Source of the DNA: Zeus faber
Lineage: Eukaryota > Chordata > Actinopteri > Zeiformes > Zeidae
Reading direction: 5' to 3'
Length of the DNA: 64,000 bases
NCBI GenBank assembly: GCA_960531495.1
Contig: OY482852.1
Coordinates: 33,578,117-33,642,116 of the forward strand
This document shows, piece by piece, positions 1 through 64,000 of this stretch (its first letter is position 1; every line of letters begins with the position of its first letter). A model generated the notes under the pieces. That model ran no database searches, had not been told where the DNA came from, and worked only from the letters and a program-made list of their open reading frames with translations. A program made the position numbers and the translations under genes.

Positions 1-1867
1 TTCTTTCCTTCAATCTTTCAATCTTTCTTTCAATCTTTCTTTCAATCTTTCATTCATTCTTTCTTTCAATCTTTCTTTCAATATTTCTTTCAATCTTTTT
101 TACTTTCAATCTTTCTTTCTTTAAATCTTGCTCTCAATCTTTCTTTCAAACTTTCATTATTTATTTCAATATTTCAATCGTTCAATCTTTCTTTCATTCT
201 TTCTTTCAATCTTTCTTTCAATCTTTCAATCTTTCTTTTAATATTTCTTTCAATCTTTCTTTCTTTAAATCTTCTTTCAATCTTTCTTTCAAACTTTCAA
301 TCTTTATTTCAATCTTTCAATCTTTCAATCTTTCTTTCATTCTTTCTTTCAATATTTCAATTTTTCAATCTTTCTTTCATTCTTTCTTTTAATCTTTCAA
401 TCTTTCTTTCATTGTTTCTTTCAATCTTTCTGTCTTTCAATATTTCATTCAATCTTTCTTTCATTCCTTCTTTCAATATTTCTTTCAAATTTTCTTTCAA
501 TCTTTCTTTTTTCAATATTTCTTTCAATCTTTCTTTCATTCTTTCTTTCAGTCTTTCAAAATTTGTTTCAAACTTTCAATCTTTCTTTCAATCTTTCAGT
601 CGTTCAATCTTTCTTTCAATCTTTCTTTGAATCTTTCAATCTTCAATCTTTCAATCTATCTTTCAGTCTTTCTTTCAATCATTCAATCTGTCAATCCTTC
701 TTTCAATCTTTCTTTTTTTCAATCTTTCTTTCAATCTTTCTTTCATTCTTTCCTTCAGTCTTTCAATCTTTCTTTCAATCTTTCTTTCAATCTTTCTTTC
801 AATCTTTCTTTCATTCTTTCTTTCAATCTTTCTTTCAATCTTTCAATCTTTCTTTCAATATTTCTTTCAATCTTTCTTACTTTCAATCTTTCTTTCTTAA
901 AATCTTTCTTTCAATCTTTCTTTCAAACTTTCATTCTTTATTTCAATCTTTCAATCTTTCAATCTTTCTTTCATTCTTTCTTTCAATCTTTCTTTCAATC
1001 TTTCAATCTTTCTTTCAATATTTCTTTCAATCTTTCTTTCTTTAAATCTTTCTTTCAATCTTTCTTTCAAACTTTCAATCTTTATTTCAATCTTTCAATC
1101 TTTCAATCTTTCTTTCAATCTTTCTTTCAATCTTTCAATCTTTCTTTCATTCTTTCTTTCAATATTTCAATCTTTCAACCTTTCTTTCATTCTTTCTTTC
1201 AATCTTTGAATCTTTGAATCTTTCTTTAATTTTTTCTTTCAATCTTTCTTACTTTCAATTTTTTTATCTTTCAATATTTCTTCCAATCTTTCAATCTTTC
1301 TTTTGTTATTCTTTCAATCTTTCTTTCTTTCAATCTTTCTATCCATCTATCTATCAATCTTTTTTTCATTCTTTCTTTCAATCTTTCTTTTTTCAATCTT
1401 TCTTGCAAACTTTCTTTCAATTGTTTAATCTTTCAATCTTTCTTTCATTCTTTCTTTCAGTCTTTCAATCTTTTTTTCATTCTTTCTTTCAATATTTCAA
1501 TCTTTCAATCTTTCTGTCATTCTTTCTGTCAATCTTTCAATCTTTCTTTCATTCTTTCTTTCAATCTTTCTTACTTTCAATTTTTCTATCTTTCAATATT
1601 TCTTCCAATCGTTCAATCTTTCTTTTATTATTTCTTTCAATCTTTCTTTCTTTCAATCTTTCTTTCCATCTTTCTTTCAATCTTTCTTTCATTCTTTCTT
1701 TCAATCTTTCTTTTTTCAATATTTCTTTCAATCTGTCAATTTTTCTTTCATTCTTTCATTCTTTCTTTCAATTTTTCTTTCATTCTTTCTTTCAATCTTT
1801 CTTTAAATATTTCAATCTTTCAATCTTTCTTTCAATCTTTCTTTCAATCTTTCAGTCTTTCTTTCAA
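1..1867 (+). repeat. Duplicated segment, copy 1 of a 1.87-kb block
   Basis: This segment matches 13,574-15,441 base for base over long stretches, including rare marks such as TTGCTCTC near 128 and the 3-bp word near 640. The offset is 13,573 up to about 270 and 13,574 after it, because copy 1 has lost one T (AAATCTTCTTTC against AAATCTTTCTTTC). The match ends near 1,867, and its left end is cut by the window. Confidence 0.9.
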
Positions 1868-2247
1868 TCATTATTTCAATCTTTCATTCTTTCAATCTTT
1901 CTTTCAATCTTTCTTTCAATCTTTCAATCTTTCTTTCATTCTTTCTTTCAATATTTCAATCTTTCAATCTTTCTTTCAATCTTTCTTTCAATCTTTCAAT
2001 CTTTCTTTCAGTCTTTCTTTCAATCTTTCTTTCAAACTTTCAATCTTTATTTCAATCTTTCAATCTTTCAATCTTTCTTTCAATCTTTCTTTCATTCTTT
2101 CTTTCAATCTTTCAATCTTTCTTTCATTCTTTCTTTCAATATTTCAATCTTTCAATCTTTCTTTCATTCTTTCTTGCAATCTTTCAATCTTTCTTTCATT
2201 CTTTCTATCAATCCTTCTTACTTTCAATCTTTCTTTCAATCTGCCTT
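1868..2247. repeat. TTTC/AATC array, between duplicated blocks
   Basis: This is the same tetranucleotide array. I could not assign it to one of the clearly delimited duplications. It contains local TTTCATTC and TTTCAATC runs and nothing else. Confidence 0.75.
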
Positions 2248-3395
2248 TCATTCTTTCTTTCAGTCTTTCAATCTTTCTTTAAATCTTTCTTTCAATCTTT
2301 CTTTCAAACTTTCAATCTTTATTTCAATCTTTCAATCTTTCAATCTTTCTTTCAATCTTTCAATCTTTCTTTAATTCTTTCTTTCAATCTTTCAATCTTT
2401 CTTTCATTCTTTCTTTCAATCTATCTTACTTTCAATCTTTCTTTCTTTCAATATTGTTTCCAATCGTTCAATCTTTCTTTCATTCTTTCTTTCAATCTTT
2501 CTTTTGTTATTTCTTTCAATCTTTCTTTCTTTTCATCTTTCTTTCAATCTTTCTTTTATTCTTTCTTTCAATCTTTCTTTTTTCAATCTTTCTTGCAATC
2601 TTTCTTTCAATTGTTTAATCTTTCAATCTTTCTTTCATTCTTTCTTGCAATCTTTCTTTCAATTGTTTAATCTTTCAAAATTTCTTTTATTCTTTCTTTC
2701 AATCTTTCTTTCAATCTTTCTGTCTGTCAATCTTTCTTTCAGTCTTTCTTTCAATCATTCAATCTTTCAATCTTTCCTTCAATATTTCATTCTTTCAATC
2801 TTTCTTTCAATCTTTCTTTCATTCTTTCCTTCAGTCGTTCAATCTTTCTTTCAATCTTTCTTTTTTTCAATCTTTCTTTCAATCTTTCTTTCATCCTTTC
2901 TTTCAATCTTTCGTTCAATATTTCTTTCAATCTTTCTTACTTTCAATATTTCTTTGTTTAAATCTTTCTTTCAATCTTTCTTTCAAACTTTCAATCATTA
3001 TTTCAATCTTTCATTCTTTCAATCTTTCTTTCAATCTTTCTTTTTTAAATCTTTCTTGCAATCTTTCTTTCAATTGTTGAATCTTTCAATCTTTCTTTCA
3101 TTCTTTCTTCCAGTCTTTCAATCTTTTTTTCAATCTTTCTTTCAATCTTTCAATTTTTCAATCTTTCTTTCATTTTTTCTTTTAATCTTTCAATCTTTCA
3201 ATCTTTCTTTCATTCTTTCTTCAATCTTTCTTTCAAATTTTCTTTCAATCTTTCTTTTTTCAATCTTTCTTGCAATCATTCTTTCAATTGTTGAATCTTT
3301 CAATCTTTCTTTCATTCTTTCTTCCAGTCTTTCAATCTTTTTTTCAATCTTTCTTTCAATCTTTCAATTTTTCAATCTTTCTTTTATTCTTTCTT
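2248..3395 (+). repeat. 1,148-bp tandem duplication, copy 1
   Basis: This stretch is repeated immediately downstream at an offset of 1,148. Marks shared by the copies include TTTCTTTTCATC near 2,527, TTTCAAAATTTC near 2,676 and CTGTCTGTC near 2,720. Offset equals copy length, so this is a simple head-to-tail duplication. Confidence 0.88.
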
Positions 3396-4555
3396 TTATT
3401 CTTTCTTTCAGTCTTTCAATCTTTCTTTAAATCTTTCTTTCAATCTTTCTTTCAAACTTTCAATCTTTATTTCAATCTTTCAATCTTTCAATCTTTCTTT
3501 CAATCTTTCAATCTTTCTTTAATTCTTTCTTTCAATCTTTCAATCTTTCTTTCATTCTTTCTTTCAATCTATCTTACTTTCAATCTTTCTTTCTTTCAAT
3601 ATTGTTTCCAATCGTTCAATCTTTCTTTCATTCTTTCTTTCAATCTTTCTTTTGTTATTTCTTTCAATCTTTCTTTCTTTTCATCTTTCTTTCAATCTTT
3701 CTTTTATTCTTTCTTTCAATCTTTCTTTTTTCAATCTTTCTTGCAATCTTTCTTTCAATTGTTTAATCTTTCAATCTTTCTTTCATTCTTTCTTGCAATC
3801 TTTCTTTCAATTGTTTAATCTTTCAAAATTTCTTTTATTCTTTCTTTCAATCTTTCTTTCAATCTTTCTGTCTGTCAATCTTTCTTTCAGTCTTTCTTTC
3901 AATCATTCAATCTTTCAATCTTTCCTTCAATATTTCATTCTTTCAATCTTTCTTTCAATCTTTCTTTCATTCTTTCCTTCAGTCGTTCAATCTTTCTTTC
4001 AATCTTTCTTTTTTTCAATCTTTCTTTCAATCTTTCTTTCATCCTTTCTTTCAATCTTTCGTTCAATATTTCTTTCAATCTTTCTTACTTTCATTATTTC
4101 TTTGTTTAAATCTTTCTTTCAATCTTTCTTTCAAACTTTCAATCATTATTTCAATCTTTCATTCTTTCAATCTTTCTTTCAATCTTTCTTTTTTAAATCT
4201 TTCTTGCAATCTTTCTTTCAATTGTTGAATCTTTCAATCTTTCTTTCATTCTTTCTTCCAGTCTTTCAATCTTTTTTTCAATCTTTCTTTCAATCTTTCA
4301 ATTTTTCAATCTTTCTTTCATTCTTTCTTTTAATCTTTCAATCTTTAAATCTTTCTTTCATTCTTTCTTCAATCTTTCTTTCAAATTTTCTTTCAATCTT
4401 TCTTTTTTCAATCTTTCTTGCAATCATTCTTTCAATTGTTGAATCTTTCAATCTTTCTTTCATTCTTTCTTCCAGTCTTTCTTCCAGTCTTTCAATCTTT
4501 TTTTCAATCTTTCTTTCAATCTTTCAATTTTTCAATCTTTCTTTTATTCTTTCTT
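3396..4555 (+). repeat. 1,148-bp tandem duplication, copy 2
   Basis: This is the second head-to-tail copy. It carries an extra 12 bp near 4,470, where the CTTTCTTCCAGT motif is doubled, and a few substitutions against copy 1. It overlaps the larger 3.27-kb duplication that starts at about 3,432, so the 1.15-kb event probably came first. Confidence 0.86.
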
Positions 4556-6717
4556 TTAATCTTTCAATCTTTCTTTCATTGTTTCTTTCAATCTTTCTGT
4601 CTTTCAATATTTCATTCAATCTTTCTTTCATTCCTTCTTTCAATCTTTCTTTCAAATTTTCTTTCAATCTTTCTTTTTTCAATCTTTCTTTCAATCTTTC
4701 TTTCATTCTTTCTTTCAGTCTTTCAAAATTTGTTTCAAACTTTCAATCTTTCTTTCAATCTTTCAGTCGTTCAATCTTTCTTTCAATCTTTCTTTGAATC
4801 TTTCAATCTTCAATCTTTCAATCTATCTTTCAGTCTTTCTTTCAATCATTCAATCTTTCTTTCAATTTTTCTTTCTTTCAATCTTTCTTTCAATCTTTCT
4901 TTCATTCTTTCCTTCAGTCTTTCAATCTTTCTTTCAATCTTTCTTTCAATCTTTCTTTCAATCTTTCTTTCATTCTTTCTTACAATCTTTCTTTCAATCT
5001 TTCAATCTTTCTTTCAATATTTCTTTCAATCTTTCTTACTTTCAATCTTTCTTTCTTTCAATCTTTCTTTCAATCTTTCTTTCAAACTTTCATTCTTTAT
5101 TTCAATCTTTCAATCTTTCAATCTTTCTTTCATTCTTTCTTTCAATCTTTCTTTCAATCTTTCAGTCTTTCTTTCAATATTTCTTTCAATCTTTCTTTCT
5201 TTAAATCTTTCTTTCAATCTTTCTTTCAAACTTTCAATCTTTATTTCAAACTTTCAATCTTTCAATCTTTCTTTCAATCTTTCTTTCAATCTTTCAATCT
5301 TTCTTTCATTCTTTCTTTCAATATTTCAATCTTTCAACCTTTCTTTCATTCTTTCTTTCAATCTTTCAATCTTTCTTTAATTTTTTCTTTCAATCTTTCT
5401 TACTTTCAATTTTTCTATCTTTCAATAATTCTTCCAATCTTTCAATCTTTCTTTTGTTATTCTTTCAATCTTTCTTTCTTTCAATCTTTCTATCCATCTA
5501 TCTATCAATCTTTTTTTCATTCTTTCTTTCAATCTTTCTTTTTTCAATCTTTCTTGCAAACTTTCTTTCAATTGTTTAATCTTTCAATCTTTCTTTCATT
5601 CTTTCTTTCAGTCTTTCAATCTTTTTTTCATTCTTTCTTTCAATATTTCAATCTTTCAATCTTTCTGTCATTCTTTCTGTCAATCTTTCAATCTTTCTTT
5701 CATTCTTTCTTTCAATCTTTCTTACTTTCAATTTTTCTATCTTTCAATATTTCTTCCAATCGTTCAATCTTTCTTTTATTATTTCTTTCAATCTTTCTTT
5801 CTTTCAATCTTTCTTTCCATCTTTCTTTCAATCTTTCTTTCATTCTATCTTTCAATCTTTCAATCTTTCTTTCATTCTTTCTTTCAATCTTTCAATCTTT
5901 CAATTTTTCTATCTTTCAATATTTCTTCCAATCGTTCAATCTTTCTTTCATTATTTCTTTCAATCTTTCTTTTGTTATTTCTTTCAATCTTTCTTTCTTT
6001 CAATCTTTCTTTCCATCTTTCTTTCAATCTTTCTTTCATTCTTTCTTTCAATCTTTCTTTCATTATTTCTTTCAGTCTTTCAATCTTTCTTTCAAACTTT
6101 CAATCTTTCTTTCAATCTTTCAGTCGTTCAATCTTTCTTTCAATCTTTCTTTCAATCTTTCAATCTTCAGTCTTTCAATCTTTCTTTCAATCTTTCAATC
6201 TTTCTTTCAATATTTCTTTCAATCTTTCTTTCTTTAAATCTTTCTTTCAATCTTTCTTTCAAACTTTCAATCTTTATTTCAATCTTTCAATCGTTCAATC
6301 TTTCTTTCAATCTTTCTTTCAATCTTTCAATCTTTCTTTCATTCTTTCTTTCAATATTTCAATCTTTCTTTCATTCTTTCTTTCAATCTTTCAATCTTTC
6401 ATTAATTCTTTCTTTCAATCTTTCTTACTTTCAATTTTTCTATCTTTCAATATTTCTTCCAATCTTTCAATCTTTCTTTTGTTATTCTTTCAATCTTTCT
6501 TTCTTTCAATCTTTCTATCCATCTATCTTTCAATCTTTCTTTCATTCTTTCTTTCAATCTTTCTTTTTTCAAACTTTCTTGCAAACTTTCTTTCAATTGT
6601 TTAATCTTTCAATCTTTCTTTCATTCTTTCTTTCAGTCTTTCAAGCTTTTTTTCATTCTTTCTTTCAATATTTCAATCTTTCAATCTTTCTTTCATTCTT
6701 TCTTTCAACCTTTCAAT
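3432..6717 (+). repeat. 3.28-kb tandem duplication, copy 1
   Basis: This is repeated immediately downstream at an offset of 3,285, which becomes 3,262 after a 23-bp difference near 4,360 (copy 1) and 7,641 (copy 2). Shared marks include the doubled CTTCCAG motif at 4,470 and 7,733 and the AATCTTC mark near 4,808 and 8,070. Confidence 0.87.
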
Positions 6718-9700
6718 CTTTCTTTCAATCTTTCTTTCAAACTTTCAATCTTTATTTCAATCTTTCAATCTTTCAATCTTTCTTTCAATCTTTCAATCTT
6801 TCTTTAATTCTTTCTTTCAATCTTTCAATCTTTCTTTCATTCTTTCTTTCAATCTATCTTACTTTCAATCTTTCTTTCTTTCAATATTGTTTCCAATCGT
6901 TCAATCTTTCTTTCATTCTTTCTTTCAATCTTTCTTTTGTTATTTCTTTCAATCTTTCTTTCTTTTCATCTTTCTTTCAATCTTTCTTTTATTCTTTCTT
7001 TCAATCTTTCTTTTTTCAATCTTTCTTGCAATCTTTCTTTCAATTGTTTAATCTTTCAATCTTTCTTTCATTCTTTCTTGCAATCTTTCTTTCAATTGTT
7101 TAATCTTTCAAAATTTCTTTTATTCTTTCTTTCAATCTTTCTTTCAATCTTTCTGTCTGTCAATCTTTCTTTCAGTCTTTCTTTCAATCATTCAATCTTT
7201 CAATCTTTCCTTCAATATTTCATTCTTTCAATCTTTCTTTCAATCTTTCTTTCATTCTTTCCTTCAGTCGTTCAATCTTTCTTTCAATCTTTCTTTTTTT
7301 CAATCTTTATTTCAATCTTTCTTTCATCCTTTCTTTCAATCTTTCGTTCAATATTTCTTTCAATCTTTCTTACTTTCAATATTTCTTTGTTTAAATCTTT
7401 CTTTCAATCTTTCTTTCAAACTTTCAATCATTATTTCAATCTTTCATTCTTTCAATCTTTCTTTCAATCTTTCTTTTTTAAATCTTTCTTGCAATCTTTC
7501 TTTCAATTGTTGAATCTTTCAATCTTTCTTTCATTCTTTCTTCCAGTCTTTCAATCTTTTTTTCAATCTTTCTTTCAATCTTTCAATTTTTCAATCTTTC
7601 TTTCATTCTTTCTTTTAATCTTTCAATCTTTAAATCTTTCTTTCAAATTTTCTTTCAATCTTTCTTTTTTCAATCTTTCTTGCAATCATTCTTTCAATTG
7701 TTGAATCTTTCAATCTTTCTTTCATTCTTTCTTCCAGTTTTTCTTCCAGTCTTTCAATCTTTTTTTCAATCTTTCTTTCAATCTTTCAATTTGTCAATCT
7801 TTCTTTTATTCTTTCTGTTAATCTTTCAATCTTTCTTTCATTGTTTCTTTCAATCTTTCTGTCTTTCAATATTTCATTCAATCTTTCTTTCATTCCTTCT
7901 TTCAATCTTTCTTTCAAATTTTCTTTCAATCTTTCTTTTTTCAATCTTTCTTTCAATCTTTCTTTCATTCTTTCTTTCAGTCTTTCAAAATTTGTTTCAA
8001 ACTTTCAATCTTTCTTTCAATCTTTCAGTCGTTCAATCTTTCTTTCAATCTTTCTTTGAATCTTTCAATCTTCAATCTTTCAATCTATCTTTCAGTCTTT
8101 CTTTCAATCATTCAATCTTTCTTTCAATTTTTCTTTCTTTCAATCTTTCTTTCAATCTTTCTTTCATTCTTTCCTTCAGTCTTTCAATCTTTCTTTCAAT
8201 CTTTCTTTCAATCTTTCTTTCAATCTTTCTTTCATTCTTTCTTACAATCTTTCTTTCAATCTTTCAATCTTTCTTTCAATATTTCTTTCAATCTTTCTTA
8301 CTTTCAATCTTTCTTTCTTTAAATCTTTCTTTCAATCTTTCTTTCAAACTTTCATTCTTTATTTCAATCTTTCAATCTTTCAATCTTTCTTTCATTCTTT
8401 CTTTCAATCTTTCTTTCAATCTTTCAGTCTTTCTTTCAATATTTCTTTCAATCTTTCTTTCTTTAAATCTTTCTTTCAATCTTTCTTTCAAACTTTCAAT
8501 CTTTATTTCAAACTTTCAATCTTTCAATCTTTCTTTCAATCTTTCTTTCAATCTTTCAATCTTTCTTTCATTCTTTCTTTCAATATTTCAATCATTCAAC
8601 CTTTCTTTCATTCTTTCTTTCAATCTTTCAATCTTTCTTTAATTTTTTCTTTCAATCTTTCTTACTTTCAATTTTTCTATCTTTCAATAATTCTTCCAAT
8701 CTTTCAATCTTTCTTTTGTTATTCTTTCAATCTTTCTTTCTTTCAATCTTTCTATCCATCTATCTATCAATCTTTTTTTCATTCTTTCTTTCAATCTTTC
8801 TTTTTTCAATCTTTCTTGCAAACTTTCTTTCAATTGTTTAATCTTTCAATCTTTCTTTCATTCTTTCTTTCAGTCTTTCAATCTTTTTTTCATTCTTTCT
8901 TTCAATATTTCAATCTTTCAATCTTTCTGTCATTCTTTCTGTCAATCTTTCAATCTTTCTTTCATTCTTTCTTTCAATCTTTCTTACTTTCAATTTTTCT
9001 ATCTTTCAATATTTCTTCCAATCGTTCAATCTTTCTTTTATTATTTCTTTCAATCTTTCTTTCTTTCAATCTTTCTTTCCATCTTTCTTTCAATCTTTCT
9101 TTCATTCTATCTTTCAATCTTTCAATCTTTCTTTCATTCTTTCTTTCAATCTTTCAATCTTTCAATTTTTCTATCTTTCAATATTTCTTCCAATCGTTCA
9201 ATCTTTCTTTCATTATTTCTTTCAATCTTTCTTTTGTTATTTCTTTCAATCTTTCTTTCTTTCAATCTTTCTTTCCATCTTTCTTTCAATCTTTCTTTCA
9301 TTCTTTCTTTCAATCTTTCTTTCATTATTTCTTTCAGTCTTTCAATCTTTCTTTCAAACTTTCAATCTTTCTTTCAATCTTTCAGTCGTTCAATCTTTCT
9401 TTCAATCTTTCTTTCAATCTTTCAATCTTCAGTCTTTCAATCTTTCTTTCAATCTTTCAATCTTTCTTTCAATATTTCTTTCAATCTTTCTTTCTTTAAA
9501 TCTTTCTTTCAATCTTTCTTTCAAACTTTCAATCTTTATTTCAATCTTTCAATCGTTCAATCTTTCTTTCAATCTTTCTTTCAATCTTTCAATCTTTCTT
9601 TCATTCTTTCTTTCAATATTTCAATCTTTCTTTCATTCTTTCTTTCAATCTTTCAATCTTTCATTAATTCTTTCTTTCAATCTTTCAATCTTTCAATTTT

Positions 9701-9980
9701 TCTATCTTTCAATATTTCTTCCAATCTTTCAATCTTTCTTTTGTTATTCTTTCAATCTTTCTTTCTTTCAATCTTTCTATCCATCTATCTTTCAATCTTT
9801 CTTTCATTCTTTCTTTCAATCTTTCTTTTTTCAAACTTTCTTGCAAACTTTCTTTCAATTGTTTAATCTTTCAATCTTTCTTTCATTCTTTCTTTCAGTC
9901 TTTCAATCTTTTTTTCATTCTTTCTTTCAATATTTCAATCTTTCAATCTTTCTTTCATTCTTTCTATCAACCTTTCAATC
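6718..9980 (+). repeat. 3.26-kb tandem duplication, copy 2
   Basis: This head-to-tail copy of 3,432-6,717 lacks 23 bp near 7,641. Homology fades near 9,989, just past the expected end of the copy. It shares the doubled 12-bp motif, which dates this event after the insertion in the 1.15-kb duplication. Confidence 0.86.
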
Positions 9981-10478
9981 TTTCTTTCATTCTTTCTTGC
10001 AATCTTTCTTTCAATTGTTTAATCTTTCAATCTTTCTTTCATTCTTTCCTTCAGTCTTTCAAACTTTTTTTCAATCTTTCTTTCATTCTTTCTTTCAATC
10101 GTTCTTTCTTTCGTTTAGTCTTTCTTTCAATCTTTCAATTTTTCAATCTTTCTTTCATTCTTTCTTTTAATCGTTCAATCTTTCTTTCATTGTTTCTTTC
10201 AATCTTTCTGTCCATCTTTCTTTCATTCTTTCCTTCAGTCTTTCATTCTTTCTTTCAATCTTTCTTTTTTCAATCATTCTTGCAATCATTCTTTTAATTG
10301 TTTAATCTTTCAATCTTTCTTTCATTCTTTCTTTCAATCATTCTGTCCGTCATTCTTTCTTTCAGTCTTTCTTTCAATCATTCAATCTTTCATTCTTTCC
10401 TTCTATCTTTCTTTCAATCTTTCTTTCATTCTTTATTTCAATCTTTGTTTCATTCTTTCTTTCAATCTTTCCTTCAAT
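7919..10478 (+). repeat. 2,560-bp tandem duplication, copy 1
   Basis: This matches the next 2,560 bp at a constant offset. It begins within copy 2 of the 3.27-kb duplication and extends past its end, so it is a later, overlapping event. Confidence 0.87.
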
Positions 10479-13038
10479 CTTTCTTTCAATCTTTCTTTTT
10501 TCAATCTTTCTTTCAATCTTTCTTTCATTCTTTCTTTCAGTCTTTCAAAATTTGTTTCAAACTTTCAATCTTTCTTTCAATCTTTCAGTCGTTCAATCTT
10601 TCTTTCAATCTTTCTTTGAATCTTTCAATCTTCAATCTTTCAATCTATCTTTCAGTCTTTCTTTCAATCATTCAATCTTTCTTTCAATTTTTCTTTCTTT
10701 CAATCTTTCTTTCAATCTTTCTTTCATTCTTTCCTTCAGTCTTTCAATCTTTCTTTCAATCTTTCTTTCAATCTTTCTTTCAATCTTTCTTTCATTCTTT
10801 CTTACAATCTTTCTTTCAATCTTTCAATCTTTCTTTCAATATTTCTTTCAATCTTTCTTACTTTCAATCTTTCTTTCTTTAAATCTTTCTTTCAATCTTT
10901 CTTTCAAACTTTCATTCTTTATTTCAATCTTTCAATCTTTCAATCTTTCTTTCATTCTTTCTTTCAATCTTTCTTTCAATCTTTCAGTCTTTCTTTCAAT
11001 ATTTCTTTCAATCTTTCTTTCTTTAAATCTTTCTTTCAATCTTTCTTTCAAACTTTCAATCTTTATTTCAAACTTTCAATCTTTCAATCTTTCTTTCAAT
11101 CTTTCTTTCAATCTTTCAATCTTTCTTTCATTCTTTCTTTCAATATTTCAATCATTCAACCTTTCTTTCATTCTTTCTTTCAATCTTTCAATCTTTCTTT
11201 AATTTTTTCTTTCAATCTTTCTTACTTTCAATTTTTCTATCTTTCAATAATTCTTCCAATCTTTCAATCTTTCTTTTGTTATTCTTTCAATCTTTCTTTC
11301 TTTCAATCTTTCTATCCATCTATCTATCAATCTTTTTTTCATTCTTTCTTTCAATCTTTCTTTTTTCAATCTTTCTTGCAAACTTTCTTTCAATTGTTTA
11401 ATCTTTCAATCTTTCTTTCATTCTTTCTTTCAGTCTTTCAATCTTTTTTTCATTCTTTCTTTCAATATTTCAATCTTTCAATCTTTCTGTCATTCTTTCT
11501 GTCAATCTTTCAATCTTTCTTTCATTCTTTCTTTCAATCTTTCTTACTTTCAATTTTTCTATCTTTCAATATTTCTTCCAATCGTTCAATCTTTCTTTTA
11601 TTATTTCTTTCAATCTTTCTTTCTTTCAATCTTTCTTTCCATCTTTCTTTCAATCTTTCTTTCATTCTATCTTTCAATCTTTCAATCTTTCTTTCATTCT
11701 TTCTTTCAATCTTTCAATCTTTCAATTTTTCTATCTTTCAATATTTCTTCCAATCGTTCAATCTTTCTTTCATTATTTCTTTCAATCTTTCTTTTGTTAT
11801 TTCTTTCAATCTTTCTTTCTTTCAATCTTTCTTTCCATCTTTCTTTCAATCTTTCTTTCATTCTTTCTTTCAATCTTTCTTTCATTATTTCTTTCAGTCT
11901 TTCAATCTTTCTTTCAAACTTTCAATCTTTCTTTCAATCTTTCAGTCGTTCAATCTTTCTTTCAATCTTTCTTTCAATCTTTCAATCTTCAGTCTTTCAA
12001 TCTTTCTTTCAATCTTTCAATCTTTCTTTCAATATTTCTTTCAATCTTTCTTTCTTTAAATCTTTCTTTCAATCTTTCTTTCAAACTTTCAATCTTTATT
12101 TCAATCTTTCAATCGTTCAATCTTTCTTTCAATCTTTCTTTCAATCTTTCAATCTTTCTTTCATTCTTTCTTTCAATATTTCAATCTTTCTTTCATTCTT
12201 TCTTTCAATCTTTCAATCTTTCATTAATTCTTTCTTTCAATCTTTCAATCTTTCAATTTTTCTATCTTTCAATATTTCTTCCAATCTTTCAATCTTTCTT
12301 TTGTTATTCTTTCAATCTTTCTTTCTTTCAATCTTTCTATCCATCTATCTTTCAATCTTTCTTTCATTCTTTCTTTCAATCTTTCTTTTTTCAAACTTTC
12401 TTGCAAACTTTCTTTCAATTGTTTAATCTTTCAATCTTTCTTTCATTCTTTCTTTCAGTCTTTCAATCTTTTTTTCATTCTTTCTTTCAATATTTCAATC
12501 TTTCAATCTTTCTTTCATTCTTTCTATCAACCTTTCAATCTTTCTTTCATTCTTTCTTGCAATCTTTCTTTCAATTGTTTAATCTTTCAATCTTTCTTTC
12601 ATTCTTTCCTTCAGTCTTTCAAACTTTTTTTCAATCTTTCTTTCATTCTTTCTTTCAATCGTTCTTTCTTTCGTTTAGTCTTTCTTTCAATCTTTCAATT
12701 TTTCAATCTTTCTTTCATTCTTTCTTTTAATCGTTCAATCTTTCTTTCATTGTTTCTTTCAATCTTTCTGTCCATCTTTCTTTCATTCTTTCCTTCAGTC
12801 TTTCATTCTTTCTTTCAATCTTTCTTTTTTCAATCATTCTTGCAATCATTCTTTTAATTGTTTAATCTTTCAATCTTTCTTTCATTCTTTCTTTCAATCA
12901 TTCTGTCCGTCATTCTTTCTTTCAGTCTTTCTTTCAATCATTCAATCTTTCATTCTTTCCTTCTATCTTTCTTTCAATCTTTCTTTCATTCTTTATTTCA
13001 ATCTTTGTTTCATTCTTTCTTTCAATCTTTCCTTCAAT
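10479..13038 (+). repeat. 2,560-bp tandem duplication, copy 2
   Basis: This is a head-to-tail copy of 7,919-10,478 with a constant offset and very few differences that I could see. Homology stops near 13,057. The near identity suggests the most recent duplication in the left half of the array, or an assembly duplication. Confidence 0.87.
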
Positions 13039-13039
13039 C

Positions 13040-13680
13040 TTTCTTTCAATCTTTCTTTCAATCTTTCTTTCAATCTTTCTTTCAATCTTTCTTTCATTCT
13101 TTATTTTAATCTTTCAATCTTTCTTTAATTGTTTCTTTCAATCTTTCTGTCTTTCAATATTTCTTTCAATCTTTCAATCTTTCTTTTTTTTTCAATCTTT
13201 CTTTCAATCTTTCTTTTATTCTATCTTTAAATCTTTGTTTTTTTAATCTTTCTTGCAATCTTTCTTTCAGTCTTTCAATCTGTCTTTCAAACTTTCAATC
13301 TTTCTTTCAATCTTTCAATCTTTCAATCTTTCTTTCAATTTTTCTTTCAATCTTTCAGTCTTTCTTTCATTCTTTCTTTCAATCTTTCAATCTTTCAATC
13401 TTTCTTTCATTCTTTCTTTCAATCTTTCAATCTTTCTTTCAATATTTCTTTCAATCTTTCTTTCTGTCAATCTTTCTTTCCATCTTTCTTTCCATCTTTC
13501 TTTCATTCTTTCCTTCAGTCTTTCAATCTTTCTTTCAATCTTTCTTTCAATTTTTCTTTCAATCTTTCTTTCATTCTTTCCTTCAATCTTTCAATCTTTC
13601 TTTCAATCTTTCTTTCAATCTTTCATTCATTCTTTCTTTCAATCTTTCTTTCAATATTTCTTTCAATCTTTTTTACTTTC
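13040..13680 (+). repeat. Dispersed copy, partner of about 23,520-24,170
   Basis: It shares with the region near 23,520 a run of repeated TTTCTTTCAATC followed by TTTTAATC, CTGTCTTTC, a T-run near 13,185 and 23,663, and TTTGTTTTT or CTGTTTT marks. The offset is 10,477-10,479. The copies are more diverged than the tandem duplications. Confidence 0.75.
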
Positions 13681-15441
13681 AATCTTTCTTTCTTTAAATC
13701 TTGCTCTCAATCTTTCTTTCAAACTTTCATTATTTATTTCAATATTTCAATCGTTCAATCTTTCTTTCATTCTTTCTTTCAATCTTTCTTTCAATCTTTC
13801 AATCTTTCTTTTAATATTTCTTTCAATCTTTCTTTCTTTAAATCTTTCTTTCAATCTTTCTTTCAAACTTTCAATCTTTATTTCAATCTTTCAATCTTTC
13901 AATCTTTCTTTCATTCTTTCTTTCAATATTTCAATTTTTCAATCTTTCTTTCATTCTTTCTTTTAATCTTTCAATCTTTCTTTCATTGTTTCTTTCAATC
14001 TTTCTGTCTTTCAATATTTCATTCAATCTTTCTTTCATTCCTTCTTTCAATATTTCTTTCAAATTTTCTTTCAATCTTTCTTTTTTCAATATTTCTTTCA
14101 ATCTTTCTTTCATTCTTTCTTTCAGTCTTTCAAAATTTGTTTCAAACTTTCAATCTTTCTTTCAATCTTTCAGTCGTTCAATCTTTCTTTCAATCTTTCT
14201 TTGAATCTTTCAATCTTCAATCTTTCAATCTATCTTTCAGTCTTTCTTTCAATCATTCAATCTGTCAATCCTTCTTTCAATCTTTCTTTTTTTCAATCTT
14301 TCTTTCAATCTTTCTTTCATTCTTTCCTTCAGTCTTTCAATCTTTCTTTCAATCTTTCTTTCAATCTTTCTTTCAATCTTTCTTTCATTCTTTCTTTCAA
14401 TCTTTCTTTCAATCTTTCAATCTTTCTTTCAATATTTCTTTCAATCTTTCTTACTTTCAATCTTTCTTTCTTAAAATCTTTCTTTCAATCTTTCTTTCAA
14501 ACTTTCATTCTTTATTTCAATCTTTCAATCTTTCAATCTTTCTTTCATTCTTTCTTTCAATCTTTCTTTCAATCTTTCAATCTTTCTTTCAATATTTCTT
14601 TCAATCTTTCTTTCTTTAAATCTTTCTTTCAATCTTTCTTTCAAACTTTCAATCTTTATTTCAATCTTTCAATCTTTCAATCTTTCTTTCAATCTTTCTT
14701 TCAATCTTTCAATCTTTCTTTCATTCTTTCTTTCAATATTTCAATCTTTCAACCTTTCTTTCATTCTTTCTTTCAATCTTTGAATCTTTGAATCTTTCTT
14801 TAATTTTTTCTTTCAATCTTTCTTACTTTCAATTTTTTTATCTTTCAATATTTCTTCCAATCTTTCAATCTTTCTTTTGTTATTCTTTCAATCTTTCTTT
14901 CTTTCAATCTTTCTATCCATCTATCTATCAATCTTTTTTTCATTCTTTCTTTCAATCTTTCTTTTTTCAATCTTTCTTGCAAACTTTCTTTCAATTGTTT
15001 AATCTTTCAATCTTTCTTTCATTCTTTCTTTCAGTCTTTCAATCTTTTTTTCATTCTTTCTTTCAATATTTCAATCTTTCAATCTTTCTGTCATTCTTTC
15101 TGTCAATCTTTCAATCTTTCTTTCATTCTTTCTTTCAATCTTTCTTACTTTCAATTTTTCTATCTTTCAATATTTCTTCCAATCGTTCAATCTTTCTTTT
15201 ATTATTTCTTTCAATCTTTCTTTCTTTCAATCTTTCTTTCCATCTTTCTTTCAATCTTTCTTTCATTCTTTCTTTCAATCTTTCTTTTTTCAATATTTCT
15301 TTCAATCTGTCAATTTTTCTTTCATTCTTTCATTCTTTCTTTCAATTTTTCTTTCATTCTTTCTTTCAATCTTTCTTTAAATATTTCAATCTTTCAATCT
15401 TTCTTTCAATCTTTCTTTCAATCTTTCAGTCTTTCTTTCAT
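13574..15441 (+). repeat. Duplicated segment, copy 2 of a 1.87-kb block
   Basis: This is the partner of 1-1,867. It retains the T that copy 1 lost near 273. Sequence continues into unrelated word order at about 15,441. Confidence 0.9.
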
Positions 15442-16489
15442 TCTTTCTTTCAATATTTCCATCTTTCAATCTTTCTTTCATTCTTTCTTTCAATCTTTCA
15501 ATCTTTCTTTCATTCTTTCTTTCAATCTTTCAATCTTTCAATTTTTCTATCTTTCAATATTTCTTCCAATCGTTCAATCTTTCTTTCATTATTTCTTTCA
15601 ATCTTTCTTTTGTTATATCTTTCAATCTTTCTTTCTTTCAATCTTTCTTTCCATCTTTCTTTCAATCTTTCTTTCATTCTTTCTTTCAATCTTTCTTTCA
15701 TTATTTCTTTCAGTCTTTCAATCTTTCTTTCAAACTTTCAATCTTTCTTTCAATCTTTCAGTCGTTCAATCTTTCTTTCAATCTTTCTTTCAATCTTTCA
15801 ATCTTCAATCTTTCAATCTATCTTTCAGTCTTTCAATCTTTCTTTCAAACTTTCAATATTTCTTTCAATCTTTCAGTCGTTCAATCTTTCTTTCAATCTT
15901 TCTTTCAATCTTTCAATCATTCAATCTTTCAATCATTCAATCTTTCAATCTTTCTTTCTTTCAAACTTTCTTTCAATCTTTATATCATTCTTTCCTTCAG
16001 TCTTTCAATCTTTCTTTCAATCTTTCTTTCATTCTTTCTTTCAATCTTTCTTTCAATCTTTCAATCTTTCTTTCAATATGTCTTTCAATCTTTCTTACTT
16101 TCAATCTTTCTTTTTTTAAATCTTTCTTTCAATCTTTCTTTCAAACTTTCATTCTTTATTTCAATCTTTCAATCTTTCAATCTTTCTTTCATTCTTTATT
16201 TCAATCTTTCAATCTTTCAATCTTTCTTTCATTCTTTCTTTCAATCTTTCTTTCAATCTTTCAATCTTTCTTTCAATATTTCTTTCAATCTTTCTTTCTT
16301 TAAATCTTTCTTTCAATCTTTCTTTCAAACTTTCAATCTTTATTTCAATCTTTCTTTCAATATTTCAATCTTTCTTTCATTCTTTCTTTCAATCTTTCAA
16401 TCTTTCTTTAATTCTTTCTTTCAATCTTTCTTACTTTCAATTTTTCTATCTTTCAATATTTCTTCCAATCTTTCAATCTTTCTTTTGTT
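15442..16489. repeat. TTTC/AATC array without a clear partner
   Basis: This is a tetranucleotide array in the same register. It holds two TTTCAATCATTC runs near 15,916-15,940 and a lone TATATCATTC mark near 15,982. No gene or unique insert is visible. Confidence 0.75.
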
Positions 16490-18013
16490 ATTCTTTCAAT
16501 CTTTCTTTCTTTCAATCTTTCTTTCCATCTTTCTTTCCATCTTTCTTTCATTCTTTCCTTCAGTCTTTCAATCTTTCTTTCAATCTTTCTTTCAATCTTT
16601 CTTTTTTTCAATCTTTTTTTCAATCTTTCTTTCATTCTTTCTTTCAATCTTTCAATCTTTCTTTCAATCTATCTTTCTTTTTTCAATCTTTCTTTCATTC
16701 TTTCTATAAATCTTTCTTTCTTTCAATCTTTCTTTCAGTCTTTCAATCTTTCTTTAAATCTATCTTTCATTCTTTCTTTCAATCTTTCAATCTTTCTTTC
16801 ATTCTTTCTTTCAATCTTTCTTACTTTCAATTTTTCTATCTTTCAATATTTCTTCCAATCGTTCAATCTTTCTTTCATTATTTCTTTCAATCTTTCTTTC
16901 TTTCAATCTTTCTTTCCATCTTTCTTTCAATCTTTCTTTCATTCTTTCTTTCAATGTTTCTTTTTTCAATATTTCTTTCAATCAGTCAATTTTTCTTTCA
17001 TTCTTTCTTTCAATCGTTCTTTCATTCTTTCTTTCAATCTTTCAATCTTTCAATCTTTCAATCTTTCTTTCAATCTTTCAATCTTTCTTTCAATATTTCT
17101 TTCAATCTTTCTTTCTTTCAATCTTTCTTTCCATCTTTCTTTCTTTCAATCTTTCTTTCCATCTTTCTTTCAATCTTTCTTTCATTCTTTCTTTCAATGT
17201 TTCTTTTTTCAATATTTCTTTCAATCAGTCAATTTTTCTTTCATTCTTTCTTTCAATCGTTCTTTCATTCTTTCTTTCAATCTTTCAATCTTTCTTTAAA
17301 TATTTCAATCATTCAATCTTTCTTTCAATCTTTCTTTCAATCGTTCAATCTTTCTTTCATTCTTTCTTTAAATATTTCAATCTTTCAATCTTTCTTTCAT
17401 TCTTTCTTTCAATCTTTCTTACTTTCAATTTTTCTCTTTCAATATTTCTTCCAATCGTTCAATCTTTCTTTCATTATTTCTTTCAATCTTTCTTTTATCT
17501 CTTTCAATCTTTCTTTCTTTCAATCTTTCTTTCCATCTTTCTTTCAATCGTTCTTTCTTTCTTTTAGTCTTTCTTTCAATCTTTCAATTTTTCAATCTTT
17601 CTTTCATTCTTTCTTTTAATCTTTCAATCTTTCTTTCATTGTTTCTTTCAATCTTTCTTTCATTCTTTCTTTCATTCTTTCTTTCAATCTTTCTTTCAAT
17701 CGTTCTTTCTTTCTTTTAGTCTTTCTTTCAATCTTTCAATTTTTCAATCTTTCTTTCATTCTTTCTTTCATTCTTTCTTTCAATCTTTCTTTCAATCGTT
17801 CTTTCTTTCTTTTAGTCTTTCTTTCAATCTTTCAATTTTTCAATCTTTCTTTCATTCTTTCTTTTAATCTTTCAATCTTTCTTTCATTCTTTCCTTCAGT
17901 CTTTCATTCTTTCTTTCAATCTTTCTTTTTTCAATCTGTCTTGCAATCGTTCTTTCAATTGTTTAATCTTTCAATCTTTCTTTCATTCTTTCTTTCAGTC
18001 TTTCAATCTTTCT
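16490..18013 (+). repeat. 1.5-kb duplication, copy 1
   Basis: This matches 18,249-19,784 at offset 1,759, which becomes 1,771 after a 12-bp gain in copy 2 near 18,820 (an added TTTCATTCTTTC-like triplet of words). Shared marks include TTTCTATAAATC at 16,701 and 18,461, and AATCAGTCAATT at 16,980 and 18,739. Confidence 0.85.
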
Positions 18014-18248
18014 TTCATTCTTTCTTTCAATCTTTCTTACTTTCAATTTTTCTATCTTTCAAAATTTCTTCCAATCGTTCAATCTTTCTTTCATTATTTC
18101 TTTCAATCTTTCTTTCTTTCAATCTTTCTTTCCATCTTTCTTTCAATCTTTCTTTCATTCTTTCTTTCAATCTTTCAATCTTTCAATCTTTCAATCTTTC
18201 AATCTTTCTTTCATTCTTTCTTTCAATCTTTCAATCTTTCTTTCAGTA
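18014..18248. repeat. Spacer array between 1.5-kb copies
   Basis: This is a 235-bp tetranucleotide array, including five successive TTTCAATC words near 18,170-18,205. A related run occurs near 22,885-22,920. Confidence 0.7.
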
Positions 18249-19784
18249 TTTCTTTCAATCTTTCTTTCTTTCAATCTTTCTTTCCATCTTTCTTTCCATC
18301 TTTCTTTCATTCTTTCCTTCAGTCTTTCAATCTTTCTTTCAATCTTTCTTTCAATCTTTCTTTTTTTCAATCTTTTTTTCAATCTTTCTTTCATTCTTTC
18401 TTTCAATCTTTCAATCTTTCTTTCAATCTATCTTTCTTTTTTCAATCTTTCTTTCATTCTTTCTATAAATCTTTCTTTCTTTCAATCTTTCTTTCAGTCT
18501 TTCAATCTTTCTTTAAATCTATCTTTCATTCTTTCTTTCAATCTTTCAATCTTTCTTTCATTCTTTCTTTCAATCTTTCTTACTTTCAATTTTTCTATCT
18601 TTCAATATTTCTTCCAATCGTTCAATCTTTCTTTCATTATTTCTTTCAATCTTTCTTTCTTTCAATCTTTCTTTCCATCTTTCTTTCAATCTTTCTTTCA
18701 TTCTTTCTTTCAATGTTTCTTTTTTCAATATTTCTTTCAATCAGTCAATTTTTCTTTCATTCTTTCTTTCAATCGTTCTTTCATTCTTTCTTTCAATCTT
18801 TCAATCTTTCAATCTTTCAATCTTTCTTTCATTCTTTCTTTCAATCTTTCAATCTTTCTTTCAATATTTCTTTCAATCTTTCTTTCTTTCAATCTTTCTT
18901 TCCATCTTTCTTTCTTTCAATCTTTCTTTCCATCTTTCTTTCAATCTTTCTTTCATTCTTTCTTTCAATGTTTCTTTTTTCAATATTTCTTTCAATCAGT
19001 CAATTTTTCTTTCATTCTTTCTTTCAATCGTTCTTTCATTCTTTCTTTCAATCTTTCAATCTTTCTTTAAATATTTCAATCATTCAATCTTTCTTTCAAT
19101 CTTTCTTTCAATCGTTCAATCTTTCTTTCATTCTTTCTTTAAATATTTCAATCTTTCAATCTTTCTTTCATTCTTTCTTTCAATCTTTCTTACTTTCAAT
19201 TTTTCTCTTTCAATATTTCTTCCAATCGTTCAATCTTTCTTTCATTATTTCTTTCAATCTTTCTTTTATCTCTTTCAATCTTTCTTTCTTTCAATCTTTC
19301 TTTCCATCTTTCTTTCAATCGTTCTTTCTTTCTTTTAGTCTTTCTTTCAATCTTTCAATTTTTCAATCTTTCTTTCATTCTTTCTTTTAATCTTTCAATC
19401 TTTCTTTCATTGTTTCTTTCAATCTTTCTTTCATTCTTTCTTTCATTCTTTCTTTCAATCTTTCTTTCAATCGTTCTTTCTTTCTTTTAGTCTTTCTTTC
19501 AATCTTTCAATTTTTCAATCTTTCTTTCATTCTTTCTTTCATTCTTTCTTTCAATCTTTCTTTCAATCGTTCTTTCTTTCTTTTAGTCTTTCTTTCAATC
19601 TTTCAATTTTTCAATCTTTCTTTCATTCTTTCTTTTAATCTTTCAATCTTTCTTTCATTCTTTCCTTCAGTCTTTCATTCTTTCTTTCAATCTTTCTTTT
19701 TTCAATCTGTCTTGCAATCGTTCTTTCAATTGTTTAATCTTTCAATCTTTCTTTCATTCTTTCTTTCAGTCTTTCAATCTTTTT
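18249..19784 (+). repeat. 1.5-kb duplication, copy 2
   Basis: This is the partner of 16,490-18,013 with a 12-bp gain. Its first 500 bp are also related to about 22,960-23,500, so this module was copied at least three times. Confidence 0.85.
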
Positions 19785-20257
19785 TTCAATCTTTCTTTCA
19801 TTCTTTCTTTCAATCTTTCTGTCCGTCATTCTTTATTTCAGTCTTTCTTTCATTCTTTATTTCAATCTTTGTTTCATTCTTTCTTTCAATCTTTCATTCA
19901 ATCTTTCTTTCAATCTTTCTTTCATTCTTTCTTTCAATCTTTCTTTCAATCTTTCAAACTTTCTTTCAATATTTCTTTCAATCTTTCTTTCTTTAAATCT
20001 TTCTTTCAATCTTTCTTTCAAACTTTCAATCTTTATTTCAATCTTTCTTTCAATATTTCAATCTTTATTTCATTCTTTCTTTCAATCTTTCAATCTTTCT
20101 TTAATTCTTTCTTTCAATCTTTCAATCTTTCTTTTGTTATTCTTTCAATCTTTCTTTCTTTCAATCTTTCTATCCATCTATCTTTCAATCTTTCTTTCAT
20201 TCTTTCTTTCAATCTTTCTTTTTTCAAACTTTCTTGCAAACTTTCTTTCAATTGTTT

Positions 20258-20888
20258 AATCTTTCAATCTTTCTTTCATTCTTTCTTTCAGTCTTTCAAT
20301 CTTTTTTTCATTCTTTCTTTCAATATTTCAATCTTTCAATCTTTCTTTCATTCTTTCTTTCAATCTTTCAATCTTTCTTTCATTCTTTCTTTCAATCTTT
20401 CTTACTTTCAATTTTTCTATCTTTCAAAATTTCTTCCAATCGTTCAATCTTTCTTTCATTATTTCTTTCAATCTTTCTTTCTTTCAATCTTTCTTTCCAT
20501 CTTTCTTTCAATCTTTCTTTCATTCTTTCTTTCAATCTTTCAATCTTTCAATCTTTCAATCTTTCTTTCATTCTTTCTTTCAATCTTTCAATCTTTCTTT
20601 CAATATTTCTTTCAATCTTTCTTTCTTTCAATCTTTCTTTCCATCTTTCTTTCTTTCAATCTTTCTTTCCATCTTTCTTTCAATCTTTCTTTCATTCTTT
20701 CTTTCAATGTTTCTTTTTTCAATATTTCTTTCAATCAGTCAATTTTTCTTTCATTCTTTCTTTCAATCGTTCTTTCATTCTTTCTTTCAATCTTTCAATC
20801 TTTCTTTAAATATTTCAATCATTCAATCTTTCTTTCAATCTTTCTTTCAATCGTTCAATCTTTCTTTCATTCTTTCTTTAAATATTTC
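20258..20888 (+). repeat. 631-bp tandem duplication, copy 1
   Basis: This is followed directly by a copy at an offset of 631. Shared marks are TTTCAAAATTTC near 20,424 and 21,055, and AATCAGTCAATT near 20,732 and 21,363. Confidence 0.88.
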
Positions 20889-21519
20889 AATCTTTCAATC
20901 TTTCTTTCATTCTTTCTTTCAGTCTTTCAATCTTTTTTTCATTCTTTCTTTCAATATTTCAATCTTTCAATCTTTCTTTCATTCTTTCTTTCAATCTTTC
21001 AATCTTTCTTTCATTCTTTCTTTCAATCTTTCTTACTTTCAATTTTTCTATCTTTCAAAATTTCTTCCAATCGTTCAATCTTTCTTTCATTATTTCTTTC
21101 AATCTTTCTTTCTTTCAATCTTTCTTTCCATCTTTCTTTCAATCTTTCTTTCATTCTTTCTTTCAATCTTTCAATCTTTCAATCTTTCAATCTTTCTTTC
21201 ATTCTTTCTTTCAATCTTTCAATCTTTCTTTCAATATTTCTTTCAATCTTTCTTTCTTTCAATCTTTCTTTCCATCTTTCTTTCTTTCAATCTTTCTTTC
21301 CATCTTTCTTTCAATCTTTCTTTCATTCTTTCTTTCAATGTTTCTTTTTTCAATATTTCTTTCAATCAGTCAATTTTTCTTTCATTCTTTCTTTCAATCG
21401 TTCTTTCATTCTTTCTTTCAATCTTTCAATCTTTCTTTAAATATTTCAATCATTCAATCTTTCTTTCAATCTTTCTTTCAATCGTTCAATCTTTCTTTCA
21501 TTCTTTCTTTAAAAATTTC
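20889..21519 (+). repeat. 631-bp tandem duplication, copy 2
   Basis: This is a head-to-tail copy of 20,258-20,888. It has one visible substitution near its end (TTAAAAATTTC against TTAAATATTTC). Confidence 0.88.
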
Positions 21520-21879
21520 AATCTTTCAATCTTTCTTTCATTCTTTCTTTCAATCTTTCTTACTTTCAATTTTTCTCTTTCAATATTTCTTCCAATCGTT
21601 CAATCTTTCTTTCATTATTTCTTTCAATCTTTCTTTTATCCCTTTCAATCTTTCTTTCTTTCAATCTTTCTTTCCATCTTTCTTTCAATCTTTCTTTCAT
21701 TCTTTCTTTCAATCTTTCTTTTTTCAATCTTTCTTGCAATCTTTCTTTCAATTGTTTAATCTTTCAATCTTTCTTTCATTCATTCTTTCATTCTTTCTTT
21801 CAATCTTTCTTTCAATCGTTCTTTCTTTCTTTTAGTCTTTCTTTCAATCTTTCAATTTTTCAATCTTTCTTTCATTCTT

Positions 21880-22910
21880 TCTTTTAATCTTTCAATCTTT
21901 CTTTCATTGTTTCTTTCAATCTTTCTTTCATTCTTTCTTTCATTCTTTCTTTCAATCTTTCTTTCAATCGTTCTTTCTTTCTTTAAGTCTTTCTTTCAAT
22001 CTTTCAATTTTTCAATCTTTCTTTCATTCTTTCTTTTAATCTTTCAATCTTTCTTTCATTCTTTCCTTCAGTCTTTCATTCTTTCTTTCAATCTTTCTTT
22101 TTTCAATCTTTCTTGCAATCGTTCTTTCAATTGTTTAATCTTTCAATCTTTCTTTCATTCTTTCTTTCAGTCTTTCAATCTTTTTTTCAATCTTTCTTTC
22201 ATTCTTTCTTTCAATCTTTCTGTCCGTCATTCTTTCTTTCAGTCTTTCTTTCATTCTTTATTTCAATCTTTGTTTCATTCTTTCTTTCAATCTTTCATTC
22301 AATCTTTCTTTCAATCTTTCTTTCATTCTTTCTTTCAATCTTTCTTTCAATCTTTCAATCTTTCTTTCAATATTTCTTTCAATCTTTATTTCAATCTTTC
22401 TTTCAATCTTTCAATCTTTCTTTCATTCTTTCTTTCAATCTTTCAATCTTTCTTTAATTCTTTCTTTCAATCTTTCAATCTTTCTTTTGTTATTCTTTCA
22501 ATCTTTCTTTCTTTCAATCTTTCTATCCATCTATCTTTCAATCTTTCTTTCATTCTTTCTTTCAATCTTTCTTTTTTCAAACTTTCTTGCAAACTTTCTT
22601 TCAATTGTTTAATCTTTCAATCTTTCTTTCATTCTTTCTTTCAGTCTTTCAATCTTTTTTTCATTCTTTCTTTCAATATTTCAATCTTTCAATCTTTCTT
22701 TCATTCTTTCTTTCAATCTTTCAATCTTTCTTTCATTCTTTCTTTCAATCTTTCTTACTTTCAATTTTTCTATCTTTCAAAATTTCTTCCAATCGTTCAA
22801 TCTTTCTTTCATTATTTCTTTCAATCTTTCTTTCTTTCAATCTTTCTTTCCATCTTTCTTTCAATCTTTCTTTCATTCTTTCTTTCAATCTTTCAATCTT
22901 TCAATCTTTC
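21880..22910 (+). repeat. Copy of about 19,480-20,560 with a net 48-bp loss
   Basis: The offset is 2,401 in the left part (AATCGTTC mark at 19,568 and 21,969; CTGTCCGTC near 19,820 and 22,221) and 2,353 in the right part. About 48 bp were therefore lost near 22,385. Rare marks make the pairing clear. Confidence 0.78.
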
Positions 22911-23519
22911 AATCTTTCAATCTTTCTTTCATTCTTTCTTTCAATCTTTCAATCTTTTTTTCAGTATTTCTTTCAATCTTTCTTTCTTTCAATCTTTCTT
23001 TCCATCTTTCTTTCCATCTTTCTTTCATTCTTTCCTTCAGTCTTTCAATCTTTCTTTCAATCTTTCTTTTTTTCAATCTTTTTTTCAATCTTTCTTTCAT
23101 TCTTTCTTTCAATCTTTCAATCTTTCTTTCAATCTATCTTTCTTTTTTCAATCTTTCTTTCATTCTTTCTATAAATCTTTCTTTCTTTCAATCTTTCTTT
23201 CAGTCTTTCAATCTTTCTTTAAATCTATCTTTCATTCTTTCTTTCAATCTTTCAATCTTTCTTTCATTCTTTCTTTCAATCTTTCTTACTTTCAATTTTT
23301 CTATCTTTCAATATTTCTTCCAATCGTTCAATCTTTCTTTCATTATTTCTTTCAATCTTTCTTTCTTTCAATCTTTCTTTCCATCTTTCTTTCAATCTTT
23401 CTTTCATTCTTTCTTTCAATGTTTCTTTTTTCAATATTTCTTTCAATCAGTCAATTTTTCTTTCATTCTTTCTTTCAATCGTTCTTTCATTCTTTCTTTC
23501 AATCTTTCATTCAATCTTT

Positions 23520-24937
23520 CTTTCAATCTTTCTTTCAATCTTTCTTTCAATCTTTCTTTCAATCGTTCTTTCATTCTTTATTTTAATCTTTCAATCTTTC
23601 TTTAATTGTTTCTTTCAATCTTTCTGTCTTTCAATATTTCTTTCTATCTTTCAATCTTTCTTTTTTTTTCAATCTTTCTTTCAATCTTTCTTTCATTCTA
23701 TCTTTAAATCTTTCTGTTTTTTCAATCTTTCTTGCAATCTTTCTTTCAGTCTTTCAATCTGTCTTTCAAACTTTCAATCTTTCTTTCAATCTTTCAATCT
23801 TTCAATCTTTCTTTCAATTTTTCTTTCAATCTTTCAGTCTTTCTTTCATTCTTTCTTTCAATCTTTCAATCTTTCAATCTTTCGATCTTTCAATCTTTCT
23901 TTCATTCTTTCTTTCAATCTTTCAATCTTTCTTTCAATATTTCTTTCAATCTTTCTTTCTGTCAATCTTTCTTTCCATCTTTCTTTCCATCTTTCTGTCA
24001 TTCTTTCCTTCAGTCTTTCAATCTTTCTTTCAATCTTTCTTTCAATTTTTCTTTCAATCTTTCTTTCATTCTTTCCTTCAATCTTTCAATCTTTCTTTCA
24101 ATCTTTCTTTCAATCTTTCATTCATTCCTTCTTTCAATCTTTCAATCTTTCTTTCAATATTTCTTTCAATCTTTTTTACTTTCAATCTTTCTTTCTTTAA
24201 ATCTTTCTTTCAATCTTTCTTTCAAACTTTCATTCTTTATTTCAATATTTCAATCGTTCAATCTTTCTTTCATTCTTTCTTTCAATCTTTCTTTCAATCT
24301 TTCAATCTTTCTTTCAATGTTTCTTTCAATCTTTCTTTCTTTAAATCTTTCTTTCAATCTTTCTTTCAAACTTTCAATCTTTATTTCAATCTTTCAATCT
24401 TTCAATCTTTCTTTCATTCTTTCTTTCAATATTTCAATCTTTCAATCTTTCTTTCATTCTTTCTTTCAATCTTTCAATCTTTCTTTAATTCTTTCTTTCA
24501 ATCTTTCTTTCTTTCAATTTTTCTATCTTTCAATATTTCTTCCAATCTTTCAATCTTTCTTTTGTTATTCTTTCAATCTTTCTTTCTTTCAATCTTTCTT
24601 TCCATCTATCTTTCAATCTTTCTTTCATTCTTTCTTTCAATCTTTCTTTTTTCAATCTTTCTTGCAAACTTTCTTTCAATTGTTTAATCTTTCAATCTTT
24701 CTTTCATTCTTTCTTACAGTCTTTCAATCTTTTTTTCAATCTTACTTTCAATCTTTCAATCTTTCTTTCTATCTATCTTTCAATCTTTCTTTCATTCTTT
24801 ATTTCAATCTTTGTTTCATTCTTTCTTTCAATCTTTCTGTCTTTCAATATTTCTTTCAATCTTTCAATCTTTCTTTCTTTTTTCAATCTTTCTTTCAATC
24901 TTTCTTTTATTCTTTCTTTAAATCTTTCTTTTTTTTG
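23520..24937 (+). repeat. Distal end of the TTTC/AATC array
   Basis: The left part is the dispersed partner of 13,040-13,680. The region around 24,480-24,720 resembles 14,800-15,040. The array ends in a T-run at 24,929-24,936, directly before the complex satellite. Confidence 0.78.
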
Positions 24938-24945
24938 TAACATGT
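24930..24945. other. Abrupt boundary between the two repeat classes
   Basis: The T-run of the pyrimidine array ends at 24,936, and TAACATGTATTTG begins at 24,938. That sequence is position 9 of a monomer A, so only the first 8 bp of the monomer are missing. All later monomers keep the phase predicted from this point. There is no transition zone, target-site duplication or mobile-element end visible here. Confidence 0.9.
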
Positions 24946-25137
24946 ATTTGTCGAGTTATGATCATTTTCATCATTATGTGTACATGTGGGAAAAAACGCA
25001 TTTTCAGCCGATTTAAACGTCGAAAAGGGGAATTGGTTAAACGCTTCAGTCATTACTCTGTGTGACAGTGTCAGACAGTTTAAATACAATGGTGAACTAG
25101 TATATGCTGCTAAAGCGTTGTTTGTCAAACAGTTTTA

Positions 25138-25333
25138 GGCCCATACAACATGTATTTGTCGAGGTATGAGCATTTTCAGAACTTGTGACGGTTTGCTGTC
25201 TAGCTGAATTAGAGAAACACCGAACCATTGTCTCTTCAGAGGTGAATGATTCAGAATGCTGCAGTACAGCATTGAAATTTAATTAATATGATGAACTATT
25301 ATGTGCTTCCTAAGTTTTTCTCTCAGATTTCTA
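25138..25333 (+). repeat. Reference B monomer (196 bp)
   Basis: This typical B unit has a common head to TTTTCA, then a B-specific middle with GACGGTTTGCTGTC, CTAGCTGAATTAG, ACACCGAACCATTG and GCTGCAGTACAGC, and an AT-rich stretch TTTAATTAATATGATG. Two tail variants exist in the array: CCTAAGTTTTTCTCTC (as here) and CTTAAGTGTTTCTCAC (25,506-25,521). Confidence 0.93.
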
Positions 25334-25737
25334 TGCCCATCTAACATGTATTTCTAGAGTTATGATCATTTTCAGAACTTGTGACGGTTTGCTGTCTAGC
25401 TAAATTAGAGAAACACCAAACCATTGTCTCTTCAGAGGTGAATGATTCAGAATGCTGCAGTACAGCATAGAAATTTAATTAATATGATGAACTATTAAGT
25501 GCTTCTTAAGTGTTTCTCACAGATTTCTATGCCCATCTAACATGTATTTGTGGAGTTAGGATCATTTTCATCATAGTGTGCACATGGGGGAAAAAACGCA
25601 TTTTCAGCCGATTTAAACGTCGAAAAGGGGAATTGGTTAAACGCTTCAGTCATTACTCTGTGTGACAGTGTCAGACAGTTTAAATACAATGGTGAACTAG
25701 TATATACTGCTAAAGTGTTGTTTGTCAAACAGTTTTA

Positions 25738-25945
25738 GGCCCATCTAACATGTATTTGTCGAGTTATGATCATTTTCATCATTGTGTGCACATGTGGGAA
25801 AAAACGCATTTTCAGCCGATTTAAACGTCGAAAAGGGGAATTGGTTAAACGCTTCAGTCATTACTCTGTGTGACAGTGTCAGACAGTTTAAATACAATGG
25901 TGAACTAGTATATACTGCTAAAGTGTTGTTTGTCAACCAGTTTTA
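25738..25945 (+). repeat. Reference A monomer (208 bp)
   Basis: This typical A unit has the common head, then TGTGCACATGTGGG, GGGAAAAAACGC, TTTAAACGTCG, AAAAGGGGAATTGG, and the dyad TGACAGTGTCA at 25,871-25,881, followed by the common-type tail. Frequent variants among copies are GGTTAAAC/GCTTAAAC, TATATACTGC/TATATGCTGC/TATATGATGC and AAAGTG/AAAGCG. Confidence 0.93.
25871..25881. other. Conserved dyad TGACAGTGTCA in monomer A
   Basis: This 11-bp element with TGACA/TGTCA arms is present in nearly every A monomer, and as TGACACTGTCA in the reverse arm. Variants keep the outer TGAC and GTCA (TGACAGAGTCA in A2, TGACACCGTCA in some A'). Whether a protein binds it is unknown. Confidence 0.6.
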
Positions 25946-26765
25946 GGCCCATCTAACATGTATTTGTCGAGTTATGATCATTTTCATCATTATGTGTACA
26001 TGTGGGAAAAAACGCATTTTCAGCCGATTTAAACGTCGAAAAGGGGAATTGCTTAAACGCTTCAGTCATTACTCTGTGTGACAGTGTCAGACAGTTTAAA
26101 TACAATGGTGAACTAGTATATGCTGCTAAAGCGTTGTTTGTCAAACAGTTTTAGGCCCATACAACATGTATTTGTCGAGGTATGATCATTTTCAGAACTT
26201 GTGACGGTTTGCTGTCTAGCTGAATTAGAGAAACACCGAACCATTGTCTCTTCAGAGGTGAATGATTCAGAATGCTGCAGTACAGCATTGAAATTTAATT
26301 AATATGATGAACTATTATGTGCTTCCTAAGTTTTTCTCTCAGATTTCTATGCCCATCTAACATGTATTTCTGGAGTTATGATCATTTTCATCATTGTGTG
26401 CACATGTGGGAAAAAACGCATTTTCAGCCGATTTAAACGTCGAAAAGGGGAATTGGTTAAACGCTTCAGTCATTACTCTGTGTGACAGTGTCAGACAGTT
26501 TAAATACAATGGTAAACTTGTATATGCTGCTAAAGTGTTGTTTGTCAAACAGTTTTAGGCCCATGTAAAATGTATTTGTGGAGTTAGGATCATTTTCATC
26601 ATTGTGTGCACATGTGGGAAAAAACGCATTTTCAGCCGATTTAAACGTCGAAAAGGGGAATTGGTTAAACGCTTCAGTCATTACTCTGTGTGACAGTGTC
26701 AGACAGTTTAAATACAATGGTGAACTAGTATATGCTGCTAAAGCGTTGTTTGTCAAACAGTGTTA

Positions 26766-27988
26766 GGCCCATACAACATGTATTTGTTGAGGTATGAGCA
26801 TTTTCATCATTATGTGCACATGTGGGAAAAAACGCATTTTCAGCCGATTTAAACGTCGAAAAGGGGAATTGCTTAAACGCTTCAGTCATTACTCTGTGTG
26901 ACAGTGTCAGACAGTTTAAATACAATGGTGAACTAGTATATGATGCTAAAGTGTTGTTTGTCAAACAGTTTTAGGCCCATACAACATGTATTTGTCGAGG
27001 TATGAGCATTTTCAGAACATTGGACGGTTTGCTGTCTAGCTGAATTAGAGAAACACCGAACCATTGTCTCTTCAGAGGTGAATGATTCAGAATGCTGCAG
27101 TACAGCATTGAAATTTAATTAATGTGATGAACTATTATGTGCTTCCTAAGTTTTTCTCTCAGATTTCTATGCCCATCTAACATATATTTCTGGAGATATG
27201 ATCATTTTCAGAACTTGTGACGGTTTGCTGTCTAGCTGAATTAGAGAAACACCGAACCATTGTCTCTTCAGAGGTGAATGATTCAGAATGCTGCAGTACA
27301 GCATAGAAATTTAATTAATATGATTAACTATTATGTGCTTCTTAAGTGTTTCTCACAGATTTCTAGGCCCATCTAAGATGTATTTGTGGAGTTATGATCA
27401 TTTTCATCATTGTGTGCACATGTGGAAAAAACGCATTTTCAGCCGATTTAAACGTCGAAAAGGGGAATTGGTTAAACGCTTCAGTCATTACTCTGTGTGA
27501 TAGTGTCAGACAGTTTAAATACAATGGTGAACTAGTATATGCTGCTAAAGTGTTGTTTGTCAAACAGTTTTAGGCCCATGTAAAATGTATTTGTCGAGTT
27601 ATGATTATTTTCATCATTGTGTGCACATGTGGGAAAAAACGCATTTTCAGCCGATTTAAACGTCGAAAAGGGGAATTGGTTAAACGCTTCAGTCATTACT
27701 CTGTGTGACAGTGTCAGACAGTTTAAATACAATGGTGAACTAGTATATGCTGCTAAAGTGTTGTTTGTCAAACAGTTTTAGGCCCATGTAAAATGTATTT
27801 GTGGAGTTAGGATCATTTTCATCATTGTGTGCACATGTGGGAAAAAACGCATTTTCAGCCGATTTAAACGTCGAAAAGGGGAATTGGTTAAACGCTTCAG
27901 TCATTACTCTGTGTGACAGTGTCAGACAGTTTAAATACAATGGTGAACTAGTATATACTGCTAAAGTGTTGTTTGTCAAACAGTTTTA
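26766..27988 (+). repeat. 1,224-bp higher-order unit A BB AAA, copy 1
   Basis: Six monomers are repeated as a set in the next 1,224 bp. This copy is 1,223 bp because one G is missing from GGGAAAAAACGC near 27,424. Near identity holds from about 26,818 to 27,940. Confidence 0.87.
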
Positions 27989-29212
27989 GGCCCATCTAAC
28001 ATGTATTTGTCGAGTTATGATCATTTTCATCATTGTGTGCACATGTGGGAAAAAACGCATTTTCAGCCGATTTAAACGTCGAAAAGGGGAATTGCTTAAA
28101 CGCTTCAGTCATTACTCTGTGTGACAGTGTCAGACAGTTTAAATACAATGGTGAACTAGTATATGATGCTAAAGTGTTGTTTGTCAAACAGTTTTAGGCC
28201 CATACAACATGTATTTGTCGAGGTAAGAGCATTTTCAGAACATTGGACGGTTTGCTGTCTAGCTGAATTAGAGAAACACCGAACCATTGTCTCTTCAGAG
28301 GTGAATGATTCAGAATGCTGCAGTACAGCATTGAAATTTAATTAATGTGATGAACTATTATGTGCTTCCTAAGTTTTTCTCTCAGATTTCTATGCCCATC
28401 TAACATATATTTCTGGAGATATGATCATTTTCAGAACTTGTGACGGTTTGCTGTCTAGCTGAATTAGAGAAACACCGAACCATTGTCTCTTCAGAGGTGA
28501 ATGATTCAGAATGCTGCAGTACAGCATAGAAATTTAATTAATATGATGAACTATTATGTGCTTCTTAAGTGTTTCTCACAGATTTCTAGGCCCATCTAAC
28601 ATGTATTTGTGGAGTTATGATCATTTTCATCATTGTGTGCACATGTGGGAAAAAACGCATTTTCAGCCGATTTAAACGTCGAAAAGGGGAATTGGTTAAA
28701 CGCTTCAGTCATTACTCTGTGTGACAGTGTCAGACAGTTTAAATACAATGGTGAACTAGTATATGCTGCTAAAGTGTTGTTTGTCAAACAGTTTTAGGCC
28801 CATGTAAAATGTATTTGTCGAGTTATGATTATTTTCATCATTGTGTGCACATGTGGGAAAAAACGCATTTTCAGCCGATTTAAACGTCGAAAAGGGGAAT
28901 TGGTTAAACGCTTCAGTCATTACTCTGTGTGACAGTGTCAGACAGTTTAAATACAATGGTGAACTAATATATGCTGCTAAAGTGTTGTTTGTCAAACAGT
29001 TTTAGGCCCATGTAAAATGTATTTGTGGAGTTAGGATCATTTTCATCATTGTGTGCACATGTGGGAAAAAACGCATTTTCAGCCGATTTAAACGTCGAAA
29101 AGGGGAATTGGTTAAACGCTTCAGTCATTACTCTGTGTGACAGTGTCAGACAGTTTAAATACATTGGTGAACTAGTATATGCTGCTAAAGTGTTGTTTGT
29201 CAAACAGTTTTA
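27989..29212 (+). repeat. 1,224-bp higher-order unit A BB AAA, copy 2
   Basis: This is a head-to-tail copy of 26,766-27,988. Copy-specific marks include GGAGATATG in the second B (27,192 and 28,415). Confidence 0.87.
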
Positions 29213-31036
29213 GGCCCATACAACATGTATTTGTCGAGGTATGAGCATTTTCAGAACATTGGACGGTTTGCTGTCTAGCTGAATTAGAGAAACACCGAAC
29301 CATTGTCTCTTCAGAGGTGAATGATTCAGAATGCTGCAGTACAGCATTGAAATTTAATTAATGTGATGAACTATTATGTGCTTCCTAAGTTTTTCTCTCA
29401 GATTTCTATGCCCATCTAACATATATTTCAGGAGATATGATCATTTTCAGAACTTGTGACGGTTTGCTGTCTAGCTGAATTAGAGAAACACCGAACCATT
29501 GTCTCTTCAGAGGTGAATGATTCAGAATGCTGCAGGACAGCATAGAAATTTTATTAATATGATGAACTATTATGTGCTTCCTAAGTTTTTCTCTCAGATT
29601 TCTATGCCCATCTAACATGTATTTCTGGAGTTATGATCATTTTCAGAACTTGTGACGGTTTGCTGTCTAGCTGAATTAGAGAAACACCGAACCATTGTCT
29701 CTTCAGAGGTGAATGATTCAGAATGCTGCAGTACAGCATAGAAATTTAATTAATATGATGAACTATTAAGTGCTTCTTAAGTGTTTCTCACAGATTTCTA
29801 TGCCCATCTAACATGTATTTGTGGAGTTAGGATCATTTTCATCATAGTGTGCACATGTGGGAAAAAACGCATTTTCAGCCGATTTAAACGTCGAAAAGGG
29901 GAATTGGTCAAACGCTTCAGTCATTACTCTGTGTGACAGTGTCAGACAGTTTAAATACAATGGTGAACTAGTATATACTGCTAAAGTGTTGTTTGTCAAA
30001 CAGTTTTAGGCCCATCTAACATGTATTTGTAGAGTTATGATCATTTTCATCATTGTGTGCACATGTGGGAAAAAACGCATTTTCAGCCGATTTAAACGTC
30101 GAAAAGGGGAATTGGTTAAACGCTTCAGTCATTACTCTGTGTGACAGTGTCAGACAGTTTAAATACAATGGTGAACTAGTATATGCTGCTAAAGCGTTGT
30201 TTGTCAAACAGTTTTAGGCCCAAACAACATGTATTTGTCGAGGTATGAGCATTTTCAGAACATTGGACGGTTTGCTGTCTAGCTGAATTAGAGAAACACC
30301 GAACCATTGTCTCTTCAGAGGTGAATGATTCAGAATGCTGCAGTACAGCATTGAAATTTAATTAATATGATGAACTATTATGTGCTTCCTAAGTTTTTCT
30401 CTCAGATTTCTATGCCCATCTAACATGTATTTGTGGAGTTAGGATCATTTTCATCATAGTGTGCACATGTGGGAAAAAACGCATTTTCAGCCGATTTAAA
30501 CGTCGAAAAGGGGAATTGGTTAAACGCTTCAGTCATTACTCTGTGTGACAGTGTCAGACAGTTTAAATACAATGGTGAACTAGTATATGCTGCTAAAGTG
30601 TTGTTTGTCAAACAGTTTTAGGCCCATGTAAAATGTATTTGTCGAGTTATGATTATTTTCATCATTGTGTGCACATGTGGGAAAAAACGCATTTTCAGCC
30701 GATTTAAACGTCGAAAAGGGGAATTGGTTAAACGCTTCAGTCATTACTCTGTGTGACAGTGTCAGACAGTTTAAATACAATGGTGAACTAATATATGCTG
30801 CTAAAGTGTTGTTTGTCAAACAGTTTTAGGCCCATGTAAAATGTATTTGTGGAGTTAGGATCATTTTCATCATTGTGTGCACATGTGGGAAAAAACGCAT
30901 TTTCAGCCGATTTAAACGTCGAAAAGGGGAATTGGTTAAACGCTTCAGTCATTACTCTGTGTGACAGTGTCAGACAGTTTAAATACATTGGTGAACTAGT
31001 ATATGCTGCTAAAGTGTTGTTTGTCAAACAGTTTTA
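29213..31036 (+). repeat. 1,824-bp higher-order unit BBB AA B AAA, copy 1
   Basis: Nine monomers, with starts at 29,213, 29,409, 29,605, 29,801, 30,009, 30,217, 30,413, 30,621 and 30,829. Sequence from 28,635 to about 30,510 is nearly identical to 30,459-32,334, including the rare CAGGACAGC and TTTTATTAAT marks in the second B. Confidence 0.88.
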
Positions 31037-32860
31037 GGCCCATACAACATGTATTTGTCGAGGTATGAGCATTTTCAGAACATTGGACGGTTTGCTGTCT
31101 AGCTGAATTAGAGAAACACCGAACCATTGTCTCTTCAGAGGTGAATGATTCAGAATGCTGCAGTACAGCATTGAAATTTAATTAATGTGATGAACTATTA
31201 TGTGCTTCCTAAGTTTTTCTCTCAGATTTCTATGCCCATCTAACATATATTTCAGGAGATATGATCATTTTCAGAACTTGTGACGGTTTGCTGTCTAGCT
31301 GAATTAGAGAAACACCGAACCATTGTCTCTTCAGAGGTGAATGATTCAGAATGCTGCAGGACAGCATAGAAATTTTATTAATATGATGAACTATTATGTG
31401 CTTCCTAAGTTTTTCTCTCAGATTTCTATGCCCATCTAACATGTATTTCTGGAGTTATGATCATTTTCAGAACTTGTGACGGTTTGCTGTCTAGCTGAAT
31501 TAGAGAAACACCGAACCATTGTCTCTTCAGAGGTGAATGATTCAGAATGCTGCAGTACAGCATAGAAATTTAATTAATATGATGAACTATTAAGTGCTTC
31601 TTAAGTGTTTCTCACAGATTTCTATGCCCATCTAACATGTATTTGTGGAGTTAGGATCATTTTCATCATAGTGTGCACATGTGGGAAAAAACGCATTTTC
31701 AGCCGATTTAAACGTCGAAAAGGGGAATTGGTCAAACGCTTCAGTCATTACTCTGTGTGACAGTGTCAGACAGTTTAAATACAATGGTGAACTAGTATAT
31801 ACTGCTAAAGTGTTGTTTGTCAAACAGTTTTAGGCCCATCTAACATGTATTTGTAGAGTTATGATCATTTTCATCATTGTGTGCACATGTGGGAAAAAAC
31901 GCATTTTCAGCCGATTTAAACGTCGAAAAGGGGAATTGGTTAAACGCTTCAGTCATTACTCTGTGTGACAGTGTCAGACAGTTTAAATACAATGGTGAAC
32001 TAGTATATGCTGCTAAAGCGTTGTTTGTCAAACAGTTTTAGGCCCAAACAACATGTATTTGTCGAGGTATGAGCATTTTCAGAACATTGGACGGTTTGCT
32101 GTCTAGCTGAATTAGAGAAACACCGAACCATTGTCTCTTCAGAGGTGAATGATTCAGAATGCTGCAGTACAGCATTGAAATTTAATTAATATGATGAACT
32201 ATTATGTGCTTCCTAAGTTTTTCTCTCAGATTTCTATGCCCATCTAACATGTATTTGTGGAGTTAGGATCATTTTCATCATAGTGTGCACATGTGGGAAA
32301 AAACGCATTTTCAGCCGATTTAAACGTCGAAAAGGCGAATTGGTCAAAAGCTTTAGTCATTACTTTGAGTGACAGAGTCAGAAAGTTCAAATTCAATGAT
32401 GAACTAGTATATGCTGCTGAAGTGTTGTTTGTCAACCAGTTTTAGGCCCATATAAAATGTATTTGTCGAGTTATGATCATTTTCATCATAGTGTGCACAT
32501 CTGGGAAAAAAAGCATTTTCAGCCGATTTAAACGTCGAAAAGGGGAATTGGTTAAACGCTTCAGTCATTACTCTGTGTGACAGTGTCAGACAGTTTAAAT
32601 ACAATGGTGAACTAGTATATGCTGCTAGAGTGTTGTTTGTCAAACAGTTTTAGGCCCATCTAACATGTATTTGTCGAGTTATGATCATTTTCATCATTGT
32701 GTGCACATGTGGGAAAAAACGCATTTTCAGCCGATTTAAACGTCGAAAAGGGGAATTGCTTAAACGCTTCAGTCATTACTCTGTGTGACAGTGTCAGACA
32801 GTTTAAATACAATGGTGAACTAGTATATGATGCTAAAGTGTTGTTTGTCAAACAGTTTTA
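31037..32860 (+). repeat. 1,824-bp higher-order unit, copy 2 with diverged end
   Basis: The monomer order is the same as in copy 1. The seventh monomer, an A2-type unit at 32,237, changes sharply at about 32,335 (GGGG to GGCG), and the last two A monomers are of a different subtype. The duplication therefore ends inside that monomer. Confidence 0.85.
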
Positions 32861-34839
32861 GGCCCATACAACATGTATTTGTCGAGGTATGAGCATTTTC
32901 AGAACATTGGACGGTTTGCTGTCTAGCTGAATTAGAGAAACACCGAACCATTGTCTCTTCAGAGGTGAATGATTCAGAATGCTGCAGTACAGCATTGAAA
33001 TTTAATTAATGTGATGAACTATTATGTGCTTCCTAAGTTTTTCTCTCAGATTTCTATGCCCATCTAACATATATTTCTGGAGATATGAGCATTTTCAGAA
33101 CTTGTGACGGTTTGCTGTCTAGCTGAATTAGAGAAACACCGAACCATTGTCTCTTCAGAGGTGAATGATTCAGAATGCTGCAGTACAGCATAGAAATTTA
33201 ATTAATATGATGAACTATTAAGTGCTTCTTAAGTGTTTCTCACAGATTTCTATGCCCATCTAACATGTATTTGTGGAGTTAGGATCATTTTCATCATAGT
33301 GTGCACATGTGGGAAAAAACGCATTTTCAGCTGATTTAAACGTCGAAAAGGGGAATTGGTTAAAAGCTTCAGTCATTACTCTGTGTGACAGTGTCAGACA
33401 GTTTAAATACAATGGTGAACTAGTATATGCTGCTAAAGTGTTGTTTGTCAAACAGTTTTAGGCCCATCTAACATGTATTTGTCGAGTTATGGTCATTTTC
33501 ATCATTATGTGCACATGTGGGAAAAAACGCATTTTCAGCCGATTTAAACGTCGAAAAGGGGAATTGGTTAAACGCTTCAGTCATTACTCTGTGTGACAGT
33601 GTCAGACAGTTTAAATACAATGGTGAACTAGTATATGATGCTAAAGTGTTGTTTGTCAAACAGTTTTAGGCCCATGTAAAATGTATTTGTCGAGTTATGA
33701 TTATTTTCATCATTGTGTGCACATGTGGGAAAAAACGCATTTTCAGCCGATTTAAACGTCGAAAAGGGGAATTGGTTAAACGCTTCAGTCATTACTCTGT
33801 GTGACAGTGTCAGACAGTTTAAATACAATGGTGAACTAGTATATGCTGCTAAAGTGTTGTTTGTCAAACAGTTTTAGGCCAATGTAAAATGTATTTGTCG
33901 AGTTATGATCATTTTCATCATTGTGTGCACATGTGGGAAAAAACGCATTTTCAGCCGATTTAAACGTCGAAAAGGGGAATTGGTTAAACGCTTCAGTCAT
34001 TACTCTGTGTGACAGTGTCAGACAGTTTAAATACAATGGTGAACTAGAGTATGCTGCTAAAGTGTTGTTTGTCAAACAGTTTTAGGCCCATTCAACATGT
34101 ATTTGTCGAGGTATGAGCATTTTCAGAACATTGGACGGTTTGCTGTCTAGCTGAATTAGAGAAACACCGAACCATTGTCTCTTCAGAGGTGAATGATTCA
34201 GAATGCTGCAGTACAGCATTGAAATTTAATTAATGTGATGAACTATTATGTGCTTCCTAAGTTTTTCTCTCAGATTTCTATGCCCATCTAACATATATTT
34301 CTGGAGATATGATCATTTTCAGAACTTGTGACGGTTTGCTGTCTAGCTGAATTAGAGAAACACCGAACCATTGTCTCTTCAGAGGTGAATGATTCAGAAT
34401 GCTGCAGTACAGCATAGAAATTTAATTAATATGATGAACTATTATGTGCTTCTTAAGTGTTTCTCACAGATTTCTAGGCCCATCTAACATGTATTTGTGG
34501 AGTTATGATCATTTTCATCATTGTGTGCACATGTGGGAAAAAACGCATTTTCAGCGGATTTAAACGTCGAAAAGGGGAATTGGTTAAACGCTTCAGTCAT
34601 TACTCTGTGTGACAGTGTCAGACAGTTAAAATACAATGGTGAACTAGTATATGCTGCTAAAGTGTTGTTTGTCAAACAGTTTTAGGCCCATGTAAAATGT
34701 ATTTGTCGAGTTATGATTATTTTCATCATTGTGTGCACATGTGGGAAAAAACGCATTTACAGCCGATTTAAACGTCGAAAAGGGGAATTGGTTAAACGCT
34801 TCAGTCATTACTCTGTGTGACAGTGTCAGACAGTTTAAA
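32861..34839 (+). repeat. A/B stretch: BB AAAA BB AA
   Basis: Monomer starts are 32,861, 33,057, 33,253, 33,461, 33,669, 33,877, 34,085, 34,281, 34,477 and 34,685. I see no long exact partner for the whole stretch. The last A unit runs into the following block. Confidence 0.85.
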
Positions 34840-37390
34840 TACAATGGTGAACTAGTATATGCTGCTAAAGTGTTGTTTGTCAAACAGTGTTAGGCCCATA
34901 CAACATGTATTTGTTGAGGTATGAGCATTTTCAGAACTTGTGACGGTTTGCTGTCTAGCTGAATTAGAGAAACACCGAACCATTGTCTCTTCAGAGGTGA
35001 ATGATTCAGAATGCTGCAGTACAGCATAGAAATTTAATTAATATGATGAACTATTATGTGCTTCCTAAGTTTTTCTCTCAGATTTCTATGCCCATCTAAC
35101 ATGTATTTCTGGAGTTATGATCATTTTCATCATAGTGTGCACACGTGTGAAAAAATGCATTTTCAGCCGATTTAAACGTCGAAAAGGCGAATTGGTCAAA
35201 AGCTTTAGTCATTACTTTGAGTGACAGAGTCAGACAGTTCAAATACAATGGTGAACTAGTATATGCTGCTAAAATGTTGTTTGTCAACCAGTTTTAGGCC
35301 CATATAAAATGTATTTGTCGAGTTATGATCATTTTCATCATAGTGTGCACATCTGGGAAAAAAAGCATTTTCAGCCGATTTAAACGTCGAAAAGGGGAAT
35401 TGGTTAAACGCTTCAGTCATTACTCTGTATGACAGTTTAAATACAATGGTGAACTAGTATATACTGCTAAAGTGTTGTTTGTCAAACAGTTTTAGGCCCA
35501 TCTAACATGTATTTGTCGAGTTATGATCATTTTCATCATTGTGTGCACATGTGGGAAAAAACGCATTTTCAGCCGATTTAAACGTCGAAAAGGGGAATTG
35601 GTTAAACGCTTCAGTCATTACTCTGTGTGACAGTGTCAGACAGTTTAAATACAATGGTGAACTAGTATATGCTGCTAAAGCGTTGTTTGTCAAACAGTTT
35701 TAGGCCCAAACAACATGTATTTGTCGAGGTTTGAGCATTTTCAGAACATTGGACGGTTTGCTGTCTAGCTGAATTAGAGAAACACCGAACCATTGTCTCT
35801 TCAGAGGTGAATGATTCAGAATGCTGCAGTACAGCATAGAAATTTAATTAATATGATGAACTATTATGTGCTTCTTAAGTGTTTCTCACAGATTTCTAGG
35901 CCCATCTAACATGTATTTGTGGAGTTATGATCATTTTCATCATTGTGTGCACATGTGGGAAAAAACGCATTTTCAGCCGATTTAAATGTCGAAAAGGGGA
36001 ATTGGTTAAACGCTTCAGTCATTACTCTGTGTGACAGTGTCAGACAGTTTAAATACAATGGTGAACTAGTATATGCTGCTAAAGTGTTGTTTGTCAACCA
36101 GTTTTAGACCCATCTAACATGTATTTGTCGAGTTATGATCATTTTCATCATTATGTGCACATGTGGGAAAAACGCATTTTCAGCCGATTTAAACGTCGAA
36201 AAGGGGAATTGCTTAAACGCTTCAGTCATTACTCTGTGTGACAGTGTCAGACAGTTTAAATACAATGGTGAACTAGTATATGATGCTAAAGTGTTGTTTG
36301 TCAAACAGTTTTAGGCCCATACAACATGTATTTGTTGAGGTATGAGCATTTTCAGAACATTGGACGGTTTGCTGTCTAGCTGAATTAGAGAAACACCGAA
36401 CCATTGTCTCTTCAGCGGTGAATGATTCAGAATGCTGCAGTACAGCATTGAAATTTAATTAATATGATGAACTATTATGTGCTTCCTTAGTTTTTCTCTC
36501 AGATTTCTATGCCCATCTAACATATATTTCTGGAGATATGATCATTTTCAGAACTTGTGACGGTTTGCTGTCTAGCTGAATTAGAGAAACACCGAACCAT
36601 TGTCTCTTCAGAGGTGAATGATTCAGAATGCTGCAGTACAGCATAGAAATTTAATTAATATGATGAACTATTATGTGCTTCTTAAGTGTTTCTCACAGAT
36701 TTCTAGGCCCATCTAACATGTATTTGTGGAGTTATGATCATTTTCATCATTGTGTGCACATGTGGGAAAAAACGCATTTTCAGCCGATTTAAACGTCGAA
36801 AAGGGGAATTGGTTAAACGCTTCAGTCATTACTCTGTGTGACAGTGTCAGACAGTTTAAATACAATGGTGAACTAGTATATGCTGCTAAAGCGTTGTTTG
36901 TCAAACAGTTTTAGGCCCATACAACATGTATTTGTCGAGGTATGAGCATTTTCAGAACATTGGACGGTTTGCTGTCTAGCTGAATTAGAGAAACACCGAA
37001 CCATTGTCTCTTCAGAGGTGAATGATTCAGAATGCTGCAGTACAGCATTGAAATTTAATTAATGTGATGAACTTTTATGTGCTTCCTAAGTTTTTCTCTA
37101 AGATTTCTATGCCCATCTAACATGTATTTCTGGAGATATGATCATTTTCAGAACTTGTGACGGTTTGCTGTCTAGCTGAATTAGAGAAACACCGAACCAT
37201 TGTCTCTTCAGAGGTGAATGATTCAGAATGCTGCAGTACAGCATAGAAATTTAATTAATATGATGAACTATTATGTGCTTCTTAAGTGTTTCTCACAGAT
37301 TTCTAGGCCCATCTAACATGTATTTGTGGAGTTATGATCATTTTCATCATTGTGTGCACATGTGGGAAAAAACGCATTTTCAGCCGATTT
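34840..37390 (+). repeat. 2.55-kb duplicated block, copy 1
   Basis: This matches 38,683-41,233 at a constant offset of 3,843. Monomer order is B A2 A(198) A, B A A, BB A, BB, then part of A. Shared private marks include GAGGTTTGAGC (35,725; 39,568), CTTCAGCGGTG (36,411; 40,254) and CTCTAAGATTTC (37,095; 40,938). Confidence 0.9.
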
Positions 37391-38682
37391 AAATGTCGAA
37401 AAGGGGAATTGGTTAAACGCTTCAGTCATTACTCTGTGTGACAGTGTCAGACAGTTTAAATACAATGGTGAACTAGTATATGCTGCTAAAGTGTTGTTTG
37501 TCAACCAGTTTTAGACCCATCTAACATGTATTTGTCGAGTTATGATCATTTTCATCATTATGTGCACATGTGGGAAAAACGCATTTTCAGCCGATTTAAA
37601 CGTCGAAAAGGGGAATTGCTTAAACGCTTCAGTCATTACTCTGTGTGACAGTGTCAGACAGTTTAAATACAATGGTGAACTAGTATATGCTGCTAAAGTG
37701 TTGTTTGTCAACCAGTTTTAGACCCATCTAACATGTATTTGTCGAGTTATGATCATTTTCATCATTATGTGCACATGTGGGAAAAACGCATTTTCAGCCG
37801 ATTTAAACGTCGAAAAGGGGAATTGCTTAAACGCTTCAGTCATTACTCTGTGTGACAGTGTCAGACAGTTTAAATACAATGGTGAACTAGTATATGATGC
37901 TAAAGTGTTGTTTGTCAAACAGTTTTAGGCCCATCTAACATGTATTTGTTGAGGTATGAGCATTTTCAGAACATTGGACGGTTTGCTGTCTAGCTGAATT
38001 AGAGAAACACCGAACCATTGTCTCTTCAGAGGTGAATGATTCAGAATGCTGCAGGACAGCATAGAAATTTTATTAATATGATGAACTATTATGTGCTTCC
38101 TAAGTTTTTCTCTCAGATTTCTATGCCCATCTAACATGTATTTCTGGAGTTATGATCATCTTCAGAACTTGTGACGGTTTGCTGTCTAGCTGAATTAGAG
38201 AAACACCGAACCATTGTCTCTTCAGAGGTGAATGATTCAGAATGCTGCAGTACAGCATAGAAATTTAATTAATATGATGAACTATTATGTGCTTCTTAAG
38301 TGTTTCTCACAGATTTCTAGGCCCATCCAACATGTATTTGTGGAGTTATGATCATTTTCATCATTGTGTGCACATGTGGGAAAAAACGCATTTTCAGCCG
38401 ATTTAAACGTCGAAAAGGGGAATTGGTTAAACGCTTCAGTCATTACTCTGTGTGACAGTGTCGGACAGTTTAAATACAATGGTGAACTAGTATATGCTGC
38501 TAAAGTGTTGTTTGTCAAACAGTTTTAGGCCCATCTAACATGTATTTGTCGAGTTATGATCATTTTCATCATTGTGTGCACATGTGGGACAAAACGCATT
38601 TTCAGCCGATTTAAACGTCGAAAAGGGGAATTGGTTAAACGCTTCAGTCATTACTCTGTGTGACAGTGTCAGACAGTTTAAA
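37391..38682 (+). repeat. A/B stretch between the 2.55-kb copies
   Basis: This holds the rest of one A, two successive 207-bp A units (37,514 and 37,721, both with one A fewer in GGGAAAAACGC), two B (37,928; 38,124) and A units from 38,320. The two 207-bp units are nearly identical, consistent with a single-monomer duplication. Confidence 0.85.
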
Positions 38683-41233
38683 TACAATGGTGAACTAGTA
38701 TATGCTGCTAAAGTGTTGTTTGTCAAACAGTGTTAGGCCCATACAACATGTATTTGTTGAGGTATGAGCATTTTCAGAACTTGTGACGGTTTGCTGTCTA
38801 GCTGAATTAGAGAAACACCGAACCATTGTCTCTTCAGAGGTGAATGATTCAGAATGCTGCAGTACAGCATAGAAATTTAATTAATATGATGAACTATTAT
38901 GTGCTTCCTAAGTTTTTCTCTCAGATTTCTATGCCCATCTAACATGTATTTCTGGAGTTATGATCATTTTCATCATAGTGTGCACACGTGTGAAAAAATG
39001 CATTTTCAGCCGATTTAAACGTCGAAAAGGCGAATTGGTCAAAAGCTTTAGTCATTACTTTGAGTGACAGAGTCAGACAGTTCAAATACAATGGTGAACT
39101 AGTATATGCTGCTAAAATGTTGTTTGTCAACCAGTTTTAGGCCCATATAAAATGTATTTGTCGAGTTATGATCATTTTCATCATAGTGTGCACATCTGGG
39201 AAAAAAAGCATTTTCAGCCGATTTAAACGTCGAAAAGGGGAATTGGTTAAACGCTTCAGTCATTACTCTGTATGACAGTTTAAATACAATGGTGAACTAG
39301 TATATACTGCTAAAGTGTTGTTTGTCAAACAGTTTTAGGCCCATCTAACATGTATTTGTCGAGTTATGATCATTTTCATCATTGTGTGCACATGTGGGAA
39401 AAAACGCATTTTCAGCCGATTTAAACGTCGAAAAGGGGAATTGGTTAAACGCTTCAGTCATTACTCTGTGTGACAGTGTCAGACAGTTTAAATACAATGG
39501 TGAACTAGTATATGCTGCTAAAGCGTTGTTTGTCAAACAGTTTTAGGCCCAAACAACATGTATTTGTCGAGGTTTGAGCATTTTCAGAACATTGGACGGT
39601 TTGCTGTCTAGCTGAATTAGAGAAACACCGAACCATTGTCTCTTCAGAGGTGAATGATTCAGAATGCTGCAGTACAGCATAGAAATTTAATTAATATGAT
39701 GAACTATTATGTGCTTCTTAAGTGTTTCTCACAGATTTCTAGGCCCATCTAACATGTATTTGTGGAGTTATGATCATTTTCATCATTGTGTGCACATGTG
39801 GGAAAAAACGCATTTTCAGCCGATTTAAATGTCGAAAAGGGGAATTGGTTAAACGCTTCAGTCATTACTCTGTGTGACAGTGTCAGACAGTTTAAATACA
39901 ATGGTGAACTAGTATATGCTGCTAAAGTGTTGTTTGTCAACCAGTTTTAGACCCATCTAACATGTATTTGTCGAGTTATGATCATTTTCATCATTATGTG
40001 CACATGTGGGAAAAACGCATTTTCAGCCGATTTAAACGTCGAAAAGGGGAATTGCTTAAACGCTTCAGTCATTACTCTGTGTGACAGTGTCAGACAGTTT
40101 AAATACAATGGTGAACTAGTATATGATGCTAAAGTGTTGTTTGTCAAACAGTTTTAGGCCCATACAACATGTATTTGTTGAGGTATGAGCATTTTCAGAA
40201 CATTGGACGGTTTGCTGTCTAGCTGAATTAGAGAAACACCGAACCATTGTCTCTTCAGCGGTGAATGATTCAGAATGCTGCAGTACAGCATTGAAATTTA
40301 ATTAATATGATGAACTATTATGTGCTTCCTTAGTTTTTCTCTCAGATTTCTATGCCCATCTAACATATATTTCTGGAGATATGATCATTTTCAGAACTTG
40401 TGACGGTTTGCTGTCTAGCTGAATTAGAGAAACACCGAACCATTGTCTCTTCAGAGGTGAATGATTCAGAATGCTGCAGTACAGCATAGAAATTTAATTA
40501 ATATGATGAACTATTATGTGCTTCTTAAGTGTTTCTCACAGATTTCTAGGCCCATCTAACATGTATTTGTGGAGTTATGATCATTTTCATCATTGTGTGC
40601 ACATGTGGGAAAAAACGCATTTTCAGCCGATTTAAACGTCGAAAAGGGGAATTGGTTAAACGCTTCAGTCATTACTCTGTGTGACAGTGTCAGACAGTTT
40701 AAATACAATGGTGAACTAGTATATGCTGCTAAAGCGTTGTTTGTCAAACAGTTTTAGGCCCATACAACATGTATTTGTCGAGGTATGAGCATTTTCAGAA
40801 CATTGGACGGTTTGCTGTCTAGCTGAATTAGAGAAACACCGAACCATTGTCTCTTCAGAGGTGAATGATTCAGAATGCTGCAGTACAGCATTGAAATTTA
40901 ATTAATGTGATGAACTTTTATGTGCTTCCTAAGTTTTTCTCTAAGATTTCTATGCCCATCTAACATGTATTTCTGGAGATATGATCATTTTCAGAACTTG
41001 TGACGGTTTGCTGTCTAGCTGAATTAGAGAAACACCGAACCATTGTCTCTTCAGAGGTGAATGATTCAGAATGCTGCAGTACAGCATAGAAATTTAATTA
41101 ATATGATGAACTATTATGTGCTTCTTAAGTGTTTCTCACAGATTTCTAGGCCCATCTAACATGTATTTGTGGAGTTATGATCATTTTCATCATTGTGTGC
41201 ACATGTGGGAAAAAACGCATTTTCAGCCGATTT
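38683..41233 (+). repeat. 2.55-kb duplicated block, copy 2
   Basis: This is the partner of 34,840-37,390. The match ends at the difference TTAAATGTCG (37,390) against TTAAACGTCG (41,233). Confidence 0.9.
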
Positions 41234-43598
41234 AAACGTCGAAAAGGGGAATTGCTTAAACGCTTCAGTCATTACTCTGTGTGACAGTGTCAGACAGTTT
41301 AAATACAATGGTGAACTAGTATATGCTGCTAAAGTGTTGTTTGTCAAACAGTTTTAGGCCCATATAAAATGTATTTGTTGAGTTATGATCATTTTCATCA
41401 TTATGTGTACATGTGGGAAAAAACGCATTTTCAGCCGATTTAAACGTCGAAAAGGGGAATTGGTTAAACGCTTCAGTCATTACTCTGTGTGACAGTGTCA
41501 GACAGTTTAAATACAATGGTGAACTAGTATATGCTGCTAAAGCGTTGTTTGTCAAACAGTTTTAGGCCCAAACAACATGTAATTGTTGAGGTATGAGCAT
41601 TTTCAGAACATTGGACGGTTTGCTGTCTAGCTGAATTAGAGAAACACCGAACCATTGTCTCTTCAGAGGTGAATGATTCAGAATGCTGCAGGACAGCATA
41701 GAAATTTTATTAATATGATGAACTATTATGTGCTTCCTAAGTTTTTCTCTCAGATTTCTATGCCCATCTAACATGTATTTCTGGAGTTATGATCATTTTC
41801 ATCATAGTGTGCACACGTGTGAAAAAATGCATTTTCAGCCGATTTAAACGTCGAAAAGGCGAATTGGTCAAAAGCTTTAGTCATTACTTTGAGTGACAGA
41901 GTCAGACAGTTCAAATACAATGGTGAACTAGTATATGCTGCTAAAGTGTTGTTTGTCAACCAGTTTTAGGCCCATATAAAATGTATTTGTTGAGTTATGA
42001 TCATTTTCATCATTATGTGTACATGTGGGAAAAAACGCATTTTCAGCCGATTTAAACGTCGAAAAGGGGAATTGGTTAAACGCTTCAGTCATTACTCTGT
42101 GTGACAGTGTCAGACAGTTTAAATACAATTGTGAACTAGTATATGCTGCTAAAGCGTTGTTTGTCAAACAGTTTTAGGCCCAAACAACATGTATTTGTCG
42201 AGGTATGAGCATTTTCAGAACATTGGACGGTTTGCTGTCTAGCTGAATTAGAGAAACACCGAACCATTGTCTCTTCAGAGGTGAATGATTCAGAATGCTG
42301 CAGTACAGCATAGAAATTTAATTAATATGATGAACTATTATGTGCTTCTTAAGTGTTTCTCACAGATTTCTAGGCCCATCTAACATGTATTTGTGGAGTT
42401 ATGATCATTTTCATCATTGTGTGCACATGTGGGAAAAAACGCATTTTCAGCCGATTTAAACGTCGAAAAGGGGAATTGGTTAAACGCTTCAGTCATTACT
42501 CTGTGTGACAGTGTCGGACAGTTTAAATACAATGGTGAACTAGTATATGCTGCTAAAGTGTTGTTTGTCAAAAAGTTTTAGGCCCATCTAACATGTATTT
42601 GTCGAGTTATGATCATTTTCATCATTGTGTGCACATGTGGGACAAAACGCATTTTCAGCCGATTTAAACGTCGAAAAGGGGAATTGGTTAAACGCTTCAG
42701 TCATTACTCTGTGTGACAGTGTTAGACAGTTTAAATACAATGGTGAACTAGTATATGCTGCTAAAGCGTTGTTTGTCAAACAGTTTTAGGCCCATACAAC
42801 ATGTATTTGTCGAGTAATGAGCATTTTCAGAACATTGGACGGTTTGCTGTCTAGCTGAATTAGAGAAACACCGAACCATTGTCTCTTCAGAGGTGAATGA
42901 TTCAGAATGCTGCAGTACAGCATAGAAATTTAATTAATATGATGAACTATTATGTGCTTCTTAAGTGTTTCTCACTGATTTCTAGGCCCATCTAACATGT
43001 ATTTGTGGAGTTATGATCATTTTCATCATTGTGTGCACATGTGGGAAAAAACGCATTTTCAGCCGATTTAAACGTCGAAAAGGCGAATTGGTCAAAAGCT
43101 TTAGTCATTACTTTGAGTGACAGAGTCAGACAGTTCAAATACAATGGTGAACTAGTATATGCTGCTAAAGTGTTGTTTGTCAACCAGTTTAAGGCCCATA
43201 TAAAATGTATTTGTCGAGTTATGATCATTTTCATCATAGTGTGCACTTCTGGGAAAAAAAGCATTTTCAGCCGATTTAAACGTCGAAAAGGGGAATTGGT
43301 TAAACGCTTCAGTCATTACTCTGTATGACAGTGTCAGACAGTGTAAATACAATGGTGAACTAGTATATACTGCTAAAGTGTTGTTTGTCAAACAGTTTTA
43401 GGCCCATCTAACATGTATTTGTCGAGTTATGATCATTTTCATCATTGTGTGCACATGTGGGAAAAAACGCATTTTCAGCCGATTTAAACGTCGAAAAGGG
43501 GAATTGGTTAAACGCTTCAGTCATTACTCTGTGTGACAGTGTCAGACAGTTTAAATACAATGGTGAACTGCTAAAGCGTTGTTTGTCAAACAGTTTTA
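41234..43598 (+). repeat. A/B stretch with two A2 units
   Basis: Monomer starts include 41,357 (A), 41,565 (B), 41,761 (A2), 41,969 (A), 42,177 (B), 42,373 and 42,581 (A), 42,789 (B), 42,985 (A2), 43,193 (A) and 43,401 (A). The last has lost 10 bp at 43,568 (GGTGAACTGCTAAAG), so it is 198 bp. Confidence 0.85.
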
Positions 43599-44822
43599 GG
43601 CCCATACAACATGTATTTCTGGAGTTATGATCATTTTCAGAACTTGTGACGGTTTGCTGTCTAGCTGAATTAGAGAAACACCGAACCATTGTCTCTTCAG
43701 AGGTGAATGATTCAGAATGCTGCAGGACAGCATAGAAATTTTATTAATATGATGAACTATTATGTGCTTCCTAAGTTTTTCTCTCAGATTTCTATGCCCA
43801 TCTAACATGTATTTCTGGAGTTATGATCATTTTCAGAACTTGTGACGGTTTGCTGTCTAGCTGAATTAGAGAAACACCGAACCATTGTCTCTTCAGCGGT
43901 GAATGATTCAGAATGCTGCAGTACAGCATAGAAATTTAATTAATATGATGAACTATTATGTGCTTCTTAAGTGTTTCTCACAGATTTCTAGGCCCATCTA
44001 ACATGTATTTGTGGAGTTATGATCATTTTCATCATTGTGTGCACATGTGGGAAAAAACGCAATTTCAGCCGATTTAAACGTCGAAAAGGGGAATTGGTTA
44101 AACGCTTTAGTCATTACTCTGTGTGACAGTGTCAGACAGTTTAAATACAATGGTGAACTAGTATATGCTGCTAAAGTGTTGTTTGTCAAACAGTTTTAGG
44201 CCCATGTAAAATGTATTTGTGGAGTTAGGATCATTTTCATCATAATGTGCACATGTGGGAAAAAACGCATTTTCCGCCGATTTAAACGTCGAAAAGGGGA
44301 ATTGCTTAAACGCTTCAGTCATTACTCTGTGTGACAGTGTCAGACAGTTTAAATACAATGGTGAACTAGTATATGCTGCTAAAGCGTTGTTTGTCAACCA
44401 GTTTTAGGCCCATATAAAATGTATTTGTCGAGTTATGATCATTTTCATCATAGTGTGCACATCTGGGAAAAAAAGCATTTTCAGCCGATTTAAACGTCGA
44501 AAAGGGGAATTGGTTAAACGCTTCAGTCATTACTCTGTGTGACAGTGTCAGACAGTTTAAATACAATGGTGAACTAGTATATGCTGCTAAAGTGTTGTTT
44601 GTCAACCAGTTTTAGGCCCATCTAACATGTATTTGTCGAGTTATGATCATTTTCATCATTATGTGTACATGTGGGAAAAAACGCATTTTCAGCCGATTTA
44701 AACGTCGAAAATGGGAATTGGTTAAACGCTTCAGTCATTACTCTGTGTGACAGTGTCAGACAGTTTAAATACAATGGTGAACTAGTATATGCTGCTAAAG
44801 CGTTGTTTGTCAAACAGTTTTA
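43599..44822 (+). repeat. A/B stretch: BB AAAA
   Basis: The left part is nearly identical to the region starting at 46,801 (offset 3,202), up to about 44,230. The AAAA run at 43,991-44,822 is among the longest unbroken A runs of this arm and leads into the deleted unit that follows. Confidence 0.83.
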
Positions 44823-44977
44823 GGCCCAAACAACATGTATTTGTCGAGGTATGAGCATTTGGTTAGGGGAATTGGTTAAACGCTTCAGTCATTACTCTGT
44901 GTGACAGTGTCAGACAGTTTAAATACAATGGTGAACTAGTGTATATGCTGCTAAAGCGTTGTTTGTCAAACAATTTT
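44823..44977 (+). repeat. Rearranged short monomer (about 155 bp)
   Basis: The unit begins with a B-type head (CAACATGTATTTGTCGAGG, then TATGAGCATTT). It jumps directly to GGTTAGGGGAATTGG, the middle of monomer A. About 52 bp of a 208-bp unit are missing. It also has an extra GT before ATATGCTGC. This is the only monomer with such a large internal deletion that I found in the forward arm. Confidence 0.85.
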
Positions 44978-46604
44978 AGCCCAAACAACATGTATTTGTC
45001 GAGGTATGAGCATTTTCAGAACATTGGACGGTTTGCTGTCTAGCTGAATTAGAGAAACACCGAACCATTGTCTCTTCAGAGGTGAATGATTCAGAATGCT
45101 GCAGTACAGCATAGAAATTTAATTAATATGATGAACTATTATGTGCTTCTTAAGTGTTTCTCACAGATTTCTAGGCCCATCTAACATTTATTTGTGGAGT
45201 TATGATCATTTTCATCATTGTGTGCACATGTGGGAAAAAACGCATTTTCAGCCGATTTAAACGTCGAAAAGGGGAATTGGTTAAACGCTTCAGTCATTAC
45301 TCTGTGTGACAGTGTCAGACAGTTTAAATACAATGGTGAACTAGTATATGCTGCTAAAGTGTTGTTTGTCAAACAGTTTTAGGCCCATCTAACATGTATT
45401 TGTCGAGTTATGGTCATTTTCATCATTATGTGCACATGTGGGAAAAAACGCATTTTCAGCCGATTTAAACGTCGAAAAGGGGAATAGCTTAAACGCTTCA
45501 GTCATTACTCTGTGTGACAGTGTCAGACAGTTTAAATACAATGGTGAACTAGTATATGCTGCTAAAGCGTTGTTTGTCAAACAGTTTTTGGCCCAAACAA
45601 CATGTATTTGTCGAGGTATGAGCATTTTCAGAACATTGGACGGTTTGCTGTCTAGCTGAATTAGAGAAACACCGAACCATTGTCTCTTCAGAGGTGAATG
45701 ATTCAGAATGCTGCACTACAGCATTGAAATTTAATTAATATGATGAACTATTATGTGCTTCTTATGTGTTTCTCACAGAGTTCTAGGCCCATCTAACATG
45801 TATTTGTGGAGTTATGATCATTTTCATCATTGTGTGCACATGTGGGAAAAAACGCATTTTAAGCCGATTTAAACGTCGAAAAGGGGAATTGGTTAAACGC
45901 TTCAGTCGTTACTCTGTGTGACAGTGTCAGACAGTTTAAATACAATGGTGAACTAGTATATGCTGCTAAAGCGTTGTTTGTCAAACAGTTTTAGCCCAAA
46001 CAACATGTATTTGTCGAGGTATGAGCATTTTCAGAACATTGGACGGTTTGCTGTCTAGCTGAATTAGAGAAACACCGAACCATTGTCTCTTCAGAGGTGA
46101 ATGATTCAGAATGCTGCAGTACAGCATAGAAATTTAATTAATATGATGAACTATTATGTGCTTCTTAAGTGTTTCTCCCAGATTTCTAGGCCCATCTAAC
46201 ATGTATTTGTGGAGTTATGATCATTTTCATCATTGTGTGCACATGTGGGAAAAAACGAATTTTCAGCCGATTTAAACGTCGAAAAGGGGAATTGGTTAAA
46301 CGCTTCAGTCATTACTCTGTGTGACAGTGTCAGACAGTTTAAATACAATGGTGAACTAGTATATGCTGCTAAAGTGTTGTTTGTCAAACAGTTTTAGGCC
46401 CATCTAACATGTATTTGTCGAGTTATGGTCATTTTCATCATTATGTGCACATGTGGGAAAAAACGCATTTTCAGCCGATTTAAACGTCGAAAAGGGGAAT
46501 TGCTTAAACGCTTCAGTCATTACTCTGTGTGACAGTGTCAGACAGTTTAAATACAATGGTGAACTAGTATATGCTGCTAAAGCGTTGTTTGTCAAACAGT
46601 TTTA
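44978..46604 (+). repeat. A/B stretch with a 1,015-bp tandem copy
   Basis: The order is B A A, B A, B A A. Sequence from 44,978 to about 45,560 is repeated at 45,993 to about 46,575 (offset 1,015). Both copies begin with the same one-base loss (TTTTAGCCC instead of TTTTAGGCCC). Confidence 0.83.
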
Positions 46605-48888
46605 GGCCCATACAACATGTATTTGTCGAGTAATGAGCATTTTCAGAACATTGGACGTTTTGCTGTCTAGCTGAATTAGAGAAACACCGAACCATTGTCT
46701 CTTCAGAGGTGAATGATTCAGAATGCTGCAGTACAGCATTGAAATGTAATTAATATGATGAACTATTATGTGCTTCCTAAGTTTTTCTCTCAGATTTCTA
46801 TGCCCATCTAACATGTATTTCTGGAGTTATGATCATTTTCAGAACTTGTGACGGTTTGCTGTCTAGCTGAATTAGAGAAACACCGAACCATTGTCTCTTC
46901 AGAGGTGAATGATTCAGAATGCTGCAGGACAGCATAGAAATTTTATTAATATGATGAACTATTATGTGCTTCCTAAGTTTTTCTCTCAGATTTCTATGCC
47001 CATCTAACATGTATTTCTGGAGTTATGATCATTTTCAGAACTTGTGACGGTTTGCTGTCTAGCTGAATTAGAGAAACACCGAACCATTGTCTCTTCAGCG
47101 GTGAATGATTCAGAATGCTGCAGTACAGCATAGAAATTTAATTAATATGATGAACTATTATGTGCTTCTTAAGTGTTTCTCACAGATTTCTAGGCCCATC
47201 TAACATGTATTTGTGGAGTTATGATCATTTTCATCATTGTGTGCACATGTGGGAAAAAACGCATTTTCAGCCGATTTAAACGTCGAAAAGGGGAATTGGT
47301 TAAACGCTTTAGTCATTACTCTGTGTGACAGTGTCAGACAGTTTAAATACAATGGTGAACTAGTATATGCTGCTAAAGTGTTGTTTGTCAAACAGTTTTA
47401 GGCCCATGTAAAATGTATTTGTGGAGTTAGGATCATTTTCATCATTATGTGCACATGTCGGAAAAAACGCATTTTCAGCCGATTTAAACGTCGAAAAGGG
47501 GAATTGCTTAAACGCTTCAGTCATTACTCTGTGTGACAGTGTCAGACAGTTTAAATACAATGGTGAACTAGTATATGCTGCTAAAGTGTTGTTTGTCAAA
47601 CAGTTTTAGGCCCATGTAAAATGTATTTGTCGAGTTATGATCATTTTCATCATTGTGTGCACATGTGGGAAAAAACGCATTTTCAGACGATTTAAACGTC
47701 GAAAAGGGGAATTGGTTAAACGCTTCAGTCATTACTCTGTGTGACAGTGTCAGACAGTTTAAATACAATGGTGAACTGCTATATGCTGCTAAAGCGTTGT
47801 TTGTCAAACAGTCTTAGGCCCATACAACATGTATTTGTCGAGGTATGAGCATTTTCAGAACATTGGACGGTTTGCTGTCTAGCTGAATTAGAGAAACACC
47901 GAACCATTGTCTCTTCAGAGGGGAATGATTCAGAATGCTGCAGGACAGCATAGAAATTTTATTAATATGATGAACTATTATGTGCTTCCTAAGTTTTTCT
48001 CTCAGATTTCTATGCCCATCTAACATGTATTTCTGGAGTTATGATCATTTTCATCATAGTGTGCACACGTGTGAAAAAATGCATTTTCAGCCGATTTAAA
48101 CGTCGAAAAGGCGAATTGGTCAAAAGCTTTAGTCATTACTTTGAGTGACAGAGTCAGACAGTTCAAATACAATGGTGAACTAGTATATGCTGCTAAAGTG
48201 TTGTTTGTCAACCAGTTTTAGGCCCATATAAAATGTATTTGTGGAGTTATGATCATTTTCATCATAGTGTGCACATCTGGGAAAAAAAGCATTTTCAGCC
48301 GATTTAAACGTCGAAAAGGGGAATTGGTTAAACGCTTCAGTCATTACTCTGTGTGACAGTGTCAGACAGTTTAAATACAATGGTGAACTAGTATATGCTG
48401 CTAAAGTGTTGTTTGTCAACAAGTTTTAGGCCCATCTAACATGTATTTGTCGAGTTATGATCATTTTCATCATTATGTGTACATGTGGGAAAAAACGCAT
48501 TTTCAGCCGATTTAAACGTCGAAAAGGGGAATTGGTTAAACGCTTCAGTCATTACTCTGTGTGACAGTGTCAGACAGTTTAAATACAATGGTGAACTAGT
48601 ATATGCTGCTAAAGCGTTGTTTGTCAAACAGTGTTAGGCCCATACAACATGTATTTGTTGAGGTATGAGCATTTTCAGAACTTGTGACGGTTTGCTGTCT
48701 AGCTGAATTAGAGAAACACCGAACCATTGTCTCTTCAGAGGTGAATGATTCAGAATGCTGCAGTACAGCATTGAAATTTTATTAATATGATGAACTATTA
48801 TGTGCTTCCTAAGTTTTTCTCTCAGATTTCTATGCCCATCTAACATGTATTTCTGGAGTTATGATCATTTTCAGAACTTGTGACTGTT
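46605..48888 (+). repeat. Terminal forward-arm stretch, ends in truncated B
   Basis: The order is BBB AAA B A2 A A B, then a B that stops after about 50-56 bp. Monomer starts are 46,605, 46,801, 46,997, 47,193, 47,401, 47,609, 47,817, 48,013, 48,221, 48,429, 48,637 and 48,833. Confidence 0.87.
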
Positions 48889-48891
48889 TGA
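48881..48891. other. Inversion junction of the satellite
   Basis: A forward B reads TCAGAACTTGTGAC. Where the next bases should be GGTTTGCTGTC, the sequence reads TGTTTGACAAACAACAC, the reverse complement of the tail of monomer A. Both sides could supply GTTTG, so the exact join is ambiguous over a few bases of microhomology. From here to the window end every monomer is in the opposite orientation. Confidence 0.93.
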
Positions 48892-51800
48892 CAAACAACA
48901 CTTTAGCAGCACATACTAGTTTATCATTGTATTTAAACTGTCTGACACTGTCACATAGAGTAATGACTGAAGCGTTTAACCGTTCCGCCAAATCGACGTT
49001 AAAATCGGCTTAAAATGCATTTTTTCCCACATGTGTAGACTTTGATGAAAATTATCAGAACTCGAAAAATACATTTTATATGGGCCTAAAACTGGTTGAC
49101 AAACAAGACATTAGCAGCACATACTAGTTCATCATTGTATTTAAACTGTCTTTGAGAAAGACTTAAGAAGCAAAATAATTGTTCCTCATATTAATTAAAG
49201 TTATATGGTGTACGGCAGCATCCTGAATCATTCACCTACAAAGAGACAATGGTTCGGTGTTTCTCTAATTCAGCTCGACAGCAAATCGTCCAAAGTTCTG
49301 AAAATGATCATAACTCGAAAAATACATTTTATAAGGGCCTAAAACTGGCTGACAAACAACACTTTAGCAGCACATACTAGTTTATCATTGTATTTAAACT
49401 GTCTGACACTGTCACATAGAGTAATGACTGAAGCGTTTAACCGTTCCACCAAATCGACGTTAAAATCAGCTGAAAATGCATTTTTTCCCACATGTGTAGA
49501 CTTTGATGAAAATTATCAGAACTCGAAAAATACATTTTATATGGGCCTAAAACTGGTTGACAAACAAGACATAAGCAGCACATACTAGTTCATCATTGTA
49601 TTTAAACTGTCTTTGAGAAAGACTTAAGAAGCAAAATAATTGTTCCTCATATTAATTTAAGTTATATGGTGTACTGCAGCATTCTGAATCATTCACCTAC
49701 AAAGAGACAATGGTTCGGTGTTTCTCTAATTCAGCTCGACAGCAAATCGTCCAAAGTTCTGAAAATGATCATAACTCCACAAATACATGTTAGATGGGCC
49801 TAGAACTCTGTGAGAAACACTTAAGAAGCACATAATAGTTCATCATATTAATTAAATTTCTATGCCGTACTGCAGTATTCTGAATCATGCGCCTACAAAG
49901 AGACAATGGTTCGGTGTTTCTCTAATTCAGCTAGACAGCAAACGGTCCAAAGTTCGGAAAATGATCATAACTCGAAAAATACATTTTATATGGGCCTAAA
50001 ACTGGTTGGCAAACAACACTTTAGCAGCACATACTAGTTTATCATTGTATTTAAACTGTCTGACACTGTCACATAGTAATGGCTGAAGCGTTTAACCGAT
50101 CCGCCTTTTCGACGTTTAAATCGGCTGAAAATGCGTTTTTTTCCCACATGTGTAGACTTTGATGAAAATTATCATAACTCGAAAAATACATTTTATATGG
50201 GCCTAGAACTGGTTGACAAACAAGACTTTAGCAGCACATACTAGTTCATCATTGTATTTAAACTGTCTTTGAGAAAGACTTAAGAAGCAAAATAATTGTT
50301 TCTCATATTAATTAAAGTTATATGGTGTACTGCAGCATTCTGAATCATTCACCTACAAAGAGACAATGGTTCGGTGTTTCTCTAATTCAGCTAGACAGCA
50401 AATCGTCCAAAGTTCTGAAAATGATCATAACTCCACAAATACATGTTAGATGGGCCTAGAACTCTGTGAGAAACACTTAAGAAGCACATAATAGTTCATC
50501 ATATTAATTAAATTTCTATGCTGTACTGCAGTATTCTGAATCATGCACCTACAAAGAGACAATGGTTCGGTGTTTCTCTAATTCAGCTAGACAGCAAATC
50601 GTCCAAAGTTCTGAAAATGATCATAACTCGAAAAATACATTTTATATGGGCCTAAAACTGGTTGACAAACAACACTTTAGCAGCACATACTAGTTTATCA
50701 TTGTATTTAAACTGTCTGACACTGTCACATAGAGTAATGACTGAAGCGTTTAACCGTTCCGCCAAATCGACGTTAAAATCGGCTGAAAATGCGTTTTTTC
50801 CCACGTGTAGACTTTGATGAAAATTATCAGAACTCGAAAAATACATTTTATATGGGCCTAAAACTGGTTGACAAACAAGACTTTAGTAGCACATACTAGT
50901 TTATCATTGTATTTAAACTGTCTGACACTGTCACAGAGTAATGGCTGAAGCGTTTAACCGATCCGCCTTTTCAACGTTTAAATCGGCTGAAAATGCGTTT
51001 TTTCCCACATGTGTAGACTTTGATGAAAATTATCATAACTCGAAAAATACATTTTATATGGGCCTAAAACTGGTTGACAAACAAGACTTTAGCAGCACAT
51101 ACTAGTTTATCATTGTATTTAAACTGTCTTTGAGAAAGACTTAAGAAGCACATAATAGTTCCTCATATTCATTAAAGTTATATGGTGTACTGCAGCATTC
51201 TAAATCATGCGTCTACAAAGAGACAATGGTTCGGTGTTTCTCTAATTCAGCTAGACAGCAAACGATCCAAAGTTCTGAAAATGATCATAACTCGAAAAAT
51301 ACATTTTATATGGGCCTAAAACTGGTTGACAAACAACACTTTAGCAGCACATACTAGTTTATCATTGTATTTAAACTGTCTTTGCGAAAGACTTAAGAAG
51401 CACATAATTGTTCCTCATATTAATTAAAGTTATATGGTGTACTGCAGCATTCAAAATCATGCACCTACAAAGAGACAATTGTTCGGTGTTTCTCTAATTC
51501 AGCTAGACAGCAAATTGTCCAAAGTTCTGAACATGATCATAACTCGAAAAATACATTTTAAATGGGCCTAAAACTGTTTGAAAAACAACACTTTAGCAGC
51601 ACATACTAGTTTATCATTGTATTTAAACTGTCTGACACTGTCACATAGTAATGGCTGAAGCGTTTAACCGATCCGCCTTTTCGACGTTTAAATCGGCTGA
51701 AAATGCGTTTTTTCCCACATGTGTAGACTTTGATGAAAATTATCATAACTCGAAAAATACATTTTATATGGGCCTAAAACTGGTTGACAAACAAGACTTA

Positions 51801-52680
51801 ACAGCACATACTAGTTCATCATTGTATTTAAACTGTCTTTGAGAAAGACTTAAGAAGCAAAATAATTGTTTCTCATATTAATTAAAGTTATATGGTGTAC
51901 TGCAGCATTCTGAATCAATCACCTACAAAGAGACAATGGTTCGGTGTTTCTCTAATTCAGCTAGACAGCAAATCGTCCAAAGTTCTGAAAATGATCATAA
52001 CTCCACAAATACATGTTAGATGGGCCTAGAACTCTGTGAGAAACACTTAAGAAGCACATAATAGTTCATCATATTAATTAAATTTCTATGCTGTACTGCA
52101 GTATTCTGAATCATGCACCTACAAAGAGACAATGGTTCGGTGTTTCTCTAATTCAGCTAGACAGCAAATCGTCCAAAGTTCTGAAAATGATCATAACTCG
52201 AAAAATACATTTTATATGGGCCTAAAACTGGTTGACAAACAACACTTTAGCAGCACATACTAGTTTATCGTTGTATTTAAACTGTCTGACACTGTCACAT
52301 AGAGTAATGACTGAAGCGTTTAACCGATCCGCCTTTTCGACGTTTAAATCGGCTGAAAATGCGTTTTTTCCCACATGTGTAGACTTTGATGAAAATTATC
52401 ATAACTCGAAAAATACATTTTATATGGGCCTAAAACTGGTTGACAAACAACACTTTAGCAGCACATACTAGTTTATCATTGTATTTAAACTGTCTTTGCG
52501 AAAGACTTAAGAAGCACATAATTGTTCCTCATATTAATTAAAGTTATATGGTGTACTGCAGCATTCTAAATCATGCACCTACATAGAGGCAATGGTTCGG
52601 TGTTTCTCAAATTCAGCTAGACAGCAAATCGTCCAAATTTCTGAAAATGATCATAACTCGAAAAATACATTTTATATGGG
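48889..52680 (-). repeat. A'/B'/C mosaic next to the junction
   Basis: In + coordinates the order is A'(part), C 49,085, A' 49,338, C 49,546, B' 49,799, A' 49,995, C 50,202, B' 50,455, A' 50,651, A' 50,857, C 51,063, C 51,315, A' 51,567, C 51,773, B' 52,025, A' 52,221, C 52,429. Three of the four full B' units lie here, so the part nearest the junction is the most like the forward arm in composition. Confidence 0.88.
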
Positions 52681-55600
52681 CCTAAAACTGGTTGACAAAC
52701 AACACTTTAGCAGCACATACTAGTTTATCATTGTATTTAAACTGTCTGACACTGTCACATAGAGTAATGACTGAAGCGTTTAACCGTTCCGCCAAATCGA
52801 CGTTAAAATCGGCTGAAAATGCGTTTTTTCCCACGTGTAGACTTTGATGAAAATTATCAGAACTCGAAAAATACATTTTATATGGGCCTAAAACTGGTTG
52901 ACAAACAAGACTTTAGTAGCACATACTAGTTTATCATTGTATTTAAACTGTCTGACACTGTCACAGAGTAATGGCTGAAGCGTTTAACCGATCCGCCTTT
53001 TCGACGTTTAAATCGGCTGAAAATGCGTTTTTTCCCACATGTGTAGACTTTGATGAAAATTATCATAACTCGAAAAATACATTTTATATGGGCCTAAAAC
53101 TGGTTGACAAACAACACTTTAGCAGCACATACTAGTTTATCATTGTATTTAAACTGTCTTTGCGAAAGACTTAAGAAGCACATAATTGTTCCTCGTATTA
53201 ATTAAAGTTATATGGTGTACTGCAGCATTCTAAATCATGCACCTACAAAGAGGCAATGGTTCGGTGTTTCTCAAATTCAGCTAGACAGCAAATCGTCCAA
53301 ATTTCTGAAAATGATCATAACTCGAAAAATACATTTTATATGGGCCTAAAACTGGTTGACAAACAACACTTTAGCAGCACATACTAGTTTATCATTGTAT
53401 TTAAACTGTCTGACACTGTCACATAGAGTAATGACTGAAGCGTTTAACCGTTCCGCCAAATCGACGTTAAAATCGGCTGAAAATGCGTTTTTTCCCACGT
53501 GTAGACTTTGATGAAAATTATCAGAACTCGAAAAATACATTTTATATGGGCCTAAAACTGGTTGACAAACAAGACTTTAGTAGCACATACTAGTTTATCA
53601 TTGTATTTAAACTGTTTGACACTGTCACAGAGTAATGGCTGAAGCTTTTAACCGATCCGCCTTTTCGACGTTTAAATCGGCTGAAAATGCGTTTTTTCCC
53701 ACATGTGTAGACTTTGATGAAAATTATCATAACTCGAAAAATACATTTTATATGGGCCTAAAACTGGTTGACAAACAACACTTTAGCAGCACATACTAGT
53801 TTATCATTGTATTTAAACTGTCTTTGCGAAAGACTTAAGAAGCACATAATTGTTCCTCATATTAATTAAAGTTATATGGTGTACTGCAGCATTCTAAATC
53901 ATGCACCTACAAAGAGGCAATGGTTCGGTGTTTCTCAAATTCAGCTAGACAGCAAATCGTCCAAATTTCTGAAAATGATCATAACTCGAAAAATACATTT
54001 TATATGGGCCTAAAACTGGTTGACAAACAACACTTTAGCAGCACATACTAGTTCATCATTGTATTTAAACTGTCTGACACCGTCACATGGAGTAATGACT
54101 TAAGCGTTTAACCGATTCGCCTTTTCGACGTTTAAATTGACTGAAAATGCGTTTTTTCCCACATGTGTAGACTTTGATGAAAATTATCAGAACTCGAAAA
54201 ATACATTTTATATGGGCCTAAAACTGGTTGACAAACAAGACTTTAGCAGCACATACTAGTTTATCATTGTATTTAAACTGTCTTTGAGAAAGACTTAAGA
54301 AGCACATAATAGTTCCTCATATTCATTAAAGTTATATGGTGTACTGCAGCATTCTAAATCATGCGCCTACAAAGAGACAATGGTTCGGTGTTTCTCTAAT
54401 TCAGCTAGACAGCAAACGATCCAAAGTTCTGAAAATGATCACAACTCGAAAAATACATTTTATATGGGCCTAAAACTGGTTGACAAACAACACTTTAGCA
54501 GCACATACTAGTTTATCATTGTATTTAAACTGTCTTTGCGAAAGACTTAAGAAGCACATAATTGTTCCTCATATTAATTAAAGTTATATGGTGTACTGCA
54601 GCATTCAAAATCATGCACCTAACAAAGAGACAATTGTTCGGTGTTTCTCTAATTCAGCTAGACAGCAAATTGTCCAAAGTTCTGAACATGATCATAACTC
54701 GAAAAATACATTTTAAATGGGCCTAAAACTGTTTGAAAAACAACACTTTAGCAGCACATACTAGTTTATCATTGTATTTAAACTGTCTGACACTGTCACA
54801 GAGTAATGGCTGAAGCGTTTAACCGATCCGCCTTTTCGACGTTTAAATCGGCTGAAAATGTGTTTTTTCCCACATGTGTAGACTTTGATGAAAATTATCA
54901 TAACTCGAAAAATACATTTTATATCGGCCTAAAACTGGTTGACAAACAAGACTTTAGCAGCACATACTAGTTCATCATTGTATTTAAACTGTCTTTGAGA
55001 AAGACTTAAAAAGCAAAATAATTGTTTCTCATATTAATTAAAGTTATATGGTGTACTGCAGCATTCTGAATCATTCACCTACAAAGAGACAATGGTTCGG
55101 TGTTTCTCTAATTCAGCTAGACAGCAAATCGTCCAAAGTTCTGAAAATGATCATAACTCCACAAATACATGTTAGATGGGCCTAGAACTCTGTGAGAAAC
55201 ACTTAAGAAGCACATAATAGTTCATCATATTAATTAAATTTCTATGCTGTACTGCAGTATTCTGAATCATGCACCTACAAAGAGACAATGGTTCGGTGTT
55301 TCTCTAATTCAGCTAGACAGCAAATCGTCCAAAGTTCTGAAAATGATCATAACTCGAAAAATACATTTTATATGGGCCTAAAACTGGTTGACAAACAACA
55401 CTTTAGCAGCACATACTAGTTTATCATTGTATTTAAACTGTCTGACACTGTCACATAGAGTAATGACTGAAGCGTTTAACCGTTCCGCCAAATCGACGTT
55501 AAAATCGGCTGAAAATGCGTTTTTTCCCACGTGTAGACTTTGATGAAAATTATCAGAACTCGAAAAATACATTTTATATGGGCCTAAAACTGGTTGACAA

Positions 55601-56450
55601 ACAAGACTTTAGTAGCACATACTAGTTTATCATTGTATTTAAACTGTCTGACACTGTCACAGAGTAATGGCTGAAGTGTTTAACCGATCCGCCTTTTCGA
55701 CGTTTAAATCGGCTGAAAATGCGTTTTTTCCCACATGTGTAGACTTTGATGAAAATTATCATAACTCGAAAAATACATTTTATATGGGCCTAAAACTGGT
55801 TGACAAACAAGACTTTAGCAGCACATACTAGTTTATCATTGTATTTATACTGTCTTTGCGAAAGACTTAAGAAGCACATAATTGTTCCTCATATTAATTA
55901 AAGTTATATGGTGTACTGCAGCATTCTAAATCATGCACCTACAAAGAGGCAATGGTTCGGTGTTTCTCAAATTCAGCTAGACAGCAAATCGTCCAAATTT
56001 CTGAAAATGATCATAACTCGAAAAATACATTTTATATGGGCCTAAAACTGGTTGACAAACAACACTTTAGCAGCACATACTAGTTTATCATTGTATTTAA
56101 ACTGTCTGACACTGTCACATAGAGTAATGACTGAAGCGTTTAACCGTTCCGCCAAATCGACGTTAAAATCGGCTGAAAATGCGTTTTTTCCCACGTGTAG
56201 ACTTTGATGAAAATTATCAGAACTCGAAAAATACATTTTATATGGGCCTAAAACTGGTTGACAAACAAGACTTTAGTAGCACATACTAGTTTATCATTGT
56301 ATTTAAACTGTCTGACACTGTCACAGAGTAATGGCTGAAGCGTTTAACTGATCCGCCTTTTCGACGTTTAAATCGGCTGAAAATGCGTTTTTTCCCACGT
56401 GTAGACTTTGATGAAAATTATCATAACTCGAAAAATACATTTTATATGGG
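52681..56450 (-). repeat. A'A'C modules (664 bp) and related units
   Basis: The triplet A' A' C of 206, 206 and 252 bp is tandemly repeated at 52,681 and 53,345 (period 664). It recurs at 55,377, and 56,041 opens another A' A' pair whose second A' is only 204 bp. Between them lie A' 54,009, C 54,217, C 54,469, A' 54,722, C 54,928 and the last B' at 55,181. Confidence 0.88.
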
Positions 56451-57826
56451 CCTAAAACTGGTTGACAAACAACACTTTAGCAGCACATACTAGTTTATCA
56501 TTGTATTTAAACTGTCTTTGCGAAAGACTTAAGAAGCACATAATTGTTCCTCATATTAATTAAAGTTATATGGTGTACTGCAGCATTCTAAATCATGCAC
56601 CTACAAAGAGGCAATGGTTCGGTGTTTCTCAAATTCAGCTAGACAGCAAATCGTCCAAATTTCTGAAAATGATCATAACTCGAAAAATACATTTTATATG
56701 GGCCTAAAACTGGTTGACAAACAACACTTTAGCAGCACATACTAGTTCATCATTATATTTAAACTGTCTGACACTGTCACATGGAGTAATGACTTAAGCG
56801 TTTAACCGATTCGCCTTTTCGACGTTTAAATCGACTGAAAATGCGTTTTTTCCCACATGTGTAGACTTTGATGAAAATTATCAGAACTCGAAAAATACAT
56901 TTTATATGGGCCTAAAACTGGTTGACAAACAAGACTTTAGCAGCACATACTAGTTTATCATTGTATTTAAACTGTCTTTGAGAAAGACTTAAGAAGCACA
57001 TAATAGTTCCTCATATTCATTAAAGTTATATGGTGTACTGCAGCATTCTAAATCATGCGCCTACAAAGAGACAATGGTTCGGTGTTTCTCTAATTCAGCT
57101 AGACAGCAAACGATCCAAAGTTCTGAAAATGATCATAACTCGAAAAATACATTTCATATGGGCCTAAAACTGGTTGACAAACAACACTTTAGCAGCACAT
57201 ACTAGTTTATCATTGTATTTAAACTGTCTTTGAGAAAGACTTAAGAAGCACATAATAGTTCCTCATATTCATTAAAGTTATATGCTGTACTGCAGTATTC
57301 TGAATCATGCACCTACAAAGAGACAATGGTTCGGTGTTTCTCTAATTCAGCTAGACAGCAAATCGTCCAAATTTCTGAAAATGATCATAACTCGAAAAAT
57401 ACATTTTATATGGGCCTAAAACTGGTTGACAAACAACACTTTAGCAGCACATACTAGTTTATCATTGTATTTAAACTGTCTGACACTGTCACATAGAGTA
57501 ATGACTGAAGCGTTTAACCGTTCCGCCAAATCGACGTTAAAATCGGCTGAAAATGCGTTTTTTCCCACGTGTAGACTTTGATGAAAATTATCAGAACTCG
57601 AAAAATACATTTTATATGGGCCTAAAACTGGTTGACAAACAAGACTTTAGTAGCACATACTAGTTTATCATTGTATTTAAACTGTCTGACACTGTCACAG
57701 AGTAATGGCTGAAGCTTTTAACCGATCCGCCTTTTCGACGTTTAAATCGGCTGAAAATGCGTTTTTTCCCACATGTGTAGACTTTGATGAAAATTATCAT
57801 AACTCGAAAAATACATTTTATATGGG
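56451..57826 (-). repeat. Six-monomer unit C A' C C A' A' (1,376 bp)
   Basis: Starts are 56,451, 56,703, 56,911, 57,163, 57,415 and 57,621. The order and subtypes match the first six monomers of the 1,836-bp unit that follows, which has two more monomers (C A', 460 bp). Confidence 0.88.
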
Positions 57827-58286
57827 CCTAAAACTGGTTGACAAACAACACTTTAGCAGCACATACTAGTTTATCATTGTATTTAAACTGTCTTTGCGAA
57901 AGACTGAAGAAGCACATAATTGTTCCTCATATTAATTAAAGTTATATGGTGTACTGCAGCATTCTAAATCATGCACCTACAAAGAGGCAATGGTTCGGTG
58001 TTTCTCAAATTCAGCTAGACAGCAAATCGTCCAAATTTCTGAAAATGATCATAACTCGAAAAATACATTTTATATGGGCCTAAAACTGGTTGACAAACAA
58101 CACTTTAGCAGCACATACTAGTTCATCATTGTATTTAAACTGTCTGACACCGTCACATGGAGTAATGACTTAAGCGTTTAACTGATTCGCCTTTTCGACG
58201 TTTAAATTGACTGAAAATGCGTTTTTTCCCACATGTGTAGACTTTGATGAAAATTATCAGAACTCGAAAAATACATTTTATATGGG

Positions 58287-58538
58287 CCTAAAACTGGTTG
58301 ACAAACAAGACTTTAGCAGCACATACTAGTTTATCATTGTATTTAAACTGTCTTTGAGAAAGACTTAAGAAGCACATAATAGTTCCTCATATTCATTAAA
58401 GTTATATGGTGTACTGCAGCATTCTAAATCATGCGCCTACAAAGAGACAATGGTTCGGTGTTTCTCTAATTCAGCTAGACAGCAAACGATCCAAAGTTCT
58501 GAAAATGATCATAACTCGAAAAATACATTTTATATGGG
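58287..58538 (-). repeat. Reference C monomer (252 bp, A'/B' chimera)
   Basis: Bases 1-67 match A' (to AAACTGTCT). The remaining 185 match B' from its base 12 (GAGAAA, ACTTAAGAAGCACATAAT, ATGCGCCTACAAAGAGAC, AATGGTTCGGTG). The lengths add up exactly, so this is a recombinant of the two monomers and not an insertion of outside DNA. No such unit was found in the forward arm. Confidence 0.9.
58350..58364. other. Hairpin at the C fusion point
   Basis: GTCTTTGAGAAAGAC has perfect 6-bp arms (GTCTTT/AAAGAC) and a 3-base centre. Other C units carry GCG instead of GAG at the centre, with the arms unchanged. It lies precisely where A' sequence joins B' sequence, so neither parent monomer contains it. 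Confidence 0.85.
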
Positions 58539-59662
58539 CCCAAAACTGGTTGACAAACAAGACTTTAGCAGCACATACTAGTTTATCATTGTATTTAAAC
58601 TGTCTTTGAGAAAGACTTAAGAAGCACATAATAGTTCCTCATATTCATTAAAGTTATATGCTGTACTGCAGTATTCTGAATCATGCACCTACAAAGAGAC
58701 AATGGTTCGGTGTTTCTCTAATTCAGCTAGACAGCAAATCGTCCAAATTTCTGAAAATGATCATAACTCGAAAAATACATTTTATATGGGCCTAAAACTG
58801 GTTGACAAACAACACTTTAGCAGAACATACTAGTTTATCATTGTATTTAAACTGTCTGACACTGTCACATAGAGTAATGACTGAAGCGTTTAACCGTTCC
58901 GCCAAATCGACGTTAAAATCGGCTGAAAATGCGTTTTTTCCCACGTGTAGACTTTGATGAAAATTATCAGAACTCGAAAAATACATTTTATATGGGCCTA
59001 AAACTGGTTGACAAACAAGACTTTAGTAGCACATACTAGTTTATCATTGTATTTAAACTGTCTGACACTGTCACAGAGTAATGGCTGAAGCGTTTAACCG
59101 ATCCGCCTTTTCGACGTTTAAATCGGCTGAAAATGCTTTTTTTCCCACATGTGTAGACTTTGATGAAAATTATCATAACTCGAAAAATACATTTTATATG
59201 GGCCTAAAACTGGTTGACAAACACCACTTTAGCAGCACATACTAGTTTATCATTGTATTTAAACTGTCTTTGCGAAAGACTTAAGAAGCACATAATTGTT
59301 CCTCATATTAATTAAAGTTATATGGTGTACTGCAGCATTCTAAATCATGCACCTACAAAGAGGCAATGGTTCGGTGTTTCTCAAATTCAGCTAGACAGCA
59401 AATCGTCCAAATTTCTGAAAATGATCATAACTCGAAAAATACATTTTATATGGGCCTAAAACTGGTTGACAAACAACACTTTAGCAGCACATACTAGTTC
59501 ATCATTGTATTTAAACTGTCTGACACTGTCACATGGAGTAATGACTTAAGCGTTTAACCGATTCGCCTTTTCGACGTTTAAATCGACTGAAAATGCGTTT
59601 TTTCCCACATGTGTAGACTTTGATGAAAATTATCAGAACTCGAAAAATACATTTTATATGGG

Positions 59663-61498
59663 CCTAAAACTGGTTGACAAACAACACTTTAGCAGCACAT
59701 ACTAGTTTATCATTGTATTTAAACTGTCTTTGCGAAAGACTTAAGAAGCACATAATTGTTCCTCATATTAATTAAAGTTATATGGTGTACTGCAGCATTC
59801 TAAATCATGCACCTACAAAGAGGCAATGGTTCGGTGTTTCTCAAATTCAGCTAGACAGCAAATCGTCCAAATTTCTGAAAATGATCATAACTCGAAAAAT
59901 ACATTTTATATGGGCCTAAAACTGGTTGACAAACAACACTTTAGCAGCACATACTAGTTCATCATTGTATTTAAACTGTCTGACACCGTCACATGGAGTA
60001 ATGACTTAAGCGTTTAACCGATTCGCCTTTTCGACGTTTAAATTGACTGAAAATGCGTTTTTTCCCACATGTGTAGACTTTGATGAAAATTATCAGAACT
60101 CGAAAAATACATTTTATATGGGCCTAAAACTGGTTGACAAACAAGACTTTAGCAGCACATACTAGTTTATCATTGTATTTAAACTGTCTTTGAGAAAGAC
60201 TTAAGAAGCACATAATAGTTCCTCATATTCATTAAAGTTATATGGTGTACTGCAGCATTCTAAATCATGCGCCTACAAAGAGACAATGGTTCGGTGTTTC
60301 TCTAATTCAGCTAGACAGCAAACGATCCAAAGTTCTGAAAATGATCATAACTCGAAAAATACATTTTATATGGGCCCAAAACTGGTTGACAAACAAGACT
60401 TTAGCAGCACATACTAGTTTATCATTGTATTTAAACTGTCTTTGAGAAAGACTTAAGAAGCACATAATAGTTCCTCATATTCATTAAAGTTATATGCTGT
60501 ACTGCAGTATTCTGAATCATGCACCTACAAAGAGACAATGGTTCGGTGTTTCTCTAATTCAGCTAGACAGCAAATCGTCCAAATTTCTGAAAATGATCAT
60601 AACTCGAAAAATACATTTTATATGGGCCTAAAACTGGTTGACAAACAACACTTTAGCAGAACATACTAGTTTATCATTGTATTTAAACTGTCTGACACTG
60701 TCACATAGAGTAATGACTGAAGCGTTTAACCGTTCCGCCAAATCGACGTTAAAATCGGCTGAAAATGCGTTTTTTCCCACGTGTAGACTTTGATGAAAAT
60801 TATCAGAACTCGAAAAATACATTTTATATGGGCCTAAAACTGGTTGACAAACAAGACTTTAGTAGCACATACTAGTTTATCATTGTATTTAAACTGTCTG
60901 ACACTGTCACAGAGTAATGGCTGAAGCGTTTAACCGATCCGCCTTTTCGACGTTTAAATCGGCTGAAAATGCTTTTTTTCCCACATGTGTAGACTTTGAT
61001 GAAAATTATCATAACTCGAAAAATACATTTTATATGGGCCTAAAACTGGTTGACAAACACCACTTTAGCAGCACATACTAGTTTATCATTGTATTTAAAC
61101 TGTCTTTGCGAAAGACTTAAGAAGCACATAATTGTTCCTCATATTAATTAAAGTTATATGGTGTACTGCAGCATTCTAAATCATGCACCTACAAAGAGGC
61201 AATGGTTCGGTGTTTCTCAAATTCAGCTAGACAGCAAATCGTCCAAATTTCTGAAAATGATCATAACTCGAAAAATACATTTTATATGGGCCTAAAACTG
61301 GTTGACAAACAACACTTTAGCAGCACATACTAGTTCATCATTGTATTTAAACTGTCTGACACTGTCACATGGAGTAATGACTTAAGCGTTTAACCGATTC
61401 GCCTTTTCGACGTTTAAATCGACTGAAAATGCGTTTTTTCCCACATGTGTAGACTTTGATGAAAATTATCAGAACTCGAAAAATACATTTTATATGGG
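59663..61498 (-). repeat. 1,836-bp higher-order repeat, copy 2
   Basis: Same eight monomers and all private marks as copy 1. Differences from copy 1 that I saw are GACTTAAG for GACTGAAG (57,903) and AACCGATTCG for AACTGATTCG (58,180). Confidence 0.93.
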
Positions 61499-63334
61499 CC
61501 TAAAACTGGTTGACAAACAACACTTTAGCAGCACATACTAGTTTATCATTGTATTTAAACTGTCTTTGCGAAAGACTTAAGAAGCACATAATTGTTCCTC
61601 ATATTAATTAAAGTTATATGGTGTACTGCAGCATTCTAAATCATGCACCTACAAAGAGGCAATGGTTCGGTGTTTCTCAAATTCAGCTAGACAGCAAATC
61701 GTCCAAATTTCTGAAAATGATCATAACTCGAAAAATACATTTTATATGGGCCTAAAACTGGTTGACAAACAACACTTTAGCAGCACATACTAGTTCATCA
61801 TTGTATTTAAACTGTCTGACACCGTCACATGGAGTAATGACTTAAGCGTTTAACCGATTCGCCTTTTCGACGTTTAAATTGACTGAAAATGCGTTTTTTC
61901 CCACATGTGTAGACTTTGATGAAAATTATCAGAACTCGAAAAATACATTTTATATGGGCCTAAAACTGGTTGACAAACAAGACTTTAGCAGCACATACTA
62001 GTTTATCATTGTATTTAAACTGTCTTTGAGAAAGACTTAAGAAGCACATAATAGTTCCTCATATTCATTAAAGTTATATGGTGTACTGCAGCATTCTAAA
62101 TCATGCGCCTACAAAGAGACAATGGTTCGGTGTTTCTCTAATTCAGCTAGACAGCAAACGATCCAAAGTTCTGAAAATGATCATAACTCGAAAAATACAT
62201 TTTATATGGGCCCAAAACTGGTTGACAAACAAGACTTTAGCAGCACATACTAGTTTATCATTGTATTTAAACTGTCTTTGAGAAAGACTTAAGAAGCACA
62301 TAATAGTTCCTCATATTCATTAAAGTTATATGCTGTACTGCAGTATTCTGAATCATGCACCTACAAAGAGACAATGGTTCGGTGTTTCTCTAATTCAGCT
62401 AGACAGCAAATCGTCCAAATTTCTGAAAATGATCATAACTCGAAAAATACATTTTATATGGGCCTAAAACTGGTTGACAAACAACACTTTAGCAGAACAT
62501 ACTAGTTTATCATTGTATTTAAACTGTCTGACACTGTCACATAGAGTAATGACTGAAGCGTTTAACCGTTCCGCCAAATCGACGTTAAAATCGGCTGAAA
62601 ATGCGTTTTTTCCCACGTGTAGACTTTGATGAAAATTATCAGAACTCGAAAAATACATTTTATATGGGCCTAAAACTGGTTGACAAACAAGACTTTAGTA
62701 GCACATACTAGTTTATCATTGTATTTAAACTGTCTGACACTGTCACAGAGTAATGGCTGAAGCGTTTAACCGATCCGCCTTTTCGACGTTTAAATCGGCT
62801 GAAAATGCTTTTTTTCCCACATGTGTAGACTTTGATGAAAATTATCATAACTCGAAAAATACATTTTATATGGGCCTAAAACTGGTTGACAAACACCACT
62901 TTAGCAGCACATACTAGTTTATCATTGTATTTAAACTGTCTTTGCGAAAGACTTAAGAAGCACATAATTGTTCCTCATATTAATTAAAGTTATATGGTGT
63001 ACTGCAGCATTCTAAATCATGCACCTACAAAGAGGCAATGGTTCGGTGTTTCTCAAATTCAGCTAGACAGCAAATCGTCCAAATTTCTGAAAATGATCAT
63101 AACTCGAAAAATACATTTTATATGGGCCTAAAACTGGTTGACAAACAACACTTTAGCAGCACATACTAGTTCATCATTGTATTTAAACTGTCTGACACTG
63201 TCACATGGAGTAATGACTTAAGCGTTTAACCGATTCGCCTTTTCGACGTTTAAATCGACTGAAAATGCGTTTTTTCCCACATGTGTAGACTTTGATGAAA
63301 ATTATCAGAACTCGAAAAATACATTTTATATGGG
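61499..63334 (-). repeat. 1,836-bp higher-order repeat, copy 3
   Basis: Same eight monomers. I noticed no difference from copy 2 at the positions compared. Confidence 0.93.
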
Positions 63335-64000
63335 CCTAAAACTGGTTGACAAACAACACTTTAGCAGCACATACTAGTTTATCATTGTATTTAAACTGTC
63401 TTTGCGAAAGACTTAAGAAGCACATAATTGTTCCTCATATTAATTAAAGTTATATGGTGTACTGCAGCATTCTAAATCATGCACCTACAAAGAGGCAATG
63501 GTTCGGTGTTTCTCAAATTCAGCTAGACAGCAAATCGTCCAAATTTCTGAAAATGATCATAACTCGAAAAATACATTTTATATGGGTCTAAAACTGGTTG
63601 ACAAACAACACTTTAGCAGCACATACTAGTTCATCATTGTATTTAAACTGTCTGACACCGTCACATGGAGTAATGACTTAAGCGTTTAACCGATTCGCCT
63701 TTTCGACGTTTAAATTGACTGAAAATGCGTTTTTTCCCACATGTGTAGACTTTGATGAAAATTATCAGAACTCGAAAAATACATTTTATATGGGCCTAAA
63801 ACTGGTTGACAAACAAGACTTTAGCAGCACATACTAGTTTATCATTGTATTTAAACTGTCTTTGAGAAAGACTTAAGAAGCACATAATAGTTCCTCATAT
63901 TCATTAAAGTTATATGGTGTACTGCAGCATTCTAAATCATGCGCCTACAAAGAGACAATGGTTCGGTGTTTCTCTAATTCAGCTAGACAGCAAACGATCC
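63335..64000 (-). repeat. 1,836-bp higher-order repeat, partial copy 4
   Basis: C, A' and most of another C, cut by the window end. One private change is visible, GGGTCTAAAAC near 63,585 instead of GGGCCTAAAAC. Confidence 0.92.

Follow-up and report, generated by a model that had tools for sequence, protein, structure and literature searches.

Orientation Switches in Described Satellites

Switches of orientation within satellite DNA have been described in several organisms. The closest system is that of Tribolium madens, where TmSat1 and TmSat2 form macro-dyads, inverted satellite subarrays with conserved switch points, as described in excerpts of PMC13081366. According to the same excerpts, the switch sites recur thousands of times with hardly any sequence difference and have the support of raw reads, and the authors regarded such macro-dyads as documented until then only within Tribolium (PMC13081366). 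In PMC13427858, macro-dyads appear in the reference list only. Large inversions and reversed blocks are reported for primate alpha-satellite arrays in extracts of PMC11062924, reversed blocks are contained in the centromere units of Chionographis japonica according to extracts of PMC10264360, and breakpoints of deer-mouse inversions were frequently located in centromeric and telomeric regions, as stated in part of PMC9715431. The effect of such a switch on how an array goes on to evolve is a question of its own.

The locus treated here lies in a stretch of 64,000 nucleotides from Zeus faber (the window) and is a member of this known kind, an orientation switch in a satellite, in which long head-to-tail arrays of a single family occupy one strand before a join and the other strand after it. 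The preliminary description of the locus had noted that orientation switches occur in centromeric satellites, and Tribolium, primate alpha satellite and Chionographis can be cited as known cases from the excerpted texts. As in the excerpts on Tribolium madens, multi-kilobase subarrays of one satellite flip at a sharp point where a diverged subunit is found, and the arms of 23.9 kb and at least 15.1 kb correspond to the several to tens of kilobases of inverted subarrays of that type (PMC13081366). One TmSat1/TmSat2 transition zone is described in the excerpts as a sharp chimera, built from truncated subunits, in which a 6-nt motif is duplicated (PMC13081366). The present locus differs in that there is one join in the window and in that its arms are separate subfamilies; the comparison with the Tribolium excerpts is one of organisation, as the satellites were not aligned base by base, and hairpins are compared by folding energy here and by stem length at the site there (PMC13081366). 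Primate alpha satellite differs in scale and in monomer family, and polymorphism and read support are known only there (extracts of PMC11062924), whereas the monomers of Chionographis japonica measure 23 and 28 bp and lie in CenH3-positive units (extracts of PMC10264360).

The snake satellite PBI-DdeI was considered because of its monomer length. It is AT-rich and has monomers of 194–210 bp, and in both respects it resembles A and B of the satellite found here (extracts of PMC6820872). It was ruled out, as neither the two conserved motifs nor the two primers given in these extracts had a match in the window with up to two mismatches for the 13-base motif and up to four for the other three sequences. 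Two monomer patterns had no match in viral contigs, one pattern had none in genome contigs, and a 1,836-bp higher-order repeat had none among phage and plasmid records; the collections searched consist of prokaryotes, viruses and plasmids, and silence there says little. Rfam gave no match on the whole window, and monomer strings gave none in paper texts. Strings of the simple repeat matched one breast-cancer paper, which was judged a chance string.

Organisation of the Window

The window is made up of three blocks, a simple repeat, a forward satellite array and the same satellite reversed. Positions 1–24,932 hold 24.9 kb of a pyrimidine-rich simple repeat of TTTC and AATC words (2,894 and 1,229 of the 5,757 C-ended words). 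This block is nearly free of G (374 G), has a GC skew of −0.84 to −0.91 per 2 kb up to position 24,000, and terminates in a T run immediately beside the satellite, which begins at 24,936.

The monomers were assigned by a strand-aware Viterbi path that took both strands of the forward-arm consensus sequences A (208 bp) and B (196 bp) as templates. The decomposition yielded 221 segments with a single strand switch in 39 kb of satellite, at a jump penalty under which a very short reversed piece could go undetected. The forward arm (24,936–48,882, forward strand) spans 23.9 kb and contains 68 full A (208 bp), 46 full B (196 bp) and a few truncated units, with A and B following no one fixed higher-order order. 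The reverse arm (48,883–64,000, reverse strand) runs to the window end and thus spans at least 15.1 kb. It holds 32 full A' (206–208 bp), 30 B/A fusion units and four full-length B', and its first A is truncated by the join. These lengths agree with the preliminary description, in which about 24 kb of forward A/B satellite abutted at least 15 kb of the same family in reverse.

The first full-length B' lies at 49,778–49,973 on the reverse strand and the others start at 50,434, 52,004 and 55,160, so that all four are in the join-proximal half of the reverse arm. Farther from the join, at 58,248–64,000 on the reverse strand, a higher-order repeat of 1,836 bp is found in about three copies. It consists of eight units in the window order AAhAhAhh, where h is the fusion unit, and its copies are 99.7–100% identical in 300-base steps. 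In the forward arm, a duplicated block at 34,536–40,935 with a lag of 3,843 bp has 800-bp stretches that are 98–100% identical, and another repeat with a lag of 1,824 bp and 96.6–100% identity was seen at 28,936–32,935.

Monomers and Subfamilies

A and B are distant homologues, as their doubled sequences align locally with a score of 98, whereas 200 shuffles reached no more than 40.5. The fusion unit, C or h, joins B 1–167 to A 124–208 and is present in 30 copies, all of them in the reverse arm. Its complete copies measure 252 bp (24 copies) or 253 bp (five copies), and the thirtieth is interrupted by the window end. The preliminary description had named C as a unit that distinguishes the arms; its confinement to the reverse arm bears this out, although the supposed third unit is a fusion of the other two. 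Over its last 85 bases, C shows one difference from the reverse A consensus and seven from the forward A consensus, which places its formation within the reverse lineage. When a fusion unit is inspected by eye (e.g. 58,266–58,517), a B stretch is followed by an A stretch that aligns with that same B stretch, which points to a non-allelic join. The motif TCAGA stands near the break in both forward-arm parents of the fusion and is absent from the fusion consensus.

Identities, trees and positional trends cover the units of full length, namely 68 forward A, 32 reverse A, 46 forward B and four reverse B, together with the B parts of 29 of the 30 fusion units. Mean identity among A units was 95.8% in the forward arm (2,278 pairs) and 95.9% in the reverse arm (496 pairs), compared with 89.1% between the arms (2,176 pairs). 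Among B units of the forward arm it was 95.8%; forward B had a mean identity of 92.3% to full B' and of 87.3% to the fusion B parts, and full B' had one of 92.1% to the fusion B parts. In FastTree trees, one split divided the arms for A (labels 0.999 and 0.751), and one split did so for B together with the fusion parts (labels 0.984 and 0.854); the labels were taken after midpoint re-rooting, which may shift them. Judged by these comparisons, the arms are separate subfamilies, and the earlier statement that they are clearly different is upheld by trees of both monomers that split cleanly by arm.

The Join

The strand switch was placed within 48,883–48,890. To its left lies a truncated forward B (48,856–48,890, forward strand) that comprises B positions 1 to about 27–35, and to its right reverse A is entered about 27 bases from its reverse-complemented start. 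This agrees with the claim that the join lies inside a truncated B and the tail of an A'. The switch is sharp, and the decomposition placed no mixed units beside it. The 36-mer across the junction (48,872–48,907) has a single occurrence in the window when up to three mismatches are allowed, and none of 100 shuffles contained it.

The join zone (48,883–48,890, no strand assigned) reads ACTGTTTG, and its variants were tallied across copies. Forward B carries ACGGTTTG at this site in 45 of 46 copies and ACGTTTTG in the remaining one, and reverse-arm A carries ACTGGTTG in 59 of 62 copies, ACTGTTTG in two and ACTGGCTG in one. T48885 agrees with reverse-arm A and with none of the 46 forward B, and T48887 agrees with forward B (45/46) and with only two of the 62 reverse-arm A copies; the order of the two bases is therefore the reverse of what a single clean break would leave. 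Three histories could account for this: the right parent carried the rare ACTGTTTG, so that AC is all that B and A have in common ahead of the break; the left parent was a B with a T that is unseen in the 46 copies; or one base was altered after the join. ACTGTTTG is the usual form of forward-arm A (56 of 69 copies, among the 12 commonest variants listed). The bases that follow the join are of the reverse-arm type GCACATACTAGTTTATC, where forward A has GCATATACTAGTTCACC.

A microhomology at the join is possible but weakly supported. The preliminary description had GTTTG available on both sides, which is true of forward B (45 of 46 copies, the remaining copy having TTTTG), but it is carried by only two of the 62 reverse-arm A copies, and the claim is thus insecure for that side. 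The usual reverse-arm A and B share exactly only AC (two bases) or TTG (three bases) at the join. When the forward-arm consensus B was set against the reversed forward-arm consensus A in all 40,768 phase pairs, five or more bases were shared in 0.53% and two or more in 17%. A template switch at a small palindrome was also considered, as the forward A consensus contains GTTTGTCAAAC and the join zone touches its reversed form. It is not claimed, because the left parent is B.

Homogenisation along the Arms

Comparisons within an arm were done in blocks of 800 bp with matches of at least 400 bases, and those across arms with matches of at least 150 bases, in both cases over the complete blocks of each arm. 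Homogenisation is lower in units close to the join, an effect that is clear in the reverse arm and weak in the forward arm. In the reverse arm, the best own-arm match is 93.5% at the join and climbs with distance to 100%, which is reached in the last six of 18 blocks (rho 0.94). The trend over the 29 forward blocks is weak and non-significant (rho 0.36, p 0.059). The forward block nearest the join (47,336–48,135) has a best own-arm match of 95.6%, and the seven blocks at 100% all lie within 28.9–41 kb. The end of the forward arm at the simple repeat is likewise lower (97.6%), so the decay may belong to any array edge. Of the four monomer sets, two increased in own-arm identity with distance from the join, namely forward A (rho 0.27, p 0.026, n = 68) and the fusion B parts (rho 0.57, p 0.001, n = 29; both p values uncorrected), and this trend was absent in the other two (reverse A, rho 0.06; forward B, rho 0.05).

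These less homogenised units also bear on an assembly or library artefact, in which two satellite pieces that are not adjacent in the genome were joined. A satellite beside a long simple repeat, here of 25 kb, is difficult to assemble, and a chimera of different molecules or a misassembly is possible. Less homogenised units near the join would be unexpected from a random misjoin, and a misjoin in the assembly graph would require a long overlap, whereas the join zone has only eight bases. A foldback chimera predicts inverted flanks that are nearly identical. The 800-bp block right of the join has its best-scoring inverted match at 78.8% over 723 bases, the best-scoring inverted matches of all 47 blocks of both arms range from 75.7 to 90.0%, and BLAST of the 2 kb left against the 2 kb right of the join gave up to 89.9% among the matches listed. 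With best-scoring inverted matches at or below about 90%, a foldback origin is unlikely and was rejected. The closest single units across arms (A up to 92.3%, full B up to 94.9%) and the 38 exact 60-mers common to both arms are likewise far from what a foldback would give. A symmetric comparison without gaps found no more than 28% identity, but its centre was fixed at the join, and for this reason the argument against a foldback rests on the BLAST comparison. Taken as a whole, an artefact is considered unlikely.

Origin of the Join

With modest confidence, the join is read as an orientation boundary, probably real and not recent, on either side of which concerted evolution proceeds independently. 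Arrays of one satellite family that run in opposite directions would have become joined here, probably through repair with little homology, by end-joining or a template switch. Repeats that share an orientation are homogenised by unequal exchange, which cannot act across a strand switch, and the join would thus now separate two domains of concerted evolution. Each arm has a subfamily of its own and, at a distance from the join, highly identical amplifications of its own. This reading is drawn from one junction at one locus, from the sequence of this window. It allows for a divergence of the arms either earlier or later than the join, and its probability overlaps with those of rival readings.

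The order of events is where a rival explanation enters, to which a little less than an even chance is given. Two arrays might have diverged elsewhere and been joined later, by translocation, by insertion of an excised circle or by an inversion whose other break lies outside the window, all of which are possible routes, and orientation would then not be the cause of the divergence. It overlaps with the orientation-boundary reading, and the two probabilities are not mutually exclusive. In line with a later join, the arms differ in organisation along their whole length, and cross-arm identity showed no significant rise toward the join in any of four unit sets (rho with distance 0.04 for reverse A and 0.03 for the fusion B parts). 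For forward A it even fell slightly toward the join (rho with distance 0.25, p 0.042, uncorrected), and the nearest full reverse A has a mean cross-arm identity of 0.864 compared with an arm median of 0.894. However, the second-nearest lies above this median (0.901), and forward B leans non-significantly in the opposite direction (rho −0.11, p 0.48; best match −0.20, p 0.17). The full B' also speak against a later join, as they are nearer to forward B than the fusion units are and sit toward the join, as expected of relics of a shared older state; counted from the join, they rank 3, 5, 9 and 16 among the 33 reverse B-type units (four full B' and 29 fusion B parts; one-sided post hoc P 0.044). 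Cross-arm trends and B' positions thus pull in different directions as to whether divergence came before or after the join.

The preliminary description had spoken of an inversion. The strand switch and its place stand, but an inversion is only one possible origin, with no second breakpoint in the window, and the joining of two already diverged arrays would fit the sequence as well. A further and tentative proposal, held to be rather doubtful, is that the strand switch itself is a barrier to concerted evolution. The satellite would then split into subfamilies in place, as the two orientations no longer exchange by unequal crossover, the join would keep the oldest units, and switches would drive the birth of subfamilies.

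The locus is of some interest in that strand, subfamily and homogenisation gradient are coupled at one join that is resolved to the base. If it is true that a switch blocks homogenisation, each such join marks subfamilies and helps to create them; if it does not, the join is an ordinary boundary between two subfamilies. The barrier idea could be tested in existing long-read assemblies.

Folding of the Join Region

Large secondary structures had been named as a possibility for inverted arms of this size, and folding was computed with DNA energy parameters. Over 600 bases, the join folds at −105 kcal/mol, compared with −60 kcal/mol for one-way forward windows (sd 4, n = 37), and over 1,200 bases at −353 compared with −127 kcal/mol for the one-way array. 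In this general sense the remark is borne out, but the join is no better a hairpin centre than a random join. Random forward/reverse joins of 600 bases folded at −168 kcal/mol (sd 44), and 283 of 300 were more stable than the real one, as were 58 of 60 in a separate earlier draw.

The greater stability than in a one-way array would also be in keeping with a functional macro-dyad, in which the inverted arms are kept for a large hairpin or chromatin loop at a putative centromere, as proposed for Tribolium. The arm sizes are within the range given for Tribolium madens in the excerpts of PMC13081366, and such a function would be compatible with the orientation boundary preferred above. It is nevertheless regarded as very improbable, as any inversion of this satellite gives such folding and most random joins are more stable. 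Over 300 bases, the join (−32.4 kcal/mol) is moreover close to the one-way array (−28.3 kcal/mol, sd 3.1), and 341 of 400 random joins were more stable. The join is thus predicted to be a large inverted repeat whose centre is poorly matched, and no optimised hairpin, and it appears unremarkable at 1,200 bases, where 57 of 80 random joins were more stable.
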